From the NCBI RefSeq assembly GCF_000003815.2, contig NC_049995.1, positions 16,304,187-16,368,186 on the forward strand: DNA of 64,000 nucleotides, given 5' to 3'. A program made the translations under genes and the position numbers. This document shows positions 1-64,000 of this stretch, piece by piece; within the stretch, counting starts at the first letter, position 1; each line of letters opens with the position of its first letter. This stretch comes from Branchiostoma floridae (taxonomy: Eukaryota > Chordata > Leptocardii > Amphioxiformes > Branchiostomatidae). The notes below the pieces were generated by a model. The model saw only the letters and a program-made list of their open reading frames with translations, was not told the DNA's origin and did not search any database.

Positions 1-2
1 CG

Positions 3-1505
3 GACGAGGAATACTTCAAGCAACAGCGGGGCAGCTCTCACGTTGAGGAGAAGTTACAAAGTCTCCGTCGGGAAAGCAAAGTTTCCGACCTCGTGCGAGC
101 GGCCTGGTCGGACAGCATCTCCGAGGACACGGACGAGACGCAGGTGAGACAGTCGAGATCACTCAACTTGAAGAGGTCTTCGGGCCGCAGCAGGGAGAAC
201 GCCAGCACTCGGGCTAGAAGCGAACCCCCTGTCCAGTCTTCCCGCCATCGCACACGGAGTAGCAGCAGCGAGGCTACGGCAACACGGGACAAGGCGAAGC
301 CTGACATTCGTGATCTCAGAAAGTCTCGGGGTTTAGTCAAGGAAGTAGACAAAGCGCTGGACGAGTTGTTGAATCCAGATATCAGCCATGGGAAACAACC
401 CAGAAGCAAGCGCTACCAGGATCGCGGCTCCGTTTCAAGTTCGTCACAGTCAGACAGCACGGAGTCGGATTTCGTGAGAGAACCGGCCAGGAGGCGCCAG
501 CGACGCAGGGGGTCGCGTGGCAAGAGTGGCAAGATGACAGGGAAACACGTCTCTTCAAAGCGGCCCGTGTCACGCCGACGCTCTGATAGCTATGATTCGG
601 ACACTTCTTCTGGCATGGCTGATGATTCCCGCTCACGTTCTACCAAGCGCCGCCGACGCCGGGCAGGTAAGAGTGGCAAGATGAAAGGGAAACATGTCTC
701 TTCAAAGCGGTCCGTGTCACGCCGGCGCTGTGATAGCTATGATTCGGACACTTCTTCTGGCATGTCTGATGATTCCCGCTCACGGTCTACCAAGCGCCGC
801 CGACGCCGGGCAGGTAAGAGCGGTCGAAAACGTACTATTAATGATTCGGGTACTCGTCGTGTAAAAGTTGATTGGCCACAGCACAGAGTACACTTCCCAG
901 GACATGGGAAGGAAGGGGGCGTGACTTATGATCAGTTGTCCTTGCCCATGTTTGTACACGGTTTTCTGAAGAATGTTCTGTATTCGGAGCGGGTTTCGGT
1001 TGACGCGGAGCATAAGTTGGTTCATCTAGCAGATCTTATGTTCGATGCTGTGTACTATAACTGGGAGTTAGTTCGGGAAGTCCACGCATCTTTACTGTAC
1101 GGGATAGAGTATGGTTCGCTCACGTGGGGTAGCCGCGGCACCTTTGATGCCGTCAGAGAGAGACACTACCGGACACAAGCTGGCGTCGCTCGTGGCAACC
1201 CGTCGTCATCGAAGGCGGGTCCTGTCAGGGAAGCTCGCGCGGCGGGAAGCAGGCCGCGGTATTGTGGCGGGTTTCAGTACGGCAGCTGTTCCCTACAATC
1301 CGGCCATTGGAGTTCACGGTGGAACGCCCCAATGCTACACGTCTGCAGTGCGTGCTTGATAGTACGGGGCATACAGGAACCACATTCGAGTCAAGATTGC
1401 CAGTACAAACCCCGGCCATTTCTCGGCTCGACAGGGGACACCGCCCACCTCTCCCAGAGACCGGGTCCCTCACGCGGACGTTCACAGAGTGATCAAGTTA
1501 CATGA
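3..1505 (+). CDS. Gag-like protein of Ngaro element (5' partial)
   Basis: The frame is open from the window edge, so the true start is upstream; no ATG precedes the conserved part. The N-terminal half is Ser/Arg/Lys-rich with a 147-bp (49-codon) tandem duplication (copies begin near 522 and 669). The middle (about 900-1130) has the helical segment with [14 protein letters not shown] and [14 protein letters not shown] typical of DIRS/Ngaro Gag. A Cys/His cluster follows at about 1257-1400 ([16 protein letters not shown], then H and C), like the zinc-binding region before RT in these elements. It overlaps the next frame by 143 nt. Its role is presumed RNA binding and particle formation. Confidence 0.75.
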
Positions 1506-3165
1506 AGAGGTTGCCACACTCGGTAATCTTCCCAATTTTATCGGCGCACGTAGACCAGTGAATTCAAACCTGAATATACATACTTGGAGAACGTTACTCG
1601 AGAATTATGAACACAGACATATAGTAGATTATTTAGAATTCGGTTGGCCTATCAATATTCAATCAGAATCGTATATTCCACCGTCAGTTTTGCACCCGAG
1701 GAATCACAAATCTGCTACTTTGTATGCTTCACATGTGGATCAGTTTATTTCGGAAGAGTGTCAACATGATGCCATAGCGGGGCCGTTTGCAACAAACCCG
1801 TTTCCTTTCCCTGTGGCCACACTACCTCTACAAACAGTGGAGAAACGCAATAGTGATAAGAGAAGAGTTGTAGTGGACTGTAGCTTTCCATATGGACATT
1901 CGTTAAATGAAGCAGTACCCAAGGATACATATTTAGGGGACACAGTCCAACTGACATACCCATCGGTTGATACCATGACTCAGATGATTTTGAATAAGGG
2001 AGCTGGATGTTTGATTTATAAGACTGATCTGAGCCGAGCATATAGACAATTGCCTGTTGATCCTAAGGATTACAAATATCTGTGTTATCGTTGGAGAGGT
2101 GCCTTCTATGTGGACACTAGACTTGTATTTGGGCTCCGATCATCGGCCTATGTTTGTCAGACAACAACATCAGCAGTGACTTTTATACAGAAGGAGAAAG
2201 GCTATGACGTGTGTAATTACTTAGACGATTTTGGAGGAGCTGAGGTTCCAGAAGTAGCTGATACAGCTTTTGCCGATTTACAGTCAACTCTAGCAAGTCT
2301 CGGCCTGGACGAGTCAGAACAGAAAGCTGTACCTCCAACCACGTGCATGACGTTCCTTGGAATCGAGTTTGATACAGTTTCTATGACCAGGCGTGTACCG
2401 CAGTTTCGGTTGGAAGAGATCAGGCTTCTGATTAATTCGTGGTTAAACAAGAAGAAAGCAACCAGACGTGAACTCCAGTCTCTCATCGGGAAGCTCGTTT
2501 TTGTTTCCTCCTGTGTGCCACCAGGACGGCTGTTTATATCTCGAATGTTAGAGGCTTTGCGTTCATTACGGCGGAATCACCACAGACTGCGGTTGTCACG
2601 GGACTTCCGACTGGACCTTCTGTGGTGGCACAGATTCATGGACACATACAACGGTGTATCTATGATGGTTACCGATATTTATAGCTACCCGGACGAGTTG
2701 GTTATGACTGATGCCTGTGCCACGGGGTGCGGTGCATTTTGTGACGGGCAGTTCTTCCACAGTGTGTTCCCAGACCACGTGTTGGAGAAGTTTGGATCAA
2801 AGATACACGTACTCGAGATGTTGACTATCGTCCTTGCAGTCAGGAAATGGGGGCCACGTTGGTTCGGACAGCGTATCTCTTTATACTGTGATAATATGGC
2901 CTGTGTCTATGTGTTGAACTCCGGACGTGCTCGTGATCGAGATCTGTTACACTGTGCTAGGGAGCTGTGGCTGTTGGCAGCCAAATTCGAGTTCCAGGTT
3001 AAAGCTTCGCATATTCAAGGCAGTCACAACCGAATTGCAGATCACCTTTCCCGGTGGCATCTCTCGGCGTATCATGCTCAGCAGTTTACCCGTCTCACAC
3101 AGCATCGGTTGACAGTTGAGATTCCGGTATTCCAGGAGGACTTCATCTTGGATTGCCCTTATTAG
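1363..3165 (+). CDS. Reverse transcriptase-RNase H of Ngaro element
   Basis: The frame opens after a stop at 1360-1362 and has no ATG before the RT domain; the first alternative start codon is GTG at 1489 (residue numbers below count from it). RT motifs: [10 protein letters not shown] with catalytic D180, and YLDD at residues 244-247. RNase H: D408 in MTDACATG, E443 in HVLEML, D468 in YCDN and D518 in RIADHLSR. Length and order fit DIRS-group Pol without a methyltransferase. The protein is in the +1 frame relative to Gag, so it is probably made by frameshift, fusion or splicing. Protein priming and circular-intermediate replication are known for the group, not shown here. Confidence 0.9.
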
Positions 3166-3173
3166 TAGAGTAG

Positions 3174-4196
3174 GTTTTAACGTTTGTTTGTTCTGTTGTG
3201 TTTATTTCAGCCCGAATTGATCTTGGACTACTACGTGATCAGGTACGACAGACTAAGAGAGCAGCGTTTGCTGATGGGACATGGGAGAACTTGAGGACAC
3301 ATTTACGGACTTACCTGCTCTTCTGCACATTCTACGACATAGTCCCGTTTCCGGCAAAAGTGGATACCCTTGAAACTTATGCTGAATTCCTGAGTCGTTC
3401 ATTTCGTGCCCCAGCGTCAATAGCAAACTATGTTAGTGGTATTAAGACTTTCCATATCCTGTTTGGACTGGATACGGCGGCGTTCTCTTCTATGGACTTA
3501 GCTCTACTACTACGAGGACTTAAGAAACAGATGAGACATACGCCTCGTCAGAAGCTGCCTTTCACACCAGACGTCTTACTCAGGATTCATGAACACTTAG
3601 ATACTTCAGACTCGTTTCAGGCTACTATGTGGACTGTGATACTGTTAAGTTTCTTTACATTTCAGCGAAAATCTAACTTTGTGTCTAAACATGGTTTCGA
3701 CCCTACTAAGCAGTTCACTATTCATGATTTTGTTGTATACAAGGGAATTTTGTTGATCAGGATCAGGTGGTCCAAGACTTTACAATGTGCGGAGAGAGTA
3801 TTGTATGTTCCGGTGATGGAGATCAAGAATTCTCCCCTCTGTCCAGTATCAGCGTTCTGTAACATGGTTAGGTTAAACCGCAACAAGAATACGAGTGCGG
3901 CCTTTGTTAGACCACATAGGGGTAGATTTGTACCATTGAATCAGAATATCTTTGACAAGGCCTTCAAGCAGATACTAGGTAGAGCGGGCCTAAGTCCTGC
4001 TAGGTACTCTCTCCATAGTGGGCGTAGAGGAGGCGCCACATTTGCATTCCGTGCAGGAGTTCCCATAGATCTAATCCGCCTCCAGGGTGATTGGCGTTCT
4101 GATGCTTACCTACTGTATTTGAAGGTTCCCTTGGCTACAAGATTACGTTTGTGTTATAGAATGGTTAAGCATATCCAGTGGAAGACGCCTCGGTAG
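3174..4196 (+). CDS. Tyrosine recombinase (integrase) of Ngaro element
   Basis: A ~330-aa tyrosine recombinase. Numbering from the GTG at 3198: N-terminal SAM-like domain about residues 8-105, first catalytic Arg at R157 (FTFQRKSN), box II H273-x-x-R276 (HSGRRGG), and the tyrosine at Y304 or Y307 (DAYLLYL). No ATG lies between the preceding in-frame stop (3171) and the core-binding domain, but a good 3' splice site, TTTATTTCAG, ends at 3210 just before the conserved part. Translation from a spliced RNA is therefore likely. The enzyme integrates the circular DNA copy without target duplication in this family. Confidence 0.88.
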   Translation, partial: VLTFVCSVVFISARIDLGLLRDQVRQTKRAAFADGTWENLRTHLRTYLLFCTFYDIVPFPAKVDTLETYAEFLSRSFRAPASIANYVSGIKTFHILFGLDTAAFSSMDLALLLRGLKKQMRHTPRQKLPFTPDVLLRIHEHLDTSDSFQATMWTVILLSFFTFQRKSNFVSKHGFDPTKQFTIHDFVVYKGILLIRIRWSKTLQCAERVLYVPVMEIKNSPLCPVSAFCNMVRLNRNKNTSAAFVRPHRGRFVPLNQNIFDKAFKQILGRAGLSPARYSLHSGRRGGATFAFRAGVPIDLIRLQGDWRSDAYLLYLKVPLATRLRLCYRMVKHIQWKTPR

Positions 4197-4357
4197 CGTT
4201 GAAGGCATTGCAGTGTTCGTAGAGTAGCAATTTCGAGATTACAGTTTGTTAATTTGTTCATGGGTAATGGGGTCGTGGTGTCTCTCGTCACCTTCATGTT
4301 TAATTGTAATTCTGATATTTTTTGTTTTTCTTTTAGCGGTTTGGCCTTTTGTTTTTG

Positions 4358-4444
4358 GTGTTTTCCCCGAAAAAGTTTTTTCCTGATTAAACTTTTTCCT
4401 TTTTTCTGCCAAACCGTGTCTTTGTTTGAGTTTGTCCGATAATT
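4358..4444 (+). repeat. Split direct repeat B1 of Ngaro element
   Basis: An 87-bp block starting GTGTTTTCCCCGAAAAAG and ending TCCGATAATT. It recurs without visible change at 4689-4775, which indicates a recent or still mobile element. Confidence 0.9.
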
Positions 4445-4688
4445 TGAGAAAAATTTCTTTTGGTAATTTTTATTAATTGATCGCAAACGGTATTTGTCTT
4501 GGTGCGGCCCGTTTGCCCTTTGACACGGAACACGTGAGAGTGACGTCACTCGAAGTTTGCTGGGCAGGCGGGTCGGACGTTTCTTTCTGCTCTCCTTTTT
4601 CACCCTCCACCACCCCTTTTCTCCGCCAAATGTTATTGAAGGTTAAGTATGTTATTATAGTTGTTGAAGTAGTATTACTATTAGTGCT

Positions 4689-4775
4689 GTGTTTTCCCCG
4701 AAAAAGTTTTTTCCTGATTAAACTTTTTCCTTTTTTCTGCCAAACCGTGTCTTTGTTTGAGTTTGTCCGATAATT
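4689..4775 (+). repeat. Split direct repeat B2; right end of Ngaro element
   Basis: Second copy of the 87-bp block. The homology stops at 4775, which marks the right terminus. The 244 bp between the two copies should contain A2, matching a left-end A1 outside the window. Confidence 0.88.
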
Positions 4776-4930
4776 GAATGTGTAAAACTTCATCAATGCA
4801 GTCTCTTTCCGTTTTGATCATCAAAGTCAACTTTCAAACTGATAGTAGCTGTAGAACACCTGTAATGAACAAGTAAAACTCATTGAGCAAGACGACAGAC
4901 AATTATGCTCATGGTTTGAGTTATTGGCAT

Positions 4931-5401
4931 TTAGGCCATGTTGATTTGATTATATGGATGACATCCTCCGGGAACTCCAAAACTGATGCGAGCGAGCGAA
5001 TAAAAAAAAGTTTGGCCAAAAAAAAGTTGCCTTCAGTATGAAATCAAACTGGCCAGGAGGGTTGAACATAGGACTAAACACACATAGTATGGTATGCCAT
5101 GATCCTCTGGACCTGAATTTTCTGTACTGGTACCTCCTCTAACCAACAATAGTTGTTTTTTTTTTCTTTTCGTCCTTTCACATCTTATTCTTTGACTTTA
5201 GATTCATTTGGCATTCTATATATGGCATTAGTTATCTGTTTTCTGATACTTTTTTTTCAATCTACGGAATATTTGTGCTCATTTTACAGCTGCTTTGCAC
5301 AATTTTTTGTGTGGTCGAAACTTTTTTTTTTTTTTTTTGGAAATGGCCGAAATTGGTGCGAGCGCGGATGTCATCCATATAATCAAATCAACATGGCCTT
5401 A
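4931..5401. mobile_element. Short terminal-inverted-repeat element (MITE-like)
   Basis: About 33 bp at 4933-4967 (GGCCATGTTGATTTGATTAT then GGATGACATCC) is repeated in inverse at 5366-5398. The interior is AT-rich with poly-T and has no coding potential. The end motif resembles that of the larger element at 57159-58380, so both may use the same transposase. The rest of 4776-5569 shows nothing recognisable. Confidence 0.6.
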
Positions 5402-5569
5402 CATAAAATAAGGGTGCAAATATAGCCTGTAACCCGACCGTTATTGACTGATATATACAAAATTCTACCACTAATCTATCACTGATAAAATCTGATAATA
5501 GATAGTGCGAAGTAACGTTGTGTTTTTATTTATTTGTTTATTTTTTATTGTTGTTTGTTTCCTACGCAG

Positions 5570-6071
5570 TGTACAATAACCTGGAAGGACGGGAAGCTCC
5601 ACACCTCTATAGAGGGACCCCGAGGTCACATGTGGTCAGAACGAGAGATGCGGGAGGACGGCAGGTGTTATCTCGTGAGTTGATTCATGCCTTTATTTTG
5701 AATGAATGAATGAATGAATGAATGAATGAATGAATGGTTTATTGCACTTCAATAAAAAGAAACATTTTGCAGCCAGTTGGTTGAATTGCACGTTGTTTTA
5801 CATGTTGTCAAGGTGACATCAAATGGAACTGGACCGAGTTCAGTGGTTTTTCGAGCGCCTTAGTGCCTCAGCTTACACCTTGTGAATTTAGACACCTCAA
5901 AGAAGAAAAAACACATTCAGAAGTGAAACAAATATTACAAAAGCTTTGAATATTTCCAGGCGGTAGGAGACTCCGTTGTTGTTATCAATGTGTTGGAACC
6001 GTTTATTTCTACAGACGATGTCGGCACCGAACGGGACGACTGCAGTCAGGATCTTTGCCAGGGACGAGTAG
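5570..6071 (+). CDS. Intracellular lipid-binding protein gene, last two exons only
   Basis: Exon 3 is 5570-5674 (105 nt, 35 codons) between a good acceptor (TTCCTACGCAG) and donor GTGAGT. It reads WKDGKLHTSIEGPRGHM, then EREMREDGRCYL, matching exon 3 of the three complete genes downstream in length, phase and residues. Exon 4 is 6015-6071 and ends GTTAVRIFARDE-stop, the counterpart of GTTCTRIFARE. The protein is the most diverged of the cluster (Cys at exon 3 start, Ala for the Cys before TR). Exons 1-2 are not found between the Ngaro element and 5570; they may lie left of the window, with the retrotransposon inside intron 2, or be lost. Functional status is uncertain. Confidence 0.75.
5699..5738. 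repeat. (GAAT)n microsatellite
   Basis: About nine GAAT units at the left edge of the first 511-bp direct repeat. The simple repeat is the apparent target of the LINE insertion. Confidence 0.9.
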
Positions 6072-6237
6072 CCATGGTAACCGTAACCATGGCAACCAGA
6101 CGACGCTACCATGTCTGATTACAATTTAAGAATCAATCAGTATGTTTTTACTGTTCAGAATTGTGAAGTTTAAGGTTAGATATAAAGTGTTATTAATTAC
6201 AACAAATTATCTTAAAGATACAAGTTAGCCCATCTTT
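5727..6237 (+). repeat. 511-bp direct repeat, copy 1 (carries terminal exon)
   Basis: Runs from GAATGAATGGTTTATTGC to GTTAGCCCATCTTT and recurs at 7304-7814 with roughly ten substitutions and one or two indels. It contains intron sequence, the terminal lipid-binding-protein exon and its 3' UTR. Confidence 0.92.
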
Positions 6238-7303
6238 GGGAGGGAAAGCACTGCATCCGAAACCAACTGCCACAGGTTCTACAGAGTCCACCAGACAAAC
6301 AACAAACCCCACAAGCTATGGACACTAGCAAGACAACAGCCAGAGTATCAGAGAGACCTTAAGAACCTCATACTCCTCAGTACCATCCCAACCAGACACA
6401 CCGTAAAAGCATGTCCAACCTGCCACAACGCTACAGAAGACTTGGTCGGTCATCTATTCACCAGATGTTTCACTTTTGACCACTTACGACAAACCCTGGC
6501 AGAAGAAATAGCAAACACCCTGGGAGTAAGAGTCATGGCAAAAGTGCACGAGCAACCAGATGAGAGGTTCACAGAGGTCATGCTGGGTGCCGAGATAGTA
6601 GAAGAAGCTGTAGAACCAGCTGTGTGGAGCGCCTTCATCACAACAACGGCCAGATTGCTCCGCCCTCTAGCAGCCATGGCATTAAAGCACGCCACCTGGA
6701 AAGAGAGGCAAAACTGCAGCACGGGGAAGGAGAATAGAACACACGAGAGCTGAGGACGTACAGACGAGAGAAGAAGAAAGAGCTGAAAAGAGCTAGACTT
6801 AAACTACCCCCAACAAAGGCTACAACACAGCCTCGACAGAAGCTAGACTGTGAGTTAAACATACGAGCTGTGGAGAACTGAACTGTGTAGAGTCACAAGG
6901 AGTTGTAGAGAATGATACAGAAAGGGTCACTGAACCTTGAAAGTGGAACTCTAAAGAACTTTAGAGAACTCTTGAGAGTTATGTGTACAATGCACAGAAA
7001 TAGAGACGAGAAGAGACAGTTATTATGGTATGATAGATCTGATCGAGTGATTTTTTTAATGTCCCAATGGTCAGCAGTAGACTAGACGTTTGGGGCATGG
7101 GATACCCCTGGCAGGTTCGTTCACCTGCCCTCCGAGAGATTGTAAATATGAGTACGAAATTACGACAGTATAAGGATATAATTTATTTTATTTTAACAGG
7201 ATTGCTATGTACCACATGTTTAATGTCACGGCTTCCCCTTTGTAAATACTTCAGCTATGCAATGCTCTCCCAAGGGAGGAATAAAGTACAAGAAAGAAAG
7301 AAA
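6238..7303 (+). mobile_element. 5'-truncated non-LTR retrotransposon (LINE) 3' end
   Basis: The first ~480 nt translate as the C-terminal part of a LINE reverse-transcriptase protein: a frame through HRFYRVHQTNNKPHKLW, then CPTCHNATEDLVGHLFTRC with the Cys-x2-Cys...His...Cys knuckle seen after RT in such proteins, ending near 6753. A ~550-nt 3' UTR follows, with AATAAA (7280-7285) and a short GAAA-repeat tail. It is flanked exactly by the two 511-bp direct repeats, as expected for target-primed insertion with a very long target-site duplication. Confidence 0.72.
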
Positions 7304-7814
7304 GAATGAATGGTTTATTGCACTTCAATAAAAAAAAACATTTTGCAGCCAGTTGGTTGAATTGCACGTTGTTTTACATGTTGTCAAGGTGACATAAAAT
7401 GGAACTGGACCGAGTTCAGTGGTTTTTCGAGCGCATTAGTGCCTTAGCTTACACCTTGTGAATTTAGACACCTCAAAGAAAGAAAAAACACATTCAGAAG
7501 TGAAACAAAAATTACAAAAGCTTTGAATATTTCAAGGCGGTAGGAGACTCCGTTGTTGTTATTAATGTGTTGGAACCGTTTATTTCTGCAGACGATGTCG
7601 GCACCGAACGGGACGACTGCAGTCAGGATCTTTGCCAGGGACGAGTAGCCATGGTAACCGTAACCATGGCAACCAGACGACGCTACCATGTCTGATTACA
7701 ATTTAAGAATCAATCAGTATGTTTTTACTGTTCAGAATTGTGAAGTTTAAGGTTAGATATAAAGTGTTATTAATTACAACAAATTATCTTAAAGATACAA
7801 GTTAGCCCATCTTT
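7304..7814 (+). repeat. 511-bp direct repeat, copy 2
   Basis: Right-hand copy of the repeat at 5727-6237. Homology begins in the GAATGAATGG junction directly after the LINE tail and ends at CCCATCTTT. Confidence 0.92.
7592..7648 (+). pseudogene. Orphan duplicate of lipid-binding-protein terminal exon
   Basis: A copy of exon 6015-6071 with intact acceptor (TTTCTGCAG), reading frame and TAG stop, carried in the second direct repeat. No matching exon 3 lies upstream within the LINE. It could serve only as an alternative last exon of the upstream gene if the LINE were spliced over; more likely it is inert. Confidence 0.7.
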
Positions 7815-8120
7815 AGTTAAAGATACACAGGTAGTTGTTAGTTGTATTTGTGTTCTGTAATATTCTGATGTTTTGTTGATTCTGATGTTTTGTTGTTGTT
7901 GATTGCATTACTTTTATGAAAATTGATTATTTCTTTTACCAATAAATGTTACGGAAAAATATCATTCTTTTTTTTAATAAAAGCTGCATTTGAGAAATAA
8001 ATTATCATCAGCATCAAAATGTATCAAAGATGAAAGAGAAAATGTAACTAATTATGCTCTGTAAAATAAAACACTTCTCAACATGTTTGTGAGTCTGTCT
8101 AAGTGTGCACACACCTATAT
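7815..8120. other. AT-rich intergenic stretch
   Basis: No gene, no clear repeat. AT-rich sequence with AATAAA motifs (near 7941) downstream of the duplicated terminal exon. Confidence 0.5.
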
Positions 8121-8320
8121 TTTGGCGTAGAGTAGCGGTAGGGTGTTTGGCTCAAAGCCCAAGGTCCTGGGTTGGAGTCCCTAGTATGCCCCGACGTTGT
8201 GCGCTTTCAGGTTTGAGTGGATCAATTAAATCAGTCCGGATATGCATCCTGTGTCCTTTAGTACAAACCTAAATGTGTTACGCCATGAGGCGGTTTGCAA
8301 TACAGTCCACGTAATCCGTA
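8121..8320 (+). mobile_element. tRNA-derived SINE
   Basis: The head has a pol III A-box-like TAGCGGTAGGG and a B-box-like GGGTTGGAGTCCC about 35 nt later. The body contains GACGTTGTGC and a tail of the form AGTGGATCAATTAA...GGATATGCA...TGTACAAACC...TTTGCAATAC that recurs at 27815-27950. The shared tail supports a dispersed SINE family. Confidence 0.65.
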
Positions 8321-8322
8321 GA

Positions 8323-8421
8323 CCTGAGTCAGCTTACAGATGTGCCCTTTGTGGCAAAGACTGTCATTCTCGTATAGGACTGTTTAGCCACAGTCGACGC
8401 TGTAGGGCTGATATCAATTAG
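8323..8421 (+). mobile_element. Retroelement zinc-finger remnant
   Basis: A 32-codon open stretch reads YRCALCGKDCHSRIGLFSH then SRRC before a TAG stop. The C-x2-C...SRIGLFSH...C arrangement is a finger I associate with the C-terminal ends of some metazoan retroelement proteins. No other part of the element is recognisable. Confidence 0.45.
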
Positions 8422-8944
8422 GATTTTACCATGGCCAATATTGACCGAAGGAGGCCATATATAATCCGTAAGGTTGAAGTCTGGATGTGACAGATTCTTT
8501 GAAAGCGAACAAGGAAAGGCGTAAAACTATACATGTGTACGTGTCCCTGTAGTTCAACATGGTAGCAGCCTCACAGTTGAGCTTTTGGTGCCAAGTAGTT
8601 GGTAACAGGGAGAACAGTTACCGTATTTTTGAAGCGACGTAAAGGGCCGGGGGGGGGGGGGTCAGTCCCGTGTTCGAGGAGGTGTCTAGAACGAGGACGT
8701 GACTCGAGCAAGGAGAAGGGCTTGCTAGCAACCCCTCCATGTACGTACAAAAGTGCCCTGCTATTGAAACAGTACTAGCAAGGAAACCTGTTGCACTACG
8801 AAACGAACGTAATGCCAGATTTGACAGAGAAAGTCAGAACAGCATTACATTTCAAAAGAAAACGTGAAGGTAAAGTTGCATACCCTTCCCCCACGAGCTA
8901 GCGCTCCAGTAATGTTCATGCGAAGCTTTTGACCGTGCGGTCAT
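8422..8944. other. Upstream flank of the first complete lipid-binding gene
   Basis: No gene visible. Contains a poly-G run (about 8649-8661) and unique sequence leading into the promoter at 9130. Confidence 0.5.
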
Positions 8945-8957
8945 CGGTCAAAGGACG
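8945..8957 (+). promoter_or_regulatory. DR1-like nuclear-receptor element
   Basis: CGGTCA-A-AGGACG, two imperfect AGGTCA half-sites in direct repeat with one spacer (PPAR/RXR or HNF4 type), about 185 bp upstream of the TATA box. Another half-site, AAGGTCA, lies at 8965-8971. Vertebrate FABP genes are known PPAR targets; binding here is inference. Confidence 0.35.
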
Positions 8958-9129
8958 AAACCTTAAGGTCATGTTCGTACGTTCACTCATATTTCACCTG
9001 ACGACACCCTTTTAATTCATGATTGTTTGTCGCGATGAGTCAGAGGTTCAACACACTTTATAATGTACTTCGGTAATAACTAATTATAGTATTTGTCAGG
9101 CTTGTTTGATTTCTAAAAGAGGAGTAACG

Positions 9130-9137
9130 TATAAATA
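9130..9137 (+). promoter_or_regulatory. TATA box of lipid-binding gene 1
   Basis: TATAAATA followed by CAGG, matching the second gene's TATAAATACAGG at 15456. Transcription start would be near 9160, giving a noncoding first exon to about 9230. An AP-1-like TGAGTCA lies upstream at about 9036-9042. Confidence 0.7.
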
Positions 9138-9159
9138 CAGGGCCACCCTCTACCTACGG

Positions 9160-9230
9160 TACTTCTGAAGCAGATCCCAGCTGACTACAGTTACTCGGGC
9201 TATACCGGAACTACACGTTGTCAAGTAAAG
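9160..9230 (+). other. Noncoding first exon of lipid-binding gene 1
   Basis: Inferred 5' UTR exon, from ~30 bp after the TATA box to a donor AAAG|GTGAGG at 9231. The sequence (AAGCAGA...CTACTCGGGC...GGAACTACAC) parallels the first exon of gene 2, so the pair supports both exons. Confidence 0.6.
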
Positions 9231-9285
9231 GTGAGGCATGCAGTGTTTTATGTCATTTTTATAGGACAGCAAACATGATCAGTTC

Positions 9286-9404
9286 GTGTGTGTGTGTGTG
9301 TGTGTGTGTGTGTTAGTACGTGTGTGTGTGTCTGTGTGTGTGTGCCTATGTGTGTGTTTGTGTGTGTGTCTGTGTGTATGTATGTGTGCGTGCGTGTGTG
9401 TGTG
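9286..9404. repeat. (GT)n microsatellite in intron 1
   Basis: Interrupted GT repeat after GATCAGTTCGTGTG. The same lead-in and repeat occur in intron 1 of gene 2 (15601-15680), evidence of gene duplication including intron 1. Confidence 0.9.
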
Positions 9405-9673
9405 AAAACAGAGAGCGAGCAACCTTGATTTGTAAATTGAATCTCCGCATTTCATTTAGGCCACGGTCGCAAGTACACCTTTGCCCGTCAGTGATGTAAC
9501 CTCAGCCTGGCCACAAATTTGTCCCGGTGGACTGACGGATACCGGGGCACGCCTTTTCTAAAAATTCACTGCTCTTTCAAAAGCGCTTTAACAACATGTA
9601 ATTACAGTTGAAGCCATTGAATATAACTCTTCTTAAACTTTTCCTTCTTTTCCGTTTCAGTACAACAACCAAG

Positions 9674-11877
9674 ATGGCTGCTAACTTCACCGGAAACTGG
9701 AAGCTAGTTGAGTCGCAGAATTTCGACGAATATCTGCAGGCCCTTGGTGAGTCATAATATACTTCTTTCACATCATAAAGTCCCAGGTATAACATAAACC
9801 AGTCTATATAACAGTTCTTGTCTAGACTTTATATTTACTTTACTTTACGTTGTTACTTGCCAAGAAAAAAATGTAAAATACACACTAAATGTCTGTTTGT
9901 GGCGTCGTCTGTGGCGTAACTGGTAGAGCGTCCTGCTCGGAATCCTAGAGGTCCCGAGTTGGATACCCGCCATGCTCCCAACGTTGTGCCTTTTGAAAGC
10001 TACACAGGCTTCCTCATTTACATGGGGAAAAAATGGGTACCTGACTTCGGTTGGGAGGTAAAAGTAAATTTTGCAATCCTGTGTATGTGGCGCTGTTAAA
10101 ATAAGTTTCTTCCTTGAGTGCAGTGCCACATTGTCCTCGTCTGTCAAAAATTGGTACCTGACTTCGGCCGGGAAGGTAAAAGTCTACCTTTACCTTCTGT
10201 CTGTACCGTGTATGTGGCACTGTTGATATAAGTTACAAACTTGAGTGCAGTGCCACATTGTCCTCGTCTGTCTGAAATGGCTACCTGACTTCGGTCGGGG
10301 AGGTGAAAGAAAAGATTACCGTTACCTTCTGTCAGTACTGTGTATGTTAAAATAAGTTACTAATAAACTTGCAGTGCCACATTGTCCTCGTCTGTCCGAA
10401 GCAAAATAGGAAAAAAAAGCTATGGGAAGTGAATGAGGCCACTTGCATCAGTGTCCACTAACCGAGACGGGGGTTGATACCAACTTCCAGGCACCTTTGA
10501 CGCTTTGCTGACGTCACAAATCCGGTCTGAGTGTATGACATAGGCTTTGGCTCATTTCAACTTGATAAGGATCAGAGGACTGATGGAATTAGCGCTTTAT
10601 TTTGTGTCGGATAGAAAGTTGTAAAATTGTAAATAATGTTGACTACCGTCACAGATGAACTTACATTCAAGAAAAAAACTCTCTGTGTCCAATCCAGGCG
10701 TGGACGCCGACAAGCGGAAGATCGTGGTGAGCGCCAGTCCTCGTCACGAGATCCAACAAGACGGTGACAGTTTCACGGTCAAGACCACCGGCCTCCAGAA
10801 CAAGACTATCAGCTTCAAGCTCGGAGGACAGTTTGAGGACGAGTTGCCTTCGGGCAAAGTCAAGGTCAGTACCATTTTTCTGATCTTTAAAATGGTTAAT
10901 ATTTAGCGTCCCCTGCTCTTAGTACAATGCTAGACTTTCTTCCAACACAAAGGTATACCATGGATCAAATTTTCAACAACCACTGACGCCGCTCCTGACC
11001 AATCACTTCAGAACGTAAACTCGCGAGAGTTAAGAACACGTGGTCTTGCGGATCTTTGACGTCAGCAGTTGGTCAAACGTGCCAGGAAGTTTGATAACAA
11101 CCAACGCAGATATTACATGTCGGTAGTATATGTCACTTGCAATCAGTTGGGCAATAATTTGCAATAAACGCATGTATAATTAATAATCTTATGTTGCATA
11201 TTATGTATCACCACAGGTCGTGCCTACTTTAGTCGGAGGCAAGCTGCATTTTGAAATCGAAGGACCGAAGGGAAAGATGACCACCGACCGGGAGATCCGC
11301 GCAGACGGCCGGCTCTACATGGTCAGTACTTCTGCGAAATGAAAAATGCCCCTGCAGTTCCAAAGCAAGCTGCTAGGGGGCCAAACATACAATACGCCTT
11401 CCGTACATCCGTAGCTATATGCCAAAAAAATCAAGACCATAGCATGTCCAGGTAAAAATGATTTTAGAAAATCGAAGTTCTGCTGCAGTACCAAGGTCAC
11501 ATAACAGGGGGCCCAGCATCGACCCTGGCCTTCCTCTTTCCAATATATACCCACATACCAAATAACATTACAATTCATTCAGATGTTCTAATGTTATGCT
11601 GACCACAAATATGCGGAAACACAAACACGCAGATAGACAGACACATAGCTAGGTACAGCAGAGAGACAGACAGACACACCAAAAACTAGACCTCCATTTT
11701 TCATAGAGGTAATAATGAGAAAAATTAAGATTCTATATAGTCTTCCTCGCTCAGTTTACTGATCAAACATCGTTTTGTCACAGCAGACTATAAATCTGTT
11801 GTTTTTGTTTCCATGATTGCCAGGTGATGACGGCTGGGAACGGGACCACCTGCACCAGGATCTTCGCCAGGGAGTAA
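9674..11877 (+). CDS. Intracellular lipid-binding protein (FABP/CRABP family), gene 1
   Basis: Coding exons 9674-9746, 10698-10864, 11217-11321 and 11824-11877 (phases 1, 0, 0) join to 132 aa. The start is ATG after ACAACAACCAAG; the exon begins at 9661 after TTTTCCGTTTCAG. The N-terminus FTGNWKLVESQNFDEYLQAL fits the FABP signature. Later landmarks are EIQQDGDSF, FEDELPSGKVK, GGKLHFEIEGP and the C-terminal TCTRIFARE, where R-x-Y of the ligand carboxylate site is R-x-F. Exon sizes are those of the ten-stranded beta-barrel FABP/CRABP family, so it is a cytosolic carrier of fatty acids, retinoids or similar ligands; the ligand cannot be told. TATA promoter, noncoding first exon, GT-repeat intron 1. 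A polyadenylation signal is likely at 12364. Confidence 0.92.
9903..9990 (+). mobile_element. tRNA-derived SINE head in intron 2 of gene 1
   Basis: GTGGCGTAACTGGTAGAGCG resembles an A box and GAGTTGGATACCC a B box; CCCAACGTTGTGCCTTTT follows as in the SINE at 8121. Anticodon and acceptor stems do not fold as a functional tRNA. Confidence 0.6.
10036..10400 (+). repeat. ~120-bp tandem repeat, three units
   Basis: Each unit runs from GTACCTGACTTCGG (or CTACCTGACTTCGG) to CAGTGCCACATTGTCCTCGT. Units start near 10036, 10153 and 10281. They follow a SINE head directly and may be its expanded body. Confidence 0.8.
11330..11520. repeat. Dispersed repeat in intron 4 of gene 1
   Basis: Contains TGCAGTTCCAAAGCAAGC, GACCATAGCATGTCCAG and AAGTTCTGCTGCAGTACCA. 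The same blocks in the same order occur at 30830-30985, so this is an interspersed repeat of unknown class. Confidence 0.6.
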
Positions 11878-12454
11878 CTATGGAGACTTGTTACCATGGA
11901 CACCCGTCACCAGGGCAACGGGTGTAAACTTACCGGCATGCTGATTTTCCTGTTTTTATTTTCTGCAACTTCGTGAATAAGACGAGCAAATCATTACGTA
12001 ACTAACCACCCACCTTGATTGTAGCATAATACGTAAGGGGTTCTTCTGAAGTCAGCGTAAAGCGATGTCAGGACCCCCAATGCAGACCCTCTTGAATAGC
12101 AACACTAGTGTATGTGGCAGCTGGAACATTTTGCAACTGCAGTAACCATAGCAACTAGCAATGTTAACATGCAGTAACTATAGCAACTAGCAATGGTCAC
12201 AGTCAAGGCAAAAGCAAGAGCCTAACCTCTGCTTGGAGAATAGCCAAGGCAAGTTTGACTCACGGACAAACCGTTAGTAACCATGGCAACTAGAAACACA
12301 GGAAACAGCTTCGTTGACAGTGTAAACAATCATGTGACTGGTTTTCTCACGAAACTTTGGCAAAATAAAATCCACTTCAGTTCAATTCATGGCTACTTTT
12401 GTCCTTCTGATAATTACCTCCGAGAAAATGGAGATATGTTTTTGTGTGTATCTG
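11878..12454 (+). other. 3' UTR and 3' flank of lipid-binding gene 1
   Basis: Holds the block GTTACCATGG...CCCGTCACCAGGGCAACG that follows the stop codon in all three complete genes. RFX X-box-like motifs GTAACCATAGCAAC (12142-12155) and GTAACCATGGCAAC (12277-12290) follow, then AATAAA at 12364-12369. The flank through 12440 (AATAAAATCCACTTCA...TCTGAT.ATTACCTCC) is also present after gene 2, so the duplicated unit spans promoter to 3' flank. Confidence 0.65.
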
Positions 12455-12495
12455 TGTGCGTGTGTTTATCTGTGTCCTTGTGTCTGTATTTCTCT

Positions 12496-12562
<67 letters not shown>

Positions 12563-13035
12563 TATTTGGGTGGGTGAGTGTGTTTGTGTGTGTGTGNNNN
12601 NNNNNNNNNNNNNNNNNNNNNNNNNNNNNNNNNNNNNNNNNNNNNNNNNNNNNNNNNNNNNNNNNNNNNNNNNNNNNNNNNNNNNNNNNNNNNNNNNNNN
12701 NNNNNNNNNNNNNNNNNNNNNNNNNNNNNNNNNNNNNNNNNNNNNNNNNNNNNNNNNNNNNNNNNNNNNNNNNNNNNNNNNNNNNNNNNNNNNNNNNNNN
12801 NNNNNNNNNNNNNNNNNNNNNNNNNNNNNNNNNNNNNNNNNNNNNNNNNNNNNNNNNNNNNNNNNNNNNNNNNNNNNNNNNNNNNNNNNNNNNNNNNNNN
12901 NNNNNNNNNNNNNNNNNNNNNNNNNNNNNNNNNNNNNNNNNNNNNNNNNNNNNNNNNNNNNNNNNNNNNNNNNNNNNNNNNNNNNNNNNNNNNNNNTGCT
13001 TTGTGTGCGTGTGTCTGTGTGTCTGTTCGTGTGTT
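12455..13035. repeat. (GT)n microsatellite with assembly gap
   Basis: GT repeat at both sides of 400 N at 12597-12996. The round gap size suggests a placeholder, so the true length is unknown. No coding content is claimed here. Confidence 0.95.
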
Positions 13036-13187
13036 TTCACGATTTCTTTCCATAAGCTCGCCGTGGACACTGACAGGAAATAATAGGTCAAAGGTCTCAG
13101 AATATATTGCTGCCCTGTGTGCCATTAGGCACCACAAGAGTCTGAAAAAAAAGAAACATTAAAAAAGAAACCACTGGTATAGATGTG

Positions 13188-13767
13188 CGAGGGGCGTTCA
13201 ATAAGTAATAACTCTGACCCACTTCCAGTTGTCTGATCTAAATGAAATTTGGCATGTGTAACGATTCATATCTCTATAGTTTATGTTGCAAAAAAGCCAG
13301 CTCTGAACTAATTGTGGTTTCTGATTTACTGGTGTTTGAACTGAGTTAGGTGTGAAATGGACCAGGTGTGAAAAAGAGCCAGCCGAGTGTCGCGCAGTGA
13401 TCCGGTTTTTGTATTTGAAAGGACTCACACCAAAGGAGACTTTTGATGAAATGAAAGAAACTTATGGTGATGATGCCCCATCATATGACCTTGTAAAACG
13501 CTGGCGTCCTGAATTCAAACATAGCCGGAAGTCTATGGAAACAGTTCCCAGAGCTGGTCGTTCCTCTTCTGCCATTGATGAGGCATCTGTTGGAGGACCA
13601 ACCTGGGGTGTCCTACAAAAACGGTGTCCAGAGCTGCATCAAACGATGGAAGAAATGCACAACTCTGGGTGGTTCCTATGAAGAGAAAGACTAATAACTG
13701 TGCCAAGTTTCATTAATCTCCTGCTATGGGAAATGAGTCAGAGTTATTACTTATTGAATGCCCCTCG
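13188..13767 (+). mobile_element. Mariner element with internal deletion (MITE)
   Basis: Inverted 31-bp ends: CGAGGGGCGTTCAATAAGTA to the left and its near-perfect inverse at 13737-13767. Between them an open frame (from about 13360) encodes the N-terminal helix-turn-helix of a mariner transposase (AVIRFLYLKGLTPKETFDEM, then DLVKRWRPEFK). After about 13598, in a different frame, comes the normal C-terminus (VSYKNGVQSCIKRW...EEKD-stop at 13691-13693). The catalytic DDD/E core is missing, so the copy cannot transpose by itself but keeps ends and DNA-binding region. Confidence 0.85.
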
Positions 13768-14049
13768 TACCGACGACTCTCACTCACTCACTCCGGCGAG
13801 CTCGCTCGGAATCTCCGCATGACTAGTAAGCATGACTACTAGCATGACCGACTACTATTAAGTATCAAATACCTCCTCACAAAGGAACACGAAATAGAAA
13901 TGCCTTAGTTATGAAACCAGAATTGATTTGTTCAAGTAATAAATTCTTAAATGTTTTTCCATTGATCTCCGGTATAATACGTGGAGCTCGTTGCCAACAA
14001 GTATTGTGGGAACATCCTTATCAGATAGCTAGAAAAACGCAAGAATGGC

Positions 14050-14457
14050 AGTTACATACTAGCCTCAAATATCTTTCGTGTTGGGGTCTGGCAGGATGGC
14101 TGTAGAAAGGTTCTCGAAGGCTCTTGATCAGAGGGAGGAGAACCTAGGATTGATGACCACTCACACCACAGGTAGCCAGCTACAACACACCACAGTTGGT
14201 CAGCAGGCTATCACAGTAGCGAATAAGGTACTTAGTGGTCACTGTTATGGATTAAAATTAAAGAAATACAGTTGGGGGTCTTTAACCAATCATGGTAGGG
14301 TGTAATTACCTCCTGCTGATTCTGCTACTGTTCTATTGGTGGAGTTTTTTTGCCCACTATAAGGGGCAAAATTGAGAAGAGTTCCTATGTCATCCTGCCA
14401 GACCCCTGCACGATAGATACTTGAGATCGGGCTGGGGTTTGGTAACCAGGCTAGTTA
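14050..14457. mobile_element. Imperfect inverted-repeat element
   Basis: GGGGTCTGGCAGGATG at 14083-14098 is inverted at 14391-14406. Weaker complementarity continues outward (AGATATTTGAG / AGATACTTGAG and GGCTAGT). No coding capacity. A ~400-bp nonautonomous DNA element is the simplest reading. The stretch 13768-14049 shows nothing else. Confidence 0.5.
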
Positions 14458-14460
14458 CAT

Positions 14461-15224
14461 ACATATAGATACAGATACAGAAGCTGGTGTGTTGCACCAA
14501 GGAGGATATATGGTTACACCGAAGCTGGTATATGTGTTACACCGAAGGGTGGTTATAAATACGTATACCGGCTGTACAGCACAGAAGGCCTTATATACCG
14601 GCTATATAGATACAGATACAGCATGTTACACCGAAGGGCGGTTATACCGGCTATATAGATACAGATACAGAAGCTGGTGTGTTACACCGAAGGGCGGTTA
14701 TACCAGCTATATATTAGATACAGATACAGATACAGAAGCTGGTGTGTTACACCGAAGGGCGGTTATACCGGCTATATACATACAGATACAGAAGCTGGTG
14801 TGTTACGCCGAAGGGTGGTCATATTTATGGCTATACAGATACAGATACAGAAGCTGGTATGTTACACCGAAGGGCGGTTATATCGGCTATATAGATACAG
14901 ATACAGAAGCTGGACGTGTGTTACGCAGAAGGGTGGTTATACCGGCTATACAAATGCAGATACAGAAGCTGGTGTGTTACACCGAAGGGCGGTTATACCG
15001 GCTATATAGATACAGATACAGAAGCTGGACGTGTGTTACGCAGAAGGGTGGTTATACCGGCTATACAAATGCAGATACAGAAGCTGGTGTGTTACACCGA
15101 AGGGCGGTTATACCGGCTATATAGATACAGATACAGAAGCTGGTGTGTTACGCCGAAGGGCGGTTATACTGGCTATATAGATACAGATACAGGCGCTGGT
15201 GTGTTACACCGAAGGGCGGTTAAG
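14461..15224 (+). repeat. 57-bp minisatellite upstream of lipid-binding gene 2
   Basis: About 13 units of GAAGCTGGTGTGTTACACCG + AAGGGCGGTTATACCGGC + TATATAGATACAGATACAG with small indels. The 57-bp period is a multiple of three, which leaves all forward frames open, so the long frames here (for example 14489-15124) are artefacts. The array ends ~230 bp before the gene 2 TATA box. A single related unit lies at 56812-56870. Confidence 0.95.
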
Positions 15225-15314
15225 CTAAAGCAACGCCCCCATAACTCCCCCTTACCTTGCTACTGTTGTTTGTCCGCTGCCCTTAAGGTCGTCGTCATTA
15301 GGGTCATGCTCGTA

Positions 15315-15327
15315 AGGTCATTGACCC
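15315..15327. promoter_or_regulatory. IR1 nuclear-receptor element upstream of gene 2
   Basis: AGGTCA-T-TGACCC, an inverted repeat with one spacer (FXR/EcR type), 130 bp upstream of the TATA box. Further half-sites AGGTCG and GGGTCA lie at 15287 and 15301, and a CRE-like TGACGTCA at 15336-15343. Regulation by a receptor is inference. Confidence 0.45.
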
Positions 15328-15455
15328 TTGGGTTTGACGTCATGTTTTGTCTGTCTACTGTTACGATGAGTCGGCTGGCTGCCACGCCTAATTATGTAAT
15401 TCGATAATTACCAGTATTTGTTAATGCGTGGTTGAGTTTCAAAAGGTGGGCAAGG

Positions 15456-15463
15456 TATAAATA
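15456..15463 (+). promoter_or_regulatory. TATA box of lipid-binding gene 2
   Basis: TATAAATACAGG, the same core as gene 1. Start site about 15486. Confidence 0.7.
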
Positions 15464-15485
15464 CAGGCCGCCAGCCGCTACCCAC

Positions 15486-15547
15486 AGTACTGTGAAGCAG
15501 ACACCAACTGTGAGCTACTCGGCATATACGGGAACTACACAATCAAG
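15486..15547 (+). other. Noncoding first exon of lipid-binding gene 2
   Basis: Inferred 5' UTR exon ending AATCAAG|GTAAGA. It parallels exon 1 of gene 1 (GAAGCAGA, CTACTCGG, GGAACTACAC). Confidence 0.62.
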
Positions 15548-15608
15548 GTAAGATTCTAGAGTTTTCTGCCGTTTTATAGGACGATTGTAATACATGTAAG
15601 GATCAGTT

Positions 15609-15616
15609 CGTGTGTA

Positions 15617-15660
<44 letters not shown>

Positions 15661-15680
15661 GGTGTGTGTGTGTGTGTGTG
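15609..15680. repeat. (GT)n microsatellite in intron 1 of gene 2
   Basis: GT repeat after GATCAGTTCGTGTG, as in gene 1. Diverged GT-rich sequence continues to about 15835. Confidence 0.9.
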
Positions 15681-16376
15681 TGCATATACGCGTGTTTAAT
15701 TTTGTGTTATAACCTATGTTATGTATCCGCGTATGCGTGTAACGTAAGTGTATGTGTCCGCGCGTATGTTTGTGTCTGCTTGTGTGCGTGTCTGCGTGAG
15801 TCTCTCTGTGCGTCTCTTTCTTTCTCCCTGTGTTGGTATTGAAAGAAAGAGAGGGAGAGAGCACCTTTCCTGTGATTTGTATGTGGCACTGTGGACTTTA
15901 AGCATGTCAGCCAAAATTTCCTTTGCTCACCTACAAATGGACACGGGTTTCCTAACATCTGGTTTACAGCGATCGGGTCTCAAATTGAGATTGAAGATTG
16001 TACATAATTCTAAACATTGTTGAATCAAAAAGAAATGCGCTTGTAAGTGTAAGTAAGCACATGCCATGTAACTTGATACTGGCCTTACAGAAAGGTGTGT
16101 GGTAGTTGTGAGAAAATTTGGATGTCTAAGATATTTTCCCAGAGAAGTAGAACGGCAGACGAACAGCGAACCAGCTGCAGTCTGCTTACGTTGAGAAATG
16201 AAGGCAATTTTCATATTACACATAATTTTGTCACTCGTAAGATCACCGTGTTAGGTCGGATCGTTTGTCCGAAAGGTCATTTATGATTGCTTAACCCCAG
16301 TCACGTTGTCATGGCGACATATAATAATAATAATAATATGAACATGTATGGCGTCTAGAAGCAAGTTCTGACCGCG

Positions 16377-16427
16377 AGGTCATTAACCTGAAACGCTTTC
16401 TGGTCTTAACCGAAAGGCCATTGACCT
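16377..16427. promoter_or_regulatory. Two further IR1-like elements in intron 1 of gene 2
   Basis: AGGTCA-T-TAACCT at 16377-16389 and AGGCCA-T-TGACCT at 16415-16427. With the upstream site, gene 2 has three IR1-type sequences within about 1.1 kb. Confidence 0.4.
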
Positions 16428-17088
16428 TTCGCGTCCACAGCATTTGTTAATAAAGCAATCCTAATTTGTCTAGAGTTTTACAACGGCGAAAAAATAACTA
16501 TTGTGTCGTTTACTACAAACTAGCTATTCTGCTTGCCTAAGATTTAGCTGTGTTCGTTAGAAAGAATTGGAAATTAATATGAAATCATACTGTAACTTGT
16601 AACCATCCCCCTCCACTGAATGGAATAGCCCACCGTGTGATTCAGAGTAGACGCGTGGCCACGCCCACCTTTGTAAAAAGGTAGACCTGCGAAATAAAGA
16701 CATAAAAATGCCAAATTTCTGACTGGCACGCTTCAATCAAGATTGTTATTGGTCGTTCTTCCAATTTCCATGCTATATTAAGTCAAGTAAGTCAATTAGT
16801 TGCACTAAGGAGGTTATATTTATGGGTTTCTTATAGGGCTATAGAATAACCTCCTTGACCTTGGTTGCCCTGGTATTTGTGTCTATCAGGTGACAGCGTT
16901 GTCACACCCGTCAGTTCTAGAGTTAGCTATAGTATACACTTGTTGTCTGATACAAACCATACTGGAGTCAGGACTGGAGTTCTAGAGTTAGCTATAGTAT
17001 ACACTAGTAGTCTGATACAAACCATACTGGAGTCAGGACGCACTCAAGTCAAGGTAGGACACTGTCGCTTCTGGGTGTAACGGCCACT

Positions 17089-17486
17089 ATACACCTTTCT
17101 CACGCGGCGGCCATGATAGATCTAAAACGAGTTCAATGAGGCAAACAAAAGGCTGTCCATCATAATTAGCAGTTCAACTAATGATATCCTGCCAATTAGG
17201 GAAGCGACCAATAAGTGAAGTCCGTCAAATATTTGCATTATTATGTTTTTATTTTGCATCTCTTAAGGGACTATGGGACCAGTCTACACTACTTTAAATT
17301 GCTACATTTTTCGGTGCATAACACTAATTATGATTTTTATTATTCTATCTTATATCATGAAAGTTTGTATGGTTTCGGGGAAAACTAAATGGGACCTGAT
17401 TTTAGAAATAAGTTTTGTCTGTTTGCCTCATTGACCTCGTCTTCGATCTATCATGGCCGCCGCGGCGCCGCGTGAGAAAGGTGTAT
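17089..17486. mobile_element. Foldback MITE in intron 1 of gene 2
   Basis: About 60-bp inverted ends: left ATACACCTTTCTCACGCGGC...GATAGATC...AATGAGGCAAAC, right GTTTGCCTCATTGACC...CGTGAGAAAGGTGTAT. The centre is noncoding. The rest of intron 1 (16430-18600) shows only AT-rich sequence and a short tandem duplication at 16918-17033. Confidence 0.75.
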
Positions 17487-18632
17487 TAAACACAATTCCG
17501 GCGGTCACATCTATTAAATTCATCGCCTTGAAAAATATACGTCTGAAGACTAGTATGATCTTGTATCTTAACTGTGTATACGGGGTGAGGGTAGTGGACT
17601 AGAGATCGCTCAAACACAGTCTGTGTTTCAATAAGACTTAAGTTATGTTAGTTTAGGTTATTTATGTAGGAACCTTTTTTTCTGTAAAGATTGAGGCGTT
17701 TTCAACTAGAAAATCCTCAAGAATTCCCCACTATTCAATCGTAATGCACCAGATTATCTATAGTGCTTTAGCCCCAAATCGTCGACACAACAATTACTGA
17801 AAACTGGTTCTTCCACATTCTCCAAAGTAAGTCTGTCAGTCATGACAATCTTTCCCCAATCTCTTTCCGAATGATTACGTCTTTTCAATAGAAAATGGCA
17901 ATTACAGGTTAATTAAGGTGACCGAATGCAAAATACTAACATTACATAGATCTATTACTATTGTCGTGGATGCCATTGTAAGCACGATATATTCGCTATT
18001 CTATACAATTTATATATTGTTAGTCATTATTATCCTTTGTAAAATTCCATGGTAAAAATCTGTTGTCCTTGTCTCTGTCAACAGGGCTAGCCCTTTGTAA
18101 TAGCCACAGGGTATTTGGACAGCCCTGGCTGTGTGCGCTGAACAGCCAAACTGATAAATAATATATTAACAGGTCTATCCATACAATCATTCTAGGCCCT
18201 ACTTAAAACCTATACAATGCAAACAGTCAGTCAATATTGTAGGAGTCTTATGCAAATGTTTAGTTGCCCAGTCGGTCATGGACCTCAAGAGATTTTTTTG
18301 AAAATCACAATCGCCATGACTATTGACAGGAACACACTGTCAATGGTGAAGAACAGTATTCCTATTGACAGGATGTGCTGCAATTTGATTCTTATTGACA
18401 AGAGCATCGTGTCAACTCGCCTCGGCGAATCACAATAACCAAATACTTACTTTAAGAATCATCCCATATTTAGCTCCTTTTAATGTATTTTGATAGAATA
18501 AAAATATAGTTATATAGATTCAGCACATGCGACATTTCTCAAACTCAACTTGAAACATCACAAGATGTTCCTTTCCGTTTTTATGTCATAACGTGACGTC
18601 ATTTCCGTTTCAGGACAACAACCAATTGCAAG

Positions 18633-21323
18633 ATGGCTGTGAACTTCACCGGAAACTGGAAGCATGTCGAGTCGGAGAACTTCGACGACTATCTGAAGGC
18701 CATGGGTGAGTAACAAGATACTTCTTACACATCACGGAGTCTCTCAATAAAATGGCTCACGGTTTCAGGTGCGCATGCGAGGTCAAAGGTTAAAGTCCAC
18801 AACTTGTTAACAGTTCTTGTAACTGGCTGGACAATTCTTGATACATATCTGAAGGGAAATATTGGCGAAAAAATCATTCATGCTTCGAATGAGAACACAA
18901 TCAAACTACAATAATATCCAGTATCAATACTGAGGGTCTGCATGGGGGGTCCCGACAACGATTTACGCTGAATTCAGAAGAATCCCCTATGCATTACGCT
19001 AGATCAAGGAAGGCAATTACGCTAAATTTGGTCGCCTCACTACGAATTACGTAGATAAGATGGTTTTCCCTACGAATTACGGGAAATGAAAATAGGCTGC
19101 CTACGCCTTACGGAAAAGAGCATGCAGACCCTTAGGCAATATATCCCAGTTCACGATCCCAAGCTTTTATCACCTTACCGACCAACAAAAATCAATCTTC
19201 TTGCTTAAGTCGTCCAACCCCCATATATATAAGAAAATGTTGGACAATTCATCTTCCACTGCTTACGGAAAAGAAGTCAAACCCATCAAATAGCTTAAGT
19301 AGAAATAGATTTAGTTTAGACGTTATTATTATTCCCTTTTGATTTATCTATGAATATCATTTCCCTTCTTTGTATGCAATTAGCCTTCGGGCATGAATTT
19401 GCAATAAAGAGTATTATTATTATTGTATTTAACTGGTACTATGCAGCTCCTATTTCCCGTCTCACCCTAGCTTTACATTCCTCAAATAGTAACTACTTAT
19501 AAGAGCCTCCGGCTAGTTGAGTAGCCCTGGCTGTATTTCTCTTTATACAGCCAAATAAATCAAATAGAATGAAACTCATGAGAGGGAGAAATCCCTACAG
19601 ATTCATGCTAAACAAATGAAACTTGACCTGTGTGTACTTGACCTGTGTGTACTTGACCTGTGTGTACTTGCTATGTGTGTACTTGACCTGTGTGTACTTC
19701 CTATGTGTGCCAAATACAGGTATTAACTTTGCCATGAGAAAGATCGCGAATGGTATCACCCCGAAGTTGGAGATCCAACAAGATGGCGACAGCTTCAAGG
19801 TCAAGACCATCGGCGCCAAGACCAAGGAGGTCAGCTTCAAGGTCGGGGAGGCGTTCGAGGACGAGATGCAAGTCGGCAAAGTCAAGGTCATTGCCTTTTT
19901 CTTTTAGATAATCAAGTTAAGCACTGCTCTTAGTGACCAGGCCAATGGCCTAGTCGGAAGGGTTCACCTTGCAGTTGTAGAGATTGAAATGTCTTTTTCT
20001 TTAACCCTATATCTGATGACATCATCAAATTAGCATAATTTATGCATATATAATCATGAAAGATTTGCTAAATAACATAAGCTTTTATTTATGTAACAAA
20101 ATAGCAGTAACATAGCACATAAACGTGAAAAATACATTGTTAGAACCGAAATTAGCGATTTTTGGCAAAACTGCCTGTCAACAAACAGTTGCCATAGCAA
20201 CAACAAAGAAAGGAAAATTTGTTAAACTTCGTAAAATTGTTGCCAACAATATTTTAGGAAAACTAACGAAATTTGGTGGCTCCAGCGTAAGCCGTTCTGG
20301 CGTTATAGGACATCAAAGTTGGCGTAGGCCTCAAAAGCCCCCCCCCCCCCGTCTGAATAGGGTTAAATATCGTTCACCTGGGGCTAACACTAACCTTCAT
20401 AAACTTCTCACACGATTTTACGTTACAAATTATTACTGTCCAAGCAGAAGTTGATGGGCGACATCGTGACTTTTTTCTTACATGCCGTATTCTTTTGTTA
20501 GCTGACATAAAAAAACGGCATATAAGAAAAAGGTCACGATTTTCCCCATCAACCTCTGCTTATATGCTATAACAGGTCGTGCCGACGTAATAGTGGAAGG
20601 CAAGCTGCATGGCAACAAGATTTTAGTTTCATATTTTATGTTATAACAGGTTGTGCCTAGTCTAGTGGACGGCAAGCTACATTTCGACATCGAGGGGCCG
20701 AAGCAGAAGCTGGTGATCGAACGAGAAATCCGGTCTGACGGAAGGTTGTACCAGGTCAGCTGACTTTGTCTTTGACTCTGAATCTATTATTTAAGAGGGT
20801 ATCTCACCGGACTTAAGTACTTTTGTGACTTTTCTTCGTTCTAACTTGGATTTCTGTTACCATTGACTTTGAACGGAAATACCATGCTAGACATATAACT
20901 GAAATACATCAAAACACGAAAGGATTGTTTATTATTGAATTCATTGAGCGCTTGTTCAAATCACGCAACCGCAGCCAACGTGAGTGGTAGCGCTGGCAAG
21001 GGACAGGAAATTTTCGATCTGACTGATAAAAAATTCTAGAATCATTCCCGACATTTTGTCTGTCATTCTGCTGCAAGAGGGAATTGCGATTGTACAATGT
21101 ATATCTGATATGTACTTTCAACGTCATATTCTAGCTATTATACAATGCGTAATTAGACAATGATGCTGAGAATATCAGTGTTCTGAGACATTGTTATCTG
21201 GGGTGATTCTACAAGAACGCTTGTGGTTTCAACAGACTATAAAACTGTTGTTTTTTCACTGTTGCCTAGGTGATGAAGGCAGGAGACGGGACCACCTGCA
21301 CCAGGATCTTCGCCAAAGAGTAA
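18633..21323 (+). CDS. Intracellular lipid-binding protein (FABP/CRABP family), gene 2
   Basis: Coding exons 18633-18705, 19720-19886, 20650-20754 and 21270-21323 give 132 aa with the same sizes and phases as gene 1. The second exon starts at 18614 after TTTCCGTTTCAG; ATG follows AATTGCAAG. Landmarks: FTGNWKHVESENFDDYL, FAMRKIANG, EIQQDGDSFKVKT, GKLHFDIEGP, REIRSDGRLYQ, and C-terminal TCTRIFAKE. Closest visible relative is gene 3 (shared NWKHVESENF and FA.RKIA). The third-exon acceptor has a decoy 74 nt upstream (see 20576). TATA promoter with IR1 sites; likely polyadenylation at 22024. Ligand unknown. Confidence 0.92.
19236..19415 (+). mobile_element. LINE 3' tail in intron 2 of gene 2
   Basis: GGAAAAGAAGTCAAACCC followed by a tail ending GCAATTAGCCTTCGGGCATG and AATTTGCAATAAA. 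The same tail occurs at 23660-23822 and 53672-53872, and in inverse at 48155-48530, 60640-61210 and 61610-61700, where the latter region still encodes an RT C-terminus. Confidence 0.65.
20442..20561. repeat. Long imperfect hairpin before exon 3 of gene 2
   Basis: A 47-nt arm (AAGCAGAAGTTGATGGGC...CATGCCGT, 20442-20488) is inverted at 20515-20561 with about six mismatches and a 26-nt loop. The hairpin ends 14 nt before the decoy acceptor. It may be a small foldback element. Confidence 0.8.
20576..20610 (+). pseudogene. Decoy partial copy of exon 3 of gene 2
   Basis: GTCGTGCCGACG...GGCAAGCTGCAT copies the first 35 nt of the true exon (20650-20684), with its own TATAACAG acceptor. It reads into TAA TAG after four codons, so use of this acceptor would truncate the protein. 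Confidence 0.75.
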
Positions 21324-22030
21324 CCATGGGGACCTGTTACCATGGCAACCCGTCACAAGGACAGCGGACGTAAACTTGCTAGATAGCAACATGTAGCAAC
21401 TGGAAACATTTTGTAACTGCAGTAACCATAGCAACTAGTAATGTGGACATGTCTTTTTTTCGTAAGGTGTAGGCAGCCTATTTCGGTTTCTCGTAATTCG
21501 TAGGGAAATCCAAATCGTCTTCTTCACGCAATTGGTAGCTAGGTGATCAAACTACACGTAACTTCCTCCCTTCATTTTAGCGCAATACGTAGAAGGTTCT
21601 TCTGAATTTTTGGTAAAGAGTTGTCGGGACCCCATACAGACCATCACGTAGTAACCAAGATCGCAACCACGGTTACTCTCCAAGCAGACGTTGGACTCCA
21701 GCTCCAACTTCTTTAAAAGTCACTTTTATATCAGGTTTTCTATTTTGTATTTTTTGTTGTTGTTCACCAGGGAAACTAACTATGAAAAAATGCTTTACTG
21801 AAGACGTCAAAGACAGGCCTGGACCTAACCTCTTCTTGGAGAGTAGCCAAAGTAAGATTAAACTCAATAAAAAACAACTAGCAAACTAGACTCATAGACA
21901 GTTAGAAACCATGGCAACTACTAACACAGGGAACAGCATGGGTGGTTAGCGGTATGAAAGTGTGGCAGCTTTACTTACGATACTCTTGCAGATAGCGCTG
22001 GATTTGTGCAGTTCATGACGGCAAATAAAA
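21324..22030 (+). other. 3' UTR and 3' flank of lipid-binding gene 2
   Basis: Contains the X-box-like GTTACCATGGCAAC (21336-21349) and GTAACCATAGCAAC (21422-21435), then sequence homologous to the 3' flank of gene 1, including AATAAA at 22024-22029. No gene. Confidence 0.6.
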
Positions 22031-22639
22031 TCCACTTCAATCTTATACACCTGCGTTCTTCTGATGATTACCTCCATGAAATGGAGGTATTGTTTGTGTG
22101 TGTGTATGTGTATGTCTTGACACAAGGCAGAAACTTAGCGGTTATGGAAGACAAAGAAACAGAAACAGCAACAAAGACTGATACCTTTCTTCGAATTCTG
22201 CACGAAAAGTCCTAAACCCCTCGAATGACGTCATCCTTTATGACACGTAAAGCTGTCTATTGTGACGTAAGAATCGGACGACAGGAAGTACTAGAATGAC
22301 TGGCACGCGTTTGGATGCAATTTGATACTAGCTTATTCTTTGCGTTTTTGTTGATATTCAAATAGAGAAGTAAGGTTTTAAATAGAAACAACATTCCTAT
22401 CCGCGAGACAGTTAAACACGTACAACCAACTCGTCCTACACTGACTCGCAACATAATTGCCAAACACAAGGTATGGTAATGGCGCGATTTTACCTTTAAA
22501 TGAATTTATGAAACGGTAGATATTGTTACCTCCTTTTCTGTTTCACACTGGAATGAATCCATACTGTTTAAAAGTGCCAAGGCGTGTCTCACTCACTTTA
22601 AGTCTCTTCAAAATGATTTCCCTAACCGAAGCTTTAAGG

Positions 22640-22646
22640 TATAACG
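22640..22646 (+). promoter_or_regulatory. Possible TATA box of lipid-binding gene 3
   Basis: AAGGTATAACG resembles AAGGTATAAATA of gene 2 and is 166 bp before the ATG. Unlike genes 1 and 2, no separate noncoding first exon is evident; the UTR may run straight into the coding exon, or an AG acceptor at 22791-22792 is used. Confidence 0.3.
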
Positions 22647-22805
22647 TATGCTCATTTTTGCCTGAGTCGAGTAAGGAAACAGGTGTAAAGTACCTTTCTC
22701 AAGGGTACAACGTCAGGGTCTGCTATGTGTTCGAAAAAGGACATTTAGATTCTAATCCAACAACCCTAACCACAAGACGACCTTGCTTCAAGGTCAACAA
22801 CCAAG

Positions 22806-25620
22806 ATGGCCGTAGACTTCACCGGAAACTGGAAGCATGTCGAGTCGGAGAACTTTGAGGCGTGTCTGGAGGCTCTAGGTAAGGAAATGAGTTATGTGCT
22901 ATAAGACGGCAAACCTCTCAATAAGGGTAATCCACATATGGTTGCTAACTAACGTCCCTTAAGGCTACACAGCTAAGATGAACCATTCCTTCGTTCCTTG
23001 CATTCTTTCCTTCCACTCAACCATCCTTTCTCCCCCCTTCCTTCCTCCCTCCTTTCTTTCGTCCCTTCCTTCCTTCCCTCCCTACCTCCTCCCTTCTTTC
23101 CTTCCTTTCATCCACCAATCTCATCTCTCCCCATCCATGATTCCTTCATCCATCCTTCCTCCCGTCTTTCCGTCCTTCATTTGTTCCTACATGCACTCAC
23201 TCACTCACTCACTCACTCACTCACTCACTCACTCACTCACTCACTCACTCACTCACTCATCCATCCAGTTATTTATATTTACCCATTCGTTCGTTCATTC
23301 ATTCATTCATTCATTCATTCATCCATTCATTCAATCAATCAACTAACGATTGTTTGAAATACATAACGTTACAGGTGTAAACTTTGCCATACGCAAGATC
23401 GCAAAGAACACCAACCCTCGTTTAGAAATCCAACAGGATTTAAACAACTTCAAGATCAAGACCGTTTCTATCAAGACTACGGAGGTCAAGTTCAAGATAG
23501 GGGAGGAGTTCGAGGACGACCTGCCGATGGGCAAAGTCAAGGTCAACGCTTTCTTAATCTTAAACGATCGAGGATTCATGTGAAAACTGATTTTAAAATA
23601 CACAGAATTATGTAATATGTATGTTATGGAAAAAATAAAGTTATGTACTGTAGAAAAAGTGGGACTTTTCGCCTTCCTCTGCTTCCAAAAAAGAAGTCAA
23701 ACCCAACCCGTTTAGAAATGATCAACACTATTATTCGTGTAGTCTCTTATGTTTATCTCCCACGTTTCCACCATGTACTTGCAATTAGCCTCTGGGCATG
23801 AATTTGCAAATTAAACTTAAACTTTATAACGTTACGTCTTTATTAGTGTTTGTTATGACACCTGTATTGTAGAATCTCTGCACCAAAGCTAAGAAAATTC
23901 TAGTGATCAGTTTAGAACATATTTGCGGAATTTGCTGACATTTATGATTGATTTTATGTCACATGTACACATCAACAGATCATGCCGACCTGGGACGGGG
24001 AAAAGTTACATTTTGACATCGACTCACCGGTGGGGAAACTGGTCAACGAACGGGAGATCCGCTCCGACGGTAGACTGTATCTGGTCAGTTCGTAATAAGC
24101 CTTCTCACACTCGTTACCACGCATGCGCGGGTGAAAGGAACTCTGAGTGATATGTCAAAGTTGTGGCCCTCAGACGTCAACAGTCTCGTCTCTACCATTG
24201 TTTCGATTTGTGTAACAATATCCGGAACGTAATGGCGCCTGTAAAATGGCGGAATGTTGATTTTCTGTGTGCCTTCAACTTTGACATATTACCCAGAGTT
24301 TCGTTCACCCGCGCGTGCGTGGTAACTAGTGTGAGAAGGCTTATAGGCCCTTTTACAGAGGTCAGAACGCACAGTGTGCGTCGACAGGAATTCTAGGTAC
24401 TATGTCAAAGGGTAAGGCCCAGAAATTTTAAACAATCCTTGTTTTGATTTGCATATCTGTTTTGGTTTTCAATTTCGGGGTCTTACCTTTTGACATATTA
24501 CCTAGAATTCCTGATATCGCTTGTCTTGTCTCTGTCGCCGCACATGCGTTCTGACCCCTGTGAAAAGGCTTATTTCCCTCTGCTTCTGATGTAAAAAATC
24601 TGACGAAGTGGTAAATTCCATGTAAAAAAATGATAACATCAATGACCCGTTTCGCTTTGGTATTTACGGTGTCATCGGGCTAATCTCCAAGCAGATCCTC
24701 TTCATCATCATCCGGGCGTGCTGGTTGCACGGATGGCCATGACTCTCTTCCTCCATCCTTCCCTATCCTCCATAGCCTTTGGCAGTTCTTCAGCCGAGCA
24801 GCCAGTATCTACACAAACTACAATACAACTATAGCATAAGATAGTATCAAAAGCTGGCAGAGGAGTGAAGCCGGCCTAGCAGTGTGTATGCTACCGGATC
24901 GCGTCTGATTACCTTTAGCTACCTACATGTATACTCCTTGGCAAGCTTTGATACTATATTATGGCACCAAAGGATTTGCTTGGAGATTATCATAACGCAT
25001 GGTCTGTTTCTATACCTACTTCAAAACCCCAATTATTTGCTTTGCTCACTAGGTGGTTTATTCGGTGCTCGTGGTTGTATAGGAACCAAGTATATCCTTA
25101 TGACATGTCTGCACCGTAGACACCGAAGGGATAAGGTCTTAAGCCCTAAATTAAGTTTGCTTTGCTCATTTGGTGGATTCTTCGGTGGTTATTGGGGGTA
25201 TGTATGGGAAACAATCATGCCTTATAACACTACATACACCTCAGGGGATGTCATTAAGCCTATACTAAGTACAATGATACATTACTGATAGCGATAGATC
25301 TAACGTTAGTAAATGAATAATGATATTTTCCTTCGCCAAGAAGGGTATTGTTTTCGGTTATCCTATAGGGTGATGGCTCTTTATGTAGGTCAACAGCATA
25401 TAACTCAAGAAATTATGGATGAAACTTTGTGATATTTGGTAGGTGTGTAGCAGTTGTGGAAAGGAAGGCCAAGTTGGAAAACTGTTTACCTGGCGTTTTC
25501 TAATGGTACTGCAGCAAGCATTGTATTTTCAATCAATTTGATTATTTCCATCCTGTCGTTGCCTAGGTGATGAAGGCCCCAGATGGGACCACCTGCACCA
25601 GGATCTTCACCAAGGAGTAA
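22806..25620 (+). CDS. Intracellular lipid-binding protein (FABP/CRABP family), gene 3
   Basis: Coding exons 22806-22878, 23375-23541, 23979-24083 and 25567-25620 give 132 aa in the cluster's pattern. Landmarks: FTGNWKHVESENFEACLEAL, NFAIRKIAK, EIQQDLNNFKIKT, EEFEDDLPMGKVK, GEKLHFDIDSP, REIRSDGRLYL, and TCTRIFTKE. The usual DGDSF is DLNNF and the exon 3 start is IMPTWDGE, so ligand contacts probably differ from genes 1-2. Thirteen nt before the ATG (GTCAACAACCAAG) match the other genes. Intron 3 is enlarged by two foldback elements and a TIR element. Polyadenylation signal AATAAA at 25738. Confidence 0.92.
22990..23340. repeat. Pyrimidine tract with (ACTC)n and (ATTC)n microsatellites
   Basis: Intron 1 of gene 3: TTCC/CCTT-rich tract, then about 15 ACTC units (23193-23260) and about 8 ATTC units (23287-23332). 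No coding content. Confidence 0.92.
23660..23822 (+). mobile_element. LINE 3' tail in intron 2 of gene 3
   Basis: AAAGAAGTCAAACCCAACCC and the tail CTTGCAATTAGCCTCTGGGC plus ATGAATTTGCAAATTAAAC match the tail family described at 19236. Confidence 0.65.
24095..24344. mobile_element. Foldback MITE A in intron 3 of gene 3
   Basis: Starts ATAAGCCTTCTCACAC and ends with its inverse; the arms pair over ~75 bp, including a TATGTCAAAGTTG segment near the centre. Confidence 0.75.
24342..24573. mobile_element. Foldback MITE B, adjacent to A
   Basis: Arms GGCCCTTTTACAGAGGTCAG...GAATTCTAGGTA.TATGTCAAA and inverse ending TGAAAAGGCTTAT. Ends and centre resemble element A, so the two are relatives placed head to tail, sharing the boundary. 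Confidence 0.72.
24680..24990. mobile_element. TIR element in intron 3 of gene 3
   Basis: CTAATCTCCAAGCAGATCC at the left is inverted at the right (GGATTTGCTTGGAGATTA). The interior AGTATCAAAAGCTGG...GCCGGC matches 33160-33260. A segment at 24715-24790 resembles the reverse complement of a LINE C-terminus. Two ~110-bp tandem copies of TTTGCTTTGCTCA.T.GGTGG follow at 25030-25200. Confidence 0.5.
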
Positions 25621-26595
25621 CCATGGAAACTTGTTACCGTAGCTACCCGTCACCAGGGCAACGAGTGTAAACACTGTCAGCTTGTCCCAGCAATGCAATG
25701 CAATTTGATTCCGTCTGTTGATTTTTGTCCTTTTCGAAATAAAGTAATAAACCGAGTGGTTGCAGTTTGAGTTTCTTATCTAACTGCTCATATAAGCCAT
25801 GTTTTATCAAAGTGAGCAGAGACTGAACTAATAAATTCGTCATATTTTTTGAAGTAATCAGGGCAAACCTCAATGTCAAGAACAAGAGCAGAAGAGAACT
25901 AGCCCTGTGAGTGAAATACAGAACTTTTCTGGTCACAAATTACTGATGTTCTAGTTTTGAAACGGTCCCGTGTCGTAGTAACATAACGTTAGTTCCATAA
26001 TCAGGACATATATTATTTCCTGGCACTTAATATATTACACAAGCACACAAGGGTGCACACACACACACACACACTCACTCACTCACACATACACACACAC
26101 ACGCTCACAAACACACACAGGGAGATAGTCTCTCTCACACACACATGCATGCACACAATACACATGGCTGACAATCAATGTCAAAGAAGCATTATGTATC
26201 ACAAAACACAATTTACATTTTTCATGTTGATCCAAATTAACAGCCCTTGAAACACTTATTTTTTAAACTGTTACTTAAACCAATGTATTACCTTTTTACA
26301 TTGCTGCATATAATTTTCAATACAATACAAATGTATTTATTTTCACAAGTACAATAAAAACTCTTTGCAGCATGAAGATTCAAATATGTACAAAATGACA
26401 ACATTTCCTGCAGCGACAGTAATATCTACAATATTGGAGACAACATACAAACATTGGAAACCCTTCCAAAGACAAGTTGTATTATATCTACTTACTAATT
26501 GATGGACAAAACTGAATTTTAATAGAGTAACAATCAAAATATGCATAATCTTTTATACGAAATCCATTTCCCACATTTCTTTACATAGTCCTTTA
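25621..26595. other. Convergent intergenic region between gene 3 and CCDC60
   Basis: 3' UTR of gene 3 with AATAAA at 25738-25743, a CA/CACT microsatellite at 26053-26155, and AT-rich sequence. TTTATT at 26335-26340 could be the polyadenylation signal of the minus-strand gene. Confidence 0.45.
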
Positions 26596-26811
26596 ACACT
26601 AGTTCACCTTTATCCGCGGGGTAACCTATATCCGTTGTTGTTAGAAACATAGTATTCATGGCTATCAAGTCGACGGATAGTGGTTTCTAATCACGACATT
26701 ATCAAAACACCACAATTTGAAACCACCGTCCGTTGACTTGATATCTTTGAATACGCTGTTTTTAAAGACATCGTATATAGGCTACCCCGCGGATAAAGGT
26801 GAACTAGCGTT
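26596..26811. mobile_element. Palindromic MITE, family member 1
   Basis: Ends ACTAGTTCACCTTTATCCGC and its inverse GCGGATAAAGGTGAACTAG, with GTTTGAAACCAC-type internal inverted segments. Two relatives are at 32516-32672 and 61735-61964. Sits in the likely 3' UTR region of the minus-strand gene. Confidence 0.78.
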
Positions 26812-27512
26812 ACATGTAGTTTGCATAGTGACCTGCAAAGAGGTAGCCCTTTATGGTGGCACTGGCACCAATAAAAATAATTATTAAAAAACTGCATTTT
26901 TTTAGAAAACAACAAAAACCATAAGTTGCTCGGTAATCTATAAATATCACTTTCAGCCATTCAAATAGTTCCTTGAGAAATGACTGTTTCTTAACTGTCT
27001 TTCCTTTAGCAGCATACATAAACTTAAGATGTTTGTTTTTGTATAAAGGTGTTTGCTAATGTTCTATCACTACATATTTAGTCCACAGTGTTACTGCATT
27101 CAGTATAAGTCAGTGGTCAGATTGTGCCTTCAGTTCACAGTACATAGCATTACTGCATTCCACATAAGTTAGTGGTCACATTGTGCTTCTTATTATGGTT
27201 TTCCTTGATGTAACGTTAAACTTCACAACATGAACTTCCTATAGACTCTATAGAGTAATAATTTCTCATCACACAGTGTACTAATCCCTACTATAGTGGT
27301 CTGTGCGGCCCAAGAGCTTTAGAAACGGAGATGGGCACTGCCCCTATACACTGAAAGATGAAGAAAGGATTTTTAACTTAACTAACTGCATAGAAAAGTA
27401 AGAAAATGGAAATTCTATCCTCCATTCACTGCTGGGCTGGACTCTCTTAGTATTTTTGTGGCTTGGCAAATTTTCCAATGATGTCACCGTGGCTGGAAAA
27501 TGTCCTGCAGTA

Positions 27513-30500
27513 CTACCGTTTTCCTCCAGGGGGAGCACTTTTGGCCCTGGTCTGCAGTCTGGTCTCAAGCCACTCTTCGTAATCCTCTGTGGGCATCTCA
27601 ATAATCTTCTCTCGAACAAACTGTGAAGAAATAGGTTTTGTGAATACACAAATTTATATCAAAACTGGAGGTTCTGCAGCAATACTTGTAAAGCCACAAG
27701 GGGACCCAATGTCAAACTTGACCTTTGTTTCTAGACTCCAACTCAACTTCAAAGTATCTTAAGGATCCATCCAAAGCTTCATGACATATACTGTAACACA
27801 CCACACTTATCGAAAAGAGGGGTCCTTCCCGGTGTAAGTGGATTAATTAATTCTGTTTGGATATGCAGCTTGTGTACTCTTCATGTACAAACCTGGTGTG
27901 GCTTAGTTTGGTTTACCACCTTTGCAATACAAACAAACAAACCTCTATAGCAGAGCAGATGTCAGGTGCGGGTTAATTATAACAACATGGAGGGGTGTAC
28001 ATGTACCTCTATAGCAGAGCTGATGTCAGGTGAGGTTAATTATAACAACATGGAGGGGTGTACATGTACCTCTATAGCAGAGCTGATGTCAGGTGAGGGT
28101 TAATTATAACAACATGGAGGGGTGTACATGTACCTCTATAGCAGAGCTGATGTCAGGTGCACACAGCTCCCAGGGCCGGAGAGTGGAGAGAACCTTCAGG
28201 AACTGGTGAGGGCTGTACCGTCTGCTGATGCCGTCTAGCTGCACCTGGGCAGGGGAATGCTGGGTTAAGTATCTTATTTCAAGAAGAAGGGGAGACATGA
28301 TCCAGCTGGTAGGTCTTGAAAGAATCCCGCTAGAGTCTTTCTTAACACTTCAAGTTGGAAGCACAACAAGAGATCAGTTTCAAACTCAAGGTCCCAACAG
28401 CTTAAGCGCAGCCAGGAGTCCAGCCTTGTTCACGGGTAGCAACCTTTGAGAGCAAACCAAAGAGAGCAAGGCTGGACTCAAAGCTACCACAGCTTGTGAT
28501 TTGAGCTAAAACTTAACCAAGTTTAAGACCAGATTGTACAGTTACTTGGAGAATGAGAAGTACATCACATGAGAAGTGCAAGAGTGAAGACTATTCTACA
28601 GGCCTCAATGCCTTCCTTTCTGGAGACAGTATTCACTATTTCAAGCAATGAAAGTTGACAGAAGAATATACGACTGTACACTCTGATTTCATAGCTCCTG
28701 GCTTTTCACTTATGTTACAACCAAAAAAGGAGTAAAATAAAAGTAATTTAGTATTCAGTCATTTGTACTTACAATGCCGTATCTGGAGATTTTCTCCAGG
28801 ATGTTGAGGCAGAATCTGTCGTCCCTGATGTTTGGTGGCAGGTTCTCTTGTAGGTCCTTATACCTGTGCAGAAAAGTATGCAGTTATGCATGGTGGAACA
28901 CAGGTATATAGGCTGGGGTAGAAATGTACAATCATGATGACGATACTTCATAAAAAAGCTCAGAACTGAAGTCTTGCACATCCAACAGTTTCATTAGGAA
29001 TATTAGTAAATACTTAACTTATTTTTACAACATCAAAAGTAGCTTCAGTTAGTACTGCCTTGAGGAAGGTACCCAATAGCTGAGAAAAATAATGTTGTAG
29101 GAACATGTATTTTACTTTTGGCTGTTTTAAAAGAACACTCATCGTTCTTGATAAGGTGTCAAGTTAGTACATGTACCAAACAAACAAACCAACCAGACCG
29201 CATGAAAATTCTGTCTGCAAAGGGTTTTGTACCCTTCCTACTCCTTTCTCTCAAAACAAAACAAACAAACAAACAAACAAACCCACCAGGGAGCGTGGAC
29301 CTTCTGTTTCCGCAGAGTTTCGTACTCTTCCTGCTCTCTTCTCTCCTCCTCCTGAACAGCTGTCTTCATCTTGTCCACCGCTCGGAAGAAACTGGTGGGG
29401 TGGCCCAGGGTGCGGAACTTGGTCTCACACTTCTGTTTTCTTTTCCTGAAGGAAGGAAACAGCAAAAAATCAGCTTTCATCATGTCTGTTGTTATGAGTT
29501 AAGAGCTGCAAAGTACAGAACTTGGTTTCATAATGTTTGCTTCCTTTTCCTGATTTCTGATGATGATGATGATGTGCATACCAGTCAGACATCTTACAGA
29601 GACATTAAACCTATAAGTGGTGCCCAAGATGCAAACCAATTGGTATGACACTTCTGTTTTCTTTTCTTGAAGAAGGGAAGAAAAGAATCAATTCCAATTC
29701 TGCCAATTTTATCTGTACCTTTCCACTGTGCAAGGATGTTAAGTCAAATCTGACAGTGGCCTTTCTACCAAGCAATGTTAGATACCCAATCCACCCCAAA
29801 GTTGACAGCACCTCCAAACTGAAGCCATGACTGGCTAGTAAAGTTCAATTTTCCCCAAACCTGTCCAGAGCCTCCAGGTTGTCGTGTAGAGTGAGAGCCT
29901 TCTCGGCAGAAACGTCGGCAAACCTCTGTCTCATCTCCAGCGGCAGGCCTTGCTGTCTCACGCTCGGGAAGTCATGGTAATACTAATAACTTAAGGTAAT
30001 ATCACACGTACCTGTTCAAAGCTTCCAGGTTATCGTGTAGCGTGAGAGCCTTCTCAGCGGAGACGTCGGCAAACCTCTGTCTCATCTCCAAACATTAGGG
30101 AATACTACAACTTCAAAGGTAATATCACACGTACCTGTTCAAAGCTTCCAGGTTATCGTGTAGCGTGAGAGCCTTCTCAGCTGAGACGTCGGCAAACCTC
30201 TGTCTCATCTCCAAACATTAGGGAATACTACAACTTCAAAGGTAATATCACACGTACCTGTCCAGAGCTTCCAGGTTGTCGTGTAGAGTGAGGGCCTTCT
30301 CGGCTGAGACGTCGGCAAACCTCTGTCTCATCTCCAATGGCAGGCCCTGCTGTCTCACACTCGGGAAGTCATGATAATACTAATAACTTAAGGTAATATC
30401 ACACGTACCTGTTCAGAGCTTCCAGGTTGTCGTGTAGAGGCAGTCCTTACTCACTCACTCACTTACTCACTCTATACTTAAAGGTAATATCACACGTACC

Positions 30501-33500
30501 TGTCCAGAGCTTCCAGGTTATCGTGTAGCGTGAGAGCCTTCTCAGCGGAGACGTCGGCAAACCTCTGTCTCATCTCCAATGGTAGGCCTTGCTGTCTCAC
30601 GCTCGGGAAGTCCATGTACAGCGCAAAATACGCAGGAGAGCTGGAAATACACACATTCAATGACTAAAAGATAATACAGTGACTTTACATTTGAAAAACA
30701 ATATGTAGTATATTTCACAGATGAATAAGGACTTATTTACCAACAAGTTTGTAAACAGAGCTTTTATAAAATTTTTGCAGTTAACCTCTGTAATGAATTC
30801 CATTAACACCAAAAGTGTACATCTTTAAGTGAAATGAACGGCCGATGCAGTTCCAAAAGAAGCCACTACTGACAAGGACCAAACCTACAGTACAAGAGCT
30901 ACCTACCACCTCTACATCATGACCATAGCATGTCCAGAACATGAGAAATCGAAAATGGAAGTTCTGCTGCAGTACCATAGAAAGGCATTAGGGGTCCATT
31001 ATTGAACTTGGTAATAAGGAATAAGGAAAACTGTTACTTTAACAATGACTAGGAATTAAGGTTAGAGTGTTGAGACTTTTGTCCAAAACACTGATTTTAA
31101 GACCAGAACGCTGATTTTAAGACCAAAACGCTGATTTTAAGACAAGTTACTAGTACATGATTATACAATGTAGATGTACCTAAGCGGTCTGGCAGGCATG
31201 CTCTTGCTGGAGGATGTGGAGGGGGTTCCCCGGAGCCTGTAGTCAGCCAGCTGCGACCGGACCTCGTCTGTAGGGGATTGCTGGGGACGGAAGTTCAAGG
31301 AACTTTACCAAAAGTGCCCCCCGATAGGCAATTCGTACAAAACTTGAACCAAAGTGAGCACTATTTGAATAAACCTTAAATCATAGTAAAAATGTCAATT
31401 GATATAATATTACACTTAATAAACCAGTAACATACCTATTGCTTTGATGGTAGAACTTTGGAGAATGTGTTACAGTACAAGATATTAGATAATGTACTAC
31501 TAATGTGCATAATGCTGGTGACTGTTAAGACTCAAATCTGTTCACAAACATTTTAAACTCATATGTGCACAGTATGTGAAGACAGATGTGCAAAATAAAC
31601 ACATTATCTAACTGTTCGCACAAAATTGTGAAGACATGTTTCTGTGGTACACATACATGTACAATGTACATTAGACTTACTGATATTCAAGTCCTCAATG
31701 TTAGGACAGCTGTTCAGAGATGCAACAAGGAAAATTAGACAAACCAAATTGATTTGTAATAGTAAGAAGATTCAAGAAAGCATCATTCCAGATTCAGTGG
31801 CCACAAAACGTCACTCAGAGCTTCTTAATCATGAACTCATTCAAAAGTAAATATCAAAATGAAAGTATTCTAATTTTCCCAGACTTACGTTTCGAGTGGA
31901 GCCCGGCATGCCGTAAGCACGAGACTGTTTCCTGAGTGCCATCATCGCTCGCGCCCCCCTCCCCACCGTCTGCATCGACAACGCTCTGTGGAGGACATAA
32001 CAGTCATTTCTAAACACATCCAAAGAAGTGGCGGAGAGTTACTGTAATACCTGTCCAAAAGCAAAAGTTAAAGTTGCCCTTGCATCTGTAACAGATGGGT
32101 GATGCCTATCTCTATTTCTGTAGCCCTTGGGCCACACATCTGTGCAAGTCACTACAGCAGGGGGCTATAGTCTGCTGGTTATGATGTGTGTTTAACTCCC
32201 ATACTCTTTCTTATAAGTGCTGTGTGCTAAGCAGAAAAAGCAGCATGTACCATTTTTAAAGTCTTTGGAATGACTTGGCTGGGGTCTGACCTTCATCAGC
32301 ACTTTCACTCTCAATCTCCTTACCTGTCCACGGCCCTTGGAGTGTTGATGGTGATGGTGGGCGTCTCACGTTCCGCACTGCCGGGTCTCAGGTCGCCATC
32401 TTGGGCCAGTCCTTCCTCCGCTTCCTTCTGTAGGTCTGCACTGATGTCTGACAGGAACTTCAGAAGGGCTGCGGAAATAGAAAAAAAATTCAACAAAAAG
32501 ATTAACACGTTTGTTAACACTAGTTCACCTTTATCCGCTAGGTAACCTATATCCGTTGTTTTTAAAAACATGGATTTTAGGGATACCAAGTTGATGGAAA
32601 GAGGTTTTTCAAACTGCAATATTGGGAATATATTACAATTTGAAACCATAAACTGTTCGTCGACTTGGTATCCCTACGTAGTACCCTGTCAAGTTTTCTG
32701 TGACCTTCATTCCTTCATTATGACCTTGATACCTCCTTCCCCTTGTATGGAATTTAACATTTCAGTACTCTGATGCCTTAAACCTCTTTAACCACCACCT
32801 AGAACAAGGACGTAGTTAGCTAAGGGCACAACCCACCGTACGTGCAAATACGTTCTGTCTATGTGCCAAAACGTGGGCAATCTTTTGGGATCCGTAAGTG
32901 ATAAGTACCGCTTCCGTACGAACTCCGGGAATCCGACGGATTTTGAAGAAACAGACACACCGTAGAACTTTAAGTGCAGGCAAAACTTTGTGTGTCATCG
33001 GGCAGTGGTTCAGAAATACGTGGCGGACGTGGTCTAAAAAAAAGGTATGGACTAATTGCACGTACGGCGCCCTTACATTAGCTTCCCACAATTATTTGAA
33101 AGACATCCAAATATTAGTGATGACTGAGGAGGTTCTGAACACCTAGTGTGCTGCTGAGGTTAGTCTCCAAGCAGACCCTACGGTGCCTTAGAGATAGCAT
33201 CAAAGCTGGCCAAGGAGTATAGCCGGCACCGGCGCCCGTTTGACTCCCTTTGGCCGGCTATCTCTCTTTGGCCGGCTATACACATCTAAGGACATGTTTA
33301 ACTTTCCCACAATTATTTGACAGACGTCCAATTATCACCAGGTTCGTTAGTGATGACGGAGGAGGTTTTGAACACCTAGTGTGCTGCTGAGTTGTTCCTC
33401 GCACTTACTGCTGTCCCTTTTTGCCCTACTGTACTTTCTACTGGTCCTTCTATTGGTAGATGTTCTCCTCTGGGCTGGAAAGGGAAATGCTAGGACGTTT

Positions 33501-36500
33501 CTACACATTTTTATGATATTACAATTAACATTGAACAAGATGAAAAACAAACAAAACATATCTACAATCTTGAGATCCTACCTTACGTTATCCAAATTTC
33601 AAGTTAATTTATCACCCTGGATACTATGATGACAATGACGGAAAAACTCCTTGCAATTCAAAGCGGTTTGTTATCCTGAAATCTTGTTGAAAAGGCAGAC
33701 ATGACTGAAAATTAGAGTGCATATTAGTATAATTATTATTACATCATAGTTTACATGTATTACTACTGGTCCTTCTATATCTGCTTCTTGGGGCTGGAAA
33801 GGAAAACACTAGGAAAACACACTTTCTACATGTTCTTATGATATTACATACAACTGTATTTTCTACTGGATCTTCTACAAGTAGATCTGTTCATCTCTGG
33901 GCTGAAAAGGAAAACACTGGGAAGTTTCTATATGGTTCTATATTCTTTTTTTTCTGAGAGTTAATCAACTGCTTTACAACAACATCACGAATTCAAAGTA
34001 GTTCTATAACTGTTACAGCACTTTCAGCTGGAATTTACAATTACAAAATCATATTAGCACAGAAATATTCAGAAAAGAAAAGTTGTGTTTCAAAGGATTT
34101 ACATGTAGAAACAGCATACTAAACCAAAGGTATGAAAACATGTTCAACAATGATTATCTCTTGAAACTCTTATCCGAGCAGAGAGGTTTTCTTTAATCAT
34201 GTCTTAAAAACAGCAGACAAATATATACGGGGTTGGACAAGTCCACTAGCCCCATTGTCCACTCGGCGGGCAAGTGAAAGTACTGTTTGGGCAAGTGCAT
34301 TTCCTACCCAACTTGCCCAATCGGGCAAGTAAGATTTTTCCATGAGAGAGATTTTGATATACATGTACATGTAGTTTTGACCCTTTTTATGGTCATGACA
34401 TCAAGCAATGGTCAACAAAGTAAAAAAAAAAAAAAAAAAAAATTCACGGGTCTTAGTGGCAAGTGTGCAGATGTTAACACACTGGCAGCACCAAATCCGT
34501 AGGTGTTTTTGGCACCTTTAGACAAATTAGCCGTGAGGCTCGGTGGGCGTCACTCCACCGTCATGGGGGCAGGGGCATGGCGAGTATCGAACTCAGGACC
34601 TACTGATTCTGATTCCAACGCTCTAGCCGTTGCGCCACACAGACACCCCACAAAGTAAAATGGAGGCAATAATAAGAATTCCATTGCTGGAAGTCAAAAA
34701 GCATATAAAAGTGACATTTGAATTGGGCAAGTGAAAAATTGATTCGGGCAAGTAAATTTTTTATAAGCTTGCCCGATAGGACAAGTGAATTTTAGAAAAC
34801 TTGTCCAACCCTGATACATTGAAAATTCTAAGACATTCATCACAAACATGTACTGTCATTTTAGCATAATTTATCGACAAGTTTGTCACACATAACATTA
34901 CGATTTAATCCTGCAGAAGTACACAAAAAATCAACAATTCTGAAGTCAGCAGTGCAGTTCTGGAAATGTTAAACACTTGTAAATCCCCCCCCCCCCCAAA
35001 AAAAACTTTCCACAAACACGTTACAGTACCTTTATCGTACACCTCATCCACTTCTGCCTCAGGTACGTCCTCGCTAACCACGATATCCGGCGCCGTTACC
35101 GGGCTGGTCGTCACGGTCGGCGTGGGAGGGGTGGGGGGTACAGGACTAGGGGAGGGGGAGGGGGGTGCCGGCGAGACCCGCCCGGAACTGTGGCTGCCCG
35201 GACGGCTGCTGACGCTCGGCGAGCGAGCGATGGAGACTTTCCGTCCGCTGGAGGGGCGCCGACCCCCCGCGGCTAGGCGGAGACTCAGCCTGTTTTGCTG
35301 AAAAAACACAAAATACAAACATATATATTAAGGTGCGTTTATGAAGGTTAGACATCCATATTTTAAAAAAGTACAATCCAATCTCTACAACTGGATAAAA
35401 AAGGAGATTAACTTCCGAATGTTTCGAGTGATGTCCATCACAATTCTTCTTCAGAAGGTCATCTGTGTTCAATCAATCAATCAATCAATCTGCCAATCAA
35501 TCAAATGATGAAGTATTTGATCAATCCATCAGACCCCTAACTGTCTGAGTGTGAAAAACTTGTAAGTAAAGTTCTGAACAGATTTGTAATTTTTTTTAGG
35601 ATAACTCAAGGCCTAATTTGAGAATATCAAAGGACTGGGCAAAATTTAAAAGTACAATCTTGCAAGGTGTTGGAAAAAAAATCTTATGTTGCTATTGAAT
35701 GAGCATCAATAGTTTATGGTGCATTGTCAAGGTTCTACCTGTTAAAACATTTCAATGATAAGGTGCCTTACCCTGTCTATTCTGGGCTGAGTGATGAACT
35801 GGGCCCACTTTGTCTCTGTCATTTTCTCCTTCTTAAGTTTCTGTTGGGTTGTCTTCCCTCCTCCGGGTTCCCTAAATGGAACAAAAGTAAGGTATGATTT
35901 ACAGAAAAAGTTTGTAAAGTTGATTTCATTTCTTAATTCTCAACTCTGTTGTTAGCTGCTTTAAAAATATGTTACTACTATTGGAAAGTGAGTGAGTGAA
36001 TGATTCCCACTTGCTATGATTAAACCAGGGCTGTCTCGAGCTTTAATTTTTTTCCCCACTCATTGTTTGGCAGCCCGTGTTGTTATTTCTGTTGTTACTG
36101 AAATACATTTCAATTTCATGTCACAAAGTTCTAATTTATAGAATGGATGTGGTGATCAAGTTTTGGTTTATTCCAACAAGCAAAATTCCATAATGGGATG
36201 GAGGGACGTATCCTTGGTGACAGCATTGGGTCATACATTCCTTACTTACTGGAAGATTTTTCTTTTAGAATGTCCATAAACCAAGGATTCAATTCAATGG
36301 ACCTTACTATACATTCACATTTAAACACCTCCTACGCAGCGACATCCAACAGTGAAACCGCCTGTCTGGATGTACCCTGCAATCTCAACCGTCACTCTTA
36401 GTTCCTGTGGGTGTCACCACTAACAAGCTGTCAGCCAATCAGAGAATACATGTAGGCCTTTCAGTTTTCAAAAGAGAACTTCTTGCATATACAATGTATA

Positions 36501-39500
36501 CATATGTATAAGGGTAAGCTCATCAATATCTATAAGCAGGGCAGTCAGGAACTAAGGGTGACGGTTGAGAAAACAGGGTACATCCAGACAGACGGTTTCG
36601 CCATTGGATGTTCCTGCATAGGAGGATGACAACAGTTCACACAGCATTTTGCCTTACTTGAGGTCCCAGCATGAGGAAATGGGCATCATGACACTCGGTC
36701 CCTCCAGCGACATGGACTCCAGCAGCCAGTTCAGCGCACACAGCTGACGGAAAAAACTCTCCCTGCAACAAGAAGAAAATTGGGTTAAGACAATACGACC
36801 ATTGACTTGTTACTGACAGCATAAATTGTCATGTGCATTAAGCAAATAGCCAATAACATCCACTATGATCATAATTCCACCAGGTGCCATGATACCGCCA
36901 CCTCAAAAAACGTTAGTATAGAGGTCTTCCCAAGATTGTCTTGAACACCGAATGTTAAATATCCTATATGTAATACAATTCAGATATTTAGGTGTTCAGA
37001 AGACAATCTTGGGAAAGCCTCTATTACAACGTTTTTTTGAGGTGGCAGTATAATGGCACCTGGTGGAATTATGCGAATGTATGTTATCTATCCTTGAAAT
37101 ATTTTCTGTGTTTTTCTTTTGTGAAGTTGAACATATCTTTACTGTCTTTGATGCATTGACTTTCTAATTGGGCAGTTAGATCAAATAAGAATTACCTTTT
37201 TTGTAACTTATGCTGGCAAATTAACTGTTACAAATTGTTGATGACAGTATAAGATGATACTGGAACTGTACTAAATGAAGTCTAAAATAGTTTGCTTTTC
37301 AAGCTGCATTTTTTACAAACTGACATAACCGCTAATAACATGGACAATAGAAGTCAATCATTTTGATAAGACTGACATTGTACTCCACATTACTATGTTG
37401 AATATATGACATAATCATAATCATACTCCAAGCCCCTAACACCCCCAATAGTAGAGTGGTATGTTCTTACAGTTCATTTGGTGTTGCCGGTTGGGCAGCG
37501 TTAATGTTGGAATAACAGGGGGTGAAGGGTCGGGGAGGGGCGCTGTGCGGTCCCTTCTTCTTCTTGGTGCTGACGGCAGAACGTGTGCGAACGGAGGGCG
37601 CAAACTCGGACTGGGCAGCCAGGTCTATTGTTCTGTATAGGAAAGGGAAAGAAGGAAAATTATGAGCAATTTAGTCAATACATAGCAAAATCTAGATGTT
37701 ACTCGCCCTATCATTCACTGTTGCTTTAGCTAACAGTGTCTTGTTCTTGTTCTATCATATGTTGAACAAACTGTTGTCTACAATCATGCCTTGCAATCAA
37801 CGTAAAAAGACAGCATACTTCTTTTAGAATATTCTACAAAATGGTGATAACTTTACATGTTGAAGACAAATGACAATAGTAACTACATTGTACACAATGT
37901 AGTAACAGAGTCAGACTTAGTTGTGACTTCTACATTTCTTTACAGTTCTTTCTTTTAAACTATACCATGTGCTAATATGGTGCCTACCCTGCATGGCTGG
38001 TAGCAGCACTTTTTGTCCTCGCACTACTCCCCTCGGGAACTTCTGTTTGGAAAAACCTGGGAAAGGGACAACACACAGAAACTTGGATTAATCGAACTGA
38101 AATACATGAAACTGGGAAAAGGGTTTCTTGAGAAAGACAAATAAAGTCGAAACCGGTCGAATTTCGGAGTATCAGTCGTCATCGTTCCATACCTTATTGA
38201 TATATGTGAAAGGGCTAAGCTTTGAAAAAACATCTGATCCTAAGGGAGGGTCTTTTTAGCGAATGCCCACAAACGCCCACTCTAGAGAAGTCCGCGCTCC
38301 ACGAATCTCATTTTTTTGGCTTGGAATATGTCCACGTTGTGCTCCCATGTATTAATCCTGAGTTTCAAGTCAATCCATTGACCCGGAGTGACATAAATCA
38401 AAGTTTCGATTCTCGATGGTCTTTTTAGCGAACGCCCAGCAAAATGTCTTTTTAGCGAATGCCCACTATATCCACAAAAATATAGGCCGTCGCGCAACGA
38501 CACCTAAACCTACCACCACAAACATGTTCAAGATGGTGTCCCATTAATGTGTACGGAGTTTCCGTGCTTTACAAGCATTTTAAGTCCCTGTTTTTGGTCA
38601 AAATGTACGGCGACGATACTACCATACTTTACTATAGCAATTCAAAATGGCGGGCACTAGTCATGTGACCTTCTTGCGGGACTGTTCTATAAGTATCGCG
38701 GGAGGGACTGTTGTAGCATAGCTTCTCATACAACCATTTTAGAGTGAATTCTGAACAAGATTTTCATTTCATAGTGCTATCATCTGACTGATATTGACAA
38801 TGTGGTCATTTTTTCTGTGCTATTATTACCCAGGTTTGAGGAACTTAGTGCAAATATGGATATTGATTCACCTCAGTGCCCAATTAATGTACAAAAGGCT
38901 CAGACACATTAGTGTTATAAACCTGAATAGGGGCAGGTAACCAATACTAGAAAAACATAGCTATTTATTATTAACAATACTATTTACATTATGATAATAA
39001 CTCTTCACCAAACTGGACTTTTGTTATCTTTATTTATCACAGAAACATTGTTACAATGAGGATTTGATTAGATGAGTATCTGTTACAGTGTGTACAAACT
39101 TATTATATTTCAGCCATACATAGTATGGTGAAATATATTGTATTCGTAATGTTTCTTTCTTTCTTTCTTTCTTTCTTTCTCCTGTCAAATCTTCAAAGTG
39201 ATTCATCTCCGCCGTTCCTGGACCGAATGACCTGAAATTTGGCACAGGGGTAGAATGGGCCAATACCTTGATGCTTTTTTCTCAGTTTTTTCATATCTGC
39301 CTCTAAAATGATTTTATTGAGATTTTTTGGTCAATTTTAGACCAAACCTGTATATTTTGGCCCCTGTACCCTGGTATTACAACCAAATGAGCTGAAATTT
39401 GACAGAGATGTGCCTTGATAATGCCCCCATATAAATTCAATAACACTTTTGGTGTACAGTACAACAAAATGCTTATTTTTGCGATTTTTTGACCAATTTT

Positions 39501-42500
39501 TGACCAAAAAAGGACACTTTTGGCTCCTGTACCTTGATATTGCAACCGAATGAGCTGAAATTTGACACAGATGTGCCTTGATAATCCCTTCATATAAATT
39601 CAATAACACCTTTGGTGTACAGTGCAACAAAATGCTTATTTTTGCGATTTTTGGCCAATTTTTGACCAAAAAAGGACACTTTTGGCTCCTGTACCCTGGC
39701 ATTACAATTAAATGACCTGAAATTTGGTATAGATAGGCATTAGATACTTGGTAACAAGATTCAAGTAAAATTTTTGACATAAACAACTTTAAAATGATTA
39801 ATTTTGGCACTTTTCTGAGGGGAAATTTGTTTCTTTTGGCCTCCTGACGTGACCTTCCGTGACCCCGCACAGAGCCACACCTGTGCGCGTCAGCCGGAGA
39901 GTTAATTGAATCGAAGACCTAGCCAATCAGCGAAGAGGAGGCCAAAGGCTAATTAATATTCATAAGCGGGGCCTCATGATCCCGTATATAGCAGTGTTCC
40001 CGCCAGGGGGAGCGAAGCCCGCCTAAGGCTCTCGCATTTTAGACTATTCAGAAGGACTTATATTGTATCAGTTCTTAGGGGCATATCTATGATAATCGCA
40101 GCAGTCACTTAACTTCTCTTCAGGAGTTTAGCGTAACACTATTTCAGGTCAAACCGTCAAAGGCAACTAAAAACAAACTATAACGTTACTGAGTTCAACA
40201 GTACTTATAACTTGTTATCCGAAGTTGAAACGCTAGCGATGGTATTTTCGTTGCGCTGTTAGCTCCGTGCGACTGTTGTTGACGGTCTTATAACGGTATA
40301 TTTTGCACCCCTGTACCCTGGTATGAGTAACATTTGGTATAGATAGGCATAAGATAGTTGGTAAAATGATCCAAGTAAAATTTTTGGCATAAAGTACTGT
40401 AAAAGGCTTAATTACAGCACTTTTTTTAGGGGAAATTGGTTTTCTTTCGTTCTCCATGCCATGACCTTTCGGACGTTCACCCCACAGAACCGACATCTGC
40501 ACCTGCGTCTAGCCGGCAGGAAGAGTTAATTCAATTAATGGTTCAGCCAATCAGCGAAGAGGAAAGCGAAGGCTAATTAATATTCATAAGCGGGACCACA
40601 CAATACGTTAACTTGAAGACTCAGGACGTACAGACTTCTCGCCAGGATTTTTTCAAAGCGTCGGACAGGGGTCCGGGGTCCGCCGAATGTCCCTGGCGGG
40701 GTCCAGGGGCAGGGCCACTGTGGGGGGGGGGGGGGGACCCAGGTGGGCGAAGCCCCCCAGGAAGCTCTTGCATTTTAGACTATTGAGAAGGCTTCTTTTA
40801 TCAGTTTTTTTAGGGCCATATCTACGATAATCGTAGCAGTCACTTACTTCTCTTCAGCAGTTTGACTTTAAAATATTTCAGGTCAAAGCTTCAAAGACAA
40901 CTAAAACCTCATAAACAACAAACTTTACTTAGCTCAACAGTATACAAAAATATTGTACGGGTTGCCATCCTTAGTTGAAGCGCTTATTTATAGCGCTAGT
41001 ATCTTCGCTGCGCCGTTAGCCGCCGTGCGACTTTTGTTGACGGTCTGATATCCCTACGTCGCCGCCTCGCTGATATTCCCACGGACATGTTTCAAGAAAA
41101 ATACCCAGCAAAAAACGCTGTTCTGCGTCAAATTCTATTCTATAAAACATGTGGGACTCAGTGTTACAGTCTAAATATTTTGTAGAAGCACCGCTGTAGG
41201 AAAGAAGGTCCAAGCAATGTAAAACATCACGTAGCATGAAGTTCGCTGTCAACTGGCACACAGCACATGACTGTTTGAAACTCTAAGTCTAATCAACAGC
41301 CGTGTTTGATTGATAGCCGGCGGTCCTTTGATGAAGTCGGCGAAAGGTGCGTTAGTTAGAAAATCTGCGTTTAGTTTTGATACGTAATTATAAGTTATAC
41401 AGTGGCGAGAATGATTATTTTCTCATCAATATTTCTCTTCAGAATTATTTGAACTTAATTGTACATCTAAACAATTGGCTTACCTGTGCAATGTTTATAT
41501 GATTAATGATCAGTGTACTGAAATCATGTGTAACGTATGGCTCCTAGTCAATAGATCAGCATTTTCTCTATAGTGACCACCTGTCTATAGTGGCCACATT
41601 TCCTAGTGCTGTTGTTGTTTGACATAAACTTTGAACATTTAAATTGTAAGTAACTTTAAACTGCCAGAGTTTCAGCCCAATAAAACACTCTCAGCGCCAG
41701 GGTATGAACAGACTGACCAGACAGACGAAAATAAATCCTCGAACAAGGTTCAATCGTATCTTCCGGGTCTGGCAGGAAGTTGTTAAACTAAAATAAGAAT
41801 AGGCTCGATGGCTGATTGCATACAAAGTAAAACAGTTGAACAGTTTTACAGCTTGAAGAAAACAAACGCTCCTACAGTACCTACGCACCTGCTTGATAAT
41901 TATTAAATCGTATGCCCTACTTGAATAAAAAAAGTTCACTGCAATAATAAATGTACCCACATCACAAGGAGCTTATACTTTTTTAAACTTACACCTAGTT
42001 ATCGTACTGAAAATTGTTAATGACATTACATGAAGTCATTCAACAATTTTCAGTCATGATGAAAATTTTCTGAATGGAAGGTGTGATTATTGTCATTTTC
42101 TGAAAAATAGAAGCAAGCTCTGTTTTTACCTGGAATCAATTCACAATACCACTCCACTTTGGGGGATAATGTACTGTTAAGAGGATGTTCCATTTTTGCG
42201 CAGGGGTGATTTGGAACAGTCCAATGTTGCGTGGGAAGGGGTATGGCTGAAATATGCTGTATTTGCTCTTAAGCAAATGTCGGCCTTTCTAGTTTCAAAT
42301 ACAAAAATGTATTTCGTTTCACTTCCTAAATATTTTAAAAGTATTGGAAGAAGCAAGGAGTTGACACATAAACAATATTAATTGCATTATTTATGTGCAG
42401 TAAAATGTGACCACATGCTATCAATAGCCTAATAAAATGTTGGAACATGGCACAAGCGGGCTCCTCTTCTGAGTACAGAAAGGAAATGTTTTATAACATT

Positions 42501-45500
42501 TAGTTATGACGTAGAAAATTTCAATTGTAAAATGTACCTTTATTAACATTTACAAACAAATTGTTTTTTTCTCTTCTTAATAAATGACAACAATACAGGT
42601 AAGTAAGGTGTGTTTCCTTTTATAACAGGCCAGGTAAGACGCCGTACAGGTAAGTAAGGTGTGTTTTCTTTTATAGCAGACCAGGTAAGACACCTTACAG
42701 GTGAGTAAGGTGTGTTTCCTTGACTACAGACTAGGTAAGACACCTTACAGGTGAGCAACGTGTATTTCCTTTCATTACAGACCAGGTAAGACACCGTACA
42801 GGTGAGTAACGTGTATTTCCTTTGATTACAGACCAGGTAAGACACCGTACAGGTGAGTAAGGTGTGTTTCCTTGACTACAGACTAGGTAAGACACCGTAC
42901 AGGTGAGTAACGTGTATTTCCTTTGATTACAGACCAGGTAAGACACCATACAGGTGAGTAAGGTGTGTTTCCTTTTATAACAGACTAGGTAAGACACCGT
43001 ATAGGTAAGTAACGTGTATTTCCTTTCAGTACAGACTAGGTAAGACACCGTACAGGTGAGTAAGGTGTGTTTCTTTTATAACAGAATAGGTAAGACACCG
43101 TACATGTGAATAACGTGTATTTCCTTTGATTACAGACCAGGTAAGACACCGTACAGGTGAGTAACGTGTATTTCCTTTGATAACAGGCCAGGTAAGACAC
43201 CATACAGGTAAGTAAGGTGTGTTTCTTTTTATAACAGACCAGGTATGACACCGTGCATGTGAATAACGTGTATTTCCTTTGATTACAGACCAGGTAAGAC
43301 ACCGTACAGGTGAGTAAGGTGTGTTTCCTTGACTACAGACTAGGTAAGACACCTTACAGGTGAGCAACGTGTATTTCCTTTCATTACAGACCAGGTAAGA
43401 CACCGTACAGGTGAGTAACGTGTATTTCCTTTGATTACAGACCAGGTAAGACAGCGTACATGTGAGTAAGGTGTGTTTCCTTGACTACAGACTAGGTAAG
43501 ACACCGTACAGGTGAGTAACGTGTATTTCCTTTGATTACAGACCAGGTAAGACACCATACAGGTGAGTAAGGTGTGTTTCCTTTTATAACAGACTAGGTA
43601 AGACACCGTACAGGTAAGTAACGTGTATTTCCTTTCAGTACAGACCAGGTAAGACACCGTACAGGTAAGTAACGTGTATTTCCTTTGATAACAGGCCAGG
43701 TAAGACACCATACAGGTAAGTAAGGTGTGTTTCTTTTTATAACAGACCAGGTATGACACCGTGCATGTGAGTAACGTGTATTTCCTTTGATTACAGACCA
43801 GGTAAGACACCATACAGGTGAGTAACGTGTATTTCCTTTCATTACAGACTAGGTAAGACACCGCACAGGTGAGTAAGGTGTGTTTCCTTTGTCTATAGAC
43901 CAGATAGGGTATTACACAGGTGAGTAAGGCGTCTTTCCTTTGCCTATATACCATATAGGCCATTATACAGGTGAGTGAGGCGTCTTTCCTTTGCCTATAG
44001 ACCAGATAGGGTATTATGCAGGTGAGTAAAGCAACTTTCCTTTGCCTGTAGACCAGGAAGGGTATTATACAGGTAAGTTAGGTGTCTTTCCTTCGCCTAT
44101 ATACCAGATGGGGCATTATACAGGTAATTAAGGTGTCTTTCCCTTGCCTATATACCAGATAGGCCATTATACAGGTGAATAAGGTGTCTTTCCTTTGCCT
44201 ATAGACCAGATAAGCCATTAAACAGGTGAGTAAGGTGTCTTTCCTTTGCCTATAGACCAGATAGGCCATTATACAGGTAAGTAAGATGTCTTTACTTTGC
44301 CTATAGACCAGACAGGGTATTATACAGGTGAGTAAAGCGTCTTTCCTTTGCCTATAGACCAGATAGGTATTAAACAGGTGAGTAAAGCAACTTACTTACC
44401 TGTATAATGCCCTATCTGGTCTAAAGGCAAAGGAAAGACGCCTTACTCATCTGTGCGGTGTCTTACCTGGTCTGTAATCAAAGGAAATACACGTTACTCA
44501 CCTGTACGGTGTCTTACCTGGTCTGTTATAAAAGGAAACGTACCTTACTTACCTGTATGGTGTCTTACCTGGCCTGTTATCAAAGGAAATACACGTTACT
44601 CACCTGTATGTTGTCTTACCTGGTCTGTAATCAAAGGAAATACACGTTACTCACCTGTACGGTGTCTTACCTAGTCTGTAGTCAAGGAAACACACCTTAC
44701 TCACCTGTACGGTGTCTTACCTGGTCTGTAATCAAAGGAAATACACGTTACTCACCTGTACGGTGTCTTACCTGGTCTGTAATGAAAGGAAATACACGTT
44801 GCTCACCTGTAAGGTGTCTTACCTAGTCTGTAGTCAAGGAAACACACCTTACTCACCTGTACGGTGTCTTACCTGGTCTGCTATAAAAGGAAACACACCT
44901 TACTTACCTGTACGGTGTCTTACCTGGCCTGTTATAAAAGGAAACACACCTTACTTACCTGTATTGTTGTCATTTATTAAGAAGAGAAAAAAACAATTTG
45001 TTTGTAAATGTTAATAAAGGTACATTTTACAATTGAAATTTTCTACGTCATAACTAAATGTTATAAAACATTTCCTTTCTGTACTCAGAAGAGGAGCCCG
45101 CTTGTGCCATGTTCCAACATTTTATTAGGCTATTGATAGCATGTGGTCACATTTTACTGCACATAAATAATGCAATTAATATTGTTTATGTGTCAACTTC
45201 TTCCAATACTTTTAAAATATTTAGGAAGTGAAACGAAATACATTTTTGTATTTGAAATAAGTTTGTACACACTGTAACAGATAATTACTCATCTAATCAA
45301 ATCCTCATTGTAACAATGTTTCTGTGATAAATAAAGATAAGAAAAGTCCAGTTTGGTGAAGAGTTATTATTATAATGTAAATAGTATTGTTAATAATAAA
45401 TAGCTATGTTTTTCTAGTATTGGTTACCTGCCCCTATTCAGGTTTATAACACTAATGTGTCTGAGCCTTTTGTACATTAATTGGGCACTGAGGTGAATCA

Positions 45501-48500
45501 ATATCCAAATTTGCACTAAGTTCCTCAAACCTGGGTAATAATAGCACAGAAAAAATGACCACATTGTCAATATCAGTCAGATGATAGCACTATGAAATGA
45601 AAATCTTGTTCAGAATTCACTCTAAAATGGTTGTATGAGAAGCTATGCTACAACAGTCCCTCCCGCGATACTTATAAAACAGTCCCGCAAGAAGGTCACA
45701 TGACTAGTGCCCGCCATTTTGAATTGCTATAGTTAAAGTATGGTAGTATCGTCGCCGTACATTTTGACCAAAAACAGGGACTTAAAATGCTTGTAAAGCA
45801 CGGATACTCCGTACACATCAATGGGACACCATCTTGAACATGTTTGTGGCGGTAGGTTTAGGTGTCGTTGCGCGACGGCCTATATTTTTGTGGATATAGT
45901 GGGCATTCGCTAAAAAGACATTTTGCTGGGCGTTCGCTAAAAAGACCATCGAGAATCGAAAACTTTGATTCATGTCACTTCGGGTCAATGGATTGACTTG
46001 AAACTCAGGATTAATACATGGGAGCACAACGTGGACATATTCCAAGCAAAAAAAATGAGATTCGTGCAGCGCGGACTTCTCTAGAGTGGGCGTTTGTGGG
46101 CATTCGCTAAAAAGACCATGCGTGATCCTAATACACAATGTTTATGTTTTGATTTCAGTCATTCTGTATTAAATCCGCTGGCCTTCCAACTGAAACTATC
46201 TTTTTTTGTAGTAAAGTAGATGTTAACGCACTTAAGAAAACTTACAGTCAACAACAAAACCTTAAGACATTCACACCACTTGTAATTGCAACGTTAATTG
46301 GCTTGGCATTAGCTATAGGGTATGCATACTTTTGTAATGTTAACTGTAACGGGGGCCGCCCTAAGACGGTCCCGGTCGTAAGACGGAACGGATTATTTGC
46401 TGATCTTATTATCCATAAGTACACCGTGTTTGTTGTCACTGACTATGCTGATTACAAAGGTAAATAAACCAAGTCCATGCACACAGCTTTAATTTGCATT
46501 CCAAGTATACTTTAACATATTTACTTCATGTTTAAAAAAAAAACAGAATTCTAACAGTAATGTTGACAGTGCTGAATCACTGCGGTCACCGGCCTCTGCG
46601 TATTGGCGGCTCGTGTCGCTAACTATACGAACTTTTTCAAGCAGTCACACAACTGAAATGATACACATAAATAAAGCTCCATAAAACACTATGAATATGG
46701 GTCTTCAAATGTCTGTTGAGTAGAAAAGCAACCAAAAGGAAGTGACATAAACATTGCCACCATTGTACTCCCAAGGGAGTGTGACCGTGAAGGTGACAGA
46801 CTAGAGAACGCTCCAAAGATTTATTTGACTGTAACAAATGATTCGTACTGTCTATGAAAATAAGACTTGATAGAGAGATGTAGATGATATTTTCATATAA
46901 TCAGACCGAGTTTTGTTGATGTTAGCGGTGTCTTTTTTTCGTAATGGTTTTTTTTAGTCGGGCATTCACAATCAGTGCATTCAGCCCATTGCCCGTAAAA
47001 ACATGAGCTGGATTGTTCTAGGTACATCCTTCCTCATGTGAGACAAGAAGTACATACAGTCACGATTTTACTGTCAAAAGAAAGCTGAAATATCATATTA
47101 TTAATTTTTTTCTGTGTACTTAAATTTACCTCTTACTTCTGAAGAGAGCAAAATGTAAATAAAAGCGTACCGAGTTAGGCACACTGTCCAGCGTAGAACA
47201 AAATTGAAAGGTTACATACACGAAATTGTCTCACAGTGTTTGCCGCTTGTAACATGCAGCGCGAAAGGTTCATGAACCACATGAATGCATTTCTTATTCA
47301 AGTATGTTGTTCAAATCTATGTGTAAAAAATTCAGTCATCAAAAATTTGACCACTCTCAGGCAACTAGCGATGGAGCGCCATGAGTTTGAGCGCAAGAAA
47401 AAGCGTACCGTGTTGGGGCACCTCCCGTTATGTAAACTTTCTTCCAAGCACTTTAAGAATTTTACTAAATGAACTCTCATGCAGCATGCGGATAGCAGCA
47501 ATTAGTTCCTACTATAGTGCAAAAATTGTGCACGCTTTTATTATAGACAGAAAGTGTCTTGCCGAATTTCAAACCAATCAAATTATGTTTATTTTAACGT
47601 TAAATCTGTGAATGCTAAGTATCTTTAAAAAACATCCAAGCACTATTAGAATGTTCCCAGATAAATTCCCATGATTAGAAGTTGTTAAAGCAATTCCTAC
47701 ACAACCATTACGGAGAAGATGTCAGAAGTTACGTCAAACCAAGCTGATTAATGTTCACATTAATTACAGTTAACGATGAGATCGGCCTACATCTATGTCC
47801 TTGGACCCTATAAATTACACCATAATTAGTTTAGACTTTGGAACTTTTCATTGCTAATGTGGTCCCCGCCTAACAACAGGCTTTCACCCAATGCAGGTTG
47901 CTCAGTGGTAACATTGTAATGAGTTTCTCTCTGAATATTTATATTACTAGGTAATGGCAGTGTTTTAGTCAGCCTTATTTTTTTTCCGTCCCCTGGATTT
48001 TTAACTTGGAAATGCTGTTGGGCTGTCTCCAGAAAGCAGCATGTGCCATTTTTAAAGGTCTGTGGTATGACTCGGCCGGGGATCGAACTCACGACCTACT
48101 GAATGCAAGGAGAACACTGTATACAGCTTGGCAATTGTACCGGTTATAACTTTACTTAAAGAAAAACAGTTTATTGCAAATTCTAATTGACCGAGGGCTA
48201 ATTGTAAGTGACAAAAAATGACAGACAAATAATGGTAAACAGTATAGTTCAAGCAACTACTCTTGACTTCGTTTAGTCTAACTCAAAGATGTAACTTAGT
48301 TGGTTTGACTTTTTTTCCTCAGAGACAGTGGAAGACAAAAGATTGCACCTTTTCTATAATGTGTAGGTTTTGTGACATTAAAAGGAGAGTAGTTTTCTTT
48401 TTGTCTGTAAACGTGGAGATACATGTATTAGGATAGAGTTTGGTGGCTTCTTTAAAGAGCTTGTTTCTCTTTTGATCATAGAAGGGGCAGTTTGACATAA

Positions 48501-51500
48501 GATGTGTTTCGTCTTCTACCATCATAACGCACAGTATTTACAACTTCTTTCCCACACAGGTAACACAATAATTTAGTATCTTAAGTCTGACTGTAAACAT
48601 TACTTATTATAATAAGAAGCCCCTTAAAGTCTTACTTTCCCAAGTCCTCATCCTTTGACAAGTCGTCATCAGACTCATCATCATCATCCGAGGATCCGGC
48701 TGCAGGCGGTTGCCATGACGATAGTTTCTCCATCTCCTGCCTGCGGCTTTGCTCCGCCTGGGCGTCTTCATGAGCCGCCTCCTCATCGTTCATCAACCAG
48801 AACAGGCCTTTTCCCAGCCGGACGGACTGGATTAGAGACCTGGGGATTATATCACAAGGATTATAGCAGATTGGATTAAGGACTTAAAAGGGATTTCCAC
48901 AAAGATAAGTTTGAATTCTAGACAAAGAGATCATCTTTGGGCATCTTCGCAACCTGCCTCCTCATCGTCCATCAGTCGGAACAGACCCTTCCCCAGCCGA
49001 ACAGACTGGATTAAGGACCTAGGGATTATCAGATGGATTAGAATAGATTGGGTTAAGGACCTAAGGGATTACCACAAAGATCAGTTCAAATTCTAGACAT
49101 AGAGATCATCTCAGAGATTAGTCCTCGTGAGCTGTCTCTTCATCATTCATCAGTCGGAACAGACCTTTCCCCAACCGGACGGACTGGATTAGAGACCTAG
49201 GGATTATCATATGCAGAGATTAGGTCAGATTCAGGACATAGATCCAGAGATCATCTCAGAGATCAGGTCAAATCCAGGAAACACAGTCCTCATGAGACCG
49301 TGAACAGACCCTTCCCCAACCGGACAGACTGGATCAGGGACCTAGGGATTATATCACAATGATTATAGCAGATTGGATTAAGGACTTAAGGGATTTCCAC
49401 AAAGATTAGCTTGAATTCTAGACATAGAGATCATCTTTGGGCATCTTCACGAGCTGCCTCCTTATCGTCCATCAGTCGGAACAGACCCTTCCCCAGCCGA
49501 ACGGACTGGATTAAGGACCTAGGGATTATCACATGGATTAGAATAGATTGGGTTAAGGACCTAAGGGATTACCACAAAGATCAGTTCAAATTCTAGACAT
49601 AGAGATCATCTCAGAGATTAGTCCTCGTGAGCTGTCTCTTCATCATTCATCAGTCGGAACAGACCTTTCCTCAGTCGGACGGACTGGATTAGGGACCTAG
49701 GGATTAGAACAGGGATTAGAACAGACTGGATTAAGGACCTTAAGTGATCTTCATAGACAGCCAGGAAACTTATAACCTCTTTTTCCAGAGGCAGGGTCAC
49801 TAACCACAGGACCACGCAAGCTACTGCATCAAAGATCTAAGGCTGTATCAAAGTCTACCACAAAGACTCTTAAGAATTGCCAGTATTGACAAGTTCTGGG
49901 ACCAAAATGAGACAGGTAGATGCTAGGAGAAAATGAGAAAAACATGTCTTACCTCTGTTTCTTGAACTGACTGTTGAGTGTGTTCAGCTCCTTTTTCTGT
50001 TTCCTCAGCACAAACTGGGCAGCAGTCTAAAGTGAAGACAAAGAAACTTGAATGTGCTTGCCAATGGATATCAATAATACAAACCACTGCTCTAACATTA
50101 TATAAAACATGTATTTTCTATTACATCACTTTGACAATGTTTAGTAGCTTAACAACATTGCTAAGCTACTAAACATCTATTTCAAATTGATGTTATACTT
50201 AGTAATATTCAGTCATACCTCTCACCCATACCACTTAATAAAACAACTTCTGTCCCCTATTCCTTGCTCTAGCATTCATAAAAGTTAAGCATGGGGGAAT
50301 AAGCATAGATGATATTCCTCCTCCCAACTATAAACGTCAGTGAAAAGATATCGATAACAATAATTATCATAAACTCCAAAACCTCAGGTAGAACTCTTGG
50401 GATATCCTGTCCTGCCATGTTGATGTCCATGTCACACACTAAGCTTAAAGATCTCATTCTGATATACGATCCACAGTGTAGCCTCTTATGCCGGATATGT
50501 CTTATAGGATTTCCCAGGTGAAGAGCAGACCTGGTGCTTCAGTGTGTAACACCATGCAGAAGGGCTGGATTAAGATGGAACTGGGGGATATGATAGCATG
50601 TAGAACAAATAATATTACTTCAGTGCTTCAGTGTGTAAGACCATGAAGAAGGAGGGGATTACGATGGAACTGGGGGATATGATAGCATCGCTCTGTGAAA
50701 CAAAATTTCTTGGCCCTTCCGAACAGCCCAACCTTGTTTTCCCCAATGTTATTCAAGAGATGAAATAAAATGCATCGCTATGTGGATCAAATTAGTATCA
50801 CATCCCTTGAACACCCCTTCCCCAACCTCACCTTTATTTTATCCCCCCCATTGGCATTGGTAAGAAAACTACGGGAGCTAAGGAAGCTCCCAATGAACAG
50901 GACAAATTGGAGAGAGATGAACTTAAAGAAATTAAAGACTGATTACAGCTGCAGGGTGTCCAGACCACTGCAGCAGCAGAACACAGTGGACTAGCAACTT
51001 CTCTGCTGCTGCAGCAGCTGTTCCTCGGCATCCTTTACCAGCTGCTGATCAACAAACAAACAAACAAACAAACAAACACTCCGTACCCTTCTCTGCTGCT
51101 GTTGCAGTTGTTCCTCTGCATCCTTCACCAGCTGCTGTTCCCTCTCCTCCTCTTCCTCCCTCCTCTTGTCTGCCAATGCTCGGTCAACAGCCTCTTGCTG
51201 GAATTAGAAGTATAAATTTTAAGCCTTTCTGATAAAATGGACACTGTACAACATAGCGATACTTTCTAAATTTGAAGACTACGTTGTAAATTCTAACCTT
51301 AAAAATTCAGGAGACTCCCTTCTTAGCCTGGGTGAAAATTCTTATAATTTTACTTATTGGGGAGAAGCAGTAACTAAAGAATTAGCATCCAGGCTACTTC
51401 CTTTCAACCAATAGCAACAAAAAATTGGATTGGTTACCAAAGAAATTTGATTTAGTTTAAGACACATAGAAAGTGTCTTCATCCATACATTCTGTACTCA

Positions 51501-54500
51501 AAGTACTTTGCAATATGAAATTTGAAAAGCCCTTAATTCCTTTTTCTATCCTTAGATACTAGTATTAGTAAGGCTTATTCTATTCTATCTTTAATATGTA
51601 TTTTTCTCAATATTTTATTTGCTCATCCCTAATTATAACCTATTAGAAAGAAGAAAAATAAAGAACATGTGACATTGGCCAGGTTGACTATGTTTATTTA
51701 TCACCATTGTAGTCTTTCAAACAGGACCCTTGGCTAGTTATATCATCAGCATATAATCTTCCGTCTTGTACAAATATTTTATTTCAGCTTCATTGCTTGT
51801 GCAAATAGCAACCATCCAACAGACTGTTCTGTGATCATTGCTAAGTAAGGGACTGTGTCAAATGTTCAATGACATATTTCTGCAAGTCTTCACAAAAGAA
51901 GTTGTGACACAACACTGATGTGTAGATTTCAACACTAGGACTAGGAAAGCTGCTGTTTTATATCATAACCTAACAAGGTACATAAAGTAATGAATTTTCA
52001 ATAAAAGTACATGTAGGTACAGTCAAACCAGGACTAGTACTTGTGTCCAACTCTGTAAAAGAACCTCTCTTGTCAATCCTAGGCCTTAGATTATTTCCAC
52101 CATTATAGATATAGGTTTAAGTTTAAAAGTCCCTGTTTTAGGCAATTTCTATTTTCAAAGGAATCAAGAGCATTAAACTTTTAAAACAAACATCCAAATT
52201 TGAAACTGGTACAAATCTTCCACCACCATTTTCACAAGCTCCGAATTAAGTCATCTGAAACTGAAAACCAGCCACAAGTAACCAAGTGCCATGGAGGGGG
52301 TCCCTGTATTGTGCCCTCCTCTATTTAAACCCACCGCACGGACCGCAGAACGTTCTATACAATGAGAACTTTACCGAGACAGTTCGTTGCACAACAAAGG
52401 AGTAAAGTACTGTGCTAAGTAATGGTGGAACGCTCCATAGAGACGCCCTTTAGCTGTGAATAAACCGTGGCGGATTAAGTAGCTTGTATTTACTATAAAG
52501 CACAATTAATGAATTGGAGCAGATTGAATTGGATTTTGGATTAGAAGAATACGTCTATCTATAATGCTATAGATAGTGGGTAAGAAATAAGATATCAGAT
52601 TTTCAGTGACGTACATACATTGTACATGTATAAAGGCCAGAATTCCAAAGAGACAGAGAAATTGTCCTTTTTCTTTATCCTAAAGCTATTTTTGTTTGAC
52701 TGTAACTTCTTTTGATAAGTTTGTATGCATGACAGCCCAATTCCTTTTTCTAGTATTACACGTTTCTTTTCTGGAAAGGGCAACATTATTACTAGTTAGT
52801 ATTAAAACAAATTGTTTGTTTGATTCTTTAAGAAAAGTTGATTTGAGATTTCACAAAAGGCATTGGTCCGTTACACAAAAGGCATGCAGATTTATATAAT
52901 GATGTAATCAAATGTGATGATGTAATGAAATCAAACACAGGAGGCAGAATTAAAGTTTGGACATCGTAATTCAATTGCCTACTCCGGTAAATAATTATTA
53001 CATGGTAAATAATTTTGCTTTACACAGCAAACGTCACTTACAATGTTCAACAAAAGGAAGTACAGTGAACTTTGCAGGTGAAGGTTTTCCCTTTTTACTT
53101 AACGTTACACATCTGACGGTTGTATACATCGCCTGTCTGCGTCCGGTATAATGAGTACCGTTACAAAACCCCGGTACTGTCACCAACACAGCGTGTACCT
53201 ATCAGAGAGAAAACACTCTGACAAGGCTGAAAGGATTAGTGGACTGTTTACTACAAACAAACAGGCCAGTTTGTCAATATGTACACACGCTTTCACACTG
53301 TGTTCCTGTTCATTATGTGCACCTACTCTATCTAAGGCTAGTTAATGAATTAGGGAGCCTGCAATTATAATGGTTGGAAAGGGTAAACAAACATCCGTGA
53401 CAAATTTTTAATCACCGGTTCTTCAGTCCCAACCAACTAAACAACAACTGAAACATTTACTGAAACGTTAAATGTTGGTGTAAACTCCTAGGTTCTGAAA
53501 AAGAAACTTTTTTTTTATGTTTGTGGAAATTTCCTTGAATCGATGAAGGTTATATATAGATTTGAGGTAGGATAGTAAAGGAATAATATCCATTCCAATA
53601 ATTCCATCCAAACTTTCTCACATTCACTGACAAAAAGAAAGCAGTTCACCTTTTAACATCACTAAACCCACACCTTATAGAAAAGGTTGGATCTTTCATC
53701 TTCCACTGTCTTCGAAAAAGGAGTCGAACCCAATAACCTAGGATCTAGAATTAGCTTTTACTAGTTTTAGACTAGAGTAGACACTTGTGATATTGTATTT
53801 TAAACTGTTTGAATCTCTTATGTCACCTGCAATTAGCCCACGGGCAAGAATTTGCAATAAACTAAACCGAATAATACTCGTGTTTTTTTTGTTTGTATAA
53901 AGGGGTGACAACGAAAACGACAAACATAAAACCACCACAGAAATTCCAGGAATTGTAGCATCTCACCCCCAACTGATAGAAAGGGACACTAATGAACTGA
54001 CAAATCTAATTACAACTAACCACACTGCAGGGAGTCTGTTACTATTCAGTATTTCAACACATTAGACTAACTGACTACACAAACACAATTATTACAGTCT
54101 ATAAAGGAAAGCCAACCTCATTTTGAGTGCAGGGTTGCTAGGCAACGGTCGGAAACAGAGCAACGAGGTGGAATTAGTGACAGTAAATCTGTCATCGCTT
54201 CAAACTCGTTTGGTCCCTTTTTTAATTTGTAACAAAGGGATGAAAGGAAGACAAGACGTCTGACGGTCTATATATTTCAAAGTGATGCTGCAACTTGATG
54301 CAATTGTTAATTTATAGTACAAAATGAATGATGAATCGTTGTACAAGTTAGATTCTTTTCTAAACTTCTTACAATATTGTGTTTAGAACAAGTTGATCCT
54401 ACTTCAAAGCCTAAAGGGTGAATGCAGTGCTAAACTGTGATAAATTCTCTGCCAATTACATTGTCTAAATTATAGTACACATTTTGTGTTGAGTTAAAGA

Positions 54501-57500
54501 AAGTTTGGACTTTTTTGTCAAACCTTTGAACATGGATGTCAGGTTTTAACCCGCTCGTCCACCAAAAAATATCTGACTTCATGACATGAAACTGATAAAA
54601 ATGTATTTTTGCAAGCCTCGAATGACAAATTTAACAACAAAACGGCTTCCAAACAATGTGTAAGACAGAAAAACACATCTCAGTTGAAGACAGCCTTGAT
54701 TTGAAATCCTTTTCAACAATTCAAGTACCACTCAGGACAAGATGTTGGCGTCCCACGGGAAAGTTTGTATAAAGTTTGTAAACCATTTGCGGTGTCACCT
54801 GATTAAATACAGCAGAGCTTTTACATCGGAAGTACCTTCCGTTGGGCGCTAAAGCGAGCACTTCAACCTCGCCCGGCTACACTTCCATTTGTCGCTCCGC
54901 GCTATTGGGCAAACATTTGTGCAGGAACTTTGCTCTGTTTGGAAAACATGCCTCTCGGTTTGACTCGTAGCCAGGAGATTTGTGTATGTGTGCGGGGGCT
55001 TAGAGTGTGTGTGGAAGGACTTACGAAGCATGGCATAAGATTTCAAATATTTTCACATCCTGTAGTACCTTTGTTGCTTACGATTCTTCTTAAAAAGTTC
55101 TACTACTACCTCTAGTAGTAGTCCTGTCAGGAAATCTATACAGACTAGGACAAAGTACTGTGCAATAAAAATATATTTTATAATGTGCAGAAAAACTGTT
55201 CAAAAGATCGAAAACATGGCTCAAATCAAATGCTCAATAAACAGTTCAGAGTTCATTATAATTAAAAACAGAGAATCATTCACTGATGAAAGACGGTGGA
55301 ATCAGATGCTATACTATCTGAAACTTCTGACAATTCAAGAATTTATCCAGTCCCTTTATCTATATTGTTGTATTATGTATGGAAATGAACGTTTTGTGTT
55401 GTTCCAATGCAATGAAAAACATAACTATGGCGACAGTGCTTTGTAGGCCATGCAGGGCTGTTACACTAATCTCATGTTTTCTAGCCATTATTTACCTAGT
55501 ATAGATTTCTACACTAACTTTGACTACTGTTCACCAGTGGGGATTTATCATGTAATCCCCCATCTTTACATGCTTGTTAAGTTTTGTCAACATGGTCACC
55601 ATATCCCCCACCATAACAATCACAATTCTTCACACTTTTTCCACAGAGATTTGTCCAGAAAATTGGGGTTACAAAACAGATCCCACGGCCACCGTGTCAG
55701 CGTGTCCGGAATCCGTGCGACCGGTTGCGCAGGTTGTTTTGGATTTAGCGGTAATTTGATCAAGGTTTACGTGAGCGAGGTCATAGCCACCTGTATAGCG
55801 TACTTGTAAGGGGGTTACAAAGGCAGGGGAAGGCATGGTCCAAGTCACGTAGATTCAACAGACTGTGTTTCAAAACCCTTTTCTTGGTGAGCTAACACCA
55901 GTAGCAGACTGCATTCTGTATGGATACTGTAATGCTGAAGTGGTTATTGAAATAGAAACAGACTAAGTAAAAGGCATTAAAACGTGAAAATGGACACAGA
56001 TTTTTTACACAGAAGAAAAAGTATTCTACACTTTTGACTGCAAACACCGTACTAGTAATGTGTATATTTTCAGCCACATATTTTTACTTGTCATAAAAAT
56101 TAAATTGCTGAGAATATTCGTCTTGATTTTACAGGATGTTGTACACTACACTTTTGACTGCAAACACCTTCTTGCATTTTTTCAAGGTGTTTTTCAACCA
56201 TATCTTTAACCTGCCATACTAACTAAGTTCCTAGGAATATCTAACGTCTTAGTAACTTTCACGTCAAAGTTTTAAAAGAACACTGTTTCTCTTGATTAAA
56301 CCTTGCTTACAGTAGTCCGCCCAACACCCGGCCGCAGTTACACTAATATACACTTACAATGTAAGTTACAGCCCCAGACAGCAGAGTTTGTGTTACACAG
56401 ACTGTTTCTCTGTAAAAGCCCAGAAAGTGTGGCTAATTCAGTTTCTCTCTCCCTTTTTTCCAAGCCAAATGAGTTGGAGGTAATTTACACCAGGTGGTCA
56501 CAGAAGACAATTTACCTGCAGGTATAATTACAGGTGTGTGGATGTAGTGGCGTTCCAGGGGGTAGGAGTTAGGGATAATTGCGGAAAGCTGTCGGATGGA
56601 TCGTTTCTTACATCTGACGGTTCAAGCTTTGCTAGTTTATATGGTACAGCAGTTAATAGTAATGATTATAGATACTGGATAGATACTTATAGATGATAAT
56701 AGATACTGGATAGTTTTAAAGAACACTTGCAACTAGATGTGCATTTTAGGTTAGGTGCGACAGGTTGTTCAGTGCAATATAACCAGCTGCTGCCACGCCT
56801 TGTGCCTGTAAAGCTGGAGTGTTACGCCAAAGGGCGGTTATACCAGCTATATAGACACAGAATTTACAGATTATCTTGTGCACAGTGTGATCATTGTTTC
56901 AACATGTCTTCATCAATCACTTGCTGTACATATTCTCTACTGTCCAACCTGTCCATGGTGATCAATCCAGAAAATAATTGGAGTGGACAGGTGGTCACTT
57001 TATATTAGAGTCCTTTAGACAGGATTCAAAATGATTGGGTCCATCGGGAAAAAATAACTTACAGAGGGACCATAAAAAAATGACCAGATGTTGACCTATA
57101 CTTATAATGCAAAGCTGGTCACCAGGGCAGACTGACTGTATTTCTACTTTTTTTAGTAAAGTTAGGCCACACCAATTTAATTTCTTGGTTCACGGATTTT
57201 TTCATAAAAAATATGGAGCGAGAGGGCGAAATAAAAACTAGAAAGGCAGCATTTTCGTGAAAATGCGTAATGTTTCCCGGTGGTTTTAACAATCAGTAGT
57301 TGACCGCTAAATTTTCATTGTAGCAACTTTTTGATTTCGCGAATCCACCCCCGTCACCCCCCTCCCTCTTAGCCGCTCCCTCTTACCGTGGCACTGATTA
57401 CAGTAGTGTGGTACGTTCACAAGCAAGCTCTGTTTCTTTACAAAAAAATGCAGAACAAAAAAGTGAGAAATGCGGGTTTTGATGTTGTAGTCGCAAGACA

Positions 57501-58879
57501 AAAGTATTCTTATATTAAATGATGTTTCAAAAGGAAAAAAAAAGACAACTGAAAAAAGTCTATCTACTCAGATTCGAACCCGGGTCGATCCAGCAACAAA
57601 AGCGTACTGATCAGGCACTCTGCCGATTCGGCCACTTGGCGCACAACTACGGTCGGTAACTTTTAACAGGTATGAAACGTTACAAATGTATTGCAACAGG
57701 TCCGTTCATAATTTCCAAGATTGCAAGGTCCAATTTTCTGAAGATAAATGTTTTTGTGTGAAAAGTTAGTGATCTCGTTCGTTCCATAGTGGGTACTTCT
57801 TCCTAGACCGCCTGCTTGGTTTGCTTGAAGGCATGGCCGGGCTGACGCCCGAGGTTTTCGCTGCCATAATAATGAAAACGATGCCGAGTTCCATTTTGTG
57901 TCCTGCGCGTTGATAGGTTTACCCCTGACGTATCCGCAAGACAGCCAGAATGTCAGCCAATCAAAAAGATGGAAACTTGGACTGCATGATGCAAGTTCCA
58001 TTTCTCCTTACTTTTGTCCGGTGGATATGCAAATACCTGTAAGGATGCTATATGTTTCTACCTTCGGGAAACATAATAAACATAAAAATTGTAAAATGGT
58101 TGGGGTAAAGGTAACGGCTAATGCAAAACATAAGGGAAAAAAAGTTTTCAGCTTGAAAAAAGTACAAAACACTATTACTGTACAGTAACAGCACCTGTTC
58201 ATTGAAAATTAGAAAAGTAATGTCAGTTTTTATGTTTGCTACACCAGAAAGTTGGTGAATGGTTTCATTAATGGTGAAAATTTTCTGAGTGGTAATTTTT
58301 ATTTTTATTTTTTTTCCCAAAAAATAGGGGCGAGCGAATCCGTGAACCAAGAGATTAAATTGGTGTGGCCTTAGGTTTAGTTGAAAACGTTTTTTTTCAT
58401 TAAACAGATGTCTTTTTTTCTTGTACTTAATATGGAACATTCATGATAATACGCAAGATAGCATTATTTCTCAAGCAGCTGGATTAACACTTTGGAAAAC
58501 ATTTCCAAAACCCATCCAGTTATAACTTGTGTATCTTATTACCTCTTATTCAAAATTCATCAACATATAGACAACCACAATTTACCTCTTTCAGCTGACC
58601 CAAAGCTGATAGTATCAATTTCCTCTCATCCAAGTGGACGGGCCCTCCAAGCTCCTGGTATGGTTTATCGATACGCGAGCGGTACCCTTGTCTCGTAGTC
58701 TGTCTCAGCCTCCTACCATAGTTCTCTCGGAAGACCTCCTCACGCGTCGGAGTTGTCGGGTTGTAGACGGTTTCGGAGCGGGCCTGGAGTTTCAGTCCCT
58801 TCTGCGTGGGGATCGGGAGCGGCTTGACCTGGACGTATGCCCGCGGGTCGTGTCGCGCGGTGCTGGCGGGGGCCATCAT
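27513..58879 (-). CDS. CCDC60: Coiled-coil domain-containing protein 60 homologue
   Basis: Sixteen coding exons on the minus strand join in phase to 756 aa: 58879-58586, 51197-51087, 50026-49953, 48839-48636, 37632-37471, 36762-36658, 35871-35772, 35297-35030, 32468-32324, 31985-31889, 31280-31180, 30640-30500, 29445-29287, 28863-28773, 28244-28134, 27620-27513 (TAG). All have GT-AG boundaries. Family-defining stretches are LIQSVRLGKGLF (~162-173), FRQLCALNWLLE (~285-296), PGGGKTTQQKLKKEK...KWAQFIT (~319-345), and the C-terminal LKVLSTLRPWELCAPDI then FVREKIIEMP. Residues ~99-160 are a Glu/Gln/Arg coiled coil; exon 35297-35030 is Ser/Pro-rich and disordered. Longer than human CCDC60 (about 550 aa as recalled). 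A conserved ciliated-tissue protein of unknown biochemistry. A 66-nt cassette exon may add 22 aa (33409). Confidence 0.88.
27815..27950 (+). mobile_element. SINE tail fragment
   Basis: AGTGGATTAATTAATTCTG, GGATATGCAGCTTGTGT, TGTACAAACCTGG and CACCTTTGCAATAC parallel the tail of the SINE at 8121-8320. The tRNA-like head is missing. Confidence 0.6.
27941..28133 (-). repeat. Three tandem copies of the 3' edge of a CCDC60 exon
   Basis: A ~64-bp unit holds the last ~25 nt of exon 28244-28134 (encoding DISSAIE), its donor GTACAT and adjacent intron. Copies begin at about 27941, 28004 and 28067, then the real exon at 28134. Confidence 0.88.
29862..30440 (-). repeat. Five partial tandem copies of a CCDC60 exon end
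   Basis: Copies of the 3' part of exon 30640-30500 (QRFADVSAEKALTLHDNLEA) with donor side lie at about 29862-29975, 30011-30090, 30133-30215, 30257-30365 and 30411-30440. Most keep the donor CAG|GTACGTGTG; the outermost has CAG|GTTTGG. None keeps the real acceptor and the first codons, so only 30640-30500 can be a complete internal exon. Confidence 0.88.
30830..30985. repeat. Dispersed repeat, second copy
   Basis: Shares TGCAGTTCCAAA, GACCATAGCATGTCCAG and GAAGTTCTGCTGCAGTACCA in order with 11330-11520. Confidence 0.6.
32216..32300 (-). mobile_element. SINE fragment (minus orientation)
   Basis: AGCAGCATGTACCATTTTTA, AAGTCTTTGGAATGACTTGGC and CTGGGGTC match the SINE at 47995-48115, which retains the B box. 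Confidence 0.6.
32516..32672. mobile_element. Palindromic MITE, family member 2 (right end lost)
   Basis: ACTAGTTCACCTTTATCCGC and GGTAACCTATATCCGTTG at the left, internal TTTGAAACCATAAACTG; the right terminal inverse is missing. Lies about 50 bp upstream (in gene direction) of CCDC60 exon 32468-32324. Confidence 0.72.
33087..33396. repeat. Direct repeats around a MITE-like insert
   Basis: CCCACAATTATTTG...TTAGTGATGAC.GAGGAGGTT.TGAACACCTAGTGTGCTGCTGAG occurs at 33087-33160 and again at 33306-33392. Between them is sequence related to the element at 24680 (TAGTCTCCAAGCAGACCC, CATCAAAGCTGGCC, repeated TTGGCCGGCTAT). Confidence 0.6.
33409..33474 (-). other. Candidate 66-nt cassette exon of CCDC60
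   Basis: Between a strong acceptor (CATTTCCCTTTCCAG) and donor CA|GTAAGT on the minus strand. It is phase 1-1, exactly 22 codons with no stop (RRTSTNRRTSRKYSRAKRDS), and fits between exons 35297-35030 and 32468-32324 without changing frame. Two decayed copies of its acceptor side lie upstream at 33768-33805 and 33850-33905. Inclusion would extend the basic, disordered region. Confidence 0.5.
33768..33905 (-). repeat. Two decayed copies of the cassette exon's 5' edge
   Basis: Both keep the CCTTTCCAG or CCTTTTCAG acceptor and the CCC...AGAAG.(A/T)CCAGTAG core. One has an in-frame TGA; neither keeps the GTAAGT donor. Confidence 0.65.
34500..34650 (-). mobile_element. tRNA-derived SINE (minus orientation)
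   Basis: On the minus strand GTGGCGCAACGGCTAGAGCG is an A-box region and CCTGAGTTCGATACTCGCC a B box, followed by a body. The tRNA-like head shows no functional cloverleaf. Lies in a CCDC60 intron. Confidence 0.68.
36870..37073. mobile_element. Near-perfect foldback MITE (204 bp)
   Basis: CATAATTCCACCAGGTGCCA...GCCACCTCAAAAAACGTT is inverted at the right. Pairing continues through AAGATTGTCTT. to near the centre. No coding content; CCDC60 intron. Confidence 0.85.
38235..38243 (+). repeat. Left 9-bp target-site duplication of the giant foldback element
   Basis: TGATCCTAA, repeated at 46123-46131 just outside the opposite inverted end. Confidence 0.75.
39103..42292. other. 3.2-kb segment found only in the left arm of the foldback element
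   Basis: Contains a CTTT microsatellite (39153-39180), three 163-bp units each holding CCTGTACC.TG.(T/C)ATTACAA and GAGCTGAAATTTG (39361-39850), and a ~700-bp tandem duplication (about 39700-40270 and 40312-41045). Each duplicate has AGCCAATCAGCGAAGAGGA and TTAATATTCATAAGCGGG. A poly-G tract is at 40721-40736. No coding frame is convincing. Either an insertion in the left arm or a deletion from the right. Confidence 0.6.
42595..44970. repeat. 51-bp palindromic minisatellite of splice-site-like units
   Basis: About 36 + strand units (42595-44390) and about 12 inverted units (44395-44970). The unit is CAGGTGAGTAACGTG + TATTTCCTTTGATTACAG + ACCAGGTAAGACACCGTA, so each contains two donor consensus sites (CAG|GTGAGT or CAG|GTAAGT; CAG|GTAAGA) and one pyrimidine-rich acceptor. 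A variant (CTTTGCCTATAGACCAGATA) fills the central part, 43870-44390. The 51-bp period is a multiple of three, which explains the long open frames on both strands; none is a gene. Confidence 0.95.
46132..47994. other. CCDC60 intron sequence without clear features
   Basis: AT-rich. AAGCGTACCG(A/T)GTT occurs twice (47163, 47402) in a degenerate repeat. Nothing coding could be supported. Confidence 0.4.
47995..48115 (-). mobile_element. tRNA-derived SINE (minus orientation)
   Basis: The minus strand reads GTAGGTCGTGAGTTCGATCC (B box), then GGCCGAGTCATACCACAGAC and a CTTTAAAAATGGCACATGCT body. The body recurs at 32216-32300. Confidence 0.72.
48155..48530 (-). mobile_element. LINE 3' end, minus orientation
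   Basis: The minus strand from ~48525 encodes VEDETHLMSNCPFYDQKRNK, LFKEATKLYP and further LINE-type RT C-terminal sequence. A diverged tail with the inverse of TTGCAAATTC and GGGCTAATTG ends near 48170. The matching copy is at 60640-61210. Confidence 0.7.
48840..49760 (-). repeat. Five partial tandem copies of the 5' edge of a CCDC60 exon
   Basis: Copies of the acceptor and first ~60-75 nt of exon 48839-48636 (LIQSVRLGKGLFRLM-DDEE) lie at about 48941-49021, 49120-49200, 49290-49345, 49441-49522 and 49620-49701. Each has a CCTAG acceptor, and the frames checked end in a stop soon after the copied part. A ~500-bp higher-order unit is itself duplicated (48840-49340 and 49345-49840). Confidence 0.88.
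50531..50690. repeat. ~90-bp tandem duplication in CCDC60 intron
   Basis: TGCTTCAGTGTGTAA.ACCATG.AGAAGG and GATGGAACTGGGGGATATGA occur twice (50531-50606 and 50626-50690). No exon relation seen. Confidence 0.7.
50994..51048 (-). repeat. Partial copy of the coiled-coil exon of CCDC60
   Basis: The minus strand reads QQLVKDAEEQLLQQQR, the last half of exon 51197-51087 (QQLVKDAEEQLQQQQRR). It is separated from the real exon by an (AAAC)n repeat at 51053-51078. It lacks an acceptor. Confidence 0.8.
51200..53671. other. CCDC60 intron 2, distal part
   Basis: About 2.5 kb of AT-rich intron. No exon, RNA gene or repeat family could be supported. Confidence 0.4.
53672..53872 (+). mobile_element. LINE 3' tail (plus orientation)
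   Basis: Starts near GGTTGGATCTTTCATCTTCC, contains AAAGGAGTCGAACCCAATAA and ends CCTGCAATTAGCCCACGGGC plus AAGAATTTGCAATAAAC. Same family as 19236, 23660 and 60640. Confidence 0.7.
54134..54146 (-). promoter_or_regulatory. RFX X-box-like motif in CCDC60 intron
   Basis: The minus strand reads GTTGCCTAGCAAC, which fits GTNRCC-N(0-3)-RGYAAC. RFX factors drive ciliary genes, and CCDC60 homologues are expressed in ciliated tissue, so an intronic enhancer is possible. Distance to the first coding exon is about 4.4 kb. Confidence 0.35.
55647..55750 (+). other. Possible isolated plus-strand exon
   Basis: A strong acceptor (CTTCACACTTTTTCCACAG) precedes an open 104-nt stretch, CPENWGYKTDPTATVSACPE then SVRPVAQVVLDLAV, with a moderate donor GCG|GTAATT. 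The Cys/Pro pattern looks extracellular, but no partner exon was found. Could be a remnant of a transposed gene piece or chance. Confidence 0.25.
56812..56870 (+). repeat. Single unit of the 57-bp minisatellite
   Basis: AAGCTGGAGTGTTACGCC, AAAGGGCGGTTATACCAGC and TATATAGACACAG match the unit of the 14461-15224 array about 42 kb away. Confidence 0.85.
57159..58380. mobile_element. 1.2-kb TIR element
   Basis: TTAGGCCACACCAATTTAAT and TTCTTGGTTCACGGATT at 57162-57199 are inverted at 58337-58376. A partial end, GGCCACATCAATTTAATTTG, also lies near 59310. The interior has a tRNA-like segment (57558-57648) and no transposase. It lies inside CCDC60 intron 2, just downstream of the first coding exon. 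Confidence 0.68.
57558..57648 (-). mobile_element. tRNA-like sequence (SINE head or tRNA pseudogene)
   Basis: On the minus strand: AAGTGGCCGAATCGGCAGAG (D-arm/A-box-like) and CCCGGGTTCGAATCTG (T-arm/B box), 50 nt apart. Stems pair poorly, so a functional tRNA is unlikely. Confidence 0.5.
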
Positions 58880-59009
58880 CGATTCCCGCGGTCACATCGA
58901 ACCCGACGGACTCAACCGCATCTGTGAAGGGAGAGAAAATAATGTTCGATCATTAGTGAAAATGTAACAGTGGGGTTGGAGGACTGATAAACTGACTATG
59001 CAAAAAGGC

Positions 59010-59240
59010 TGTCAGCCTTTTAGCGTAGTGGTTTAGAGTAGAGTAGAGTAGAGTAGATCATTCGGTTGAGTTTAGTGTCTTGGTTTGTGATCTGGCGGGA
59101 CGGATTCGGTACGGGTTCAAATCCTGCGAGTCAGGATATTGTTTCTTTCTGTTTCTACTCCTAATTCTTATTTGTATGCTGTACTCCTTTCTCACATTGG
59201 TTCCCACAACGGGAATCGAACCCAGGCCTCGGCGGTGCAG
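59010..59240. mobile_element. tRNA-like fragments upstream of CCDC60
   Basis: Plus strand: TAGCGTAGTGGTTTAGAGTA with (GTAGA)n, then GTACGGGTTCAAATCCTGC, A- and B-box-like. Minus strand: a second B box, CCTGGGTTCGATTCCCG, at about 59213-59230. Probably SINE-derived. Confidence 0.5.
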
Positions 59241-59570
59241 AGTGCAAAATACACAAAAACGTAAGACAATTGACAAAAATGAATTAGAATAAAGAAATAG
59301 CTAGAAAAGGCCACATCAATTTAATTTGATCTATTATGTAATCAGTCCGTTGGGAAAGTGAGTTTCTTGAAGCAGTGAACGAAAAGGTCTCAAAAAAATC
59401 TCAGTGCCCCCCTCCCCAGACCCGTCCCAAGGACAGTTTCTTTTCGTAGTTTTTACTCAAGTTTTTGTCCCCAAACTAACTTCAACATTAAATCAACACC
59501 AACACTACATTTTTCTACCAAACTCCTTCAACGGAAACCCCAAACTCTACACTTATTTGAGAGTTCTTAC

Positions 59571-60000
59571 CTAAAACTTTGGAGTTGAAAAGTTTGGGTA
59601 TCCGCCATTTTGGGAAGACTCGATCGAAGAAGCCGCCAAAAAAGTCTTACAAACTTTATCTCCTAGTTTACTGAGCTAAATGCTTCGTTCCACACATACA
59701 GAAATGTTATCGCTATCACAACACGACAACAACTATTCCCCTAAATCGGCAAGTTTGGCGATGTTATTGATAGTGAGATAGCACGAGTGTCTTGAGACTT
59801 ACCGAGGAAGTTTGGCCAAAGTCTCGGGGGAATAACGCGGCTGCCCCGTCAACACTCTTTCCGTGCCTGCGGTGATTTCAACTCCCGTTTCCGTACCCTT
59901 TAACGCCTGTTATGCTACAAGAATATACAATTTACTCCTTTAAACCACCGGTTGGTGGCCTGTAGGAGTTGAAGTGTTCTCGAAACTCGGCGCCACCATT
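59571..60000 (-). promoter_or_regulatory. Probable CCDC60 promoter and alternative noncoding first exons
   Basis: The first coding exon begins at 58921 after an acceptor (CTCTCCCTTCACAG), so a noncoding exon must lie upstream. Two good minus-strand donors are TTTTAG|GTAAGA (exon end 59571) and CCTCG|GTAAGT (exon end 59803). A YY1-like AAAATGGCGG at 59603-59612 is typical of TATA-less starts. Using the first donor would create a short upstream frame ending in exon 58921. Confidence 0.45.
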
Positions 60001-60639
60001 TGTGATCAACACTGATTCACAGAGGGGCGAACTGGACACCATTACAACACCTGAGGCGCTCTTCCACCATACAAACTCCCTCCCCACAAGCTCAACTTCT
60101 GAAGACTGTGTTTTGTTCGCTTTTGTTCCATCTACGATGAATTAAAACTTATGACAAGTCTTCAAAACGTTCCAATATGACATAGAAATGGATGAAAAAC
60201 AAGCAACGACACTAGCTTACGTTGTACACTACATTTTAACTTAGCATTAACTTTGTAAGGGTTGGTCTTCAGGTTTTGAGTGTCTTCAAAGAAAATATAA
60301 TGTCCTTTTCCTTGGAATTTATTTATTCATATTAAGTATTTCATTTTTATCGTTTGATTTTTTTGTTGCTATTTCGAGTCAGATCTGAACGACAAAATGG
60401 TCGTCCGGAAAAAAAAAAAAAACTTTTTGCACTGCCTTCCCTCAGGGGGTGCCGCCAGAGCCAGGAAGAGCTGATTGAAACGTCGCTTAGCAACATCAAA
60501 CAAAGGGTTCGCCGCCCGTGTCGGACCAGCGCTCTACTCAGGTGTGCAAAACAAGCCTCTGTCTTCAAGTGTTTGGTTTTCATTCCCCTTTGTTCTGGCC
60601 TGTAGTCTTTCTGATTAGGACGGATTGAGACTCGGTAAA

Positions 60640-61210
60640 CAAGATAAGATAAAAATAAAGTTTATTGCAAATTCTTGCCCGTGGGCTAATTGCAGGTAAC
60701 ATATTGAAATGTTTTATTGCAAATTCATGCCCATTGGGCTAATTGCAAGTGAACAAAATCAAATACTTCAATAAATAATCTAAATTCTAACATGCAAAGA
60801 TTAACTGCTTGTATGTAACGGTTATATACAGAATGTCGAGTACGATTCTAAAACCTACGTTACTATTGCGGGGTTTGACTTCTTTTTTGAAAACATAAGA
60901 GATTCAAACAGTGTAAAAACAATATCACGACTGTCTACTAGTACTCTAGTCTAAAGATAGTAAAAGCTAGCTCTCGATCATGGGTTATTGGGTTCGACTC
61001 CTTTTCAATCGAAGACAGTGTAAGACGAAAGATCCCACCTTTTTTTTCTATTATGTGTGGTTTTGTGATGTTAGAAGGAGAACTGTTTTCTTTTTGTCAG
61101 TGATCGTGAATGTGAGGAAGTTTGGGTGGAATTTGATGGCCTCTTCAAACAACTCTTTTCTTTCGTGATTGTAGAAAGAGCAGTTTGACATAAAATGTAC
61201 AAAATAAAGT
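60640..61210 (-). mobile_element. LINE 3' end, minus orientation
   Basis: Tail: the inverse of TGCAATTAGCCCACGGGCAA at about 60676-60705, with a second tail at about 60715-60750. Then the inverse of AAAAGGAGTCGAACCCAATA at about 60990, and a reverse-strand RT C-terminus at 61040-61200 parallel to that at 48155-48530. A 5'-truncated copy. Confidence 0.68.
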
Positions 61211-61609
61211 CAACAGCCAGAGGTGACCGAGTACTCGACTCATACGAATTCTAAGGACTTGACTTGATTTTACGGAAGCCATACGAAATTCAAGTCTAGC
61301 AATAATACTAGTAGCAATGTTGTATGTACATGTATAAAACTTGTGTGAATTCTGTGAAATTGTTTGTAGTAGATGGTATGAAGTCTGTAAATAAATACTA
61401 AAGTTTAAGTTCGTATATAAACTTCAATGGGCGCCCCTGGGATAAGCTTGTTCGCTCAGATTTTGGGTTACTCTCTTGAAGTAATTTTTCTTCGATTTCA
61501 TGATGTCGCATTGACAAAAAAATACATGTATCTATTGATCTTTTACAATTATTGAACGCGATCACGAGATCTACAAAAAACACGCAAAGAATTATGGACA
61601 TTGCCCAAC

Positions 61610-61700
61610 CATCAAAAGTTTCAAAGTTCTTTATTTGTTCACAATATATCGACTTTTCATTCGCAAACGTACACACGAGGGCTAATTGCAAAGGAGCAAA
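61610..61700 (-). mobile_element. LINE tail fragment
   Basis: TTCTTTATTTGTTCACAATA and GAGGGCTAATTGCAAAGG resemble the inverse of the tail family but are diverged. Confidence 0.4.
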
Positions 61701-61734
61701 CTGATACGATAGTGAAAATTTCTAACGGCATATA

Positions 61735-61964
61735 ACGCTCTAGCTAGTTCACCTTTATCCGCCGGGTCACCTTTATTCGTTGTCCGTAAAAACAGCTCAT
61801 TTACGAGTATTAAGTCTGCGGACTGTGGTTTCTAATTTGCAATACATGTATTTTCAAAATGTTCCGATTTGAAACCACTGTCCGTCGACTTCATATACCT
61901 TAAAGTACGCTTTTACAAACAACGGATATAGGTCACCCTCCGATTAAGGTGAACCAGCGTTAGC
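61735..61964. mobile_element. Palindromic MITE, family member 3
   Basis: GCTAGTTCACCTTTATCCGC at the left; AAGGTGAACCAGCGTTAGC at the right. The internal GTTTGAAACCACTGTCCG block matches members at 26596 and 32516. Confidence 0.78.
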
Positions 61965-62045
61965 TCCGTGAATTACTATGAAATATGACATACATTTGAG
62001 ACAATGGCTTATGATGAGTCTCAAATATTTTACTCACCTCAAGCA

Positions 62046-62205
62046 GAAGTTAAGCCTTGGCTTGTTTTACGTTTTTATCGGGCTTTCTATTTTGTAACTA
62101 GTGGACGAAAAATTCGGAAAAGAAAAAAAAAAACTGACAAAATAGAAAGCCCGATAAAAAAACACAGAAAACGACGTTCAAAACAAGCCGAAGTCTTAAT
62201 TTTCT
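62046..62205. repeat. Imperfect hairpin
   Basis: GCCTTGGCTTGTTTTACG and TTTTTATCGGGCTTTCTATT, then TTGT, pair with the inverse at 62138-62192. Arms are about 45 nt; the loop is A-rich. No gene is evident between 62206 and 62890. Confidence 0.6.
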
Positions 62206-62889
62206 TCTTTACAGACACGTGTACAACCTGTCATTAGTGCAAAATTAAGTTGTAAAAGAATGGAACGAACGAAAGAACAAAAAATGGACACAATGTTGTC
62301 TGTTGTCTTTTTGGGACGTTCTGGTACTAGTAAGGAGGTTTAAAAAAAATATTTTTGCCGAATTCTTCTCTCCGTAGGAAAATCTAGCGGGGTCTACAAT
62401 ACATCCTACCGTTACTGCCTATGACATAGCATAACCAAACAGGTGTATCGCTTAGACGCCGCGCCCTCTATCGGTACAGTGTGGAACGACAGCATTAAGA
62501 CGACAGACAACATTGCGTCTTTGTCGGCTGGTCTGTGGAGTGGGGTAAGGAGCGCTCCCGGTGCCAGCCATATGGGGAGGACAGGCCGGGGAGAGTAGGC
62601 CGGGGAGAGGGGGCCAGACTGTACCATTGTACCTGTAGGGAAAGAAAGTACAGCATTATTGCAATCACTTCTATGTCCTCTCAAACACATTTCTGGCTAG
62701 CTATGGCCCGTTTTGGAAGCTAAAATATGACATTTCTTGGATTACCACATACTTATGCTATGGCAAAGTCGGGACTCTTAGTTAAACAAAAAACAACAAA
62801 ATTATATAAACCTCTAACAGCGACACCTACCGGAGTGAGTGTCCTTTCTTACTGTCTTGCAAAATCCTACATTTTTACCGAACTAAAAG

Positions 62890-63960
62890 CCTCATCGACA
62901 TTAAACTAAACATAGAAGTTTGTCCAAACTCATTTCAAGTGTACTATAATGTCAACGCGTCGTACTTCAAGTGACAAATTTAACAGACAGCAAGGCGTAA
63001 TAACGTCAGAGTGCCATAAAGTTGACATATGCGGTCATATGGAAGCCAGAGCGGGTTTCAACCATTTTAATCGCATTAATAGCTTCATCGACAATAAACT
63101 AAACATACAACTTCAACCAAACTCTTTTCAATTACACCGGTGTGTCTACGCCACGTACTCAAAGTGACAAATTTAACAGACATTAATGCGTAATGACGTC
63201 AGGGTACCATAAAGTTGACAAGGAAATTATGGCGGGTTTTCCACTGTTTTGACCTAATTGAAAGGGTCACTGACAATAAAGTAAACATACAACTTCGACT
63301 AAACTCTTTCCATTTACACCGGTGTGTTGACGCTACGTACTCAAAGTGACAAAATTAACAGACATCAATGCGTAATGACGTCAGTGTACCATAAAGTTGA
63401 CAAGGAAATCATGGCGGGTTTTGTTTTGACCTAACTGAAAGGGTCATTGACAATAAAGCAAACATACAACTTGGACCGAACTCTTTTAGATTACACCAGT
63501 GTGTCTACGCTACGTACTCAAAGTGACGTCAGGGTACAATAAAGTTGACATATGCGCTCAGAAGGAAGTCAGGGCGGCTTTTCCACTGTTTTGACCTAGT
63601 TCATAAAGCCATAGACAATAAACTAAACATACAACTTCGACCAAACTCTTTTTCATCACACCGGTGTGTCTACGCTACGTACTCAAAGTGACAAATTTAA
63701 CAGACATCAATACGTAATGACGTCAGGGCACCATAAAGTTGACAAGGAAATCATGGCGGGTTTTCCACTGTTTTGACCTAATTGAAAGGGTCATTGACAA
63801 TAAAGCAAACATACAACTTGGACCGAACTCTTTTAGATTACACCAGTGTGTCTACGCCACGTACTCAAAGTGACAAATTTAACAGACATCAATGCGTAAT
63901 GACGTCAGGGTACCATAAAGTTGACATATGCGCTCAGAAGGAGGTCAATACAGTGGAAAG
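62890..63960 (+). repeat. ~180-bp satellite, six units, reaching the window end
   Basis: Each unit has ACAATAAACTAAACATACAA, CACACCGGTGTGTCTACGC, TACTCAAAGTGACAAATTTA, GTAATGACGTCAGGGTACCA and TAAAGTTGACA, then a TTTTGACCTA.TT segment. Equivalent points lie at about 63143, 63326, 63502, 63666 and 63847 (period 164-183). The array may continue beyond the window. Confidence 0.88.
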
Positions 63961-64000
63961 ACCGCTCTTACTTTCTTGTGTGGCAGGCCACACGCGAACG

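Follow-up and report, generated by a model that had tools for sequence, protein, structure and literature searches.

A splice-motif tandem array in Branchiostoma floridae and its probable place inside a Mutator-like foldback transposon

An intron of a predicted minus-strand gene in the lancelet Branchiostoma floridae contains a minisatellite that reads like a string of splice sites. Are these motifs more than an accident of base composition, what kind of sequence carries them, and are they of any use to it? We addressed these questions computationally, using a stretch of 64,000 nucleotides (hereafter the window) and the genome to which it belongs.

Splice motifs of the 51-bp array

A first-pass annotation had placed the array at 42595..44970 and described it as running in both orientations; both statements are correct, the coordinates to within a few bases. 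The main array (42594-44391, + strand) holds 35 complete 51-bp units plus a partial unit at the centre, and abuts an inverted array (44392-44966, - strand) of 11 complete units and one partial one, giving 46 complete units in total. Tandem Repeats Finder reports the 51-bp period at 42594-44362 and 44428-44963. The main array consists of unit types A/B up to 43863 and of type C from 43864 on. The unit consensus is TACAG/GTGAGTAACGTGTATTTCCTTTGATTACAG/ACCAG/GTAAGACACCG, with 5 nt between the acceptor and the next donor. The strict donor CAG/GTRAGT is present in 35 of the 46 complete units; the initial description, that almost every unit has it, was therefore generous in its wording, although it does hold for most. 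AGGT stands at the place of this first donor (donor 1) in 41 of the 46 and a YAG acceptor is found in 43, while the core of the second donor (AGGTAAG) is present in 33, none of which are among the 11 divergent type-C units.

We scored splice sites using a weight matrix, applied to the arrays, the window and shuffled sequences. In the consensus unit, the best donor scores 12.9, the ceiling of this matrix; the second donor scores 10.9 and the acceptor 8.9. Counting each array plus 30 bp of flank, the sense strands of both arrays contain 104 donors scoring at least 6 (80 of them at least 9) and 54 acceptors scoring at least 6; the first-pass annotation had put the array at nearly 100 donor-like and about 48 acceptor-like sites. 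The opposite strands contain only 4 donors and 5 acceptors at this threshold. Donors of at least 9 occur about 31 times per kb in the + array vs 0.34-0.38 in the remaining window. Acceptors of at least 9 occur about 0.7 times per kb in the window and are thus not rare.

When the unit was shuffled 800,000 times with its dinucleotide counts preserved, the score of its best donor was reached in 1627 shuffles, that of the acceptor in 2255 and that of the second donor in 34; best donor and acceptor were reached together in 14. Not one of 40,356 background 51-mers scores as high as the best donor, and 1446 score as high as the acceptor. Since shuffled and background 51-mers rarely match the unit, the splice motifs are real, and it is confirmed that strong donors and acceptors make up the unit, beyond chance for its composition. 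The comparison with composition-matched arrays that had been proposed as a check on these sites thus comes out in their favour. Among the exons predicted in the window, 7 donors score between 5.9 and 11.9 and 8 acceptors between 6.7 and 12.4, both sites of exon 48635-48840 and the donor of 36657-36762 being left out; this is a biased yardstick because these exons were picked with the same matrix. As the array multiplies one founding unit, the effective sample is a single unit, and we caution that a chance find is possible at genome scale, given the many minisatellites where such a unit could turn up. A recursive-splicing (ratchet) site was considered and rejected, as the acceptor at the array edge is too weak (-1.3) despite an adjoining donor of 12.6.

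A palindromic element and its dispersed copies

The array lies inside a palindromic element spanning 38244-46122, or about 4.7 kb once a later insertion is removed. Its order is outer domain (OUT, about 860 bp), ARM (about 300 bp), array, inverted array, ARM and OUT. The left OUT (38244-39104, + strand) starts with GGGAG followed by GGTCTTTTTAGCGAATGCCC, the right OUT (45259-46122, - strand) ends with GGGCATTCGCTAAAAAGACC followed by ATGCG, and 45256-46117 is an inverted copy of 38249-39104 with 98% identity. A terminal-motif core is found at 38250, 38419 and 38446 in the left OUT and at 45906, 45933 and 46103 in the right; TTCGCTAAAAAGAC occurs three times per outer domain. The left ARM (42293-42593, + strand) equals the right ARM (44967-45258, - strand) save for one 7-nt indel. 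A strong acceptor near 45089 reads outward through the right ARM, with its mirror copy near 42468 on the - strand of the left ARM, and this exit acceptor scores 10.6 on both strands. The unit is not derived from ARM or OUT; its similarity to them is not above that of shuffles (193/200 shuffles score equally high).

On both sides, the element is bordered by the 9-bp target-site duplication TGATCCTAA (38235-38243 and 46123-46131), an exact match whose two copies sit exactly 5 bp beyond the inverted repeat. In 200,000 trials with random flank pairs, any shared 9-mer was found 352 times and a symmetric 9-mer 33 times. The left half of the element is split by a secondary insertion of 3188 bp (39105-42292). 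Since the OUT-ARM junction is unbroken in 52 of the 56 strands searched at 28 related loci, this segment is a later insertion. It has a 15-bp inverted repeat at or near its ends (ATATTTCAGCCATAC at 39105-39119, GTATGGCTGAAATAT at 42241-42255), and its right end also shows CTAG and a small hairpin; with the T-rich target, this is reminiscent of Helentron-type ends. No Rfam family reaches its gathering score within the 64-kb window.

To see how widespread the unit is, as had been suggested earlier, we searched the B. floridae genome (513 Mb, 431 contigs) for similarity to the array. This gave 205 candidate places, of which 40 were scored, with at least 176 matches. Among the matches listed, most form opposite-strand pairs 1-2 kb apart and, by our own count, at least 39 array loci exist besides the window copy; the array family is thus dispersed. 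We compared 20 of these 39 loci in detail. OUT, ARM and arrays in both orientations are present at all 20, although incomplete at some: L010 is without one ARM, while L018, L019, L022, L023, L025 and L027 are in pieces, and the OUT sequence, found at every locus, is truncated or fragmented at some. The CGCAT terminus, allowing up to two mismatches, has 135 matches in the genome vs 0 for a reversed control. From these we took a second sample of eight loci, none among the array loci, and seven of them have OUT, ARM and array units. The eighth (L029) shares merely 83 bp of the end; followed over 15.4 kb, it has no second end, and its longest open frame is 540 residues.

Across the 28 loci, target-site duplications are exact over 9 bp at 16 and over 10 bp at 2, have one mismatch at 2 and are absent at 8, the last counting against the insertion reading. 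The 20 array-picked loci account for 11 exact 9-bp, 2 exact 10-bp and one single-mismatch 9-bp duplication, with none at 6; the terminus-picked loci account for 5 exact 9-bp duplications and one with a mismatch, with none at 2. One GGGAG and one CGCAT end are found at 16/20 array-picked and 6/8 terminus-picked loci. Compared with the window copy, the mean substitution level is 1.6%, in OUT as well as in ARM.

We also compared how units are distributed within 17 copies, leaving out 4 of 21 that are without both clear ends. The number of units per arm is strongly variable. Type A/B units adjoin the ARMs in very variable number, while type-C units, often about ten, are central and mostly on one side (L020 has none). 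The array is longer on the GGGAG side in 13 of the 17 copies. In L011 and L021, the type-C block is on the CGCAT side, although in most copies it is on the GGGAG side; recombination between the arms could have flipped the middle. The exit-acceptor motif is present in 40 of the 42 arms of the 21 copies, 39 of these being near-identical.

Probable identity of the element and comparable known elements

We conclude that the array very probably forms the inner repeat portion of a DNA transposon of the foldback type. This transposon would be young and non-autonomous, and its superfamily is most likely Mutator (MULE). Long inverted repeats extend across most of the element, tandem repeats of variable number lie inside them, and the dispersed copies have target-site duplications, all as in foldbacks. 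The duplications also fall within the 8-11 bp given for MULEs in a survey (PMC6446971). A free-standing satellite is ruled out by the inverted repeat, the target duplications and the dispersed copies.

Although that survey saw little evidence of MULEs in chordates and was unable to confirm their transposases in B. floridae, from which they had been reported before (PMC6446971), the Pfam MULE domain occurs at 27 places in this genome (among them L037-L043), several in long open frames. Six of these places, checked with about 1.5 kb on each side, have no OUT sequence. One on C18 (L043, C18:7779000-7788900) lies beyond the edge of a partial element copy, at a distance of about 3.6 kb; this pair of matches recurs 75 kb away with identical spacing, probably reflecting a local duplication. 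No transposase with the element's ends was found among the 7 of 27 places examined, and the superfamily assignment hence rests on duplication length and architecture.

Three known elements bear comparison, by description only. Tetris of Drosophila virilis is a foldback that its authors suggest belongs to Mutator (PMC4079207). It similarly has no conserved coding sequence. Its terminal inverted repeats (TIRs) reach 1735 bp and combine inner tandem repeats with a flanking domain on the outside that measures at most 866 bp, and its target duplications are 8-10 bp. Its repeats, however, are about 220 bp long, it comes from another phylum, and the available text describes no splice-site motifs (PMC4079207). 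Tm1 of root-knot nematodes, a Mutator/Foldback family according to its authors (PMC3169594), has composite TIRs, a variable number of tandem repeats, mostly 9-bp target duplications and short non-inverted motifs at both outer ends. In contrast to the element described here, its repeats are 13-15 bp, its asymmetric ends are 7 bp rather than 5 bp, and one member codes for a putative transposase. Galileo also has long, internally repetitive inverted repeats, but is a foldback-like member of the P superfamily with a P-type transposase.

The family adds a foldback with Mutator-type features to the lancelet genome, and the striking array is accounted for as one component of these young mobile elements, one terminus of which is matched 135 times. 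We found no paper on foldbacks with inverted repeats in amphioxus, Repbase and most subscription journals being outside the search, and the family may already have a Repbase entry. On minisatellites and mirages in amphioxus, the pertinent papers were those on globins and PGBD5. Foldbacks themselves are known; what seems new here is that the inner repeats of one consist of splice-site arrays. An exact scan of a viral-contig collection, which may omit B. floridae, gave 0 matches to part of the unit.

Possible roles of the splice motifs

The host gene has a predicted exon upstream of the element's intron at 48635-48840 (- strand, edges approximate, with a weak DUF4698 match) and one downstream of the element at 36657-36762 (- strand). 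Ten peptides were predicted for it: four of them match successive parts of Pfam DUF4698, in the right order, and six match nothing relevant. The matches cover profile positions 1-48 at 48.6 kb (E 1.7e-4, under the curated cut-off), 96-131 at 36.7 kb, in the downstream exon (E 3.8e-12), 320-351 at 30.6 kb (E 0.0026, also under the cut-off) and 428-458 at 28.2 kb (E 1.3e-10). We take DUF4698 to be CCDC60. Three other tandem repeats lie at edges of exons of this gene; their units measure 64, 123 and 178 bp (27941-28159, 29993-30337 and 48760-49748, respectively). The 64-bp repeat contains 4 copies of the splice boundary, the 123-bp repeat 5 exact or 6 relaxed, and the 178-bp repeat 6. These repeats resemble the published amphioxus mirages, which are tandem repeats of splice boundaries (PMC3087553, PMC3902484; Canestro et al. 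2002, as cited).

Might the array itself be such a mirage, formed when a genuine exon-intron boundary in its host gene was duplicated in tandem? Mirages are reported from several amphioxus genes, and are likewise tandem repeats with splice signals and unstable copy number, according to two papers (PMC3087553, PMC3902484); the host gene, as shown above, has three similar repeats of its own. The units of the array do carry splice signals, but they were not seen to span a genuine boundary between exon and intron in the host gene, a search of the array for a coding exon found none, and the best matches of the unit elsewhere in the window, among the matches listed, are 12 bp long. We therefore reject a mirage of this host gene. 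Moreover, mirages duplicate a boundary in place, whereas the array lies inside a dispersed element and moves with it. A mirage is thus a most improbable explanation, although the array may still be mirage-like by origin. The earlier remark that no named satellite is built this way needs amending accordingly: amphioxus splice-boundary repeats already had a name (PMC3087553), but the array falls outside the definition of a mirage. The repeated motif could also be a transposase-binding site that merely resembles splice sites, since transposase sites have been ascribed to the inner repeats of Galileo (as told in PMC4079207). This too is unlikely. The unit's similarity to ARM and OUT, as noted, does not exceed that of shuffles, TTCGCTAAAAAGAC in the outer domains is a better candidate, and a donor and acceptor arise together too rarely in shuffled units.

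We then asked whether selection maintains the splice motifs. In the window units, the columns of donor 1, the pyrimidine tract and the AG jointly show 21 changes vs 32.5 expected (permutation 0.005), and the joint splice columns rank 1 of 51 circular shifts. The consensus of types A/B differs from that of type C at 1/20 splice columns and 10/31 others (Fisher 0.02). These results hint that the motifs may be more than passengers. Taken alone, however, donor 1 ranks 15 of 51 and donor 2 ranks 43 of 51. We extended the column test to 21 loci, keeping 736 of 2491 raw units (at most 12 mismatches); the remaining raw units we take to be alignment run-on outside the arrays. For type A/B, splice columns have 4.3-5.6 changes per column vs 7.5, with the joint set ranking 5 of 51; taken singly, donor 1 ranks 21 and donor 2 ranks 7; for type C, the joint set ranks 8 of 51 and donor 1 alone 13. 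In this set, the strict donor 1 is kept in 449/533 type A/B and 156/203 type C units, YAG in 523/533 and 133/203, and AGGTAAG in 486/533 and 0/203, respectively. The case for selection on the splice motifs is weak, suggestive at best, and it does not appear to be aimed at the donors.

These data bear on the idea that the element mimics an intron in either orientation, so that its core is spliced out and insertions into genes are tolerated. The two halves read inward as donors and the arms outward as an acceptor, and hence a transcript meets donors first and an acceptor at the exit. In each half, strong donors are nearly confined to the strand that reads inward, the exit acceptor is equally strong on both strands and present in nearly all arms, and the splice columns in the window jointly change less than expected. 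Yet acceptors are not rare in the window, the RNA would retain roughly 1 kb at either end (OUT plus some of the ARM), donor 1 alone is conserved no more than other columns, and the joint set ranks only fifth and eighth over the 21 loci. Since the family is young, a shared exit acceptor is expected anyway, and shared motifs say little. We therefore consider an intron mimic doubtful. The same low probability applies to a broader version, in which the transposon carries a palindromic splice-signal cassette that is treated as an intron, or captures U1, in both orientations; if true, transposon-level selection would maintain the array.

A role as a U1-binding array guarding intronic RNA from premature polyadenylation (telescripting) seems very unlikely. 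The best donor reaches the maximum of the weight matrix, and AATAAA occurs three times in the outward-reading OUT and ARM. However, it also occurs twice inward, both being raw counts uncorrected for A+T content, and the array travels with a transposon and is tied to no single intron. We also predicted the minimum-energy RNA fold of 42293-45258. On the gene strand, all 21 AGGTRAG cores are paired, 20 of them through long-range pairs; on the other strand, 33 of 53 are paired, again 20 through long-range pairs. With the gene-strand donor cores in a predicted hairpin, this fold speaks against free U1 binding there, and any such binding would have to precede hairpin formation.

We thus favour, less firmly than the identity of the element, that the splice motifs are passengers of the foldback. 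A Mutator-type transposase acting in trans would move the element through its OUT termini, while the inner 51-bp units would grow and shrink through unequal exchange or slippage. The splice motifs would already have been present in the founding unit, which may have been an exon-intron boundary that was captured or arose by chance, and they would have multiplied along with it without being used. In transcripts of the window copy, the arms are predicted to fold into a long hairpin covering the gene-strand donor cores. As copies differ in donor number, they form a natural series for studying how transcripts handle strong, perhaps unused donors, and they also allow a test of how double-stranded folding hides donors.

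The window contains several other features. At 1363-4196, a reverse transcriptase (RVT_1) reading frame precedes one whose weak similarity to phage integrases falls below the curated cut-off; the pair looks to us like a DIRS-type retrotransposon. An HTH_48 domain of Mos1-type transposases at 13340-13681 marks a mariner-like fragment. Exons predicted on the + strand at 9661-11321 and 18614-20754 presumably belong to two related fatty-acid-binding-protein-like genes.
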